A stretch of 64,000 nt of DNA from Clavaria fumosa (taxonomy: Eukaryota; Basidiomycota; Agaricomycetes; Agaricales; Clavariaceae). Shown here piece after piece: positions 1-64,000 of the stretch (position 1 is the first letter of the stretch; the number at the start of each line of letters is the position of its first letter). The translations under genes were made by a program, and so were the position numbers. The stretch is taken from positions 2,894,501 to 2,958,500 of the forward strand of contig OX637795.1 of NCBI GenBank assembly GCA_951802425.1. Reading direction: 5' to 3'. The notes below the pieces were generated by a model. That model did not search any database and was not told where the DNA came from. It worked only from the letters and a program-made list of their open reading frames with translations.

Positions 1-301
1 AGAGGCCACCCTGCAAGTCCTAAACTGATTCCACTCATTTTTCAAGGCTCCCTGGTGTCAGCTGAACAATCGCAAAGTGTGTGGCATTTGTCAGAATTAC
101 AACCCACATGCAGAATTGCCAATTGTTGGTTCAGGGTGATTGTTGGGCAGCAGAATTGAGTCAGGAGTGGTTGTCAAGTGTGAGGATGCATCAAGCGGCC
201 CATAACAGGATGTGTTGGGTCATGACAATAAGTCAAACCTGTACAGACAATCTGACTTTGAATGTACTTAAACAATATATTTAAAGCCTGTGGCTCTAAG
301 C
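1..301. other. No gene recognised
   Basis: I see no convincing coding frame, RNA gene or repeat boundary here. The stretch is AT-richer than what follows and has a TATA/TTTAAA-like run near 270-285, just before repeat R1 begins at about 302. Confidence 0.5.
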
Positions 302-376
302 CGGGAGGGTTCGGTCACATGAGTGTGACAAGAATGCATTGTCTTGGCCAACGAAGGCCTCACGTGCCACCCTCTA
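302..376 (+). repeat. Repeat R1, copy 1, left part (interrupted by E1)
   Basis: This segment continues at 5970-6121 and matches 12574-12795 almost base for base. The Ty3 element E1 is inserted in it. The last five bases, CTCTA (372-376), are repeated at 5970-5974, while R1 copy 2 has this stretch uninterrupted near 12,645-12,655. R1 contains a TATA-like stretch (catataatg) and in this copy leads straight into a gag-like ATG at 6121, so it may be the promoter/5' region of an older element. That role is inference. Confidence 0.8.
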
Positions 377-666
377 TGTTAGGATCGCTTATGTAAGCCA
401 TCCCAAAGTGCAGTTGTGGAGAAACTGGGGAGGGTTGTTGGAAGGTCACATGACCTGTGGCTGTGGTCAGATTACATAATCGTAAGATCACATGACCTGG
501 GCCTGGGCGCATCACGTGATCCGAGAGGTCCGAGCGTGGGAACGCCGGCAAATGCCGAAGCGTTCGCTATATATACTATGTCTTTTCCATTCTTGTACCC
601 TTTTCCCCTTATCTTAGTATTGTCGTCATGACCTTACGCTTAAGTTGTGTGAGACCCAGTCTGATA
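377..666 (+). repeat. E1 left LTR
   Basis: This is a 290-bp direct repeat of 5680-5969. It contains a TATA-like tatatata near 568-576, probably the U3 promoter. Against the right LTR it differs at 543 (C versus T), 557 (G versus A) and 579-580 (TG versus CA). Each can be derived from an ancestral CG dinucleotide. Confidence 0.95.
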
Positions 667-1240
667 TAATACTAAGATCCGCCTGTCCGCCCTAGCCCCG
701 TGTCCTAACCCGGCTAGCCTGGACCCTTAATTTCAAACTGTGACACGTTGTCACAGCTCAGCCCCTATCATCCTCTTCTCCTTTACCCTGCCCGCAGTGT
801 GTAACAGAACTGCGCGAAATTTTTACTGTGTGTAGATACACGTGACCAGACCAGGAGGAAGTCAACTGTGACCCTCCCCAAGTGATACCGAGTGCCCAAG
901 GCCCGGAACTTTGTTTTACAGCTACGTACCAGTGAATCGTGTAGTGTACAGGGCAAGGAAAGGCCCCTACATAGTCTTTCTGTAGTTTCCTGGTCCAGTG
1001 GACAGGGCCCTTGCTCTGTGACCATTGTCAGAAGGGCGCACGGGCAACTCATTAGGAGTTGTGGAGCGACCACCTGGGACACCATTTGGGCCCCACGTTA
1101 ACAAAAGTTTCATAGAATAAGAGTTCTATAGGTACATAAGTACACAGAAGAGCAGCCTAAGAGGACAGGACTGTTAAGAGATCGAAGAAATCCTGAGTGC
1201 CCAAGGCCTGGAACTTTATTTACAGCATCCAGGGCCTGTG
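667..1240 (+). other. E1 untranslated leader
   Basis: This lies between the left LTR and the gag start. I could not recognise a standard primer-binding site directly after the LTR. A ~31-bp segment is duplicated inside the leader (890-921 and 1195-1225, beginning gagtgcccaaggc and ending in a pyrimidine-rich stretch plus ACAG). Each copy ends like a splice acceptor, so alternative leader splicing is possible but unproven. Confidence 0.55.
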
Positions 1241-1360
1241 ATGGCAGACCATGTCGCCCCGCCTGTAGCCCAACCTATGAGGCTTGACCTATCTGTTGCC
1301 CCCTTTGATGGGCAGAAAAGGAACTTCCGTACGTTCCTCTGATCCCTTCGCCTCCTGTTT

Positions 1361-4300
1361 ATGGCGAACCCGACTGTCTATGCTGTGGACCTGGTGAAGG
1401 TCCTTCTTGCTCTGAGCAAAATTACTGGAGAAGGATTCGCTGCAGAGTGGGCGAATATGAAGGCGGAAGAGATCCTGGGTAGTGGCGAGGCCGGAACCTG
1501 GGCAGAGTTTGTGGAGGAGATGAAGCGCGCATTCGATGACCCAAATGACCATGCAACTGCCCTTGCCAATATTGCAGGGCTGAAACAGGGTGCCATGACA
1601 GCACCAGAGTTCTTCGCAAAATTCAAGACACTGTTCCGACGGGTGAAGTTGAGTGCAGAGAAGGACTCAGGAATCCTAGTCCATTGGCTGGAGTTGAACC
1701 TGAGTAGGAGGTTGGTGGAGAGAATCTATGGTGTCTCCCCGATGCCAGAGACATATGGAGAATGGAAGGTGCTGGCTGAGAGGCTTGATGCCCAGCAAAG
1801 GCGACTGGATGGGATACTCACGGAATGGACACCGCAACCCACCGCAACCCTACCGCGACCTGCCGTGACCGTTTCGCAACCTCTTGTGACCCCTCTGCTG
1901 TGTACTCCAGATGTGGCCATGGCCCGAGGATGGGCCCCTGCTGATGAGAGATGTTGTTTCCGATGCCACCAGACTGGCCATGCTGTCCGTTTCTGCCCCC
2001 TGCCTGATACGCGTCTGCAGGTCCCAAGGGCCCAAACCCGGGCAGCACCATGTGCCCCCCAAATGGCGGAGGGATATGAGAAAGAGATTGCACGGCTCCG
2101 AGCCTGCATAGAGCTGTGTGAGAGAGAGAGGAGGACTCCCACTGGGGAGAAGAAGTGTGCCAGCCCCCTTTCCGTCCCTGTGCCTGCTGCAAGTATACCC
2201 CGATATACTATCTTGCAGCGGAGACATACCCGAATTGGGGCTGAGGCGAAGGAGGAAGTGAGACTGGCAGAGCGCCTAACCAGAGTGCGGCCAGAAGTGC
2301 AGAAACATGTGCCACGAGAGCTAGCCATCCAGGTGCACTTGGAGGCTTTCAGCACTGGCAAAGGGACCACAATGAAGGCCCTTGTCGACTCAGGGTGCAC
2401 CAACTGCTTCATGGATTTGGAGTGGGCGAAAGGAGTGGGACTGGAGCCATCTCTCCTGCTGAACCCAATCACCATGTATAATGTGGATGGGACACAGAAC
2501 AGGGATGGAAAGGTCCGATATGGGATAGAGGTGCTGGTGAGAGTTGGTGACCACCAGGAGCGGATCCACTTTCTGCTGGGAAAGACCCAGTCCCACAATG
2601 TCATCCTTGGGCATGACTGGCTCAAGCGGCATAACCCGGATATCGACTGGCAGAAGGCAGAGCTGAGCCTTACCCGCTGCCCCCCACAGTGTTCCCCATC
2701 CCCTCGAGCCCCTGCACCCCTGAAAACGAGTACCCTCACATCCACGAGTATTCTGGACACCCGTTTTCCCAACTCTGGCCCTACCCCCGATTGGCCCAGC
2801 CGCTACCCTTTGGTGTTTAGTGAAGCAAAGTGGGATGGACTTCCCCGCTCCCGACCAGACTTCGATATTAAGATCGAGTTCAAAAAGGACCCTGAGCACC
2901 TCTCCTCCAAGCTGTATTCTTTGACACGGCAGGAGATGGTGGAGATGAACCGTTGGGTGGATGAGCAGCTTGCTTCTGGACGAATCCAGCCCTCAAAATC
3001 CCCGTATGCCAGCCCCTTCTTCTTCAAACATGAGAAGGACAAACTGCGGCCAATCATCGACTACTCGAGGCTGAATGCACACCTGATCAAGGACAAGTAC
3101 CCCCTCCCCCGCATCCGAGACACAGTGGATGTGCTTAAAGGAGCGTCGATCTACTCTAAGATTGATGCAAAGGGAGGTTTCCCATCTATGCAGGTCTGGC
3201 CCAAGCACCAGCACCGCTGTGCCTTCCTGACACCCCGTGGACTCTTCGAACCAGCTGTCATGTGGTTTGGACTGCAGAATGCCCCTGCTACCTTCCAACG
3301 CTTCATGAATCATGTGTTGAGGGAGGAGATTGCAGGAGGACATGTGAGGGCCTATGTGGATGATGTCATTGTGTTTGCAGAGGACTTGGCTACACACCGG
3401 TACTGGATGGATCGGGTCTTGAGGAAGTTTGGAGAGAATGGGTTGTGTCTCAAACTCAGTAAATGCGAGTTTGAGAAGAGCAAGATCATCTTCCTGGGGA
3501 TGAAGATCTCCCACAACAGACTAGAGCATGATCCGGCCAAGGGTGCGGCAGTCCGAGATTGGCCACGTCCCAAGAATGTGAAGGATGTCCAGAGGTTCAA
3601 TGGAATGCTGAACTACCTCCGCCGGCACATCCCGAATCTTTCTGCCCGGGCAAAGCCACTCTTCCGGCTGACTGGGAATGTTCCATGGAAATGGGAGGAG
3701 GAGGAGGAAGCAGCCTTCCGAGATCTCTGCCAGGCACTCGTATCGGCCCTGGTCTTGGCTCTGCCTCAGGACAAAGGGAGATGGAAGGTAGAGACAGATG
3801 CAAGCAACCTGGCAACTGGTGGAGTGCTCTCGCAGCAGCAGATGGATGGAACCTGGAGAGTTGTTGACTATATCTCCAAGGCCCTCACTGCAGCTGAGAA
3901 GAACTACAATGTGTACGACAAGGAGTTCTTGGCTGTGATTCGGGCACTTCGCGAGTGGCGAGCATACCTCATTGGAGCAGAGGAGACGATTGAGATCTGG
4001 ACGGACCATGCAAACCTCCAGTACTTCCGGAAGCCCCAGAAGTTGAAGCTGAGGCAGGTTCGTTGGGTTGGAGAGCTCCAGTGCTTTGACTTTGAGATAA
4101 AGTATCGCACTGGCAAGTCGAATACAAAGGCAGATGCACTCTCCTGGAGACTGGACTATGGAGAGATGGTGGAGGAGGATGCACCGGTGCAGGTTTTCCC
4201 GGAAACGGAAGTCTGTGTGTCATTTACATCGGAAATGGAGACGCTACTCCAGAAAAATAGCGCGGTACACATACAGAAGCCGGAGGAGCTTGATGATGAG

Positions 4301-5668
4301 TGGACACGAGATCGTGCTGGACTCTGGCGGAAGGGGATAGTCACTTGGGTCCCCCTAGGAGCTTGTGAGGCCGTTCTTGAGTTTGAGCATGACCTCCCCG
4401 CTGCTGGACACCCTGGGCCCCGGAAGTTGAGAGCAGCACTAGTGAAGGGTTATTGGTGGCCGGACATGGTAAAAGATGCGGATCGGTATGCCCAGGGGTG
4501 TGAGACATGCCAGCGGACGAAGCCCGACCGTACCAAGCGTGCTGCCCCACTGCACCCCCATCTGGTGCCCGATGGTCCCTGGTCGGTGATTTCATGGGAC
4601 ATAGTCGGTCCCCTCCCCCTCTCCCGTGGACATAATGCCATCCTTGTTATTGTCGACAAATTCACGAAACGGACACTGCTCGAAGCGATTGGGCTCGACC
4701 TCACAGGACTTGGAGCAGCGCGTCTCCTCCGGGATCGAGTGTTTCGTGACCATGGAGTCCCTCACAAGGTTGTGAGTGACCGGGGGTCCCAGTTTGTGTC
4801 CCGCTTCATGAAGGAGTTCTACTCCATGATCCGGGTAAAGGCAAATCCAAGTACTGCCTTTCATCCACAGACTGATGGACAGATGGAACGGGCGAACCAG
4901 GAGATGGAGATCTATCTCTGGGCTTATGTGGACCATCTCCAGGATGACTGGGCTGAATGGTTGTCCACTGCGGAGTTTGCTCTTAATAATCGTGAGCACT
5001 CAGCGACAGGACAGACACCTTTCTTCCTCGATTATGGACGACGCCCATGGAATGGGGGGCTCCGGCCACCTTCTGAGGTGAACCCGGCGGCGGACGAGTG
5101 GATGGCTAAGCTCACAGAGTCCCGAAGAGCAGCCAAGGAGGCAATGGAGAAAGCGGTGGCAGCGATGAAGAAGAGCTACGATAAGGGGAAATGCCCAAGT
5201 CAGGAGTACTCTGAGGGAGATCTGGTCTGGCTGGATACTAGAAACTTGAAGATGGACCGGCCCTGTAAAAAGCTTGACAACAAGAGAGCAGGCCCCTTTG
5301 CAGTTGAGGAGAAGGTGGGACCTGCTGGGTATCGCCTCAAGCTCCCTCGGGCCTGGCGCATCCATCGGGTCTTCAATGAGTTGCTGTTGACACCATACCA
5401 CCCCCCCTCCTTCCCTTCTCAGAACCTGCCTCCCCCTCCACCCCCTACGATTGATGACGACCACCTGGAGTATGATGTGGAGGCGATCCTTGATGTTAAG
5501 AAGGTGGGATGTGGGGTGAAGTACTTGGTGAAGTGGTTGGGATATCCAGTGGAGGAAAACACTTGGGAGCCCCGTAGGAACCTCACTAACGTAACATTGC
5601 TTCTCCGGGACTTCTTCCTCTCCCACCCCGACAAGGCCAAGCTAGCTGGTCGGGACGCCCAGCCTTAA
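1361..5668 (+). CDS. E1 Gag-Pol polyprotein with chromodomain
   Basis: This 1,435-residue open frame encodes retrotransposon Gag and Pol. In order: a capsid-like N-terminal helical region, a CCHC zinc knuckle (CFRCHQTGHAVRFC, ~200-213), an aspartic protease (VDSG, ~343), reverse transcriptase with YVDD (~666), RNase H (TDAS, ~812), integrase with HHCC (GHPG to CETC, ~1017-1050) and the D, D, E residues (WDIVG, VSDRG, DGQMERANQE), a GPF-like motif (KRAGPF) and a C-terminal chromodomain (~1370-1415, ending NTWEP). The chromodomain probably guides insertion into marked chromatin. Upstream, the same frame is open from ATG 1241 (MADHVAPP) except for one TGA at 1340-1342, within FL-stop-SLRLLF, where related Gags would be expected to have arginine. 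So the true start is probably 1241 and this copy may be knocked out at that point. The stop lies 11 bp before the right LTR, leaving no room for an extra gene. Confidence 0.95.
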   Translation: MANPTVYAVDLVKVLLALSKITGEGFAAEWANMKAEEILGSGEAGTWAEFVEEMKRAFDDPNDHATALANIAGLKQGAMTAPEFFAKFKTLFRRVKLSAEKDSGILVHWLELNLSRRLVERIYGVSPMPETYGEWKVLAERLDAQQRRLDGILTEWTPQPTATLPRPAVTVSQPLVTPLLCTPDVAMARGWAPADERCCFRCHQTGHAVRFCPLPDTRLQVPRAQTRAAPCAPQMAEGYEKEIARLRACIELCERERRTPTGEKKCASPLSVPVPAASIPRYTILQRRHTRIGAEAKEEVRLAERLTRVRPEVQKHVPRELAIQVHLEAFSTGKGTTMKALVDSGCTNCFMDLEWAKGVGLEPSLLLNPITMYNVDGTQNRDGKVRYGIEVLVRVGDHQERIHFLLGKTQSHNVILGHDWLKRHNPDIDWQKAELSLTRCPPQCSPSPRAPAPLKTSTLTSTSILDTRFPNSGPTPDWPSRYPLVFSEAKWDGLPRSRPDFDIKIEFKKDPEHLSSKLYSLTRQEMVEMNRWVDEQLASGRIQPSKSPYASPFFFKHEKDKLRPIIDYSRLNAHLIKDKYPLPRIRDTVDVLKGASIYSKIDAKGGFPSMQVWPKHQHRCAFLTPRGLFEPAVMWFGLQNAPATFQRFMNHVLREEIAGGHVRAYVDDVIVFAEDLATHRYWMDRVLRKFGENGLCLKLSKCEFEKSKIIFLGMKISHNRLEHDPAKGAAVRDWPRPKNVKDVQRFNGMLNYLRRHIPNLSARAKPLFRLTGNVPWKWEEEEEAAFRDLCQALVSALVLALPQDKGRWKVETDASNLATGGVLSQQQMDGTWRVVDYISKALTAAEKNYNVYDKEFLAVIRALREWRAYLIGAEETIEIWTDHANLQYFRKPQKLKLRQVRWVGELQCFDFEIKYRTGKSNTKADALSWRLDYGEMVEEDAPVQVFPETEVCVSFTSEMETLLQKNSAVHIQKPEELDDEWTRDRAGLWRKGIVTWVPLGACEAVLEFEHDLPAAGHPGPRKLRAALVKGYWWPDMVKDADRYAQGCETCQRTKPDRTKRAAPLHPHLVPDGPWSVISWDIVGPLPLSRGHNAILVIVDKFTKRTLLEAIGLDLTGLGAARLLRDRVFRDHGVPHKVVSDRGSQFVSRFMKEFYSMIRVKANPSTAFHPQTDGQMERANQEMEIYLWAYVDHLQDDWAEWLSTAEFALNNREHSATGQTPFFLDYGRRPWNGGLRPPSEVNPAADEWMAKLTESRRAAKEAMEKAVAAMKKSYDKGKCPSQEYSEGDLVWLDTRNLKMDRPCKKLDNKRAGPFAVEEKVGPAGYRLKLPRAWRIHRVFNELLLTPYHPPSFPSQNLPPPPPPTIDDDHLEYDVEAILDVKKVGCGVKYLVKWLGYPVEENTWEPRRNLTNVTLLLRDFFLSHPDKAKLAGRDAQP

Positions 5669-5679
5669 GAGGGGGGTGA

Positions 5680-5969
5680 TGTTAGGATCGCTTATGTAAG
5701 CCATCCCAAAGTGCAGTTGTGGAGAAACTGGGGAGGGTTGTTGGAAGGTCACATGACCTGTGGCTGTGGTCAGATTACATAATCGTAAGATCACATGACC
5801 TGGGCCTGGGCGCATCACGTGATCCGAGAGGTCCGAGCGTGGGAATGCCGGCAAATGCCAAAGCGTTCGCTATATATACTACATCTTTTCCATTCTTGTA
5901 CCCTTTTCCCCTTATCTTAGTATTGTCGTCATGACCTTACGCTTAAGTTGTGTGAGACCCAGTCTGATA
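5680..5969 (+). repeat. E1 right LTR
   Basis: This is the 290-bp partner of 377-666, preceded by a short purine tract (aagaggggggtga). It is followed at 5970-5974 by the CTCTA target duplication and then by the rest of repeat R1. Confidence 0.95.
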
Positions 5970-6121
5970 CTCTACTCCTCGCAATCCATCGCGTCTCGCA
6001 GTCCCAGATGACATCATGCTCTCCTTCCTGTGCCTACATATAATGTCCTTGCCCTCCTTACCCCTCTCCCCAGACTCCCCATTCCTCCCCCACACCTGAC
6101 ACATCACCTCTCCTTGCATTA
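5970..6121 (+). repeat. Repeat R1, copy 1, right part
   Basis: This continues 302-376 beyond E1 and matches about 12650-12795. It ends at the ATG of the gag-like relic at 6121; R1 copy 2 diverges at the same point. Confidence 0.8.
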
Positions 6122-7870
6122 TGGCTATCACGACTCGCAGTGCTACAGCTCCCCGTGACTCCGCCCTTCAGGGGGACTCCCTTCGGGACTCTGGGGTGCT
6201 TGTCCCACCACCATCCAGGACTGATCCCTCACCCGAGGGAGGAGAAGTGTCGGTTCTGGCTCTGTGCACCCAGGTCCGGCATCTGCTGGGTCCGGCCACA
6301 TCGACGCCCTCCGGTTCCAATGGGGCGACGCAAGGAGGGACCAGGGCGGCCTCAGGGTTCTCCTGTGCCTCCATCAGGAAAGGATCCTGGGAGGAGGAAG
6401 GTCCGCCATGATCTGATGTCTCCCGACGTTCCCCCAGGCTGGGGGGCATCCTCCAGTGAAGATCGGGCCCTCACCCCCATCGAGTTATCGCTCCCCCTTC
6501 CGCCCCGCGCACTTCGTGGGACCCTGGGCCCCATACCCCGGGGGCGCTCCGCCTTCCTCTCTGCAGGAACGACCCCCTGCTCCAGCGGCTGTGCCGCCCT
6601 CTACTCCGCCCAGCCGGGCCCCAGCGGGTTCGTCCGCTTCCAAGCCTGGACAGCCGCCACCCTCACCTGCTTGTCCGGGCCCGGGCCCAGGTGCTCCAGC
6701 GAGCCCTGAGAATACTGCCAGCACCGCCGTGCTTCCTCCGCTGCAGCACAGGGACCTCCGCACAATCCTGCAGATCCGCCAGCCAGGTCGGGAGACGCGG
6801 GTCATCACTCGGACCCCAGTCTTACCCTTGACCGGGCTCTCGGGCACCCTGTCTTCGCCAAGGCAGTGAGGCAGACGGTTCAGCGCCTCAGTCAGGCCCA
6901 TGCTCACCTGCCCTCGTCTCGACCTCAAGCCGCGCACGGCTCCACCGCATCGCATGCGTGTGTCCCGGCTCCTCCGGCGCCGCAGGCTCCGCCCCTGTTC
7001 GTGGGACTCGTCTCTCTGAGCTTCCAACTCTGCTGACAGTGCACTCCGGCTGTCACTCTCTCATGGGATTCTCATCCACTGCCGGCTGCAGCTCCACAGC
7101 CTGGACTTCCAGCTCTGCTGACAGTACGCTCCAGCTGTCGCCCTTTCATGGGTCTCTCATCCACTGCCAGCCGCAGCCCCGCAGTCTCGACCTCAAGCCG
7201 TGCACGGCTCCACCGCATCGCATGCATTGTCCCGGCCCCTCTGGCGCCACGCCCTCTGCCCCTGTTTGTGGGACTCCTCTCTCTGAGCTTCCAGCTCTGC
7301 TGACAGGTCACTCTTTCAGCTGACAGTGCGCTCCAGCTGTCGCTCTATCATGGGCCTCTCATCCACTGCCAGCCGCAGCCCCGCAGCCTGGACTTCTGTT
7401 ATCCAGGGCGGCCACTGTCCCCCCGCCTCACTCTCCTGGCTGGGGGAACCAGTGTCCAGCTCGACGCCCATGCCGTTGCGGACCACCCGGGAGTCGTCGG
7501 GATCCTCGAGGAGAGGAGGATGTCAAACATCACCCTCTCAGCCCTCACAAACGAAGCCTGCCGGGCTGCGCTGTTCGTTGACCATTCCAGAGTGGGCACC
7601 CTCTCGAAGAGACCCCATCTGGCCTCTGACTCAGCTGCCGAGCCAGGGATATCCCTTGGGGATTGGGACCACGCAATGTTGGATGTCGTCAGAGATGCAC
7701 AGGCATCTCTGGTTGGTCGGCCCCTGCCCCCTTCAGGCCCAGGCTCCTTTCATGGACATGGATTGCACCCCCGTGCAGCGCTTCGCTCGGGGGTCTGCAC
7801 CCACTCCGCTGGCAAGAGTGGGAGTCCACGCTATGTGACGCTGGTGTACTCGAGCACTTCTTGACATTCC
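6121..7870 (+). pseudogene. Degenerate gag-like, proline-rich reading frames
   Basis: An ATG directly after R1 opens a frame beginning MAITTRSATAPRDS, a style seen in Gag N-termini of fungal LTR elements. It soon loses frame. Similar proline/serine-rich coding style continues in other frames to about 6,870, and a further plausible stretch (SNITLSALTNEACRAALFVD, ~7,520-7,580) appears later. I see no protease, reverse transcriptase or integrase motif, so this is probably the relic of an old element whose pol has been lost. The segment 7,010-7,390 repeats itself: a unit around gggactc-tctctgagcttccagctctgctgaca occurs three times. The identity of the family is unknown to me. Confidence 0.4.
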
Positions 7871-8500
7871 CTTAGGTATCCATTATGGATTTAACCTTGG
7901 TGTCTCCACTGCATTATCATAATCTTTCTTGCCACCATACCACAACTCTGCACTAGATAATAAGGATTTTTGTTATGGCTTGAATTAATAGGGAAGTTGC
8001 CCTCAGGCGATACTCGAACCCCTTGAACCTGCTCTGTTCCTTGCAAAGTATGGTCTGTATAGGACCTCACAGGCCTCACCCCTCGGCGTCGTCTCGTCCT
8101 CAAACTCCGTCTTATTCAAAACCATTCATTCCCATGCTTGGTATCAAGGATAGACTCTATAGACTCTGATATTGACACTTCGCGATTCCATTGTAACTGG
8201 GACTCCTTCCTTGACTGCTTCTCGGCCATCCTGGATGCCTGTCCAAGCACGCAGGTCGCCGTGTGTGTTGTCAACTCCACCCGCTGCCGGATGCCTGTCT
8301 GCCCGATGGACCGTCTGCACGTCTGCGTCACCTGGCAAGGCTTGGTCTGCGCGGACCACCGCTGTTGCTTTGGATGCGCGAGTTCCAGCGGAAGCTTCGG
8401 GCGGTGCGCAGATGCCACATAAATAAATAAAAATTCCTCTCACGTGGTGTCAACCGAGGCCAGTCCAGTTCTGTCACTGTGAAACGGGTAATCGCCTTCG
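7871..8500. other. AT-rich insert and decayed sequence
   Basis: About 7,862-8,060 is AT-rich inside GC-rich surroundings and contains ggcgatactcgaacc, which in reverse resembles the T-arm of a tRNA-derived SINE. No matching A box was found. At 8,138-8,422 a short frame rich in cysteine ends before two AATAAA-like signals (8,420-8,432). The cysteines may reflect CGC-to-TGC decay. I assign no function. Confidence 0.3.
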
Positions 8501-9934
8501 CTACATGGGTTCGACTGGGACCTCCTCAAAAAGGAACCATCTCCATTCCAGACTCAAAGAGGTCGAAATTCACTCCGTCAACATCCATTCTTCTCTTTCA
8601 CTCAATTGCTGCTCCAGGGTCATCCCATTGAGCAGTTCGCACCTCCTCACTGCATGCGTTCGCTGCGTGTCTTGCCCGCCTGAAATCGGCCTTCATCTGC
8701 CTATTCCCACCTCAGGACTTCCTAGATGATGTGCGACGGCTGGCTGGGGCATTCGAATCGAGGCATATGGGCCGGGGCAACCTGTCCCCTTCTTTGTCGA
8801 TGCCTCGTCGATGCCTCAACAGTGCTGGGGGATCGGGCTCGTTTATGGGGGCGGATGGCTCGCCTGGGCGCTGCTAGAGGATTGGAAGATCGGGCTCGTT
8901 TGCTGGGGCGGATGGCTCGCCTGGCCGCTGCTGGAGGATTGAAAGGTAGTCGGCTGTGTCGTTGGTTGGGCAGGGATGGTAGCCCTCGAGTTGGCGGTGC
9001 TGGCTGCGGCCCAGAAGGACATCGGAGCGTAGTACTCGCATTGGCTGCAGGTTGCTCCCATGGAACCGGCCAGAACGCTGTACTCCAGCGCATCCAACTG
9101 GTTCTCTACGAACATTACCTGTGGTTACAAGTGTTACGGATCCCATCCATGCACAACCCGGCCGTCGGCCCATCCCGTGGTGGCCCTCCTGCATACCCCG
9201 CCCAAGGTGCCGGCCTGCCTGCCCATTCGTCGGGCACGCCGTTGTTAATTCACGCACAACCCGGCCAATGGACCATCCCGCGGTGGCCCTCCCGCCTACC
9301 CTCCCGCCTACCCGCCTCCCCTTCCCGCCCAAGGTGCTGGCGCAACCCGGCCGATGGGCCATCCCACTGTGGCCCTCCCGCCTACCCTTCCCGCCCAAGG
9401 TGCCGGGCTGCCTGCCCCCATTCGTCGGGCACGCCATTGATTTTCTAGGGGTCGCAGCAGGACGGTTCAACTCCCTTCGTCGTTTTCATGCATTGGATCC
9501 CTCACTGTTTTCATGTACTTTGTCACCGCCCAGCCATGGGCGTCGTCCTTTCGTCGCCTCAGTTCTTTCGTAGTGTCAGCCTCTGTCTCACCTGTTGTAT
9601 TGTCTCACTGGTAGTATCTTCCATGGCCTGTGCATCAGTAGTGCGAATCTGCCTGTTGGTCCCCACCTGGAAGAGAGTGTTAATCTCAGTTGAGGCCACT
9701 ATCGTGCTCTGAGTCGATCATCGCGATGGCCCTCGGCGCCATCATGGTAAGTCACATTGAGGCCTCGGCCTCGCCGGGCGCCTGGATGCGCCTGGTGATG
9801 TGTCGAATGCGCCTGGTGATGTGTCGAATGCGCCTGGTGTTGTATCGGAGCCCCGGCGTAACTGCAACAAGGGCGTCACAGCTTACCTTGTTTTGTGCAT
9901 CATGAGGAACATCCCTGGGCAGGACTGTCTCACT
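8501..9934. repeat. GC-rich decayed DNA with three short tandem-repeat blocks
   Basis: Three tandem blocks are visible: two copies of a 57-bp unit (8831-8944, starting gatcgggctcgttt), about three irregular copies of a 90-100-bp unit (9151-9440, starting gcacaacccggcc), and three copies of a 21-bp unit (about 9,786-9,843, gatgtgtcgaatgcgcctggt-like). Open frames here follow the repeats and do not look like proteins. Confidence 0.6.
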
Positions 9935-10608
9935 GCAAGACCAAAACCTGGTGAAAATCACCATATGAAACACCCTGAGAAGTGGTGAATAGCAATGGTT
10001 TCCTAGGTGAAAATCACCAGGACTTGTTGATAATCACATCTTTATTGGGTACATGAAATGGGTGATTTTCACCACTTATATGACCGAATTCACCCACTGT
10101 TCTCTGGGTGAATAATACTACAATTCAAGTGTATTTTAAACTCATCTATAATAGGTGAATTTCACTCTATCACAAGTGCCTTTTAAACTGATCTAATAGG
10201 TGAATTTCATGTTGGTTTTTTGTGTCATCTTAGTCATAATCTTAGGTGTTTTTCACTCTCTTTCACTGCAAGAAATTGCACAAAATTAATTTGTTGATGA
10301 TATCTTGAAACTGTATTGGTTGATAATCAGGTACATCAAATGGGTTATTTTTCAGCACATATATGACCAAATTCACCTGCTGCTCTCCAGGTAAATGTCA
10401 CTGCTATCAAGCACATTTTAACCTGATATTTGAGGTGGCTTCTACATACTTTGAGTGATTTTAACTATGTCTCTAGGTATTTTTTTAGCCTCTAAATTAT
10501 GCACTCAATGGGAGTTGAACTCAAGTGCTCATGGAATTGGACTTAACCCATAACTGCTATGTTACCCATTACACTACAGTCCCCATCTAGACAATAAGAT
10601 TTTGTGGC
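9935..10608. other. AT-rich segment with gtgaaaatcacc-type motifs
   Basis: This AT-rich block contains many short motifs of the form ggtgaaaatcacc, gggtgattttcacc and ggtgaatttcac on both strands, spaced irregularly from 9,950 to 10,390. They recur once near 11,350-11,375 beyond the minisatellite, so the whole 9,935-11,400 block may be one inserted unit. No protein is visible. A tRNA-like segment lies at its right end. Confidence 0.45.
10500..10595 (-). ncRNA. tRNA-derived segment (SINE head or tRNA pseudogene)
   Basis: On the minus strand there is a perfect RNA polymerase III A-box (TAGTGTAATGG, 10566-10576), followed 46 bp downstream by a perfect B-box (GTTCAACTC, 10512-10520). Spacing and order are those of a tRNA gene. 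The acceptor and T stems do not pair well, so it is not a functional tRNA. A SINE head is the best reading; the body would extend toward lower coordinates through the AT-rich block. Chance occurrence of both boxes is possible. Confidence 0.45.
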
Positions 10609-11342
10609 TTAATGTCACTCACATTGAGAGATGTATCACTCAATATCCTCCAGTTTAATATCACTTAGATTGAGGGGTGTATTGTATCACTCAAAGTCCT
10701 CCAGTTTAATCACTCAAATTGAGAGGTGTATTATATCACTGAGTATCCTTCAGTTTAATATCACTCAAATTCATGGGGTGTATTGTATCACTCAATATCC
10801 TCCAGCTTAATATCACTCAAATTGAAGGTGTTTTGTATCACTCAATATCCTTCAGTTTAATATCACCCAAATCAAGGGGTGTATTGTATCACTCAATATC
10901 CTCCAACTTAATATCACTCAAATTAAGGGGGCCTATTGTATCACTCAATATTCTACAGTTTAATATCACTCAAATTGATGGATGTGTTGTGCCACTCAAT
11001 ATCCTCCAGCTTAATGTCACCCAAATCAAGGAGAATCAAGGAGGTGTATTGTATCACTCAATATCCTTTACTTCAATATCAATCAATATCCTCCAGTCTA
11101 ACATCACTCAATATCCTCCAGCTTAATATCACTCAAATTGAAGGTGTTTTGTATCACTCAATATCCTTCAGTTTAATATCACCCAAATCAAGGGGTGTAT
11201 TGTATCACTCAATATCCTCCAGCTTAATATCACTCAAATTAAGGGGGCTATTGTATCACTCAATATTCCCTAGCTTAATATCACTCAAATTGATGGGTGT
11301 GTTGTATCACTCAATATCCTCCAGCTCAATATCCCTTAATTC
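10609..11342. repeat. ~50-bp minisatellite, about 14 units
   Basis: Units of roughly 50 bp read tattgtatcactcaatatcc, then tccagyttaatatcactcaa, then attgaggggtg, with small changes. A run of four distinguishable units at ~10,801-10,985 recurs in the same order at ~11,118-11,300, showing a higher-order duplication. Open frames here (for example 10773-11126) are only the repeat read in frame. Confidence 0.85.
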
Positions 11343-12380
11343 CAAAATCACCCATCACCTGTTTTTTGGGTGAAAGTCTTAAATCATCTGTCCAGATGGT
11401 GATATCAACCTGCTATTGGGTCCATAGTGTCTGCTGGCCTCCGGGTCACTCCTCTGCGAATTGGGCGCCTCGTTCGCAAGCTTCTACTCCGGTTCAGTGG
11501 TGCGGAATATCCTGTCCGAATGCGGGCCTGGGTAATGCCCCTTGAATGGGGGTGTACGTCTGCATTAGGTCCGGCATGGCATTGAAAAGATGCGACCCGC
11601 AACCTCAGTCAACCCAATCAAACGGATTCAAACCCCTGCATTGGCCAGTGTCATTCAATCGCCTTCATATTCTGTGGGTGTCTTAAAACATCTCAAACCT
11701 GTTGGACACAGTGTGCCTCGACGTCGCGGCCTGCCTCGCTGCGTTACGACCGCTTTCTGGTGCCAGGACTGGCTGGGAGTGCTTCTCTCCAACACACAGC
11801 GCCTGCGTGTACCAACTCAAGATTCCTACCCACTCTGATTGGAGGGCTGTCGCGACATCCAACACACAGCGCCTGCGCATACCACTCAAGACTGCTGCCC
11901 ACTCTAATTGGAGGGCTGTTGCAACAGCCTTCAAGGGCTCACGCAACCTGCGCCTTCCCTGGGGTCTGTTGCGAAGGCCAAGAGTTCTCGCTGCCTGCGC
12001 CTTCCATGGACCAAGATGACCGGATCGCGCGGAGCCTCTGTGTTCCTGTGCTGCGGATAAACGAGGCTGCCCGCAATCTTCCCCTCTTCTCCTACGGCTG
12101 TGGTGGAGTGTGGACGGTGCTCTCGATAAAGAAGCTCCTCGACTGGTGCGACATCTGGTTGGTATCGGCAAACTGCGCATCCTCTCAGGTGACAGCTTTG
12201 ACATAGGTGGAACAACTGAACTTGTTGGAACTCTGGGTTGTTGGGGGTCTGACTCATTAATCTGTGGCTCAGCTTCCAAATCAAACCCACAAGTCTGACT
12301 TGCCTCGCCGTCGGGCGTCCCTCCGGGTTGGGGGGTGCCGTCTCCGCTCCCGCACGTCATCGCCCGCCGGCTCTCATTCG
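11343..12380. other. Decayed repeat DNA with a 70-bp tandem pair
   Basis: No protein domain is recognised. A unit beginning ccaacacacagcgcctgcg occurs twice in tandem (11789-11928, period 70). The two copies differ at gtg versus gca, again explicable by CpG loss. A G-rich run at about 12,327-12,338 could be an old polypurine tract. Confidence 0.4.
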
Positions 12381-12574
12381 GGTGGTACTGTCGCTCCCCC
12401 GGCACACCCAGCTTGGCTCGGACGAGTGTCACCACTTGTCTGACCCAAGCTCTCCCATACCTAGTCTCCAGCTTACCACTGTATAGTTCACGTTTACTTA
12501 AGCCTGCTCTTGCACCTATTGTGTCCACTTATGTAAGCCCCTCCCCTGTCTCAGCCTGAGTACAGAGCCAAGAC
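12381..12574 (+). repeat. 194-bp direct repeat, copy A
   Basis: This 194-bp segment recurs at 12855-13048 with no difference that I can find by eye. The two lie 474 bp apart and bracket R1 copy 2. Identity in such decayed surroundings implies a very recent duplication or gene conversion. I see no clear TG..CA ends, so an LTR role is not established. Confidence 0.8.
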
Positions 12575-12795
12575 GGGAGGGTTCGGTCACATGAGTGTGA
12601 CAAGAATGCATTGTCTTGGCCAATGAAGGCCTCATGTGCCACCCTCTACTCCTCGCGATCCATTGCGTCTCACAGTCCCAGATGACATCATGCTCCCCTT
12701 CCTGTGCCTACATATAATGTCCTTGCCCTCCTTACCCCTCTCCCCAGACTCCCCATTCCTCCCCCACACCTGACACATCACCTCTCCTTGCATTA
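12574..12795 (+). repeat. Repeat R1, copy 2 (empty site for E1)
   Basis: This matches 302-376 joined to 5970-6121. CTCTA occurs once here, continuous with the flanking R1 sequence on both sides, so it is the uninterrupted target of E1. Confidence 0.9.
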
Positions 12796-12854
12796 CCCAC
12801 CCTCCGCTCCCTTTCTTAAAGCTTACTCTTTGGTGGCTGGTTTCGTTGTCGCTC

Positions 12855-13048
12855 GGTGGTACTGTCGCTCCCCCGGCACACCCAGCTTGGCTCGGACGAG
12901 TGTCACCACTTGTCTGACCCAAGCTCTCCCATACCTAGTCTCCAGCTTACCACTGTATAGTTCACGTTTACTTAAGCCTGCTCTTGCACCTATTGTGTCC
13001 ACTTATGTAAGCCCCTCCCCTGTCTCAGCCTGAGTACAGAGCCAAGAC
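12855..13048 (+). repeat. 194-bp direct repeat, copy B
   Basis: Partner of 12381-12574. It is followed by tataaatcagcc and then by element E2, whose target duplication CATTA is at 13085-13089. Confidence 0.8.
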
Positions 13049-13805
13049 TATAAATCAGCCAAAGAAATACATTGTTATTGCAACCATTATGTCAGGACCC
13101 ATCCATTTTTCCCTTGCCCAAACTGACTTTACCAGCACCTACGAGCCTCCTGACATCCCTCTACAACCTCGCGAACTCCTCTACACACTTCCGGAAGCCT
13201 CCCCGACCTCTACCGCATTCACATGACATTCGCGACTATCATACTATATTCGCGTCACCTCCCGCCACCTTACCCTACATGTGTCTACCACCTGAACCTG
13301 CCAAATTGAGGCGCAACACACAGTTATGCAATCTTTCTCAGCTGGCACATGACTTGCCACACGGCACCACCAACATCACTAGCATTACCCGCATTACCAG
13401 CATTATCCATGTGACTTCCCGCCCAAGTGTCACCTGTGTCACTATTACCATCCACATGACTGCATGCATGGACCTTGCGACCTTAACGATGAAACACACT
13501 GCCAATGGCCAGTTGAGCACTACTTCGAATTATGCTTCCTTTCTTCTCCCCAGTCATCTATAACTATGATAATTATGACCAAAGCATCTCTTCGTAACTA
13601 TAGTTACCCATATGATTATTTAACTAAGTCATGACCCATGACCGGTCAGGTTCATGACCTTACTTATGTTTCCCTTACCCCTCGCGACCTTAGTAGAACA
13701 TGTCCATAGTCACTTTATGACTGACCATACCCTGTACTACTATAGTTCTGTCACTTGGCAACCTCTGTACTTTTCCTTTTCCATTATACTCTCTGTACAT
13801 ATGTA

Positions 13806-15435
13806 CAGTGAGGGACAAAACTGTTGCAATGTTGAGTCATTTTGCATTATCATCCATGTTATGTAACATTTAAGAAGGGTAAAATTAAGTAAAAATATAC
13901 ACTGGATAGACCTACGTCTTGGCTATATTTCAGCTTTTATCTCATCCAGATCTATCCATTATTCATTAAGAAAATAAATATTTTGTATGGGGGTAGCATT
14001 GCAACAGTTTTGTCCCTCACAGTTCAGGGTAAAGAAAACTCTATTTATCAGTATTTGGTATGGCCCCCTTTGGCCTTTAACACTGCCTCAACTCTCCTAG
14101 GCATACTTTCAATAAGTCCCTGGCACACTGATGCATCTATCCCATTCCACTCCTTCTCCACCCTGTCCCAAAGCTCCAGTATTCCACCAGGTGGCTTGTC
14201 ATATGCCCCAAGCTTCTTCTTCAGGTGATTCCATAAATGTTCAATAGGATTGAGGTCTGGGGACTGTGCTGGCCATGAGAGGACCCTGAAACTATTGTCT
14301 TGGAACCAAGCCTTGGCCTTCTTGCTGACATGTTTGGGGTCATTGTCCTGTTGGAAGATGACATCTCTGGAAGTTTTGTCATAATAGGTGAGGCTGGCTT
14401 GAAGATCCTCCTCCAAGATTTTGGTGTAGAGCTCTGCATCCATCCTACCATCAATCTTGACTGCATAGCCAGGTCCTTCCCACATCATGCACCCCCACAT
14501 CATCAGAGATCCCCCCCCAAACTTCCTAGTCCCCTGCACAAGCCTATCACTCAGGCCCTCCCCTGCCTTTTTCCACACCCATCTCCTCCCATCTGAACCA
14601 AAACGATTAATCTTGGTCTCATCAGACCAGACAACCTTCTTCCAATCCTCCACAGTCCAATCTTGGTGGCTGACAGCAAAATCCATCCTCTCCTTCCTGT
14701 GTCTCTGAGACAGTGAGGGTTTCTTCTGCTTCACCACAGCTTTCATCCCAGCCTTCTGCAAGCCACGACGTACAGTTTTGGAGGAGAGGGGCTGGTTGGT
14801 GATATCCTGAAGAGATTTGGTGATTTGGGTGGCATTCTCAGCCTTCTGGGATGAGATAAGGTGGAGGGCATAGCGAATGTTGGCATCAGAGAGGAGGGAG
14901 GGTCGACCACCAAGGGATTTGGAAAGGGAGGAACGATGTTTGGAGCGAAGCCTGGAGATGGTGCTGGTGTGGACTCCAGTCAGAGAGGATATCTGATGGG
15001 CAGAGTGCCCAGAATCAAGCAGAGAAAGGATGTGATTAGCCTGAGTAGTGGTGAGGGGCTTCATGCTGCTCTGAGCTCTGGGGGGAGGATGGTTGCACCC
15101 CAAGGGGGTGTATATATACCACAAAATGAACCAGTCACCTGACATTGTTGATTGCAATGTGTGGCTGTGCTCTATTTTGTAGCAAATCAACAAAATCAGG
15201 TGACTTTGTACCATCAGACTGGAAGGGACAAAACTGTTGCAATGCTACCCCCACACAAAGTATTTAATTCCTCAGTGATTAATGAATGGATTTATATGGG
15301 ATAAATGTTGAAATATAGCCAGGAAGTAGGTCTATTTAAAGAATATTTTTAGCCAATTTTATCTCCAATATATGATATGTAATACAGATGACAATGCAAA
15401 ATGACCAAACATTGCAACAGTTTTGTCCCTCACTG
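13806..15435 (-). mobile_element. Tc1/mariner transposon in the E2 left LTR
   Basis: This 1,630-bp element starts cagtgagggacaaaactg and ends with its reverse complement, flanked by TA duplications (13804-13805, 15436-15437). The right LTR of E2 shows the empty site. The terminal repeats continue with lower identity for over 100 bp. Each end also has an inward inverted copy of the tip (about 13,998-14,024 and 15,221-15,246), so each ~220-bp end is itself MITE-like. It carries one intact transposase gene. Confidence 0.95.
14048..15064 (-). CDS. Tc1-family DD34E transposase
   Basis: The enzyme would cut and paste its own transposon at TA sites. From the ATG at 15064 it is 338 residues, the usual length for this family. 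The longer frame from 15214 adds a 50-residue extension without family character, and a TATA-like run near 15,108-15,116 favours the shorter form. Seen: an N-terminal helix-turn-helix region (SAHQISSLTGVHTSTISRL), a GRPS linker, catalytic D in WSDETKINRFG, second D in QQDNDPKH and E in SPDLNPIEHLW, with 34 residues between the last two. The frame has no premature stop and ends with TGA. It is intact and inside perfect termini, so possibly mobile. It is younger than the LTR it sits in. Confidence 0.93.
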   Translation of the reverse strand: MKPLTTTQANHILSLLDSGHSAHQISSLTGVHTSTISRLRSKHRSSLSKSLGGRPSLLSDANIRYALHLISSQKAENATQITKSLQDITNQPLSSKTVRRGLQKAGMKAVVKQKKPSLSQRHRKERMDFAVSHQDWTVEDWKKVVWSDETKINRFGSDGRRWVWKKAGEGLSDRLVQGTRKFGGGSLMMWGCMMWEGPGYAVKIDGRMDAELYTKILEEDLQASLTYYDKTSRDVIFQQDNDPKHVSKKAKAWFQDNSFRVLSWPAQSPDLNPIEHLWNHLKKKLGAYDKPPGGILELWDRVEKEWNGIDASVCQGLIESMPRRVEAVLKAKGGHTKY

Positions 15436-16131
15436 TATATAAAGTCTCACATGTACTTACAGTACTCCAGACTTGATATTGACACACTTTGGTTTAAGCT
15501 TGAGGCCACAACGCCCTTTGAGCTTGGAACCATTGCGATTGATAGGTCTTGTCTCTCTTGGTGACCTCAAGATTGTCAAGACACTTCTAACTCATCCTCT
15601 GCACTCATATAAACTCGCGCGCTTAAGTATTCTCTCTTATTCGTCTTGATACTGATTCCTTCGAACCCCACAGGTTCTCTCGTTGGTTGACAAAGTCATT
15701 GCATTCACTGATACACTTTTCAACATTGTCACAACCACCTGCGACTCTCTCAACATCGTCTATTTCTCTCTCCTTGTCTATTTCTTCCTTTACGCTTCAT
15801 TGGTTGACTTCGCGACCCTCTCAATGTTATCTACTTCTCTCAACTTGTCTTTTTCCCTCTTTATACTTCGTCTACCGACCTCGCGACCTTCTTAGCGACG
15901 TCTCTCTCCTCTCTACTTGTTTCTCTTCATCCTCACATTCTCTTAGACATTCTCGCAACCTTCCGGGACTGAGCATTATCGACTGTGCTCAACAGTTGAT
16001 TGGTCTCAGCAAGTTTCTAGAACTGGTCACCAACAAGTCGACCTTCGGTATTACTTACAAGACAGGACAGGCCCTAACATTATATCAAGTCTCCCTTGCC
16101 CCACCACTCAACACCCAGATAACACCCTATT

Positions 16132-18299
16132 ATGTCTTCCAGTCACACTCCTCCCCAACCAACCACTCATCACTTCCAGACATGCACAGGTAGCCGCGTG
16201 ATCACTCCAATGATTTTGGAGACTACTCATGAGCCGCCTACCACCGTTCAAGAGTGACCCACGTCCGTCGTTCAATCACAGCCTGAAGAACCCGCCCAAA
16301 TCGCACCTAGCCACACTTCGTCCCCCCATGAAGAAGCTGAGTCCCTCGTGGAACAGTTTGGCTACCTGCGCTTCGACCATCCTTGCCACCGCACTTACCA
16401 AATCCTCAACAATACTCGCCGTCAGTATGAAACGGGAACCCTCGATGAAGAACTAGCCTACCTCATCGAAACAACGAACCTCTACAAGGCATTAGTACAA
16501 TTGATGGATGGATTCCATGCTAATCCACAAAACCGATTGTACGAGAGTCAGCGACAGTATCCAGGGACAACTGACTGTGGAGTTCCCACTCCTCCTGACC
16601 TGGATACCCCCTTGCGACCTCCGAGACAGATTCAACCTGCCAGAGGATTCTGGGATATGGCCCTGCTATTCCAGGTTGCGGCCCAATCTCTTCAGAATTT
16701 CGCGAATCCTGCCGCACCCGACAAGCGACCCACCATTGTCTCTAGGATCCCAAAGTACACCGCCCCCCAAAGCAGCTGGCCCACTTGGACACAACCAGCA
16801 ACAACTCCGAGCAGGGTGCTCCCTCGCGATCCTATAGGGACCGAAGCAACACTTTTTTTTTTCTTTTTTTTTTTTCCTCATTTATTCTCTGTTGGGGCAT
16901 AGCCCTATGGTCGAGATATGTACAGTGTAGTTCTGCCCGCGTCACCTCTCCCCTGCCTTCCTCTGCCATGCGCAAAGCAACACTTCAGCCTGCCCCTCAC
17001 CTCAAAGTACCAGTCAGACCCTTCCGTATTCCTCAAACAGAAGTACGACCAGTACCCCCGATGGAGACACGACCAGCATCCCGCCCCCCATCTCAGGCCA
17101 AAGCCCTGCAGGACCCCTTGATCCCTCCTATGCCTCCACACCTTGCCGCCATGCTTCGAGATGAGGCCCCTGGTACCCACCACCACCACTACTATTACCA
17201 GGCCCCTCCCTCTGAAGGACCATCAGCTCGAGATGCCTTTGCTCGAGAATCCAAGCTTGATACTAGGCGCCCCGAGCCGTTCAATGGTCACGATCGACGC
17301 AAGTGGAAGCCCTTTGTCACAGAATGCCTTATGACTTTCTTCGTGAAACCCATAACCTTCCAGGGAGACCATGAGAGGGTTACTTTCGTGGCCTCTTACC
17401 TCACGGACACTGCGCAGAGCCACTACACCTCCCTCCTTCAATTCAATGCCAAACATCCAGCCCTACACTCCTGGGAAGGATTCATCTGTGAGTTTGGAGG
17501 AATGTTTGGAGTAGTTAATACACAGATCGAAGCAGACCAGAACCTCCATATGTTGCAGATGGGCAAAAATGAGCGGTTCTCAAACCATATTATATGCTTC
17601 GAGTCTTTTGCCTTTGAATCCAACTGGAATTCTGCCGCTCTACAATCAGAACTCTACCATTCGCTGTCCACACACATCAAAGAGGCCATGAAAGTTATTC
17701 CGCAACCTACAACATACCAAGAACTTCGAGATTTGGCGATGCAAATAGACCAAGAACTTCGAGATTTGGTGATGCAAATAGACCAGAGGCACTGGGAGTA
17801 TGAGAGTGAGACTTGCCGAACTCAAATCCACACTAACCCTCCTGCTCCTTGTCCTCCTGCTCAACAAGGCAGAAGTCGTCCCTTTACTCAACAAGGCGGA
17901 AATCGCAACCTTCAAACAATGTCGCAACCCTATCCTGCTGCTAGCAACAACCCTACGACACCCCGTCCAACTACAGGAAACCCTGTGACCACACCACGAC
18001 CCGCCAATCCGCCTCACCAACCGAATCTGAATCTGAATCTGCCCTACATCCCCCTTAGCGATGAGGAACGAGAATGACAATGTCAGGGAAATTTGTGTCT
18101 GAGATGTGGGAAACCCGGACATTATAGCGCTACTTGTCCCAATCGATGAGTAACAGGACGAGCCATGTTTACGCTGGAAGAAAGAGAGGAAGACTTCCAG
18201 GAAACGTATGAAGTCAAGGAAGAAGTGGAAGAGCATGAGGATGACCCGCACAAAGAGTTAAACAACGAAGCAGCTCAGGAGCTTCCGGGGGAACTCTGA
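16132..18299 (+). pseudogene. E2 gag (broken)
   Basis: Structural Gag frame starting at ATG 16132, 52 bp after the LTR (MSSSHTPPQP). It reads in one frame to 16854, then is displaced by a 131-bp retroposed insertion and resumes in the shifted frame (EATL before, KATLQPAP after). The capsid-like core (~17,250-17,760) contains EPFNGHDRRKWKPF and a duplicated ELRDLAMQIDQ segment. A CCHC knuckle CLRCGKPGHYSATC lies at ~18,092-18,135. In-frame TGA codons at 16255, 18075 and 18147 probably replace CGA. The final TGA at 18297 may be the natural end. Pol follows in the -1 frame, as expected for programmed frameshifting. Confidence 0.85.
16844..16985 (-). mobile_element. Short poly-A retroposon inserted in E2 gag
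   Basis: A ~120-bp insert (16855-16974) is flanked by 11-bp direct repeats AAGCAACACTT (16844-16854, 16975-16985). On the minus strand it ends with AATAAA (in gagaataaatgagg) and a long A-run with one G. These are marks of LINE-mediated insertion of an RNA 3' end. It could be a 5'-truncated LINE, a SINE or a processed mRNA fragment. I see no tRNA-like boxes. Excising it restores continuous gag reading. Confidence 0.85.
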
Positions 18300-18328
18300 G
18301 TTGCGATGACAAACCAACCCCCATACTC

Positions 18329-21300
18329 GTGTGGGCCGCGACTAGTCTCTCCTCTCCTCAGTCTCCTCGTGACTTTTCTAATATGCCTATTGCTTCCCAG
18401 TCCTCCCAATCTTTCCTCATAAAAATGCAAATACCAGATTTCGGTTCGACTCCTCTCAATACTCTTGTTGACTGTGGTGCATCAATGAATTTTATCGATT
18501 TTACCCTTGTGAACACCCGTCCAAACCTTCTAATGCCGCTCCCACAATCCCTACCTCTTCAATACTTCGATGGAAGTTCTTCCAACTCCAATATCATGCA
18601 TTACATCCTTGCTAATACAAAGTTCCCTGACAATACCATCCAATCTATCAAATTCCTTGTTACTAAAACTCATCCCCTTACTCCCATTGTTCTAGGGCTC
18701 GACTGGTTGCAAACCTGGAACCCTAGGATTGATTGGACCAATCTCTCCCTTAGTTTCAGACAAACAGCCCGCTCCGCGACTATTCCCCTCACCATTCTGG
18801 ATGCGAAACCCCCAAGTAAACCCTCCCTCGACCTTGTGAACTTGACCCTGAAACCCCCTAAACCCTTACGAGTTCAACTGGTTAAGGCCACCACACTTCG
18901 CCGCTTAGAGCAACAAGGAGAATTCATAGGTCTCCTATACTTCCAGCCTGTGAACAACCCCTACGACAACGAATCAATACTTGCGAGTTCCGCGACCACC
19001 CAAACCTCTCCCCCGAACCCAGAAGAAATAGTTCCACAAGAGTACCACGAATACATGGATGTATTTTCCGAAGCCTTAGCCCGGGAACTACCTCCGCACC
19101 GCAACTATGACCACTGAATTGAACTTGAGGAAGGCGCAACACCTCCTCATGGGAAACTATACAACATGTCAGAAGTGGAATTAAAGATGTTGAAGGATTA
19201 TTTGGACGACATGTTGGAGAAAGGCTTCATTCGGCCATCAAAGTCACCCACGGGTGCACCGGTACTCTTTGTGAAAAAGAAAGATGGAAGCCTTCATCTC
19301 TGTGTCGATTACCAGGGCCTCAACAAGATAACCCGAAAGAATCGCTACCCAATCCCCCAAATTGAGACCCTCGTCGACCAATTATGATCAGCCAAAGTCT
19401 ATTCAAAAATTGACCTTTGTGCTGGGTACAATAACATGAGGATAGCTGAAGGAGACAAGTGGAAGACTGCCTTCTGCACTCGCTACGGTGCGTTCGAGTA
19501 TCTTGTCATGCCTTTTGGACTCACGAACGCACCCGCGACCTTTCAGCACCTTATGAACGATATCTTCCACGATTTAGTCGACGTCAACGTAGTCGTCTAC
19601 CTCGATGACATCTTGATCTATTCAGATAATATCGAAGAACATCATGACCATGTCCGAGAGGTCCTACAATGACTACGTGAGGTGAACCTACACACGCGAC
19701 CCGAGAAGTGTGATTTCCACACTGCAATGGTCGAGTACCTTGGAGTTATAGTGTCCCCCAACGGAATTGCGATGGACCATTCAAAGATTCAAGCCATCCT
19801 CAGCTGGCCCATACCCATGAAAATTCGTGACCTTCAGAGCTTTTTAGGTTTTGCTAATTTTTACCAGAGATTCATTGACAACTATTCAGGTATCGTCATT
19901 CCACTTACGCGACTCCTCTGCAAGGATATGCCGTGGAAGTGGAGCTCGCGATGTCAACAAATCTTCGAAACTCTCAAGCAGGCCTTCACCGAAGCTCCCG
20001 TCCTCTGACACTATGACCCCGACCACCCTATTACCCTTGAATGTGATGCTTCCGATTATGCCATAGCAGCCATTCTATCCCAGACTGATCCTGCGACCAA
20101 CAAATTATGCCCCATCGCCTTTCACGCACGAACGATGATCACTGCAGAGCTCAATTATGACATATACGACAAAGAGCTCCTTGCGATCCACGAAGCTTTC
20201 AAGCAATGGCAAGCATACCTCGAGGGTGCGAGATATCAAGTTCAGGTCTTCTCCGATCACAACAATCTACATTATTTGACCACTACGAAGCAACTTAGCT
20301 GCCGACAAGCCTGCTGGGCTGAGTATCTTTCCAGTTTCAATTATGTAATTCATTATTGAGCAGGAAAACTAGGTGCAAAGCCAGATGCCCTCACCCGACA
20401 ACCCGACGTCTACCCGAAGAAGGCTGACCAACCTGCGACCAATGCACAAAACAACAAGGTCGCAATACCGCCGGAACTCCTTTGAGCAGCTGTCATACTC
20501 AACGAAGAGGCTCTATTCTCACAAATCCGACACACTCCTCATGACCTTTACTTCTCCAGAAAGTCTCAAGACGCTTCACAAGGTTGCGACAAAACATTCT
20601 CACTTTCACCCAACGGTTCACTATTACTTCAAGATGGCAAAATATATGTTCCCAACCATGACTCTCTCCGATTCGATATTCTATGCTCCAACCACGATCA
20701 CAAACTACGAGGACATCCAGGTATAAGGAAGACAACCCAGCTAATAAATAGGTTGTTTTTCTGGCCAGGATTCAGAAAGGACATAACCGCCTACGTCCGT
20801 GGTTGTCACACCTGCGCAAGGGCAAAACCTGTCTGACACAAACCCTATGGACTCCTCAAGCCCTTGCCCATAGGCGAGTGACCTTGGTCTTCGATCTCGA
20901 TGGACCATATCGAAGCCCTCCCCCTCTCTGCGACCTTTGACTCGATTCTTGTTATCATCTGCTGACTTACGAAGCAAGCAATCTTTATCTCCTCCAACAC
21001 TACTGACACTGCGAAGGAACTAGCCCAGCATTTCGTCACCCATGTCTTCTCAAAACACAGACTACCTGCGGATATAGTGTCAGATAGAGGGAGATTATTT
21101 GTTTCCAAGTTTTGGTCTTTGTTATGTCAAGCTCTGGATATTACTTCAAATCTCTCCACAGCTTACCACCCAGAGACTGACGGACAAACAGAGCGAGTCA
21201 ACCAGATCTTAGAACAATACATCCGAATATATACGAACTATCAGCAAGACGACTGGACCTACCAACTTCCACTCACCAAGTTCGTATATAATAATACCCC

Positions 21301-21964
21301 ACACAGCACAACTGGCGTCTCCCTGTTCTTTGCAAACAAAGGATACAACCCTCGGCTTACGATTTCTCTCAATGACATACCCGCACACGAGGCCCACATG
21401 GTCGCGACCGATCTCAAGACCCTCCACCAGCACTTACAAGATCAAATCAAGGTCGTGAACGAGGCCTACTCATGCTTTGCAGACCAGAAGAGAGAAGTCA
21501 CGCTGGATTGGAAGGAAGGGACTAAAGTTTGGTTAGATTTGCGAAACGTGAAGATGAAGAGACCGATAAAGAAACAGGATTCGAAACGAGCTGGACCTTT
21601 CTCTATACTTGCAAAAGTTTCGACTCACACTTATCGCCTCCAGTTGCCAAAATTGATGCAAGGAATTCACGATGTCTTCCATGTTTCATTACTCGAGAAG
21701 GTCTACGACGACGCCTTCCCCCAGCGACAACAGCAACCCCCACCCCCTATCAAAGTTGACGGCAAACAACACTACAAAGTCACTGACATACTAGATTCTC
21801 GAAGGAGGGGTAGGAAAGTGCTCTACCTCGTACATTGGGAAGGTTACGGACCTGAGGACGACACCTGGGAGCCCATTGAATCACTTTCCGGCTCAAAGGA
21901 ACTCTTAAAGGATTTCCACACAACCTACCCGGAAAAACCCCGCGCGACCCACGCAACTCAATAA
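18329..21964 (+). pseudogene. E2 pol (all stops are TGA)
   Basis: Full-length Pol in a single frame: protease (VDCGASMNF, ~18,470), reverse transcriptase (YLDD, ~19,600), RNase H (ECDASDYA, ~20,040), integrase (zinc motif ending CHTCARAK; SMDHIEA, VSDRG, DGQTERVNQ), GPF-type motif (KRAGPF) and a chromodomain near the end (YLVHWEGY..DDTWEP). No frameshift is seen, but there are nine premature stops, all TGA: 19115, 19385, 19670, 20006, 20357, 20483, 20834, 20879 and 20963. Most sit where the family has arginine. At 20879, 20963 and 20006 the sister fragment E5 has CGA, CGA and CGG. The natural stop is TAA at 21962-21964, about 100 bp before the end of the antisense gene. Confidence 0.93.
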
Positions 21965-22059
21965 TTTTCCTCCCCTCCTTTTTGTTTTTCTTCACTTTCT
22001 CACTCCAGATTTCACAGCAATTCATATACACAATAAAATTACAACAAGAAAAATTTTAT

Positions 22060-24080
22060 TTACTGGTCGCGAGCCTTTTCCTTCCCCTTTCGCGACCCTT
22101 CTGCCTCATCTACCTCTTCCACACTGGGACTTTTCTCCTCTGTCTGCTCTCCCTTCTCCTCCTCGACCAATCGCCTGGTCTGGTCCACTTGCAGGAACCC
22201 CATTAACTCGGCCCGCAATCGATCCTGCTCCTTCTCCACCCATTTTGTCACCAATGACAACTCCACCCCACTCGACAGCTTATGAAGTAACTCTTCATAA
22301 CCGAAGAATACCACTTCTAAACCACGATGCCCCCGTGTGCGGAATTCGCTGATTTGTCCACGTAATGTCAGCAAAACCCCATCCATCCCTAGCAGACTGT
22401 CAAACATCAACTCATTTTTAAATCCAATGAGTCACTTACTTTCTTTCTCCCATGCAACCTTTCTAAAGCACCCCTCATCTCCTGTGATTCTCCCCACGCT
22501 TCCTCTAATATTTTCAATGATTCTGAAAATGAAGATCAACATATTTTGACCATCATAATTACGGGACTTACCCTTGTAGTCTCCTCGCGACTTCTCCAAC
22601 TCAAGTTGCACCTCCTCCAACTCATGTCACGTTCCCCGGAGATTGACCTCTTGTTCTAATAAGGAAAAGAAGGAATAAGTTTAAGTATGCATAAAAAACA
22701 AATGAAACTCACCTTGCCATTCCCCATGGAGAGCCTCGAAATCTCTCTCCACCTCCTCCTTCTGCGACCTTTACATCCACCTCACTGGACATGGATACCT
22801 TTGTCGAGTCCACTCCCATCTCCTTAACTTCTCTGCCCTTCCCTACAGACTTGTGACTTTAGTAAAGTCATGGAATGCCAGGAAAATATTGGAACTTACC
22901 TTTTCTGCCCTTTCGCGTCTCTCTCCCCCTCACTATCTCCAAATCTCGACATGCCTCCTTCAATTTTTCATCTTGCCCTGATACAAAATTTTAATCGGCG
23001 ACATGGTAACATAAAAAGCAATTACTTACTCCAGTAATCCCTCCAGAGGATTTTAAAATTCCTTTCGAATTCCTCGTATTCATCCCTTACTGCGGCCAAC
23101 TCCACCTCCAGCTCCGCCTCCCTCGAGGACTTTGGCACCCACACTATCTTCTGCGTGGGCTCTGCGACTTGCTGTCGGAGCATTGCGAGCTCCCTCTTGA
23201 GATCGGCCCTCGGGATCAAAGTCCCCACGACCTCCTCCTGTTCCTCCACCAACTCCCTCGACAATGCTGGTTTCGCGACTCACCTCCTTGTCGACAACTG
23301 CGACCTTGTCCTCACCCGTTTCCCGCATCCTGCTCGCATCGGGGTCCCCGGAATCGGTAGGGTGGGAAGCCTTCCCCCTACTCGGCTCGCAACCTTGGGC
23401 ATCGCTGTGCCCATCGCTTCTGATCCTTCGGCACTCTTCAACGCCTCGTCGACCTGTGCATCATCCCACCCATATTCGTTTTTGACACGCCATCGACGAA
23501 ATTTCTGGACCCACGAGCATTTCCTGTGATCCTCCGCACACTGACGACATTTGCCGGCAGCGCTGCGCTCGCACTGCCGGCCCTTTGCAACACAGTTGTT
23601 GCAATCCTGTGATTCAGCGATTAGAAACGAGATGGAGGAATGAGAAATATTGCTACGCACCTCTCGCTCCATCCCATTCCACTCCTTATTTTCCTTCACT
23701 GATCCGATTTTCTTCCATGCTTTTAAAAATTCCACAGGCAATGGATCTGTTACACCCACGGAGTTACCCCCCATCTCGCTGGAGTTCGCGATGCTACCTG
23801 CCGCCTCGTTCGTAACCGCAACGTCACCCATTGACCCGCTTGGCCCTGCGATGTCGTCCCTCGCCTTGCTGGGACCCGCGACCTTACTCTTCTTCCCCTC
23901 ATGCTTCGCGACTTCCTCGCAAATGCGCATGCAATGCGCCTGTTCTTCTTTTTGCCGAGTTAGTAACTGGGCCAGGGCTTCTTTGTCACGGTCAGGCTCG
24001 GCCTTTTCGTACTCTTCGTACATGCGTGTCTTGTGCTTGAGCTGAGTTTCGGTGCATTTGAGGACATTGGAAGAGACCAT
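22060..24080 (-). CDS. Antisense, multi-exon Zn2Cys6-like gene inside E2
   Basis: A spliced gene on the strand opposite to gag-pol, convergent with pol and ending ~100 bp from it. Start ATG at 24080 (MVSSNVLKCTETQ). Exon 1 (24080-23661) is charged, with a repetitive GPSKARDD/GPSGSMGD stretch. Exon 2 (23606-23030) holds six cysteines, CNNC through KCRQC to RKC, spaced C-x2-C-x6-C-x7-C-x2-C-x6-C, which is the fungal binuclear zinc-cluster pattern. Canonical introns: 23607-23660, 22978-23029, 22843-22899, 22656-22712, another from 22571, and one before the last exon (donor gtaagt, acceptor gacag near 22,390-22,440). The last exon ends with TAA (22060-22062) followed by AATAAA. A TGA at 23280-23282 lies in exon 2, either a CGA loss or a splice donor (GTGAGT). 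Function unknown: a DNA-binding regulator is possible. A similar gene lies in E7. Confidence 0.65.
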
Positions 24081-24197
24081 GGTGGTTGTACTTATTTTTT
24101 TTTGTTTGGGTGTTGTGACCTGATCAACAAACATTGCGCTGACTAATCATCATGTGATCTCCACTCTCGCAGGGCTCGAGGCTTGAAGGGGGGGTAA

Positions 24198-25585
24198 TGT
24201 CAGGACCCATCCATTTTTCCCTTGCCCAAACCAACTTTACCAGCACCTACGAGCCTCCCGACATCCCTCTACAACCTCGCAAACTCCTCTACACACTTCT
24301 GGAACCCGCCATCCCCTTCTGGAAGCCTCCCCGACCTCTACCATGTTCACACGACACTCGCGACTATCATACTATACTCGCATCACCTCCCACCACCTTA
24401 CCCTACGTGTGTCTACCACCTGAACCTGCCAAATTGAGGCACAACACACAGTTATGCAATCTTTCTCAGCCGGCATGTGACTTGCCGCACGGCACCACTG
24501 ATGTCACTAGCATTACCTGTGTTACCAGCATTATCCACGTGACTTCCTGCCCAAGCGTCACCTGCATCACTACTACCATCCACGTGACCGCACACATGGA
24601 CCTTGCAACCTTAACGATGAAACACACTGCCAATGGCCAGTTGAGCACTACTTCGAATTATGCTTCCTTTCTTCTCCCCAGTCATCTATAACTATGATAA
24701 TTATGACCAAAGCATCTCTTTGTAACTATAGTTACCCATATGATTATTTAACTAAGTCATGACCCATGACCAGTCAGGTTCACGACCTTACTTGTGTTTC
24801 CCTTACCCCTCACGACCTTAGTAGAACATGTCCATAGTCACTTTATGACTGACCATACCCTGTACTACTATAGTTCTGTCACTTGGCAACCTCTGTACTT
24901 TTCCTTTTCCGTTATACTCTCTGTATGTACGTATATAAAGTTTCGCATGTACTTATGGTACTCCAGACTTGATATTGACACACTTTGGTTTAAGCTTGAG
25001 GCCACGACACCCTTTGAGCTTGGAACCATCACGATTGATAGGTCTTGTCTCTCTTGGTGACCTCAAGATCGTCAAGACACTTCTACTCTATTCTAACTCA
25101 TCCTCTGTGCTCATATAAACTTGTGCGCTTAAGTATTCTCTCTTATTCGTCTTGATACTGATTCCTTCGAACCCCACAGGTTCTCTCATTGGTTGACAAA
25201 GTCATTGCATTCACTGATACACTTTTTGACATTGTCATGACCACCCACGACTCTCTCAACATCATCTATTTCTCTCTCCTCATCTATTTCTTCCTTTATG
25301 CTTCGTTGGTCGACTTCGCGACCCTCTCAACATTATCTACTTCTCTCAACTTGTCTTTTTCCCTCTTTATACTTCGTCTACTGACCTCGTGACCTTCTTA
25401 GCGATGTCTCTCTCCTCTCTACTTGTTTCTCTTCATCCTCACATTCTCTTAGACATTCTCGCGACCTTCCAGGACCAAGCATTATTGACTGTGCTCAACA
25501 GTTGATTGGTCTCAGCAAGTTTCTAGAACTGGTCACCAACAAGTCGACCTTCGGTATTACTTACAAGATGGGACAGGCCCTAACA
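24198..25585 (+). repeat. E2 right LTR
   Basis: This 1,388-bp LTR is preceded by the purine tract and followed by CATTA. It preserves the empty site of the Tc1 transposon, near 24,925-24,945. Confidence 0.95.
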
Positions 25586-25590
25586 CATTA

Positions 25591-26110
25591 CCTGAGCTTG
25601 AATTGACCTTTGGCATCCAGAACATGATCACAATCTGTACAATGCTTTTGCATATTAATTGTGTTGCATTGTCTGCCACAGCATACTACAATTCTGATGA
25701 ACACATGACAGATTCTGCCAGAGAAAACATTGGGGCAAACAACAGGGAATCATGGTGCTGGCAGCCAATGAACCTAATTGGAGTTGTTCCTCTTTGATGA
25801 CTGCCTCTGACCAGATGATAATGAGGACTTTTAAAGGGAATGCAACATGGTAGGTGGAGATCACATTGATTTTGAGAGCCCTTGTTGACTGCTCCAGGCA
25901 TTGTATAAGAAACACTTTTTGTTTTGGCACTGTTCATTGATCACTGACACTCAGCTCAGTTTATATGTAATGTTCATCTTGACCTGATCTCTATGTTTAA
26001 TAAACAGATAAATCTAGCATGTTTTTAAAAGTTTGAAAAAATTATAGTTGGAATGGCAAACCATTATGGATAGCCACATATTGTTATAATAATTCTGGTT
26101 AACCTCCTTC
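25591..26110. other. Unassigned AT-rich DNA
   Basis: I see no convincing gene. Short frames on both strands have no recognisable domain. This is the right flank of the E2 insertion. Confidence 0.4.
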
Positions 26111-26595
26111 ATGATAATTTAGAAGATGAATATGAGGTAGAACTTATATAGACAAGCCTATAGTATATTATTAGGGCTACACAGCCACATTTTTGCATTG
26201 CAAAATATGTTATATTAGGGGAGATATTAGAAAGGCTAAGCAGCCCCATATGTATAAAACATAATTGGTGACAAACAAGTACAAATATATACACAACAAA
26301 ATGGTGTAAATTTTGTTATGCATATATTTATACTTATTTGTGACTAGTTCTGTTTTATACATATGGGGCCTAGCCCTCTCAATTTACACCATTTTTGCTC
26401 TCATAACTATGCCTATCAGATGCCTTGTTCCTGAGTAATTTATCACATATGTTTGTGTAACCAAAAATTAAGATTCACCTATATCTCCCCTAATATAACA
26501 TATTTTGCAATGCAAAAATGGCTGTGTGGCCCTAATAATATACTATAAGCTTGTTTATATAAGTTCTACCTCATATTCATCTTCTAAATTATCAT
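26111..26595. mobile_element. Nested foldback / MITE-like inverted repeat
   Basis: The outer arms (about 26,111-26,228 and 26,483-26,595) are inverted copies starting atgataatttagaagatga. A second inverted repeat lies inside (ccccatatgtataaaac at ~26,243; its complement at ~26,352). No coding capacity. Target duplications are not clear. Confidence 0.8.
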
Positions 26596-26791
26596 AAATT
26601 TGTGCATTTTGTGCAGTCTGCCAAGTGTTCTGAAACAGCAATAAATTGCCCAAAACAAGGGCACATGCCACTGTAATCTGTTTGAAATTTCATGTTTTAT
26701 ATATTTTGGAAGGATACAGTACTTTTTGTCAGCTTTGAATTCAGCATGATCTGTTGTGACCGAATCCACGGTTTACAATATTGACAGACGA
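26596..26791. other. 3' flank of RAD1
   Basis: No feature is recognised other than the presumed 3' untranslated region of the minus-strand gene ending at 26792. Confidence 0.4.
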
Positions 26792-29700
26792 CTATTCACC
26801 ACGGTGCAAGAACTCCCAGCACGCTTTGCCAGGCTCTACTCCAAGGATTTCTTGCACTTGCGGCAACTCCATCTCGCACAGGTGTCTGACACTGTCAAGC
26901 TTGCTCATAACGTATTTCAAGTTTTTGGATGTCACCCCTGGCAAGCATCGAAGAAGCCCTTCCGCTGCCTGGTTGACTCCAGTAGTCGCATTCGTGTCTT
27001 CTTCCGCACCAATGGAAATGGCTTTCATCATGTCCGGCTCGAAATTGTTTGTTTTGAGATCGTTAAAGATTTGAACCGATGCGTACGGTGATGAAGACCA
27101 TATTAAGCGGAGGCGCGGAAACGTCAGGGTCAGGAGAACCAATTTCGACTGGATCGTTGGTGACCACGGATTCTCAATTTCGGCGGGGGTCTTCTTGTTA
27201 GGAAGTTTTCCCACGGGTCTCGCGTACGATATCGTGTCAGCGATCATCTGTAAATGAATAAACGAGCACAACGGAGCACGGCGGTGACGACGGACCTCCA
27301 AACTGAAGGATCTGTGTTCTTCAAACTCGATAAGCAAGATAGGTTGCTTGTAGTGGACCGACATCAGCTCGCACTGCGTATACCTATAAAGATGGTTGGT
27401 AATTGCGATATGCCAGGCGTGCAATGCTCGACCCACAAACGGCCGTTGTTGAAACTGGAAATTAGATCTGGGATACTCTTCCGTTCAACACATATATCTG
27501 GCGTCAAGATATAGTCGCCAATTGTGAGAGTAGCAGGGATGACGAGCAATCTTGAGGCATGAAGAAGGGAGGGTAATGTAGACCTGAACTCGCGTACGTC
27601 GACGATGACCTATTGGCTGGTGTAAATGGAATGGTCTGCACGATTTGTAGAATCAGGGCTCGCACTTGCGAGGGTTCCTGCTTGATTTCCTTCCTACCTC
27701 CCGCAATCCGTGTACTAATACTCTTGATGATAGATTCACCACTACTTCCCCGTTGATCAACAACAGGAAGGAGCATTCCCTGAAAGGCAATGCATACGAA
27801 GACACAGGTTTAAGCATTTGAAGTAACTTACTGCTCTTTCCTTGATCAATCTCTCGAACGAGGCCTTCTCCCGCCTCATGCTCGCTAACAACTTGTGCTC
27901 TTCACAGCTGTTCTTGTACAACATGTGGTACACCCTGACGGCGAGGCCAGAGTTCATGCTCCTGTAAACCTACGAAAGTGAGTTATATTGCATAATTGAA
28001 TGTGAAGCAAGCTCTCACCTCGATGCGGCGCACAAAGTCTTCATTAGGCTCATACATTATGATGAATTTGGGTTGAATTTCTGCCAAGACCCGGTCGTCC
28101 GAGTCATTAGAATAGGCACGAACAAGAACGGTTTGCTTTGGGACCAGAAGTCCATAGTGTGTGTTAAGTTGCTCATCAAAATTTGTGTCCGTAAACTCTA
28201 GATTGAGGCTTTCGATGTTGCGACTACTGACAGGCTCCCCGTTGATTGTCGGGCCGATCCCGGGGAGATGCTGAGTCGTGGGGCTGTCATCAATCAGTCA
28301 GTGCAATGAATGTCCAAGGAGTCGGATGACGCACAATTCAGCAATGTCCCGAGCCTCCTGTACCATCGTCTCTTCGCCAAATACTAATCCCTTCTTCCGC
28401 TGGATATCTGACGAGAACCGATGGCTGGCAGACACATTAGCAGCAGGGGCGACACCTCCCCTGATTCGCCTCCGGGCACCGCGCTCGGCTTTCGCTTTAT
28501 CCTTTCGCTTCAAACCTTCACTTAGCCGCAAGTCATTGTCGGTGCGTGAACCATTCGATGCATCCTGTTGCATCAACATCGCGCCCGGAAACAAAGCCGC
28601 GGGCCTTCCGGCGCGCTCGCGCTCGCTCAGCTTGCCTTTCCACCATATATAACGTCGTAGCTTTTCCTCCATCATTTTACGTCCTTTCGTCCCATCTGAT
28701 GCGTCAGCATCCATAGTAGATAAGAAGTCTTTGATCAGGGCCGTAGATCGTGATGAACTAGTCATAATGAGTACAGTGTTAGTTCCCAGTGCGACTGTGC
28801 GGATTTGTTCAATGCACGAAGCAATCTCAGCTATGACACACTTACAAGCAGCCAGTGGGGTGCCTAATGACTCCTGTCTCATAATTTCACCCTCGATTTC
28901 GTGCAGTATCGCAGCCAGCAAGCTCCACTTTGGCAGTTCCTCGAGAACCGGAATCATATTATCCGGTAACCATGATCTCTGGTTCAGCACATCCTGTCCC
29001 CCACTGACATCATGCTTCTGCTGAGCTACGTTGTCTTGTTCATCTACATGTTCCCAATCTTCTTGAGGCTCTGCAACTGAGCCAATGACGGGCGCATTTC
29101 TCTTGGCGGTATGTGAGAAGAGATAGCACCGCTGTTTTGCAAGTTGAAATATGAGATTAGCAGCGTCTGTGAGGAGCCACGGTGACTGATGCTGACGGGC
29201 GCTGCCTGAGGCGCTGACGGAGTTGGATGCTATCAGTGCCTCTAGGTATGCATGGAAAGAGAGGGCGTCATAAGTGAGCAGATAGCTGCGCAGTCAGTTC
29301 TGAGCGGTCCGGTCTATTTCGAGGGCTAAAGCAACTCACGTGAGCAATCTTCGGAGCGTGCTCAGATCGTTGACCAATTGCCTCGTCTTTGGGCCGACCT
29401 TGTGCCAGACGGGATCGAGCTGTCGTCTCACGATCAGGTCGAATGAGTGAAAGTATGCATTTTCGATGGTGAAGTCATCAAGGTCAAGCTATCTCAAAGA
29501 AAGGCTCAGAATGGATCAGCACAAGCAAAGGGTGGATAGTTACTGCTGAATTTGATCGCTTAAGTTCTGAAAGAGTCATCGTCATGCATTGCATTATTGC
29601 AGTGTGAATTTCAGACATGTTGTCGGTCAGGTGCTGATACAATTCCATGACTTCCACCTTCCTCTTCTCTAAGGAGTCCTTGATTTCCTGATGGAACCTT

Positions 29701-30445
29701 GACTGTTCATCAGTACATGCAATTACGGTTCGCTGTTGTACAGAACGGACCGTGGATAGATGTGAACATTGCGAAGTTGAAGCTCTTTTAATATGTTCTT
29801 CAATGGTGATAATCCGGTTTTAATATGTTCAGGCTGGTCCGAAAAAGCCTTCAAGAATCCCTTTTGATTTTTCTCACGGTACAATCGCACGACGAACGCC
29901 TCAAGAGAGAGGGCGGTGACCCTGGTTATGATGAATGAGATGTCAACGGCACTTATAATGAAGCACACTTTTCTGCATGAAGAATGACGATTCCGGTGAT
30001 AAGATCGGTTGGAATATTGGATTGTAACATATCCACAACGAGGATTCGAGAAGTCATGGATATAAGCCCTCCATGCTTGTACAACTCCTGCCTATGATGA
30101 TAGGATTAGTGTAGAACAGACCCCCATAAACCTTACTCGCCTCTCTTTTTTTCCTATCTCATGATCTACTATTCTAAGTCCCGGCCTCCGACATCCCATT
30201 ATCCCCAAGTCGGTCCCAATTTCCGAACCTTCTTCTGCGGCAGCGTTCACGAGCAAAACGAGATTTTTGGGGGAGTCGTAGATCATAAGTAGTGTGCAAA
30301 CTATGCGCCGCAAACCCAGACCCCTCGCGAGAATCAGAAGGTCGCTTGTTGATGGGTCATGAATACGGTCGAGAACAGACTTTTGGAACGGAAGCATCGA
30401 ACTTGAGAGCTTGAGCCTCTGTCCACTACGAGAGTCTGTCGTCAA
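26792..30445 (-). CDS. RAD1: XPF/Rad1-type DNA repair endonuclease
   Basis: Catalytic subunit of the structure-specific nuclease (partner ERCC1/Rad10) that cuts 5' of bulky lesions in nucleotide excision repair and trims flaps in recombination. Nuclear. The N-terminus (from 30445) has the family signature [19 protein letters not shown]. The nuclease core shows [20 protein letters not shown] (GDx..ERK; ~27,455-27,515) and [19 protein letters not shown]. The C-terminus has tandem HhH character ([28 protein letters not shown]) up to TAG at 26792-26794. Many short introns; exons I could place include 30445-30137, 30087-29969, 29921-29751 and 29697-29544. One intron of about 53 bp separates NNGRL from YTQCEL in the nuclease. 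Frame is kept across the junctions checked, so the gene looks functional. It is head-to-head with DNA2. Confidence 0.92.
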
Positions 30446-30559
30446 CTGAGGCTAGTCGCAAATAAGATGCTGGTGGTGACGACACGATTTATGGAACAGG
30501 TGCCGCGCGGCTCAACTTTCGAGACACGACACAAGGGTAAATAACGCGGTTGAACAACA
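30446..30559. promoter_or_regulatory. Shared divergent promoter of RAD1 and DNA2
   Basis: Only 114 bp separate the two start codons, so both core promoters and 5' untranslated regions must lie here or overlap coding sequence. I see no clear TATA box. The stretch has CpGs (gccgcgcgg, aacgcgg), unlike the surrounding transposons. Confidence 0.7.
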
Positions 30560-33500
30560 ATGCCACCACAAGCTCCGCAGACAACGCGGGATCCGAGCAC
30601 CAGATGCACCGTAAAACGCGTTGAGGAGCTTCAGATTGACGGAAAGTTACAGAAGGTAACAATCCTAGCAATTCAAGCGTTGCATGAGACAAATTTAATG
30701 GATTAATAGCACCTGGTCGTCGTGGTTGACCGCGGGACAGAACAACGCTCCGTCATTCTGTGTGACGATTGGGCGTACACCGACATTCAACCTGGTGCGT
30801 TCGCATCCGGGCGCTTTACGTCCCATTAATCTTCTTTCAATGTAGGCGACATACTGAGCGTTATTGGCGAGTTCTCCCCCATCAACCCCCAATCCTCTTC
30901 CTCATCGGCCGCTTCAACTATAACAATCACATTCAAATATAATCTCCTTATTCATCATCCGGATCTACTCATGACGGCAACTGCTCTCACTAGCGTATCC
31001 TCTTGTGCTCGGCGGCCCTTGCTCGCGTCCTTCATTCGTTCCTCTGGGTCCGCTCCTGCTCTTGTATGGGGTAACATATTGCACGAGGTGTTTCAAGCAT
31101 GCCTAACGCAAGACCGGTGGGATGAGGTCTCGGTCAATGAAATGATAGATGAAGTAGTGCATCACGACATAGGCGCCTTGCTGAGTATCAATGCCTCAGT
31201 CGAGGAAGCTAAGAGAGAGGTCAGAACTAAGGCGAAGGGACTCAAAGCTTTCGCAGACAAGTATATAGCGCCAATACCCAGAGTAAGACCAATTTGAGCG
31301 GTTGTACATATTTGTCTAATGTTGCGTTCAAGGCTAATGCACTGCTTTCCGACACTCGCTCGAAAGGGAGTGAAAACTCGCGGCTTGCGATCCTTGGGTC
31401 GCTTGACGTGGAAGAAGACATATGGTGTCCGGCATATGGGTTGAAGGGCAAGATTGACGCCACTGTCCAGGGCATCATCTCCGACTCGTCGGTGCGATTA
31501 CCCACCGGTCCCACTCGATCGCATACCTCCACTACACTTACAAGTCGCCCCATGCCTCTTGAAGTGAAAACCGGGAAGGCGACTTATACATTGGAACATC
31601 GAGCACAGACAATTCTGTACACTCTTCTCGCAAGCCATCGCTATGGAACGAAAGTGGAGGATGGACTGTTGTATTACACACAGAGCGAGGAAGTGATAAG
31701 GGTGCCTAGAGGATGGAACGAATTGCGCGCATTGTTGATTGGCAGGAATGAGCTCGCTAAATGGGTGATGAAGAGGGTAAGAGCGAGTTGCAGCACCAAG
31801 CCAGAAGAGCAAACAGAATCGGATTCCTTCTTACCGCCTCCAATTGACGATGAAAGAACTTGCAAAAGATGTTACACTTTGGATTCCTGCATGCTCTATC
31901 GCAAGGTAAATTTTATCCCCTTAAGTACAACTTTACTCTGATTGCTGTCTATAGGCAGTGGAAAAGGTTTCAGACACCAACTCGCCAATCGCGGATATCT
32001 ATGCGGATAAGACAGGACACCTCACCCCGAATCAGTGTGAGTTCTTCAAGAAATGGGAAAACCTAATTGCGTTGGAAGAATACGACATGTTCCGATTCAG
32101 AAAGGAGCTGTGGACGATGGGCGCGGTTGAGAGAGAGCGCGTCGGTCGCGCTTTCTCAAAGATGCACCTTGACAATACCTTTCATGCTACTGCGAAATCT
32201 GGGGAGAAGAATCATCACTTCACCTATCGATTTATCCGAACAGCCGCAGATGTCGATCGCGGAACCATTTCTTATCTCAACGGCCACATGTGCATTGGCG
32301 ATGCAGTCATTCTCAGTGCTGAGCCGGACTTGCTGGCCCTGGCAAAGGGAAATATTTTAGGACTAGATTCTCATGGCGTTGTGCTTGGTTTGGATCGTCG
32401 CATCAGCGTTGACCTCGTTAAAAGCCGCTTCTTAGGGGGAGAACAAGAGGGGGCGAACAGAGGCCAGGTCATCTTCAGGATCGACAAAGATGATTTGTCA
32501 GGCGGAATGGGGAGGATACGAGATAACCTCGCTCAACTATTCTATGTCGACGGCGACAAACGACGGCTTGAGCTCATCGTCGACCTCCGGAAGCCTCGTT
32601 TTGCTTCTTCCGAGCCAACTGAGCCCGTTCCTTCAATGCCAGATAACCTCAATGCTAGCCAGCGACTCGCGGTTTCGAAAGCCCTCGCAGCCGAGGACTA
32701 TGCGCTTATCCTGGGCATGCCCGGTACAGGGAAGACAACGCTTGTCGCTGCACTCATCGGCATTTTAGTTAAGATGGGGAAGACCATTCTATTAACAAGC
32801 TACACCCATTCAGCCGTGGATACTATCTTGGCCAAATTGGTAGATGAAAGCTTCCCGATTCTAAGGCTTGGCAATGTCAATAAGGCATGACGCTAACTGT
32901 GGCATTTAATACACGACTGACGCTGGAGATAAAGATCCATCCAGCAGTGCGGAAATTTGCGCCCACGTTCGGGGAAATACCATCCTCGACAGAGCAAATG
33001 CGGCATCAACTGTTCTCCCCTCGGGTAGTTGCCACGACGTGCCTTTCTATTGACCAGTAGGACGCACCAAACTCTGAATATGCCAAATCATTAACTCTGC
33101 CACAGTCCGGTCTTCTCCTTCAGGAAATTCGATTACTGCATAGTTGATGAAGCTTCACAAGTCACATTGCCCACGTGTCTTGGACCTTTGAGGTTTGCGG
33201 ACAAATTTGTCCTGGTCGGAGATCACTTCCAGCTTCCACCCCTGGTCAGTCGCAAGCCGATCTCGCGCGCTTGCGCAAGGCCTTACTTAGTACATGATTG
33301 ACAGGTCAGAAATGCCAATGCTCGCAAGGGCGGCCTGGAGACATCTTTATTCCGAAGATTGTCAGACAGTCATCCCCATGCCGTCGTTGACTTAACCGAC
33401 CAGTACCGTATGAATGAGGACATCATGCTCCTTTCCAACAGGCTAATCTACAATAATCGGTTATGCTGCGGGTCACCGATGATAGCGCAACAATCATTAA

Positions 33501-34365
33501 GCTTGCCAGACTCATCCTTGCTTTCTCGCTTACACCGTTTTGGGACGACCAAATGTCGGGGGAATGAGTGCTGGATGGAGAGGCTTATAGCAGAAAGGTT
33601 TGTCTCGGACTCCCTTGTTTGTGTGACTTATGGTAAATTCTCTCCCAAGTTGCAAAGCTGTCTTTGTCGATACAGATTTCTGTCCGGCAAAGGATTCTCG
33701 AGTTGGGGACCTCGTCCACAATGTAGTGGAGGCCACCCTTATTCACCAACTGACGGAGTTCTTGATCCAGGCCGGCGTAAGGCAAGATCAGATCGGAATC
33801 ATTTCTTTGTATCGGCAGCAGAATAAATTATTATCACATCTATTGTTACGCCGCCCCGAGGTCGAGATCCTCACAGCCGACCGCAGCCAAGGCAGGGATA
33901 AAGACTGCATCTTGATCAGTATGGTGAGAAGTAATGACTCTGGTCAGGTTAGTACTCTGGTTCAATTCGGCATCTCACACGTCTGACACATGTCGTAAGG
34001 TTGGCGATCTACTCAAAGATTGGCGTCGCATAAATGTCTCCTTCACGCGCGCGCGAGCAAAGCTGATCATTTTTGGTTCCCGCACGACTTTACGAGCGGC
34101 CCCACTCCTTCAGGACTTCTTCGATCTAATGGACGGACAAGGATGGACCTTGGCTCTGCCATCCAACGCGCACACAATGCATCCGTTTCCGCTCACTAGC
34201 GGACCGATCACAGTCAAACGCGTTGCAGAAGTTACAGATTCATGTACTGAGAACAAAGAAAATTCTACTTTACTGAGGACAGGGAAAGTCGCAAAGAAAC
34301 CTAGAGTACAAAGTGGTTTGATGCGTAGCAGGCCAATGTTGCGAGATGTTCTGAACAATCAGTAG
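30560..34365 (+). CDS. DNA2: DNA2-type replication nuclease-helicase
   Basis: Cuts long flaps during Okazaki-fragment maturation and resects DNA ends; nuclear. I can place ten exons: 30560-30655, 30710-30794, 30846-31282, 31333-31905, 31955-32884, 32935-33056, 33106-33244, 33305-33597, 33650-33947 and 34000-34365. They total 1,112 codons plus stop, all in frame. Seen: OB-like N-terminus ([19 protein letters not shown]), nuclease ([30 protein letters not shown]), iron-sulphur cysteines ([16 protein letters not shown]), Walker [10 protein letters not shown] (~650), DEAS box (YCIVDEASQ, ~765), DQYRM, and C-terminal helicase motifs ([25 protein letters not shown]). Intron 5 appears to use GC instead of GT as donor. 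The protein begins almost at the OB-like region, shorter at the N-terminus than the yeast enzymes and closer in size to the human one (1,060 residues). Confidence 0.92.
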
Positions 34366-34600
34366 AGTATGTATCATGCTTATCTGGATGTCTATCTACA
34401 ATAGCATTTTTGTCATGTTCACTCTTGGCTCTGAACTGAATTTCACAACTAGTTAAGGGCCTGTGGTGTTGCCACTAATAAAGCAGGCTGGGGCAGTGCC
34501 TAGGCTCTGGTGTCATGTCTGGGACTCATGTATTTTAATATAAGTAAAGGACAAAACCATTCAAGGAGCAGGCAGGGGTTAAGGCCAACTCAGCTGAGTG
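34366..34600. other. 3' flank of DNA2
   Basis: No gene seen. Presumed 3' untranslated region and spacer before the low-complexity block. Confidence 0.4.
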
Positions 34601-35972
34601 GTTGAAGGCTGCCAAAACATGTCAGAACATGACTACTACACACACCAATCCACACACTCACACATGCTCACCCCAATGCTCTTACCTGCTTCTTCACCCA
34701 CTCTACCTCAGTCACTCTCAGTCACCCCTCACCCTCATTCCCTTTACCCTCACCTACTCTCCCATCAGTCACCCTAACCCCTGCTGACCCTTCCTTTTCC
34801 TTTTCCCTTTCCCTTTCCCTTTCCCTTTCCCTTTCCCTTTCCCTTTCCCTTTCCCTTTCCCTTTCCCTTTCCCTTTCCCTTTCCCTTTCCCTTTCCCTTT
34901 CCCTTTCCCTTTCCCTTTCCCTTTCCCTTTCCCTCACAACCAATTTCACTCTCACACCCTCAATCACCCCAACCTTACCCTCATTCACCCTTACCCTATT
35001 AACTTTTACCTTTACTCACCTTCACCTTCACTCATCTCAACACCCCTTGCTCACCCTTGCCATTACATTTTCTTGCCCCACTCACCCTAACAACCCTCAG
35101 ATACTGCCATTCCAGTTCCTCACATAGCCTCACACCAATACTCACACTCACTCACATTCACCCTCACATACTCTCCTTAATCACCCCAGTCACCCCTCAT
35201 AACTTTCAATTACCCTGAATCATTCTCACTTCACCCTCACCCTCCCCTCAGTCATCCTCCCTGCTTACCCTTCACCTACCCTCACCCTCACCCTCACCCT
35301 GACAATCTAATAAGAAAGGGATATCCTCAGATACTGCCATTCCCAAATCCCTTACACAACCTCACCAATCACACCAATGCTCACACTCACTCACCCTCAC
35401 TCACCCTCACCTCTCTGACCTCTCCCCCTGACTCTCCATCACTCCCCTTCACCATCCTCAGATACCCCCAGGCTCAGTCATGCTCACCCTCATGTACCCT
35501 TGCCTCACCCTCACCCACCCTGACAACCCTCAGATTACTGTAGTCAGATAATGCCATGCCCAGTCCCTCACATAGCCTCACCCTCACTCACACCCATACC
35601 CACTCACCCACCCTCACCTATCAGACCTCACTGACTCCCCCTGATTCTCCATGACTTTTCATGGTTCCCTTCACCATCTTCAGATACCCCTGGGCTCTGT
35701 CACACTCGCCCTCACATACCCTCACTCACCCCCACTCTTATTCACCTTCACCCTCACCTTCACCCTCTCTTCAGATAACCTCACTCTACTTACCCTCACC
35801 TCACCCTCATGCTTGCCTTCATCCCTCAATCACCCTTACTCTCACTCTCACTCACCCTCACTCCCCTGATCATTCACCTTCACCCCCACCTCAACCCTCA
35901 TCTTCAGTTACCCTCACTCTGACTGCCCTCACCCTCACCCTCATGCTGACCTTCACCCCTCAATCACTCTAC
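34601..35972. repeat. CACCCT-rich low-complexity DNA with a (CCCTTT)n array
   Basis: About 34,790-34,934 is a nearly perfect CCCTTT hexamer array of some 23 units. Around it are imperfect CCCTCA/CACCCT runs. A block beginning cctcagatactgccattcc recurs at ~35,095, ~35,330 and, diverged, ~35,540, so larger units are also repeated. Strong strand asymmetry (C and T on plus). Open frames here (runs of RE dipeptides on minus) are artefacts. Confidence 0.85.
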
Positions 35973-36072
35973 TGTTAGGACTGCTTACCTAAGCTGCCAC
36001 AACAAATACTGAAGACCAATAGCAAATAGTGAAAAGTGAATGCAGCCATGACCTTTCACAACCTTGGGGAGT

Positions 36073-36175
36073 GTTAGGACTTGTCCTGTCTTGTGAATAG
36101 TGCCAAAGGTCAATTCGTTGGTGACCAGTCCTGCCGGTCCTGTGAACTGTTAGGGCCTGTCCTGTCTTGTAAGTA
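36073..36175 (-). repeat. Reversed E2-family LTR ends (outer piece)
   Basis: In reverse orientation this matches the end of the E2 LTR (tgttagggcctgtcctgtct). Two such ends occur in succession, at 36073 and 36148, and a third TGTTAGGAC start lies near 35,974. The 36148 copy is interrupted at 36175 by the palindromic transposon and continues at 37774. Confidence 0.8.
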
Positions 36176-37771
36176 CAGTGACTCAAAAAACTGTCCAGAT
36201 GTTTTGTGCTTTTGGATTATTTCAGCAATATCTCAATAACAGGTCAAGAAGCAGACATGTAAAACACACCATCTGATAGCCCTACCTCTTGGCTATCTGT
36301 CCATGTGTTCAGTTTTAACCTATGTTCAGTTTAAGTTGAGATATTTGGCCTTGTTTGTTGGTGTGTCATCTGGACAGTTTTTTTGCAGGCATCAAAAAGT
36401 AGAATAATTGAATGAATTTGTTGAATGGGTATCCCAATAAACAAAATAATGTTACCAGACCACTTTCTAGTATATAGGGAGGGCCTTCCTTCACTTTCCT
36501 CCAACTTTCCCACCATGAAGCAGCTCCCTACTAAGGGTAAGGCATCCATCATCTCTATGGTGGGAAATGGTGATTCCTGTCACAAATTTGCTGTTAGGCT
36601 TTGTGTTAGCCACTATACTGTCTCTGGACTGTGCTTCCAAACCTCTAGGACTCTTCCTGAAAGTGATTTGGTCACTTTTGACCCCCAATTACTATAATTC
36701 AGTACAGCTTATCACCATAAACAAGGCTGAGATAGCTTCCCACCTCAAAAATAAGCTTAGAAATCAAAGGGAGAGTGTGTAGAACTGAGCTACAGTATGC
36801 CTAGAAGTGTTTTAAAAGTGTTGGGAGTTATGCAAAGTACAAAATTACTTGTTGTTTACTTACTTTGAATGTCTGCAAATGACTGTCAGGTTGACACCTT
36901 CACAAACAAATGCAAATATCTCAGCTTATGCTGGACTTGTGTTGAAGCTAAATATATGGACAGATAGCTGAGCAGGAGGGATATCAGATGATGCATTTCA
37001 TATGTTTCCTCATTTAGTCATTACTGAGGTATTGCTGACATAATCCAAAAACATGAAACATCTGTACCATTTTTTGAGTCACTGTAAGTAAACAACAAGT
37101 AATTTTGTACTTTGCATAACTCCCAACACTTTTAAAACACCTCTAGGCATACTGTAGCTCAGTTCTACACACTCTCCTTTTGATTTCTAAGCTTATTTTT
37201 GAGGTGGGAAGCTATCTCAGCCTTGTTTATGGTGATAAGCTGTACTGAATTATAGTAATTGGGGGTCAAAAGTGACCAAATCACTTTTAGGAAGAGTCCT
37301 AGAGGTTTGGAAGCACAGTCCAGAGACAGTATAGTGGCTAACACAAAGCCTAACAGCAAATTTGTGACAGGAATCACCATTTCCCACCATAGAGATGATG
37401 GATGCCTTACCCTTAGTAGGGAGCTGCTTCATGGTGGAAAAGTTGGAGGAAAGTAAAGGAAGGCCCTCCCTATATACTAGAAAGTGGTCTGGTAACATTA
37501 TTTTGTTTATTGGGATACCCATTCAACAAATTCATTCAATTATTCTACTTTTTGATGCCTGCAAAAAAACTGTTCAGATGACACACCAACAAACAAGGCC
37601 AAATATCTCAACTTAAACTGAACATAGGTTAAAACTGAACACATGGACAGATAGCCAAGAGGTAGGGCTATCAGATGGTGTGTTTTACATGTCTGCTTCT
37701 TGACCTGTTATTGAGATATTGCTGAAATAATCTAAAAGCACAAAACATCCAGACAGTTTTTTGAGTCACTG
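36176..37771. mobile_element. Palindromic Tc1-related transposon
   Basis: The 1,596-bp element starts cagtgactcaaaaaactgtc, ends with its complement and is flanked by TA (36174-36175, 37772-37773). Two ~687-bp arms (36176-36862, 37085-37771) are near-identical inverted copies. Each contains the same short frame (starting MKQLPTKGKASIISM) resembling the N-terminal helix-turn-helix of a Tc1 transposase (CHKFAVRLCVSHYTVSGL). No DDE domain is present. The 222-bp spacer ends with another transposon tip (ttttttgagtcactg) next to TA. It is therefore a non-autonomous palindrome built from two copies of one transposon end. Confidence 0.9.
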
Positions 37772-37773
37772 TA

Positions 37774-37922
37774 ATGCCAAAGGTCAACTTGTTGGTGACC
37801 AATCTTGGAAACTCGCTAAGACCAGTCAACTGTTGAGCACAGTCAAGAATGCTCAGTCCCGGAAGGTCGTGAAGACGTCTGAGAAGATATGAGAATGAGT
37901 AGAGACAAGTAGAGAGGAGGGA
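37774..37922 (-). repeat. Reversed E2-family LTR (inner piece)
   Basis: This continues the LTR broken at 36175 (ccaaaggtcaacttgttggt, then ctgttgagcacagtc). It stops where the LTR of E4 begins at 37923, so E4 inserted into this LTR or removed the rest of it. Confidence 0.8.
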
Positions 37923-38147
37923 TGTAAGACTCTCTATCCCTCAAAAGAACCGGACTCAATGGTATATTGAGTATGGTATTTCTAATTAGAGGGATCTACC
38001 CTCTGTGTACAGTTGCAACATGGTATATATAGGTGAGCAGCCCTCTAGGGGCCACTGATGTAAGCATAGCCAAAGCGGCTATGCTAGTAGACTATTATAG
38101 TATATAGCTTATGTAATATAGGAACAGAAAAGGCCTATAGCCTTACA
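37923..38147 (-). repeat. E4 3' LTR
   Basis: A 225-bp LTR with perfect 6-bp inverted ends TGTAAG/CTTACA, next to a polypurine tract on the minus strand (38148-38160 region). The partner LTR is not in the window, so LTR divergence cannot be measured. Confidence 0.85.
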
Positions 38148-38190
38148 CCCTCCCCCTCCGGAGAGGCCCCAACCAGGATCGTATAATAAT

Positions 38191-40560
38191 TTACAAGGGG
38201 CGCATCCCCTTGGGCAGGGTTACCGCCATGTCACCGGGTGCAATCCCCTCCTGGGGCCTTCGCCTGGTGCTGACGGGTCCTACCTGGTGGTCTGTGCGAC
38301 CTGCCCCCAGTTGGACAGCGTGTCACGAGTGGCACGCCCCGGTGGGGGGTGCCCCAGGTGCCACTGTCTCGTCCTGCAGGGTAGGCATATTTTTCAAGAG
38401 CTCAGACACTCAGTCCGAGCCCTGCTCGTAGTCGCATGGCGGCTCACCCTCATCGTCACTCCAGTCAGGCAATGACACAACAGGCCTCTTCACAGCCTTA
38501 GCGGCTGATGACTTAGCCGCTTTCTTTTTTTGTTTTTGAGAGGGCCCCGCACCCTCTGTCTGGGATATTGTTAAACCCCCAATAGGTAGTCCTAGGGGGT
38601 TTCTAACAGTGGATGTGCTTCCACTGTCTTCCAGGGGCGCCTCGCCCCTCTGTTCGTCTCCTGTCTTCTCACCCAACCAAAGATGGCACAGACGCGCCCC
38701 ACACCCTATGCACTCTAGCAGTGCATATGTCCAGGGAGGTATGTGAGGCTTCTCCCGTTCACCCAGTGCTAGCTGGATATCATCGTCCAAGGGGACATTC
38801 CCCTTTCACACGTACTCGCATGCCCACGTGAGTACAAATTCATCCCAGAGCTCCGTTTCCCCAATGGAGACTCTGGCATCTACAAACGCCTCGATCATCT
38901 GCGTGACGGTTGGTGTTATCTTTGTGTTCCAGTGCCTGGAATGTCATACAGGGAGCACTCTCCCTTTGATGGCCTGTGCATATGCCCCCTTTGACACAAA
39001 GAGGGCTACAGCCATAGCTAGGAATGGGTGTCGCATTCGGGCCTGGGATGGTGCGCATGCCATTATGGTGCGCCAGATGGCCACCTTGCATGCAAAGGAC
39101 AGGGGTGAGTCCCCGTCTTTATCAATACCAAGGATGGCCACTCTGCCCATCCTTATGTTGGCGGCCCAGCAGTGCAGGTCTGACACTGTGCCTCTGTCGC
39201 CTTTTGGATTCATAGGGGGAATTTCCCCCTTCTCCCCTACAAAGGAGAGCCACAGCTCTTGGGGGAGCAATGGCTCCCTGGTCTCTACAAACTCCCTAAT
39301 GGGAGGTGCAACCACTCTTGCCACTGTCAGCGGCAATGTCTGGTACAACGGATAGGAGGGTGCTCCCCCTCCTGTGACTTCCAAGGGTCCTGCCCTCAGG
39401 GATGGGTCACCCATCCCTCCGCTCTCTCGCAACATCTGCCCCTGCAGATGGCATGCCACCCGGTCTGCCAATTTCTCGATGCCAGTAGGAACTCTCCAGT
39501 TCCTCAACAGCCAGTCCTCAACTGGCATAGGCAGCTTTCCTGCTGCCGTGTTCTTCTGGGCCTCCTTAATGGCCCATCGCATCTTCATTATGGCAGTCAT
39601 ATTGTAACTGCCGTCAGGCACTCCATGATGTGCCTGCTGGTTGAGGGCTATCACCTCCTCAACCGTCTTCAACTCAACAACCCATGCACTGGGTTTGATG
39701 GACATCCCTGATGGCCAGGGATAGCCATCTGGAGCCCTGTCCGGGTGGGGAGCGTTAAAGGGATAACCCCTTGTCGGAGGCGCAAGCACCGTCTCCGCAA
39801 ATGTTCGTTTATGCCTCAATGAGGCATCAGGGTTCTGCTGGCTAATACCAGCAGGTGGAAGAGGGGGATACCCCTCCTCAATGTTCATGGGGACGTCCAT
39901 ATCTCCCATAGGCAGTGCTATGTCTGCGTACGAGACAGCCACGCAGGCCCTTTTAGGGTCCCGCTCCAAGGGATCCCTTTTAGGTCCCTTCCCTTTCGCC
40001 GCAGTTCGCAATGCAGCGAGCTCCTCATTGGTGCTTGCCAACTTCTCCATCAAGGAGAGAATCTTCTCCTGCTCACTTCTAAGGCCCTCCTTGACCTTAT
40101 CCAGACTATCATAAGCTTTTTCAAGCTTTTGCCGGTGCCCAGCACAAAGGGCATTGCCCTTCTCATATTCCTCATGCAAGTCGTCCAGCTTGCACTGCAT
40201 CATCCTGAGCTCTGGCCTGAGTTCACGCCTAGCACTTTCCTGTGCTTCCTTAAGCGTTTGTTGAAACGCTTCATCTGAGTGCAATAGCGACTCGAAGATG
40301 TGATGACAGAACCCAATGCACTGAGTGCACCGGGATCCATGAGTGATTGCATGAATCATGTGATCTTGGACCCAGGGGAGGGTTTCCTCCCCTTGCAACA
40401 ACAACGGCTTGGACAACCCAGCCATTCCGATGATACTTGTCAGTAATGAGTTCCCTGGTGCGAGGCCAGGGATGGCGGCAGTGGCAGTAGAGGCAGCGGC
40501 GGTAGCAGCAGTGGCGCGGGTAGCGCAAGGAGATGGGGTTTCCCCCATCGGATCATCCAT
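38191..40560 (-). pseudogene. E4 accessory ORF downstream of integrase
   Basis: One frame of 789 codons on the same strand as pol and 3' to it. From ATG 40560 (MDDPMGETPSP) it has an alanine/threonine-rich start, a short cysteine motif (RCTQCIGFCHH), a long coiled coil (~100-200, DDLHEEYEKGNALCAGH..), an acidic/proline region and a folded-looking C-terminal half (AWVVELKTVEEVIALNQQAH; RMGRVAILGIDKDG). Basic tail KQKKKAAKSSAAKAVKR near 38,500. It is broken by three TGA codons (38944-38946, 38806-38808, 38323-38325), each plausibly CGA originally, and ends with TAA at 38191-38193. I do not recognise the family. It is not an envelope-like protein: no signal peptide or membrane anchor is evident. 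Confidence 0.6.
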
Positions 40561-40840
40561 TGTAAAAAATGGTTGATGAAGAAAAGAGAAAAAGAGGGTG
40601 GGCTCTCTTAAGGTTTTGTACCTTACGGTGGAGCCACCACATGACTCAATCACTGTGGCTAACGACCCCACAGACTGGCTCGATCGCGTTTACTACTCTG
40701 CGCAGGCGCTCCATCCACACTCTGCTCAAGGGCGCCTAGGTAGCGCCCTCCATGAGTCTACACCTTGTAGTTCAAGGTAGTGGTCTAGAGCTGCTAGCTC
40801 TTTGACTCCCATATATGGCTCCCAAGTTGTATCCCCAACA

Positions 40841-43488
40841 TCAGACCTCGCATTCTAGGTGGCGTCCTTCCCACCTATGGCCAATAATGGTGTCTACTAG
40901 CCATTCCTCCTTCGAGTCCACACCAAAGTCATAAAAGACTTTCACTTCATGATGCGGGAACAACGTGTTGTCATTTGGCTCATGTTGCCGCAACTGGCTG
41001 ACATGGAACGTCAGGTGGATTCTCCTCGACTTTAGCGAGTCAGGGAGCTCCAGCTCATACGTCGATGATTCCGGTCTACACAACCATATTGGGTAAGGCC
41101 CAATAAACTTCAGCATGAGCTTTCTAGCTTGTTTTTTAGGGAGATTCAAGTTCTCCATTGAGAGGTAGACTAATTCTCCCTCTCTAAATGGGTGCTCTGC
41201 CCGTCTATGCTGGTTAGCGTAAAACATCTGGTGGACACAACTTTCAATAATCGCGTCGTGCACCATTGCAAGGTTGAGCGCGGCTTTCTCTGCGAATATC
41301 CTTACACCTCTGGGCACCGCCCGGAGGTCGTCTGGCAGCTCTGCCATCATCTGGGGCATGTACCCATAGGTGAGCTCAAACGGGGCAAACCCCATCGATG
41401 CGCTTATTGATGCGTTAATGGCAAATTCAACCATTGGGATTCGCTCCGCCCAATCCGTCTGGTCCGGTTGGACCACAGATTGGAGGATCTGAGACATGGA
41501 TCGGATCGACCGTTCCGTCGCTCCATCCATCTGTGGATGGAAAGCTGTGGACATCCACAGCTTGACACCGAGTAGTTGGTGCGTTTCCTGCCAGAAGGCA
41601 GAGGTGAATCTAGGATCACGGTCAGACACGATCGATCCTGGCAGCCCATGTAGTCTCACTACATGGGTTAGAAAGAGCCAGGCTAGCTCTGCTGCCATTA
41701 CCGACACAGTAACTGGTACTAGATGTACCAGTGAAGTGAGGCAGCAAATCACCACCCAGAGGTAGTCCGCCTCTCTTGACATAGGGAATGGACCTACAAA
41801 GTCCATTCCTATTGATTCCCAGGGCCGCCTGGGGATTGGAAGGGTGTGTAGAAGCCCTTGCGGCTTCTGCGGGGAAGTCTTGCTCGTCTGGCACACGCCG
41901 CACGACGTACAAAACTTATCGATGTCTTTAGACACTGATGGCCACCAGTAGTACCGACAGACATAATCTGTCATTATCTGCGACCCCATGTGTACTAGGA
42001 CTGCATGGGCTTCCTGGATTATTATTCCAGGGATGCTTTTTCCTTCATGAAGGGTACAAGGTACGCAGAGCACCTCGTCTCCCTTTTTATTCTTGGAGAA
42101 GATCAGGTCCTCCCTGATCTTAAAACCGGTGTAGTTTCCCGGTTGTTCCAAAATTATTTTGAACAGGCGATCCTGTTCATAGCCATCACAGATGCTTTGC
42201 AGCATCCTGCTATCCCCCCTTCCATGCGGGGCCTTAAGGGCACGAGCATCTCATCCCTCACATCCCCGTCCGCCTGGGGCACAGGCGGCAGTTGCTCCTG
42301 CTCAGTCTCCTGGTCTGCGGCAGGTGCGCATACTCGTAGTGCACGCACCTCCTCCAGGCATCTGCAGGGCAATTCATCCCCTTCAGGGTCAAGGCGAATG
42401 TCTGCCTTCATGTACTCATGATCCGGATGAATCTCATCCATTGCGTCATTCATATGGTACCGCGAAAGGCCATCCACAACCTTGTTGCGCTTGCCTTTAA
42501 TGTAAGTGATGGAGTAATCAAACCTCTCCATATACTCCATCCACCTGGCCTGCTGGCCAGACAAGCACATTTGGTTCTTAAAGAACCCCAGTGCTTCGTG
42601 GTCTGTGACCATGTTGATTCATCTACCAAGGAGTTTATCCTCCCATTTCTGTAGCGATTCGACAATCGCTAAGGCCTCCCAGTCCCAAGTTTTATAACTA
42701 AACTGGGCCAGGCTGAACCTTTTAGACATAAACCCTGCCGGACGGCAGGTTTCCCATGTCTTTCCTTGGCCATACATGGCCCCTACGCCCAACACCAAGG
42801 CATCGCACATGAGCCATATTGGCTCCTGTACCGCCATGTCTACCAGGCATAATATTGGCGTTTTACACGCCAATGCCTTAATCATCTCCATGCACTTGTC
42901 ATGGAGTGGTCTCCAGTGAAACATTCACGTTTCACTACACAGACTGGCCAAGGGGCCGGTATAAGTGGACAGATCGGGCATGAACTGTCCGATGTACTGT
43001 ACTAATCCAAGGAACCTCTATACCTCATTAATGCTTGTCAGCATTTTCCAGTTATGGATTTTATCCATTTTTTCCACTGTAACGTGGATTCCTCGGGCAT
43101 CTATAATATGCCCTAAGCAATCTATGCTCTTCGCGTATAGCGAGCACTTCTTCTTGCTCAAGAAAAGGCTCGTGCCTTTGAGGGTCTCAAAGACCATTTT
43201 TAAGTGATGCTCATGGTCCTCCAAGGTCTTGGAGAAGACGAATACATCGTCTAAGTACACATGCACATACTTTCCCAACTGATGACGAAATATGTGCGTC
43301 ATCAGGTGCTGGAAGGTAGCAGGGGCATTACAATCCCCTATCTGCATCACCTGTGAGAACATGGTGCCCAAGACGGTCGCAAACACCGTCTTCCACATGT
43401 CCTCAGGCTCTACGCGTACTTGCTCGTACACGTCCGATAGGTCAATCTTTGACCTATACGCAGCTCTAGCCACGTCCTGTCTGATCAC
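40841..43488 (-). pseudogene. E4 pol (RT-RNase H-integrase, broken)
   Basis: Partial Pol: reverse transcriptase from SKIDLSDVYEQVRV with YLDD (~43,250), RNase H region (WEALAIVESLQKWEDKLLGR; VTDHEALGFFKNQ), integrase with CGVCQTSK zinc motif, GMDFVGPFP, VSDRDPRF and HPQMDGATER. Breaks: TAG at 43018-43020 (likely CAG), TGA near 42,925 and 42,615 (likely CGA), and a one-base frameshift in a G-run near 42,205-42,230. Integrase itself (42205-40841) is uninterrupted and ends after a GPY-like region (KFIGPYPIWL) with a chromodomain-like tail only weakly visible. Confidence 0.85.
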
Positions 43489-43499
43489 CAGATGCTGGC

Positions 43500-46205
43500 A
43501 TATCCATGCATGGAGATATTCTAATTAGAACAATATGACTAGTGCATTTGTATTGTAAATTACCATTTGCAAATATATTCTAATTAGAATTGATTGAGGC
43601 TGTGCTCTAGGCTAAGGTAGTAATGCATCAGATACTGTAATTACCAATCAATTGTATGATGCATTGGCTTACAAACTCAATATGGAGCAGTGCATCCATG
43701 AAATCATGCATTATGAATTGTAATTACAAATCAGATTGGTGCATCACCAAATGTAATTACAAATCAGATTGGTGCATCAGCAATTGTAATTACAAATCAG
43801 ATTGGTGCATCACCAAATGTAATTACAAATCAGATTTGTGCATCAGCAATTCTGATTACAAATCAGATTGGTGCATCAGCAATTCTAGTCACAAATCAGA
43901 CTCATGCATCAGTAATTGTAATTAGTAATCAATTGTGCCATGCATTATCAATTGTAATAACAAATCACACTCATGCATAAGTAATTGTAGTTATTAATCA
44001 ATTGTGTCATGCATCAGCTTATATGGAGCATTGCATGCAGGCTATCATGCATTATCAATTCTAATTACAAATTAGATTGATGCATGATTGTTAATCAACT
44101 GTGTCATGCATCAGCCTATATGGAGCATTGCATGCAAGCTATCATGCATTATGAATTGTAATTACAAATCAGACTCATGCATCAGTAACTGTAATTATTA
44201 ATCAATTGTGTCATGCATCAGCTTATATGGAGCATTGCATCCAGGTAAACATGTATCATGCACTGCAATTACAAATCAATTGTATCATGCATCAGCTTAT
44301 CTGGAGCATTGCATCCATGTAATCATACATTATGAATTGTAATTACAAATCAACTTGGTGCATCATCAAAAGCAAAAATTCAATGTTGAGCAGCCCTGTG
44401 CCTGGTCCCTCAAGATATAATAAAATATATATCAGAAAATCGGCAAAAATCAGGAGATTCTGAATCTGAACATGACATGTTTGTATCTGCTCTCATTCAG
44501 AGTCAATTTGCAAAATACACAAAATATATTTGTTTTTCCTCAATTCTGCAGTACTCTGGCTTGAAAATGGATAGCTAGAGGATTCACACACAACCTGTGG
44601 ACATATGGAAAGGGTGTGGATTAGTTTAACAACCCTTCCACCATCTCTGTCACCTCCCTGGAATCCATTACCAGGAATTAGAGTGTTATTGGCCTGGGAG
44701 CCTGGCTATTTGTTAGATTGCAAAATCCAGCCATCAGACTAGACCATATAACATGTAATACAACCTCACAAAATCCCATAATATTTGGTGCAGATCTACA
44801 GATTCCCCATGTCTATTTTCCCAAAATTCTCAAAATCTCTCCCCATATAGCCCCCTTTGTCAAATCACATATTCCTATTAACAAGTAGCTGACAATGTAT
44901 ACATAAAGACATGTTCAAAGTTTGGTGAAGTTAGGCCAAGTTCTCAAGAAGATAGCTCTGAATAAGTCTTTTGGAAGACAGTCAAGGTCTTGTCTATCCT
45001 TGCCTTCATCTTTGCCTTCATGTTAGACTGTCTTCCAAAAGACTTATTCAGAGCTATCTTCTTGAGAACTTGGCCTAACTTCACCAAACTTTGAACATGT
45101 CTTTATGTATACATTGTCAGCTACTTGTTAATAGGAATATGTGATTTGACAAAGGGGGCTATATGGGGAGAGATTTTGAGAATTTTGGGAAAATAGACAT
45201 GGGGAATCTGTAGATCTGCACCAAATATTATGGGATTTTGTGAGGTTGTATTACATGTTATATGGTCTAGTCTGATGGCTGGATTTTGCAATCTAACAAA
45301 TAGCCAGGCTCCCAGGCCAATAACACTCTAATTCCTGGTAATGGATTCCAGGGAGGTGACAGAGATGGTGGAAGGGTTGTTAAACTAATCCACACCCTTT
45401 CCATATGTCCACAGGTTGTGTGTGAATCCTCTAGCTATCCATTTTCAAGCCAGAGTACTGCAGAATTGAGGAAAAACAAATATATTTTGTGTATTTTGCA
45501 AATTGACTCTGAATGAGAGCAGATACAAACATGTCATGTTCAGATTCAGAATCTCCTGATTTTTGCCGATTTTCTGATATATATTTTATTATATCTTGAG
45601 GGACCAGGCACAGGGCTGCTCAACATTGAATTTTTGCTTTTGATGATGCACCAAGTTGATTTGTAATTACAATTCATAATGTATGATTACATGGATGCAA
45701 TGCTCCAGATAAGCTGATGCATGATACAATTGATTTGTAATTGCAGTGCATGATACATGTTTACCTGGATGCAATGCTCCATATAAGCTGATGCATGACA
45801 CAATTGATTAATAATTACAGTTACTGATGCATGAGTCTGATTTGTAATTACAATTCATAATGCATGATAGCTTGCATGCAATGCTCCATATAGGCTGATG
45901 CATGACACAGTTGATTAACAATCATGCATCAATCTAATTTGTAATTAGAATTGATAATGCATGATAGCCTGCATGCAATGCTCCATATAAGCTGATGCAT
46001 GACACAATTGATTAATAACTACCATTACTGATGCATGAGTCTGATTTGTAATTACAATTGATAATGCATGATAGCCTGCATGCAATGCTCCATACAAGCT
46101 GATGCATGACACAATTGATTAACAATTACAATTGCTCATGCATGAGTCTGATTTGTAATTAGAATTGATAATGCATGACACAATTGATTAATAATTAGAA
46201 TTACT
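43500..46205. mobile_element. Large foldback palindrome with tandem subrepeats
   Basis: Inverted arms of about 1.2 kb (43,803-44,983 and 45,026-46,205) surround a 42-bp spacer centred near 45,004. The inner ~640 bp of the arms look identical. The outer parts are built of gcatcagcttatatggagca and ttgtaattacaa-type subrepeats. The left side has an extra tandem array of six ~33-bp units (43,720-43,925). No protein is encoded. The structure resembles foldback-type elements, and it separates E4 from E5. Confidence 0.88.
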
Positions 46206-47767
46206 GATGTAGGTGCTGATGGAGTGTCTTGAGATTGGTCACGACCATGTGGGCCTCGTGCACAGGTATGTCCTCAAGAGAAATCGTGAGTCTTGGGTGG
46301 TATCCCTTGTTCGCAAAGAATGGGGAGACACTGGTGGCGCTATGGGGGGTATTGTTGTATATGAACTCAGCAAGTGGGAGTTGGTGGGTCCAGTCGTCCT
46401 GCTGATAGTTCGTATAGATTCATATGTATTGTTCGAGTATTTGATTGACCCATTCGGTTTGTCCGTCGGTCTCAGGATGGTAGGCTGTGGAAAGATTTGA
46501 AGTAATGTCCAAAGCCTGACATAATGAAGACCAAAACTTAGAAACAAATAACTGTCCTCTATCTGACACTATGTCCGTGGGTAGCCCATGCTTCGAGAAG
46601 ACATGGGTGATGAAGTGTTGGGCCAGTTCCTTCGCAGTGTCAGTAGTGTTGGAGGAGATAAAGATTGCTTGCTTTGTAAGTCGGCAGACGACAACGAGAA
46701 TCAAGTCAAAGGTTGTGGAGAGAAGGAGGGCTTCAATATGGTCCATCAAAATTGAAGACCAAGGTCGCTTGCCTATGGGCAAGGGTTTGAGGAGTCCATA
46801 TGGTTTATGTCAGACGGGTTTTGCCCTTGCGTAGGTGTGACAACCACGGATGTAGACAGTTACGTAGTTGGGTTGTTTTCCTTATACCTGGATGTCCTTG
46901 TAGTTTGTGGTTGTGATTGGAGCACAGGATATTGAATCGGAGGGAGTCGTGGTCGGGGATGTATATTTTACCGTTTCGAAGTAACAGTGAGCTGTCGGGC
47001 AAGAGCAAGAACATCTTGTCATGACCTTGTGAAGCACCTTGTGATTTCTTGGAGAAGTAGGAGTCATGGGGTGTGTGAAATCAGGGCTTCTTCGTTGAGG
47101 ATGATGGCTGCTCGAAGGAGTTCTGGCAGTATCGCAACCTTATTGTTTTGTGCATTGGTCGTGGATTGGTCAGACTTCTTCAGGTAGACGTCGGGTCGTC
47201 GCATGAGGGCATCTGGTCTCACGCCTAGCTTTCCTGCTCAATAATGAATGACATAGTCGAAACTAGAAAGATACTCTGCCCAGCGAGCTTGTCAGCAGCT
47301 AAGCTGCTTCGTGGTGGTAAAGTAATGCAGGTTGTTGTGATCAGAGAAGACCTGAACTTGGTATCTCATGCCCTCAAGGTCCACTCGCCATTGCTTGAAA
47401 GCTTCATGGATCATGAGGAGCTCTTTGTCGTATATGTTGTAATTGAGCTCTGCGGTGATCATTGTTTGTGCATGAAAGGTGATGGGGCGTAGTTCGTTGA
47501 TTGCGGGATCGGTCTGGGATAGAATGGCCACTATGGCATAGTCAGAAGCGTCACATTCGAGGGTAATAGGGTGGTCGGGGTCATAGTGCCGGAGGATGGG
47601 AGCTTTGGTGAAGGCCTGCTTGAGAGTTTCGAAGATCTGTTGACATCGCAGGCTCCACTTCCATGGCATATCCTTGCAGAGGAGTCACGTAAATGGAATG
47701 ACGATGCCTGAATAGTTGTCAATGAATCTCCAGTAGAAATTAGCGAAACCTAAAAAGCTCTGAAGAG
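46206..47767 (-). pseudogene. E5: E2-family pol fragment
   Basis: Minus-strand fragment colinear with E2 pol: integrase (VVCRLTKQAIFIS, DIVSDRG, YHPETDGQTE), RNase H (LECDASDYAIVAIL) and the end of reverse transcriptase. It begins inside integrase next to the foldback palindrome and ends abruptly at 47767. Where E2 has TGA at 20879 and 20963, E5 has CGA. At two other sites (46810-46812, 47238-47240) E5 has TGA exactly where E2 has it (20834, 20357). It may belong to the same original insertion as the reversed LTR at 36,148. Confidence 0.88.
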
Positions 47768-48066
47768 TGAAAGGAAAATAAAGTAAAGCAAAATGGAGAA
47801 AATGAAGAACAAGATTCAGGGTTGGACTTGAGAAAAACAAAAGTTTCAGAGTTTTTCAGAGAAGAAAGAAGAAAGAAAGAAGAAATTTTTTGGAGTTTCA
47901 GAGAAAATGGGGCAAGGAAACAGAGAGACAAGAGATGGAGAGATGGAATTTATTTTATTATTATTATTTGTTTCAGAGAAGACAAAACAGAGGGATGGAG
48001 TGATATAGAAAGGAAATGTACATAAATAGGAAAATTTCAGGGTGTTGGAGTGAAGTGGAGAAAGGT
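47768..48066. other. Purine-rich 3' region of E6
   Basis: Plus-strand GAA/AGA-rich sequence without genes, lying 3' of the E6 chromodomain on the minus strand. No LTR boundary is recognised. Confidence 0.4.
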
Positions 48067-49005
48067 CTAAAGGGAATTGAGAGGCCTGGGCTTGTTCAGG
48101 TAAGTGTGATGGAAGTCCAAAACAGCCTCAGAGGCATGTACAAGTTCTGTAACTGGTAACCAAGACATTTCCTTGTTGGTCCCCTCATATCCAGTCCACC
48201 ACACCAAGTAAAGGAGTTTGCAGGTGCAGCATTTGTCAATCTTGGAGTTGAGCACTTTGGAGATTTTGTGCTCAAGGTCTCCATCAATCTCCACTGGAGG
48301 TGGTGGAGGGACTATGCAATTCGGAATTGTGTTTGGAGTTACAGGCTCCAGCATGGAAATGTGGAAGACAGGGTGGACTGCTTGCATGGCCTCAGGGAGT
48401 CAGAGTATGAAGGAGTGCAAGCCAGCCTTTCTGATGATTTTGAAGGGTCCAAGGAACTTCTCAGAGAGCTTCAGGGAGGGTCTGGTCATACAGAAGTTCT
48501 TTGCCTTAATGTAGACTCAGTTTCCAACCTTAAACTCTGGTGCTGGAGTCTGACAGGTGTCCCCCAGACCCTGATAGTGACATTGTGCATTGGCAATTTG
48601 GTTATGGAGTTCTTGGTGCAGTTGATCTAAGTCCATGGTGAGTATTTGGGCACAAACCAAAGTTACTTCACATTCTGGGTACACTGATATATTCAGGTGA
48701 TAACCCTTGTTCGCAAAGAATGGAGAAACCCCAGAAGTGGTGCTCAGAGCATTGTTGTAGGCAAACTCCACTAGGGGCAGGAGTCTGGACCAGTTGTCCT
48801 GCTGGTAATTGCAGTAACAATGGAGGTACTGTTCCAATGTCTGATTAGTCTGCTCTGTTTGTCTGTCACCCTCTGGATGATATCTGGAGGTGAAGTGCAA
48901 AGTCATGTCAAGGACTTTACCCAACAAGCAGAAAAAATGAGAGATGAACTCAGAGCTGTGGTCAGAGGTGACGTTGTAGTAGGCTGTACAGGTGTTGGCT
49001 GCAAA
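48067..49005 (-). pseudogene. E6: Ty3 integrase-chromodomain fragment
   Basis: The end of a third Ty3 pol. Reading down the minus strand: NVTSDHSSEF (integrase NVTSDRGSEF with two G-to-A-type changes), YHPEGDRQTEQTNQ, LGPF-type region and a chromodomain (LYLVWWTGY) ending at TAG or equivalent at 48067. One TGA at 48517-48519 lies in the linker (KVGN-stop-VYIKA). It is cut at about 49,009 by the E7 LTR. Confidence 0.8.
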
Positions 49006-49009
49006 TAGA

Positions 49010-49882
49010 TGTTCGCGGCCGGGTTCTTCAGGGGGGTCTTATTACACAACGGGTACACTAGACAGAACCTTGGAGGATGTGGAGGTTGGGTGCAAAAGGT
49101 TCAGAAAGTGAAAATATATGTTGTCCGGAGTATCCGGTATCAGATCCGATAGAGTCCGATGTTTGGATTGAAGGTTCGAGGGGCCGGCGACGACGAAGGC
49201 CAGCGGATCAATAGGTATGACAAAAGGTGAGCTTGCCAAAAATCACAGCACGATGTGGGCGTTCAAAAAGCTAGATTTCCGTATAGTCCGAAGTGTGCTT
49301 AAGTACAGTTCTGTAAGTGCAGCAAATTGGAATGTACGGAAATGTCCGGAAAACATATGGAACAGCGCCATGTCGCGTGAAGGGTTATATGGGGGAGTTA
49401 TATCACAAGGGAATTGAGTAGCTCGGAGGAATGAAATGTCCGATGAGTAGCACATGTCCGGACCGCTCGTAAACTGAAGGAAAGTGGGGCTGGTACAGCA
49501 AAGGGGTATTAGGAACAATGGGCAAAGTACTGCAAAGGATTTGAAACGTTCAAATGATTGAATGGTTGAAAGGGATCACAATATGAAATTTACAGCATGT
49601 TATATGAAATAAAGGAATGGGAATGGAATAGTGAGTATGTCGAGCGCTGACCATGCTGGAGTGATGAAATAGAAAGGCGAGGGCGGTGTGTGAGACCTGC
49701 GGGCTGTGATCTTTACGGGGAGTCGGAGACCAGAGAGTCTGATGTCGGGTAAGTATCGGTCGTTATCGGATGGTATCGGATTGTTATCGGATTGTATCGG
49801 ACACGATTGCTTTGGATCCTGAAATATCCGGATGATCGGTATCTGTCATGTTTCTATGTTTAAACCGCATATTATCCTTACA
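49010..49882 (-). repeat. E7 3' LTR (boundaries approximate)
   Basis: On the minus strand it starts TGTAAGGATAAT after gggagaa at 49883-49889 and probably ends CGCGAACA at 49010 (873 bp). It contains repeated atccgata/tccgg motifs (49,745-49,800). No partner LTR is present to confirm the ends. Confidence 0.6.
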
Positions 49883-50020
49883 TTCTCCCGGGGGCTGAAA
49901 ATGCAACTGCCCTCGGTTGCAACCAAACAAGGCCAAATAATCGTTTGTTGATCGTGAAGTACGCGTTGTGTGGGTGCACATAGGTCCAAACACGCACTTG
50001 TGTCTTCTCCAATAACAGCA

Positions 50021-51551
50021 ATGCATCAACCATCCAAAAAAATGGAAAACTTCGACGCTCTCGTTTTCCGGAATGCGGTCCAGGCGATGACAGAGGCGTG
50101 GACCATGGCGCTGGTTGAGGAATTACTGGAGCGGGGGCAGGACAGTGAATACGCGGAGTGGGTGCAGATATATGGGGGTGATGCGGTGCGTGGTGTTTCT
50201 TTCTTTCTTTTTCACTTTGCACTGACAAGTTTTCAGGATGATTTCCTTGCAGGCTACGTTGCCGCAATTGACGATGATGTGGAGGTGGATGAAGGACTCG
50301 TCCTCGTCGCGCGAAGGCTCAAAAAGTGGCGAAGGCTCCGCGGGGACGAATGGGCCGCCGAGCGGACGAGGAGAGGGCGGCCGTCGAGAGGGCCGCAGCG
50401 GAGGCGGAGGCGGAGGAGAGGCGGACGGAGGCGACGAGAGCTGCCGAGAAGAGGGCGCGCCTTGCCCGGGCGCGTCTCATTGTGATCAGTGACAGCGACG
50501 ACGATGGCGGGGCGGCGGTGGCAACAGCAACAACAACGACAGGGGCAGCGGAGTCCGGTGCAATGGCAGCAGCGACAACGACGGTATCGCCGGACGCCGC
50601 GGAGCTGCGTGGGGACGAGGTAGCGACTGCGGAGGTGGAGACAGGAAAGGTACGGGTGGCAGCGGCGGAAGATCGGGACGGTCACCGGACCGTGTGGGGA
50701 ACCGACGGGGTGACGCCCGTCGGTGTTATTGAAGCGGCAGCCGTGGGGGGGGCAGCAGACGGTGGAGGTGCCCCTCACGTTGGAGGCTCGGGTGGGCGGG
50801 CGGATGACGGCGACTCCGGTGTGGGTGGAGATGGCGAGGCGGAAGGTGGCGGAGCGGGGGCGAGGGAGGAGGAGCGGAGCGGGGGTGGACATAAAGTCCC
50901 GGGCTGCGCGGCAGCCTGGAGATAAGGTGAGTGATATATTAGAATGTGTGAGGGTTTTAGATATCTGATCTGATGAGTAGGAACATGATCCGGTTTGTGA
51001 GGAGTGTGCCCGGAAGCGGCGGGCGTGTTACGGAGTGGAGGGGGTAGCGTGCCGGTGGTGCCAGACCTACAAGGTGTCGTGTAGTCTGTCGGCTATATGA
51101 GGTAAGTGGTGTTCTTTTTTATTTCTTGATGAACCAATTTGAAAGGTGTGTTTCGGGAGTGAAATCGGAGAAGGTCGCGGTGTCCGGTGCAGGAGGTAAG
51201 TCAAGAGAGTACCGGATCTGTATCGGCTAACGTAGTGGAGTAGGTCTGAAGGCGGCGGAAGCGACCGCGAGCAAAAGGCCGAGGCGAGGTGCAACGCGGG
51301 TACCGGTTCGCGAGGAGACGATGCCGGAGGAGGAGGATGAAATTGAGGATGACAGCGTGGAGCTGGTGGAGGAGCCGTCAGCGAAGAGGAGGAAGGCAGA
51401 GGCGGGTCCTAGCCGGAAGGGAAAGGAGCGGGAGACGGCGCCAGGTGTGTCCGGAAAGGAGGCGCTGGAGAGAGCGCTCCAGATGATGGAGAGGGGGGCG
51501 GATCAGGTGAGGGCTGGGGCGGAGCTTCTCCGGATGCTCCTTCTCGGCTAG
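50021..51551 (+). CDS. Antisense, multi-exon Zn2Cys6-like gene of E7
   Basis: Lies between the E7 LTR and pol and runs opposite to pol, as in E2. Exon 1 50021-50185 (MHQPSKKMENFDALVFRNAV..), intron 50186-50236 (gtgcgt..ttttcag), then a long charged region ending in an acidic ISDSDDDG-type stretch. Reading changes frame once between 50,240 and 50,350, so that part is uncertain. Next intron gtgagt..gagtag (about 50,927-50,981), then CEECARKRRAC and ACRWCQTYKVSC: six cysteines spaced 2-6-7-2-6, identical to E2, with the basic ARKRR run expected of a GAL4-type cluster. Further introns (gtaagt near 51,101 and 51,196) precede a last exon with KRPRRG, EEEDEIEDD and RKGKERE, ending TAG at 51549-51551. 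A TGA at about 51,098, just before a donor, may be decay. Confidence 0.6.
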
Positions 51552-51671
51552 TCATCTGTTAAATACACAAAAATTTTGTTTGTTTTTGTTTTAATTTTAT
51601 GTTTCGTTACTGAGTGGAAAAATAGGTGAGAAGTGTGAGACTGAGGTATAAAGTGAAGAACGTTGGATATA

Positions 51672-54548
51672 CAGTGTACCGACACCATTTTTCCCACCAA
51701 CTAGATAATTTGTCTGCTGCTGCCACAACTCTTCAATTTTGGTAACTCTGAGTTGGCAGGAATCTTCTCAGGTATTTTAAGAGGTCTAAAATGATTTTTA
51801 CCTATTTTTATATGCATATGGAACTCAAGGGCGAGTGATCTGGGATGGTGAGGCAGATTGTGGCCAAAATGGCCACTTTTCCCAGCCGTGGGAACATGGC
51901 TAGTCATTGTCCTCCCCGCCACTCGTGTCCTCTCCCTCCTCTCCTTCTGCACCGGCAACCGAATCTAGTGTGCCTCTGATGGGCTTTGGCTTCAGTGGGC
52001 GCTTTGGCTTTGTTGGCAGGTCCTTCGCACGTGTCCCTTTCAACCGCAACCGCACACATTCGGCCTTCCACACCTCGACCGCTTTCTCGTGCCCTGCCAT
52101 CACTCTCTTCCATTCGTCATCAGCTGCTGCCCTTGCTACCTTCCAAGCCTCCCGGCCCTCTTTCCTCTGGGCTTTTTCAACAGTCTCCGCCTCCTTCCTC
52201 ACATTCTGATCTTTCAACTCTCGTGTGAATTCTTCGTCAGTCAAGTGTCTTCCCAACCCACCAGGGAAGAGAATGGTGCGTTCACTCTTCTTCTTGTTAT
52301 CTTTGGCCTCAAGAGCATGCTTGAATTTCGACAGCTCAGCATGCTGGATCACTAGCTGAGCAGCCTGTCGTTCTTCAATCAGTTGATGGGCCCGGATAAG
52401 CATCTGCGAGCGTTGGAGATTCTCGGTGAGTACTTGAACTTTCTTCTGAAGTGAACTCCGAGGCTGATAACTGTCAGTTTGCTCCATCACAGTCCAATCA
52501 GGCTGCGGCAGCTCAGGAACTGCCTCATGCACCGGGGTCATGAGCTTGTATGATGAGGGGATCCGAGGTTTTGAGATCAGCAATGATCCAGACGATGAGG
52601 AGGCCAGTGCGCTGTACATTATGCGCATGCGCTTTGATGGTGTGTTGGTGAGTTGTGGATCAATGTTTGGATCAGTGTCTGGCTCATGAGCATGAGTAGG
52701 AGTGAGCAGCGCACTCGATGGACCAACGATGGGAGCGTTGTGGTGGGTGGGAGATAAGTCAAAGGCAGTTGGTGGGTGGGAGCCCATCGCACGAAGGATC
52801 GCACGTACGGGACTGGGCTGGGGGAGCGGGAATGTACCCTTTGTTGATGTCAGTAAGCTCGGTTTCATTTGCTTCTCTGATATCACATCGGGATTGAATG
52901 ACCACACCCCAGTTGCCACAAATGCTGCCTTCACTGTATCAGGATCAAATGCCCGCTGGAATGCCTGTCCGAATACACCAGCAAAATCAGCCTTTTTGAT
53001 GCTGTTGCCGCCATGTAAGTCCTCGAATGCTCGGATTTCACGCCGAAACTCAGTCTTCATCTTTGCAAAGCAGACTGCATCAAGCCCTTGGAGGACATGT
53101 GTACAGTGCGGCGGGTAACCAAGAATCACAATGCCATTTTGCTGGGCATACTCGAGGATTCCAACGGTGTAGTGGGAGCTATGGCCATCGAGGAGAAGGA
53201 CACGGGTATGTCCACCTGCTTTCTCTTTCGTCTGGGCATCAAAGTCTTTAACCATCCATTGCAGACCAAGCTCGCCATCTGTCCACCCATTTGGCGAATA
53301 CCCAAATCTGGAGTCAAAGAAGTCAGGATCATCACACGTGCTACAGATGAGTGCTCACGATGCGTTTGCCACATTATCCTGAGCCCAGTCTGTCCTGAAA
53401 TTCGCAGCTTTGAATATGATGGTGGGACGTAGCACTGTGCCGTCTGCGCAAATTGTCACCAGCGCAGTCACATTCTCGCGATCAGCACCTCCCTGTTTGT
53501 GCTGTGTTTTGGTCCCTCGACCACCCACCACCCGTTCAGTCCCCTGATCCGAAGGTGGGCATCCTGTTTCATCCATCCCATAAAGGTCTCCAGGTCTGAT
53601 TGCCGCATCCACTACAAATTTCTTTAGTAATTCAAACCATGCCTTCTTAGCTTGTGGGTTCATTCCGCGTGCCCTTTGGGTGTCAAGAGGTTTGCTCCAA
53701 TGTGTTTGAAGGACATCGCGATGGCGATCCAAGAAGCGGGAAGCCCAATCCCGACCCACGTCCACACAATCAGGTCCAAGGTGACCTTTTCGGATGAGGT
53801 TTGCATACTGTGCAACATCTCGGATTGATTGTGGAAGACCACGTTCTGCTGACTCCTCGAGGAAATTAACCAGCGTGATCTCTTCGGTGGGAGTAAGGTT
53901 CTGCTGTTTCTCATGTGCTTCGCGTGCACTCTGTCCACCTTGATACCTATTCCGTATTGTTTTGTACTGCTCAGGAATGCCATATTCTCTGGCAATTGTC
54001 CGAGCCCCCTTCCTTGTCTCTGATGGGTGTTCTTGTTCCCTTCGGTATGCAGTGATAGCAGCCTGCAGCTTTTCCTGCTTGAGTTTGCTTTTTTTTTGTG
54101 CTTTGACACGCTCAGAAAGAGCTTTGTTGGGCATTTTGGAAGCCTAAAAAAATGAGGGGGCAAGAGGGAGCCAATGTCGTGGTAGGAGGCAGCACGTGTT
54201 CCTGTCGAATTTCACTCATTTTTGCACTGATCTCCCCCAAATAAAGACAAATTTTGTGAAGTATGAAGCACCCTGTTCAGTCAGATGAGGTAGTTTTATT
54301 GTAACAGTTCCCCAGGCTGAGCTTTAGATCAAATGGAAGTAGGTTGAATCAGGAAATTCAGCCCAAGGACCTTAAATTGACCATCAAATCAGAACCACTG
54401 ATCTGATTCCCTTCAAATTTTGTACAGACATGGATATAACAACTAGGATATTGTAGAAAAATCATGAGATGCATTGGCAAAGATCTCACATAGTTTTACT
54501 ACAAGTGGGAAAAATGGTGCAGGTGGGAAAAATGGTGTCGGTACACTG
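51672..54548 (-). mobile_element. E8: pogo/Fot1-type DNA transposon inside E7
   Basis: A 2,877-bp element with inverted ends cagtgtaccgacaccatttt and TA duplications (51670-51671, 54549-54550). The ggtgggaaaaatggtg motif is repeated just inside the right end. It separates the E7 antisense gene from E7 pol. Confidence 0.93.
51900..54134 (-). pseudogene. E8 pogo-type DD35D transposase (one TGA)
   Basis: Transposase of the pogo/Fot1 branch of Tc1/mariner. From ATG 54134 (MPNKALSERVKAQ): CENP-B-like helix-turn-helix domains (GARTIAREYGI; LVNFLEESAERGLPQSIRDV), DDE domain with D in YGMDETGCPP, D in LLLDGHSSH and D in LQGLDAVCF (35 residues between the last two), then a long charged coiled-coil tail ending at TAG 51900. 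A single TGA (53355-53357, in NAS-stop-ALICS) interrupts the DDE domain in frame, most simply CGA to TGA in tcgcgagc. Otherwise the frame is complete, so the element died recently or relies on another copy. Confidence 0.92.
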
Positions 54549-54574
54549 TAAAGTTTGGAGTTGTCCGAAATTTC

Positions 54575-54605
<31 letters not shown>

Positions 54606-54626
54606 GGTCGTTGAAATCAATGTAAA

Positions 54627-55144
54627 TTATGGAGGAGTGAAGGATTGGATGGAAACAAAATGCTTAATGGCGAGGCCGAAGGTTCCGGGTTGCTCCGGAG
54701 TGTCGGTATCGGTGCCCTCATTTTCGGATTCATCGGATAGATCGGCCGCCTGGTTTTCCTCATCTTCGGTGTCGATAGAGTTATGTGACATCTTGTGTGT
54801 TTGATTGTGAGGGACGTCCTCGTTTATCTCCGTCGTTTGGTCGGTGATAGCAGTGACCGGAGTCGATGTTTGTGACCGAGGATAGTAGGGAATGATGCGG
54901 AAAGCTGCGTAGTGGATTTTGGAGACGGCCCTGTCAAGTTCCGAGAGAATATATGCGCCGTATTGAGTTCGGCGGATGACGATCATCGGTCCGAAGAATT
55001 GCGGTTTTGTCTTCCGGTTTAATTCCATTTCTACGGCTGAGTTTCGGATCAATACCAGCGATCCGGGTTGGAAGTCGTAATCGATAATAGACTTGCGGTG
55101 TGCGTCGATGAACTGCTTGACAGATTGTTTGCGGGCAGCGATGT
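54627..55144 (-). pseudogene. E7 pol C-terminus
   Basis: The end of a Ty3 Pol: QPGSLVLIRNSAVEMELNRK, then KPQFFGPMIVIRRTQYGAYIL and AAFRIIPYYPR, a conserved post-integrase module of many agaricomycete Ty3 elements, followed by an acidic tail and stop at 54627. No chromodomain. Upstream it is cut at about 55,144 by a small element. A long T-run (54,581-54,606) lies 3' of the stop. Confidence 0.82.
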
Positions 55145-55417
55145 TAGGGTGTCAAGTACTTACCTTACTATGTTTAGCCTTTCTCCTTGTCTGGAAGCTC
55201 CACAAATATGCGTCTCATTAGCCTAACAAGCCTATGGCCTTATCTACATGTGCCTATGTACCAATAGCCATGGAAACAACTAATTTTGGTTAGCCATCCA
55301 GAGTAAGAACTGCAATCATTCTATACTCAGAGAAAGATGGGGCTCTAGAGCAAGAACCAGGAACCGCACAAAGATGCGGTTGATACCGTTCGATTCCTAT
55401 GCCTTGACAACCCTTAA
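55145..55417. mobile_element. Small element with imperfect inverted ends and a B-box
   Basis: It begins ttagggtgtcaag and ends ccttgacaacccttaa, imperfect inverted copies. It contains a perfect pol III B-box GTTCGATTC (55388-55396) beside a 7-bp hairpin (aaccgca..tgcggtt), but no clear A-box. It could be a MITE, a SINE or a chance arrangement. It replaces the upstream part of E7 pol. Confidence 0.4.
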
Positions 55418-56241
55418 TTCCAAATTTGCGAAAGGAAATAACGGTTATTAGTTCCTTAAAGTAAATAATATTGATCTAGTGGCTTCTTCTACATAAAAGA
55501 CAAATAGCGTTTGGATGGCTAGGAAATAGGAAAATCTAAACAGACAGAAGTGTGGGAGTGGTCTACAGGCTCCTTTCTGCAAGTTTGCGAAAGGGAGGGA
55601 GCGTTTGCGGTTTAGATACAGCGCTGCGACTCGAAGGTACAAGTCTGCCAGTATAGTAACACTGTGGGGACAGTCCTGATCACGATCGGACCTCGATCGA
55701 GTGATCAAGGACCGATGGACTGGCTCAGTTCCCACAGTGGCAGGTTGGGAGCGATGGCCGACGATGCCACACTACCAAATATGGACTACTCATCCATATC
55801 AAGGGATTGTGCACTCGTGAACTTTCGTGCACAATCCCTCAGCCCTCCCTACCTCTTCCCTTATGTCAGGACCTTGCTAGTACATACATAGCATAGTCTA
55901 GGGGTGAAACACATACTAAATAAGTCTAGATGCACTTAGTTATGGCTAGTATGGGGAAGATAAGAGGAAGCAAAGAAGGTATGGACGAAAAGACGATGCG
56001 ATCGAGGCCGGGAATGCCGCGGAGCGTCGCAGAAGCGATCGGGGGCGATTGTGGGGTCCTTCCCCACAATCCCCGACGTTTGGGCCCCTGGCATTGAGTC
56101 AGTATGACTCAATATGATTATTTTTAGATATACTGGAATGTTCGAGATGAAATATCTCAATGAGGAGATAAGATAAAATTATGATCTTACCTGATATGTA
56201 AAGCCACTGAATTCTCCTTAATTTAGAGTCCTTAAACGGTA
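55418..56241. other. Unassigned DNA with perfect hairpins
   Basis: No coding frame is convincing. Three perfect inverted repeats: 55803-55814/55827-55838 (gggattgtgcac), 56047-56056/56062-56071 (gattgtgggg) and 56093-56101/56105-56113 (attgagtca). An imperfect one flanks 55,660-55,735 (cactgtggggac). CpG is frequent here, unlike the element to the right. Confidence 0.6.
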
Positions 56242-57130
56242 TGTTAGGACTACTAATTAAGGAGCTATGCTGTATTCTTCCAAATGTAGTAGGTACCCGA
56301 ATTTGAGTATAAATAGCCGGCGGAACTTCGCGTTCCAGGCATCATTACGTACCCACTCATCGATTGAACCATCCTGCAAAAGGACTAAGCCTGAGTCTAG
56401 CTCCCCACGGAGCTAAGGACATATTTAGTAAAACTAAGGACAGGGTCTAGTTAAACTAAATGTAGTATCTGCTGACTAAGGACTTAGTCTGGTCAAGTGA
56501 TCTGGGTACCCAAAGGTACCCAGGCTTCGAACGAGCCGCCCTGTGCCGGCTCCCCTCGGCGCAGTAAGTATTGAGCCAGTTATGAATATTTTAGTATGAT
56601 GTACAAGGTACTGTACTGTACATAGTACTACTGTGTTCATCAGAGTAAGTAGTGAATAGCTAGCCAAGTACTGAGAATTAGGCAGTGGTTTATAGAGGTA
56701 GAATGGTCTACAAGACCAGGAGAATCTCATGAACTCTTCAGCTTGTTTCTCCTGTGTCTGGTTAGCTACCTATTCACTGATCTATTTTGACCTATCTACA
56801 TTAATTTGGCTTAAGTGTGCAATACCTATGGAGTGGTCAGTCATTGAGCCATAGTATCAACCTGTGGAGTGATACCAGGTTGAGGCAGACTATGGAGGTC
56901 AATGGCTAAGCCCATGGGATGTTGTGACTTAGGTTACTAACTAATAATAATATCTGCCCAAAGCAATGCCTTGCTAGCAGTGTTGGTTTCAATACTGTTA
57001 GCAGGAAGGTATGGAACTGGAGGATCTACTAGTCCTGTAGACCAACTGCATAAGGAATTGAGGACCTGTCTGAGTCATCCTGACTCTCAGTGACTCATTT
57101 CTGACTGCATCCAGTACCAGATCCATAACA
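56242..57130 (+). repeat. E10 5' LTR (ends inferred)
   Basis: Begins TGTTAGGACTAC and ends CCATAACA (TGTTA/TAACA ends), 889 bp. A TATA box (tataaatag, ~56,308-56,316) is close to a CpG-rich patch (56,310-56,570); after that CpG almost disappears. The following ttggtggacactgtggg (57131-57147) looks like a tRNA primer-binding site. Confidence 0.75.
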
Positions 57131-57499
57131 TTGGTGGACACTGTGGGATCATGTTATTATTATTTTAATTACAGGAAACCCATACTAGGAGATGTCCAAA
57201 TAAGGACAACCTGGAGGCAAAAGGTATATAAGGGCCAGCCTTGTGCCCCAGGAGCCCCCCAGGATTGCCCTGCTTCCAGCACTGCAATTTTCTTGCTTAC
57301 ATACAGTGCACTCACCCTGCTCTGCTTTTCACAAGCTAATCACTATTGTCAACTGTGTTCAGCCTAACTGTACTGCTGCTCCCTGAGAACCCTTGTGGTA
57401 TTAAATCCCATAGCAATTGGTAGAAGTTGTTGTTCATTAACAGGAGATCTATAGCCTATTGAGCTGAGGGTTGATTGTTGTGTTTGAAAGCATAGAAGG
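57131..57499 (+). other. E10 primer-binding site and leader
   Basis: TGGTGGACACTG starts within one base of the LTR end, as expected for a tRNA 3'-CCA-primed site. The rest is untranslated leader up to ATG 57500; I see no other gene. Confidence 0.6.
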
Positions 57500-60400
57500 A
57501 TGTCAGCTATTATGACTGCAGAGGACATTAGACCTACTACTCCTGTAGGTCATCCCCCTACTTCTGATCTACCTAAGGTTGTTGAGCCTAGGGTAGAGGA
57601 AGGAGACTTTACTCCTCGCATCCCAGTGACACCCATCACTGAGACTGTTGAGGATCCTAGAAGCCTACTTCTGGGGAGTGTATCCTTCCTGTCAGAAGTG
57701 ACTGGACCCATGAAGTTGGAGAGGCAAGACCTGACCAGTGCTCAGAGTTACCCTGGTCTACTCCCAACTTTGTTTCATAGGAGAGATCTATCACAAGATC
57801 ATGTTGGAAGGAGGAATGAAGGAGCTCTGCTTGGAGAGCATTATCTTCAGAGAAGAGTTGGATATGCTAGGATGAGCAGAGCTGTGGCAAAGAGGTACAT
57901 CAGAGAGTTGGACCTGTTGAAGGAGTTGTTTAGGAAGATTTGGTTGGTACCAGAGAGAGGGTACTTCTTGGATCATAACAAGTACAAATCTTTGAAGGAG
58001 GCTTTGGCTGTGTTGAAGAAGAGGGCTATGGAAGCAAACCTAGACACTGAGATGGGTATTCCCTCTCTCCCCATGATTGGAAGGGGAGGGAGCCACATGG
58101 TACTCTTGTCTGCCAATGACTATGAAGTGCTAGGTTGTGCATTTGCTGATGAAGTGGAAAGTTTCTTGGCCACCATGGATCAAATCCTAGGTGAGGTTGG
58201 ATCTAAGAAAGAAACTAGTGAGGAAAAGATGTGGCAAGAGTTGAAGAAGAAACCACCACCAACCCCTGAAGGCTCTGGGGTTTACCAGAAGATCACTGGA
58301 GGCAAGACTCCATCAGACCCTATTCCCCTTTCTGTCTCTCAGGTTGCAGGACCTTCCAGGACTCTGCAGAAAGATATCAGAGAGTCCATGCATTTTCCAG
58401 ACTTCACTTCTGGACTCAAGGATCTTAGCACCCTTCCTCAGTTTGTGACCTTTACTAGAGGAACATTAGAAGATCCCTCTCCCTTGACCACCACTTATGA
58501 GAGGGAAGAGGAGGAAGAACTTGAGTATGCTGGGAAAGGAAAGGAGAGGACTCCTTACTCTGAGGATTTTCAGAGAGAACAGCCCAGATCACAGACCTAT
58601 TCATCACCCAGGATTCCTCCTAGAAGGGATCCTCTTCCACCAGTTCACCAGCCTATCCCAGGACCCCCTCCAGGAGGAGACCCAGATGAAGATCCAGACC
58701 ATGAACCACCTCATGGGCCACCCAGGAGGCCACCAGGGAGAGGACCCTTCGCTTCAGGAAGCTCTGGACCAGGGAGCTCTAGAGGTTCTAGAGCACCAGG
58801 AGGCCCAGGAGGGCCAGGGGATCCCCCTGACCCTAGAGACCCACCAGGACCCTTAGGACCTTTAAGGCCAGAGGACCCTAATCCCCAAAGGAACCCAACT
58901 CCACTTGCAGACCCTTATGCTTATGTATTTGACCCTAAGCTTAAGGCTTCTGACATACCTGAGTGGGATGGAAACTCAGACACACTAGCTAAATGGCTGA
59001 AGAGAGTCACACAGATATCTGAGAGATCCTACCCTGTCTTTAGACAGCTAGGAAGCCTTGTACCCCAAAGACTAACCAGATCTGCTGAAGTTTGGTATTG
59101 GTCATTACCTGTTGAAAAGAGAAGAGAGATTGAAGCAGATTGGGGTACACTCAGACAAGCCATTAGAAGCTATTACATGAACAGGAGTTGGTTGGATAAG
59201 CAGAAGGCCAGGGCCAATAAGGCATCCTACAGAGATCTTGAGAATTCCCATGAGTTGCCAAGTGAATATTACATCAGGAAGGTGGAACTCTTAACTCTAG
59301 TCTACAACATGTCAGACTCTGAGTTGATTTTGGAGATAATGAATGGAGCACCACCATCCTGGGTTAACATACTCAACCCTCACTTCTACAACACATTGGT
59401 AGAATTCCAGGAAGCCATCAAGTATCATGAAGACAATCTACTTAGGATGGACCCACCTAGAGAGAAGAAGAAGTTCTTTTTCAGGAAGCCTGTAGCTAAG
59501 TCTAGGCTCAAGTCTGCCAGAACTCACCTAGTAGGATGGACCAGCAAGATGCAGTCTCCAAAGTTTCCTAGGGATGACAAGAATGTTTCTAAGAAACCAC
59601 CTGAGTCTATAGGTGCTAGACCTTGTAGGCACTGTGGCAGTGGGAAACATTGGGACCCTGATTGCAAGTATGCAAGGAAGGGGAATAAGGCTGCTAGAGT
59701 CCATGCTGTTGAGGTAGACTCAGAGGAAGAAGAAGCCCAGGCTGAGTATGATGATCTGTACTATGGATTATCAGATGAAGAAGAAGCTGAGAGCCATGAA
59801 GATCAGGAGGATTTTCATGAGGCCCTCCAGTTACCTGAATCTGCTGTCCTCCACACTGACCCAGTAGTGGAGCCTAAGGAAGGGATTTCAGTTCTGGAGG
59901 GTGAGGCCTCTCAGGGTACTATGGATACACAGGCTCAGGAAGAAAAGGAACAGGACAACCCCTCTATATCAGCCTCAGTTCACCATGTAGCTGCCAGTGG
60001 ACTTGTGACGAGGCCAAGGCCTTCACTCAATAGGAGGAGTAGGAGAAGGTTGGCTCATCAAGTAGCAGCTAGACATTATTCAGTCAGAGGACTCTCAGGG
60101 ACAAGCCAGACTTTACTTAAGCTTCACAAGCTAATGGCTAGACCCCCTGGAACTTCCTTCCTTGGATCCAAGGCAACCAGGACCCATTGTTACCTAGGGA
60201 GTTTCAAGGAGAACCTGACTGATGTGATAGTGGACTCTGGATCTGATATTACCTTAATATCTTTGACCACCCTTGAAGGATTGGACAATCCTCCTAAGAT
60301 CAAGACTGGTCAGAAGATTAATCTCATTCAAGTGACTGGTAGAAGTTCTATCTCTGGTTTCATCAACACAGACATCTATTTTGAAACTTCAGAGGGACCA

Positions 60401-63400
60401 GTTCAGTTGAATGTAGATGCTTATGTAGTCAAGGGAATGACTACACCCTTTATCTTGGGAAATGACTTTGCAGATCAGTACTCTATCTCAGTCATGAGGA
60501 AGGAAGGAGAGACCTGTCTGCTGTTTGGGGACACTGGTAGAAGTGTGCTAGTCAAAAGCTCCACTTCACCTTCCTACTTGGATGATGAAGGTCACTCATT
60601 TAAGATATCTATGAGTAAAGACCATAAAAACAAAAGAATCCTTCATCACCACTCTCAGAGAGTTAAGAGAAGAGAGAGGAAGGCATCATCAGACCCATAT
60701 GCTAGGTCTGCTGTTGAAGCTATTATCCATCCTGGAACCTCAAAGTATATCTCTGTCAGAGTCAACTTCCCAAGGAAATTGGACTATGTCTACATAGAGA
60801 AGATATTCTTCAATGGGAGAAGTCTGGAGGATGTGTATGCTTGCCCTGACTCTGTCATCACCAAGGATAACCCTAGGATACATGTTACCAACTTTGCAAG
60901 TTATCCTATTGTCATCCATAAGGGTCAGGTGCTTGGAGTGGCTCACAATCCTAAAACTTGGTTAGTGCAGACTTCCCATTGTAGCTATGAAGACATAGTG
61001 AAAGCTGAGAACTATGCTTCACTTGTCAGGAGTATCCATTCACACTATGAGAGTGGAGATCTCAAGTCTGGCATGGTTGCCTCAGAGCTACTGGACAAAA
61101 ACCTTCTTCAGTACTCAGGGACTGAAGACCCATTAGCAGAAGACCCTCTAGAAGGAGGACCCAAAGGTTCTGAAACTCCACCAGATCTTGTCAAGACTGG
61201 AAAGTTGTTGGAGGCAGTGGATATTTCTAAGGATCTCACTAAAGATCAGGCAAAGGCTCTACACAAAGTATTACTGACTAACCATCTTGCCTTTGGACTT
61301 GATGGAAGGTTAGGGAGTCATCCAGGAGAATTGGAGATTAAGCTAAGGCCTGAATCCAAAGAGATATCCCTACCACCCTTTGGTTCATCTTCACCTGCTA
61401 AGAGAGAAGTTATGGATGAGCAAATTGACACTTGGCTGAATAATGGAGTGATATCCCCTTCTAAGAGCCCATGGGGAGCTCCTGCATTCATTGTCTATAG
61501 AAATGGTAAACCAAGGATGGTCATTGACTATAGGAGACTTAATGCTATCACCATCCCTGATGAATTCCCTTTGCCTAGGCAGGAGGATATTCTTCAAGCA
61601 TTAACTGGATGTCAATGGTTGTCTACCTTGGATGCACTTGCTGGATTCACTCAAATCACTATCAAGAAAGAAGACAGAGAGAAAACAGCATTTAGGACCC
61701 ATAGAGGTCTTCACCAATTCAATAGAATGCCATTTGGACTTAGGAATGGTCCTAGTACCTTCCAAAGGGTGATGCAAGGTGTGCTAGCACCCTACTTATG
61801 GGTGTTCACCTTGGTATACATTGATGATATAGTGGTCTACTCTACTACCTTTGAAGACCACTTGAAGCACCTAGACCTTGTATTCAAGGCTATCATCAAA
61901 GGAAACATCACTCTGGCTCCAAATAAATGTCATTTTGCTTACCAGTCTTTACTGCTATTAGGACAAAAGGTGTCCAGACTAGGACTATCCACCCATAGGG
62001 AGAAGGTTGATACTATAGTTCAACTAGCTGAGCCAAAGAATGTTAGTAAACTCCAGACCTTCTTAGGGATGATGGTGTATTTCTCAGCCTACATCCCTTA
62101 CTATGCATGGATAGCTAGTCCCCTATTCAAACTTCTTAGGAAGGACCATAAGTGGGATTGGGGATCTTTACAACAGGAAGCTTTTGAACTGTGCAAACAA
62201 GTCCTTACCAATGCACCTGTTAGGGCATATGCCATGCCAGGGTTACCTTATAGGCTGTACACTGATGCCTGTGACTATGGCCTTGGAGCTATACTCCAAC
62301 AGGTCCAACCTATTAAGGTCAAGGACTTGAAAGGAACAAGGATTTATGATAAGTTATGGAAGGCTTACCAGGATAAGCAGCCTGTCCCTAAACTTATCTT
62401 TGCTGTTGCAAACCCAGAGGAACCCACTTATCAAGATTCTTGGGCTAATAACTTTGAAGACACTGTTGTCCACCTGGAGAGAGTCATCAGTTATTGGTCA
62501 AGAATCCTTAAGGCTGCTGAAAGGAATTACTCACCTACTGAGAGAGAAGCATTGGCCCTGAAGGAAGGACTAATTAAGTTCCAGTGCTTCTTGGAAGGAA
62601 GTGTAGTAACTGCCATAACAGATCATGCAGCCCTTACTTGGAGTAGAACCTATCAGAATGTCAATAGGAGGTTGCTTAGCTGGGGTACAGTGCTTTCATC
62701 TTACCCAAACCTCAAAATTGTACATAGGGCTGGTAGAGTTCACTCCAATGTAGACCCTATATCTAGGCTGAGGAGGAGAGTCCCTTACCAGTTAGGACCC
62801 TCTTCAGACCCTACTCAGGAACTTCAACTCAAGGCTTCATCAGACAGGAATTGGAGGTCTGGTCAAGCCTCTGATATTGAAGATCCTCTTCTCAATATGT
62901 ATGAGGAGTTGGGTGAGAAATTTGAAGAGAAGCTTCTTAGAGTTGCTACCAAATACATCAGCTCAGAAGAAGAATATGATGGTCAGGATCCTCTGACTTC
63001 AGAGAGTGTGGAGATTCTCACCTCTGATGGGCATGTTCTCACAATGCCCTATCAAACTTCAAAATCTTACTCTATCCTTGTTGGCATTGACTCCAAGGAG
63101 CTAGAGAAGTGGAGAGCTGGTTACCTTGAAGACTCTCACTTCTCTAGAGTCCTTAAGTCAAAGAGGGCAGAACAAGATGTATCTAACCCAGAGTACCCTC
63201 AGTACTATGAGCATACTAATGGGTTGGTATACTTTGAAGATTGGAATGGAAACAACAGGCTATGTGTACCACTTAGTCTCAGACTGGAAATTATGGGAGA
63301 AGTCCATAACTCCCTTTCTGAGGCTGCTCATGGTGGATACTACAAGACTTACAACAGAATAGCCTCCACTTACTACTGGCCTAGGATGTCTAGAGATATC

Positions 63401-64000
63401 AAGAAGTACACCTCTACCTGTGATATCTGCCAGAAGACAAAACATAGAAGACATGGTCCAGTAGGATTGTTGCAACCCATTCCTATACCCTCACAACCTT
63501 TTGAAGTAGTCACTATGGACTTCATTCCTGAGTTACCAGAGTCTGATGGATATGACAGCATACTGGTCATAGTGGACAAACTCACTAAGTATGCCATATT
63601 CATCCCCACTACTACTACTGTCAAGGAAGTAGAGACAGCTAAGCTGTTCTTCCATCATGTCATTTCCCAGTATGGTATACCCAGGCAGGTCATTTCTGAC
63701 AGGGATACCAGATGGAAAGGAAGCTTCTGGGCAGAAGTCTGCAGACTCATGGGAATGAGTAGATCCTTAACTACTTCATACCACCCTCAGGCTGATGGAC
63801 AGACTGAGATTATGAATCAAAGTCTAGAAGTAGCCTTGAGGACTTATGTAAGTCCTCAGAAAGATGACTGGAGTAAGCTCCTGGATGGACTAGCCTTGTC
63901 TTACAATACTAGTCCACACACTGCTACAGGCTTCTCACCTGCATATTTGCTCAGAGGATACCATCCTGTCACTAGCTCTACCATTGTGCACTCTCCCAGT
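57500..64000 (+). CDS. E10 Gag-Pol polyprotein (partial, open at window end)
   Basis: One frame of at least 2,167 codons from ATG 57500 (MSAIMTAEDIRPTT) with no stop before the window ends. Gag: long N-terminal part, Pro/Gly-rich linker (~360-470), capsid-like core (SDIPEWDGNSDTLAKWLKR, ~490 on), CCHC knuckle CRHCGSGKHWDPDC (~710-723). Pol: protease VDSGSD (~912), reverse transcriptase YIDD (~1440), RNase H YTDACDYGLG (~1587), integrase zinc motif ending CDICQKTK (~1975), then MDFIPEL, ISDRDT and DGQTEI. There is no gag stop or frameshift, so Gag and Pol would be one polyprotein. Codon use is extreme: I count about three CpG in 6.5 kb, and arginine is almost always AGA/AGG. Apparently intact and possibly active. 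Confidence 0.93.
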   Translation, partial: MSAIMTAEDIRPTTPVGHPPTSDLPKVVEPRVEEGDFTPRIPVTPITETVEDPRSLLLGSVSFLSEVTGPMKLERQDLTSAQSYPGLLPTLFHRRDLSQDHVGRRNEGALLGEHYLQRRVGYARMSRAVAKRYIRELDLLKELFRKIWLVPERGYFLDHNKYKSLKEALAVLKKRAMEANLDTEMGIPSLPMIGRGGSHMVLLSANDYEVLGCAFADEVESFLATMDQILGEVGSKKETSEEKMWQELKKKPPPTPEGSGVYQKITGGKTPSDPIPLSVSQVAGPSRTLQKDIRESMHFPDFTSGLKDLSTLPQFVTFTRGTLEDPSPLTTTYEREEEEELEYAGKGKERTPYSEDFQREQPRSQTYSSPRIPPRRDPLPPVHQPIPGPPPGGDPDEDPDHEPPHGPPRRPPGRGPFASGSSGPGSSRGSRAPGGPGGPGDPPDPRDPPGPLGPLRPEDPNPQRNPTPLADPYAYVFDPKLKASDIPEWDGNSDTLAKWLKRVTQISERSYPVFRQLGSLVPQRLTRSAEVWYWSLPVEKRREIEADWGTLRQAIRSYYMNRSWLDKQKARANKASYRDLENSHELPSEYYIRKVELLTLVYNMSDSELILEIMNGAPPSWVNILNPHFYNTLVEFQEAIKYHEDNLLRMDPPREKKKFFFRKPVAKSRLKSARTHLVGWTSKMQSPKFPRDDKNVSKKPPESIGARPCRHCGSGKHWDPDCKYARKGNKAARVHAVEVDSEEEEAQAEYDDLYYGLSDEEEAESHEDQEDFHEALQLPESAVLHTDPVVEPKEGISVLEGEASQGTMDTQAQEEKEQDNPSISASVHHVAASGLVTRPRPSLNRRSRRRLAHQVAARHYSVRGLSGTSQTLLKLHKLMARPPGTSFLGSKATRTHCYLGSFKENLTDVIVDSGSDITLISLTTLEGLDNPPKIKTGQKINLIQVTGRSSISGFINTDIYFETSEGPVQLNVDAYVVKGMTTPFILGNDFADQYSISVMRKEGETCLLFGDTGRSVLVKSSTSPSYLDDEGHSFKISMSKDHKNKRILHHHSQRVKRRERKASSDPYARSAVEAIIHPGTSKYISVRVNFPRKLDYVYIEKIFFNGRSLEDVYACPDSVITKDNPRIHVTNFASYPIVIHKGQVLGVAHNPKTWLVQTSHCSYEDIVKAENYASLVRSIHSHYESGDLKSGMVASELLDKNLLQYSGTEDPLAEDPLEGGPKGSETPPDLVKTGKLLEAVDISKDLTKDQAKALHKVLLTNHLAFGLDGRLGSHPGELEIKLRPESKEISLPPFGSSSPAKREVMDEQIDTWLNNGVISPSKSPWGAPAFIVYRNGKPRMVIDYRRLNAITIPDEFPLPRQEDILQALTGCQWLSTLDALAGFTQITIKKEDREKTAFRTHRGLHQFNRMPFGLRNGPSTFQRVMQGVLAPYLWVFTLVYIDDIVVYSTTFEDHLKHLDLVFKAIIKGNITLAPNKCHFAYQSLLLLGQKVSRLGLSTHREKVDTIVQLAEPKNVSKLQTFLGMMVYFSAYIPYYAWIASPLFKLLRKDHKWDWGSLQQEAFELCKQVLTNAPVRAYAMPGLPYRLYTDACDYGLGAILQQVQPIKVKDLKGTRIYDKLWKAYQDKQPVPKLIFAVANPEEPTYQDSWANNFEDTVVHLERVISYWSRILKAAERNYSPTEREALALKEGLIKFQCFLEGSVVTAITDHAALTWSRTYQNVNRRLLSWGTVLSSYPNLKIVHRAGRVHSNVDPISRLRRRVPYQLGPSSDPTQELQLKASSDRNWRSGQASDIEDPLLNMYEELGEKFEEKLLRVATKYISSEEEYDGQDPLTSESVEILTSDGHVLTMPYQTSKSYSILVGIDSKELEKWRAGYLEDSHFSRVLKSKRAEQDVSNPEYPQYYEHTNGLVYFEDWNGNNRLCVPLSLRLEIMGEVHNSLSEAAHGGYYKTYNRIASTYYWPRMSRDIKKYTSTCDICQKTKHRRHGPVGLLQPIPIPSQPFEVVTMDFIPELPESDGYDSILVIVDKLTKYAIFIPTTTTVKEVETAKLFFHHVISQYGIPRQVISDRDTRWKGSFWAEVCRLMGMSRSLTTSYHPQADGQTEIMNQSLEVALRTYVSPQKDDWSKLLDGLALSYNTSPHTATGFSPAYLLRGYHPVTSSTIVHSPS

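Follow-up and report, generated by a model that had tools for sequence, protein, structure and literature searches.

The Boty-like Ty3 element of Botrytis cinerea reportedly has an antisense gene, brtn, an account attributed to Zhao et al. in 2011, and, likened by description only, brtn resembles the gene analysed here in being an extra gene on the antisense strand of a Ty3 element from a fungus. In the passages drawn on here, plant Ty3 elements are described as having antisense open reading frames of no known function between pol and the 3' LTR (PMC7264820), and aORF-3R of plant Ty3/gypsy elements (Grande gene23, RIRE2, Retand/TRP28) is described as encoding a suspected nuclear or DNA-binding protein (PMC7264820, PMC11963269). 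HBZ of HTLV-1 is described as an antisense retroelement gene that encodes a nuclear protein and has its promoter in the 3' LTR (PMC11963269, PMC7264820). Each VANC protein is reported to bind motifs that recur within the VANDAL family encoding it, and to cause loss of methylation there (PMC5735166, PMC10398659), with different VANCs acting on different VANDAL families (PMC5735166). Finally, basidiomycete (mushroom) DNA transposons are reported to carry TET/JBP dioxygenase genes that likely act against methylation (PMC12730594).

We analysed a 64,000-nucleotide stretch of Clavaria fumosa DNA (hereafter, the window) that contains a Ty3/gypsy chromodomain element, E2, with a gene on the strand opposite to its pol. 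E2 belongs to what we call family I. Three other Ty3 families of the same genome, II, III, and IV, each have a divergent antisense gene of their own that encodes a cysteine cluster of the same type. HBZ is a bZIP protein of which a spliced form exists, whereas no bZIP domain was matched in the antisense proteins tested here. The VANDALs of Arabidopsis are Mutator-type DNA transposons, and the likeness to them lies in an element-encoded protein and a short motif repeated within the element's own family; such a family-specific motif was found for families I and III, is weak for families II and IV, and overlaps between families II and III. While the TET/JBP genes encode enzymes and lie in DNA transposons, the genes described here encode proteins of a DNA-binding type and lie in LTR elements. 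Compared to plant aORF-3R, the C. fumosa genes are fungal and encode cysteine-cluster proteins instead of TRP28, they occur as divergent genes in four families, two of which have a dispersed motif, and they have several introns, whereas the word "intron" is absent from the main text of PMC7264820 and PMC11963269.

A term search of the survey "LTR retrotransposons in fungi" (PMC3248453) found neither "zinc" nor "antisense" in its main text, and among the top-ranked results of searches in an open-licence library, no title or abstract was found to describe an antisense gene of the Zn2Cys6 type for any fungal Ty3 element. Antisense genes as such are known from plant Ty3 elements and from Boty.

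Structure of E2 and its antisense gene

E2 occupies positions 13090-25585 of the window and has LTRs of approximately 1.39 kb each that begin with TG and end with CA. Its features are the following.

13085-13089, no strand: left target site duplication, CATTA
13090-16079, plus strand: 5' LTR, into which a Tc1/mariner-type copy is inserted at approximately 13800-15441
13169-25465, no strand: 23 dispersed sites of the TCGCGA or CGCGACC type, in the LTRs, gag, pol, and the antisense gene
16258-18077, plus strand: gag region with broken frames, where Retrotrans_gag and DUF4939 score below their cut-offs
18245-21964, plus strand: pol region with protease-like, RT/RNaseH, integrase, SH3_Tf2-1, and chromodomain parts in separate frames
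22055-22060, minus strand: AATAAA, overlapping the antisense stop codon
22060-24080, minus strand: family-I antisense gene, a decayed copy with seven exons and six introns
23517-23603, minus strand: zinc-cluster-like motif CX2CX6CX7CX2CX6C, spacing 2-6-7-2-6
23660-23607, minus strand: intron 1 of the antisense gene, 54 nt, immediately 5' of the cysteine cluster
24081-24197, minus strand: 117-nt block between the antisense ATG and the 3' LTR, containing a polypurine tract
24198-25585, plus strand: 3' LTR, with copies of TCGCGAC at 24358, 25316, and 25459
25586-25590, no strand: right target site duplication, CATTA

The TG...CA LTRs and the 5-bp duplication, together with gag, protease, and an integrase that is followed by a chromodomain, place E2 among the Ty3/gypsy chromodomain elements. 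The final pol frame stops at 21964, and Pfam profiles matched SH3_Tf2-1 (1.8e-16) and Chromo (2.4e-14) at the end of pol. The RT/RNaseH was assigned by eye, and the rve, protease, and gag profile matches of this decayed copy are below their cut-offs.

The antisense gene begins with an ATG at 24080 and ends with a stop codon at 22062-22060. All six of its introns have GT..AG ends and are 43-57 nt long, with introns 2 to 6 at 23029-22978, 22899-22843, 22712-22656, 22571-22523, and either 22439-22397 or 22439-22389. The cluster sequence is CNNCVAKGRQCERSAAGKCRQCAEDHRKC. The initial annotation had described E2 as bounded by LTRs and a 5-bp target duplication, and its antisense gene as having at least five canonical introns, a poly-A signal, and six cysteines spaced 2-6-7-2-6. 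Each of these observations was borne out at the coordinates given above, and the six introns read here are consistent with the earlier minimum of five. The 117-nt block upstream of the ATG is a candidate 5' UTR or promoter of the antisense gene; at 0.095 differences per site outside CpGs, no other class of sites in the region aligned among 19 copies diverges less. Exon 2 contains an in-frame TGA and, judged by eye, exon 4 has a frame-breaking deletion relative to the copy at locus L009. The E2 copy itself cannot yield the full antisense protein.

Fungal Zn2Cys6 (GAL4-type) clusters follow the pattern CX2CX6CX5-12CX2CX6-8C. This spacing is present in families I to IV, with a middle loop of 7 in families I, II, and IV and of 10 in family III; locus L036 has an Arg at the Cys1 position (by eye), and the decayed single copies L012 and L019 have each lost one Cys. 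When all six frames of the window and of loci L001 to L034 were scanned for the cysteine pattern, only the family genes or genes of the same kind were matched. No tested protein reaches the gathering score of the Pfam Zn_clus profile (PF00172, 21 bits): the best score is 15.4 bits for the family-IV cluster of the window, followed by 14.0 bits for family III and 13.9 bits for family II, and the full family-IV protein has no Zn_clus match. The profile search proposed along with the initial annotation came out negative for the family-I protein, which Zn_clus does not match at E values up to 10. We use the name "Zn2Cys6-like" because the spacing fits but the Zn_clus scores stay below the cut-off. 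A sequence search of the PDB matched no solved zinc-cluster chain. AlphaFold models have low confidence (pLDDT) in the cluster, and the model of family-III relatives has long helices.

In the family-I copy at locus L025, splicing via eight exons would produce a 558-codon frame with one in-frame TGA. Its exons 3 to 7 are 99, 63, 84, 63, and 63 nt long, and all are phase 1. By eye, the cluster falls within the first third of the family-I protein and is followed by a basic stretch and coiled-coil-like exons.

Conservation of the gene within and beyond family I

Our searches of the C. fumosa genome covered 48.76 Mb on 17 contigs. Gene structure and repeats by themselves would point to a filamentous fungus, probably a basidiomycete. 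The E2 gene used as a DNA query gave 70 matches, and an exon-2 protein query gave at least 151. Absence of the gene from all other copies of the family had been set beforehand as a refuting outcome; this did not occur, as the survey found the gene at 62 of 81 family-I integrase loci, while the other 19 have no matched gene within 4 kb, all among the best 121 of 2047 candidate integrase matches. For this pairing, 150 of the at least 151 gene matches were entered and merged to 142, and 123 integrase matches were merged to 121. A scored integrase lies within 4 kb of 63 of the 142 merged gene matches, and in all 63 cases the gene is antisense and 3' of pol; the remaining 79, many of which are fragments, have no scored integrase within that distance. 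Among the same best 121 of 2047 candidates, the family-I gene is near none of the 29 integrase loci with less than 50% identity and near one of the 11 with 50-55% identity. This sole exception, L032, has the end of a family-I gene and an LTR beside a family-II element.

Twenty family-I loci were fetched, and the gene lies antisense between the end of pol and the LTR in 16 of them. The other four (L018, L019, L020, and L023) are rearranged, truncated, or without one neighbour, and in L019 and L023 it is gag, not pol, that adjoins the antisense gene. One family-I copy (L026) sits inside a family-I LTR.

Our alignment comprised E2 and 18 further copies, which come from 17 of the 20 fetched loci; L017, L020, and L023 are not in it. 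Intron 1 is kept in all 19 aligned copies at a length of 51-55 nt, with conserved ends, CpG-type changes at the donor, and a TTCTAAT-like branch site. Among these 19 copies, differences outside CpGs amount to 0.156, 0.140, and 0.339 at the first, second, and third codon positions of exon 2, and to 0.262 in intron 1. The dN/dS of exon 2 is 0.05-0.34 over 99-100 codons in 28 pairs of eight copies, with several dS values near saturation. These eight come from a scan of fifteen sequences in which the search pattern missed L013 and L022, and L010, L011, L024, L026, and L027 were found and left unpaired; nine copies had been named, L013 included, and eight remained. A chance open reading frame is ruled out by the conserved introns and the dN/dS values. 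The same dN/dS values, the frame-consistent exons, and the conservation of the introns also argue against the reading that the antisense transcript works as RNA, either as a source of small RNAs or by interference, with its coding capacity incidental. For other retroelements, there are descriptions of antisense transcripts that may act as RNA (PMC7264820), but we regard such a role as very improbable here.

The antisense gene is a conserved, selected, standing component of this retrotransposon family. The proposal in the initial annotation that the element mobilises its own gene in spliceable form therefore holds for the family, given the antisense orientation, the purifying selection, and the presence at most scored integrase loci; from the E2 copy itself, the full protein cannot be made. 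Introns that are antisense to a retrotransposon's genomic RNA escape removal and persist through reverse transcription. The introns of the antisense gene would survive reverse transcription in this manner because they stay in the genomic RNA.

Family II has an integrase that is 51-54% identical to that of E2, and its antisense cluster at locus L033 is CERCVFASVQCIGVAEMSCDRCAWQKRSC. The integrase of family III is 44-46% identical to that of E2, and the cluster at loci L034 and L035 is CARCHRLGVACVWPSGG(R/Q)GTACNACAGAKQKC. Family IV is represented in the window by the features below, with the cluster sequence CEECARKRRACYGVEGVACRWCQTYKVSC.

50042-51548, plus strand: family-IV antisense gene, with its cluster at 50996-51082
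51900-54143, minus strand: two transposase-like frames between the family-IV gene and the integrase end
54627-55151, minus strand: family-IV integrase end

The gene is paired with the integrase at 11 of 11 family-II loci, 18 of 29 family-III loci, and 134 of 139 family-IV loci, and no pair is otherwise oriented; the remaining 11 of the 29 family-III integrase loci have no matched gene within 4.5 kb. The limit for pairing was 4.5 kb in all three families. For families II and III, 27 of 41 and 60 of 125 gene matches were entered, respectively, and none of those left out is within 4.5 kb of an unpaired integrase (by eye). For family IV, 139 of 151 integrase matches and 140 of 147 gene matches were entered, with second pieces and short fragments omitted. 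Since 29 family-IV integrase matches, mostly in long open frames, share one score, as do 35 family-IV gene matches, this family is probably young and recently amplified. Its copy at L038 gives an uninterrupted 440-aa model in five exons, the best of 12 splice combinations tried. A C-terminal SRKGKE stretch common to the family-I and family-IV proteins (by eye) hints at a common origin of the two.

A public protein collection contains one homologue of the family-I protein, 11 of the family-III protein, and four of the family-IV protein, so sequences of this kind have been deposited elsewhere. The family-I homologue, P0001, is 44% identical, with intron 1 apparently read through. One of these homologues is named "hypothetical protein" and the others are without a name. 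With P0001 as the query, six stretches of IMG/VR contigs fit a pattern and none was confirmed.

Zn2Cys6 proteins are typical fungal regulators, and Zn_clus has 16 matches in the C. fumosa genome, both of which favour the idea that the gene is a host transcription factor captured and carried by one or a few copies. The gene is found at most scored loci of four families, however, and no tested element protein reaches the Zn_clus cut-off, so we consider such a capture extremely unlikely. A recent single capture is ruled out by the presence of the gene at most scored loci in the four families. The captured host regulator offered as an alternative in the initial annotation thus does not stand as a one-off event, since the gene is standing equipment of family I and three further Ty3 families carry divergent versions of it; the gene may still go back to an ancient capture.

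Dispersed motifs and a proposed self-directed role for the antisense protein

The dispersed motif of family I is TCGCGACC, and that of family III is ACTCCG. In an unbiased count against dinucleotide shuffles, CGCGAC and TCGCGA occupy the first two ranks among the hexamers in each of L025, E2, and L026. In L025, CGCGAC occurs 43 times against 7.0 expected and TCGCGA 29 times against 3.9; in E2, the counts are 22 against 2.2 and 18 against 1.4, where the segment used for the hexamer counts and for the family-by-motif comparison includes both LTRs, so that LTR sites are counted twice. In L025, gag, pol, the LTR, and both exons and introns contain sites, and two short untranslated stretches have none. 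Across families, CGCGACC was observed 9-24 times against 0.4-2.2 expected in five of five family-I segments and is enriched in none of nine other segments, and ACTCCG was observed 21-37 times against 3.0-6.3 expected in three of three family-III segments, with no enrichment in family I. Neither motif is in excess in E1 (a control Ty3 element without the gene), in the 40.8-43.6 kb stretch, or in two further stretches of the window; TCGCGA occurs 4 times against 0.5 expected at 51.9-64 kb, which, as it is a palindrome, means two sites. Genome-wide, AAGGTCGCGA occurs 1143 times, compared to 270 for a reversed control. The motif does not come out on top in a high-order k-mer ranking because its sub-words are enriched too. 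In an analysis of motif turnover among 14 LTRs, the positions are mostly common to subfamilies and give no indication of independent gain within family I.

In family II, TCCGCA is found 13 and 14 times, each against 2.7 expected, and ATTCCG 13 times against 3.1 in two instances. An excess of CTCCG[AC] is common to families II and III (19 against 7.0 and 18 against 6.3 in family II), and the motifs of these two families overlap and are not cleanly distinct. In family IV, TCCGGA is found 12 times against 2.3 in L038 and 8 times against 1.7 in the pol part of L038.

VANC21 sites are described in non-coding regions (PMC5735166), whereas the sites reported here are also in pol. We compared pol to synonymous-codon shuffles. 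In L037 (family I), picked for its long pol frame, CGCGAC is the top hexamer with 14 against 2.8 expected, and TCGCGA has 10 against 2.4. In family III, ACTCCG has 20 against 5.8 and is the top hexamer in L035, has 10 against 3.0 in L034, and has 18 against 6.6 in L036, where a different hexamer is first. TCCGCA has 7 against 1.2 in L033 (family II), and the top hexamer in the pol of gene-less E1 has 5 against 0.9. The motif sites in pol are spread over all three frames. These shuffles rule out that the motif in the pol of families I and III arises from protein sequence together with codon usage.

These pol data bear on the reading that the antisense protein is an autoregulator much like HBZ, expressed from a promoter on the antisense strand close to the 3' LTR and activating or repressing the 5' LTR, with sites outside the LTRs incidental. 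The spliced antisense gene directly upstream of the 3' LTR, the long helices modelled in family-III relatives, and the motif-rich LTRs fit such an autoregulator. LTR control, however, does not by itself call for the motif excess in pol, which goes beyond what protein and codon usage impose and involves all frames; and since the motif extends over the coding body as well as the LTR, promoter control alone accounts for it poorly. We consider this reading unlikely.

A stricter test used a 30-bp spacing filter and 12 control segments, some of which overlap one another. The z score of the top hexamer in the controls has a median of 4.6 and a maximum of 9.6, and the three highest values (7.0, 7.6, and 9.6) overlap repeat arrays. 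The motif hexamers of families I and III have z scores of 5.0-10.8 in 10 segments, the low end of which overlaps the controls, and a different hexamer is first in two of the 10 (E2 pol and L036). With the same filter, family II has z scores of 4.5-5.2 and family IV (L038) one of 6.1, within or near the control range, and the family-IV segment of the window is led by an unrelated hexamer (z of 4.6). We find the dispersed motif convincing for families I and III, whereas for families II and IV it is no more than suggestive.

The motifs might also be unrelated to the antisense protein and stem instead from a host factor, from bias in mutation or methylation, or from integration and tethering to chromatin, with the gene acting otherwise, for example by targeting insertions into old copies. 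Several observations lean this way: families II and IV have the gene yet only a weak motif excess, the CTCCG[AC] excess is common to families II and III, and the family-I copy L026 is inserted in a family-I LTR. On the other hand, the motifs of families I and III differ and neither is enriched in the other family, and E1 has neither gene nor motif, although it is a single intact gene-less element. In our view, this reading is fairly unlikely.

We lean, by a modest degree, towards the reading that the antisense protein is a self-directed, element-encoded DNA-binding regulator, which the cysteine pattern and the distribution of the motif suggest. A Zn2Cys6-like, coiled-coil nuclear protein made from the antisense gene would bind element DNA, and the element would thereby recognise its own copies, with the predicted protein coating the element via the dispersed motif. 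We infer transcription and translation of the gene, binding of zinc and of DNA by the protein, and the identity of the dispersed motif as its binding site. Self-recognition is the simplest account that makes use of both the gene and the motif.

As to what self-recognition would provide, a coated element might counteract silencing by the host, whether this works through heterochromatin or through CpG methylation, much as VANDAL elements of Arabidopsis are served by VANC. The ratio of observed to expected CpG is 1.14 in L025 and 0.77 in E2; the remainder of the window has a ratio of 0.55, and the subtelomeric locus L030 one of 0.05. This unequal CpG-type decay among copies suggests methylation-linked silencing of copies and repeats, which would make the counteracting of silencing the likeliest benefit. 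E2 is less CpG-depleted than the remaining window, and we count this against our preferred explanation. CpG retention is 0.553 in the family-I motif, compared to 0.498 in other CpGs and 0.458 in non-motif CGCG, a small effect measured over 21 targets whose rows are not independent. An anti-silencing function of the antisense protein, which draws on the analogy to VANC, is tentative. The same analogy could extend to each fungal Ty3 family, in which an antisense Zn2Cys6-like protein would bind the family's own body-wide motif and act against silencing, with protein and motif having co-diverged independently of VANC and VANDAL; we put this forward as a possibility, with similar reserve.

Implications

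Antisense genes of Ty3 elements, for which no function is known, now come with a cysteine cluster of a DNA-binding type, and two families add a motif that is a candidate target. This pairing of gene and motif turns the function of the antisense gene into a direct question of binding, and the case shows how an element that is copied through RNA can retain an intron-rich gene. If the proposed reading is true, some fungal proteins now called "hypothetical" would be products of element genes, and sequence-specific self-recognition would have arisen in fungal retrotransposons independently of the VANDALs of Arabidopsis.

E1 as a control and transposon-like sequences within the antisense-gene families

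The Ty3 element E1 was used as the control element in our comparisons.

376-5976: Ty3 element E1, with 98% identity between its LTR ends and a single uninterrupted 1441-aa frame

Within these bounds, pol directly abuts the 3' LTR, so there is no space for an antisense gene. Parts of the Ty3 families I and IV, each of which has its own antisense cysteine-cluster gene, lie beside transposon-type or transposase-like sequences that were recognized by eye.

13800-15441: Tc1/mariner-type element, within the 5' LTR of the decayed family-I element E2
51900-54143, minus strand: two neighboring transposase-like frames, between the family-IV antisense gene and integrase end

The Tc1/mariner-type element has terminal inverted repeats of 224 nt that are 80% complementary, and its 398-aa frame is uninterrupted. 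At L026, a locus from the same genome, a family-I LTR (129-347 and 9018-9901) hosts an inserted family-I element, and the flanking LTR matches overlap by 5 bases (LTR 215-219), the pattern expected of a target duplication.

Gene fragments and an inverted repeat

Antisense-gene fragments of near-equal score, with approximately 67% identity across 52 residues, are found at locus L030 (G000:C2:31500-36500) and similar places, many of them close to contig ends. The observed/expected CpG ratio in L030 is 0.05.

43939-46070: inverted repeat amid tandem repeats, with arms of 1045 nt that are 100% complementary and a spacer of 42 nt

Either the repeat formed very recently or the assembly produced it.

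Repeated units in family I

In the family-I copy L025 (gene strand 1189-1764), the internal exons of the antisense gene measure 99, 63, 84, 63, and 63 nt. All are phase 1 and four of the five encode a multiple of seven residues. These exons look as if they were products of coiled-coil exon duplication. In the alignment of family-I 3' LTRs, motif copies close to the LTR end recur approximately every 72 columns (1179, 1250, 1322, and 1394), suggesting that this region may consist of tandem units, each carrying one TCGCGACC.
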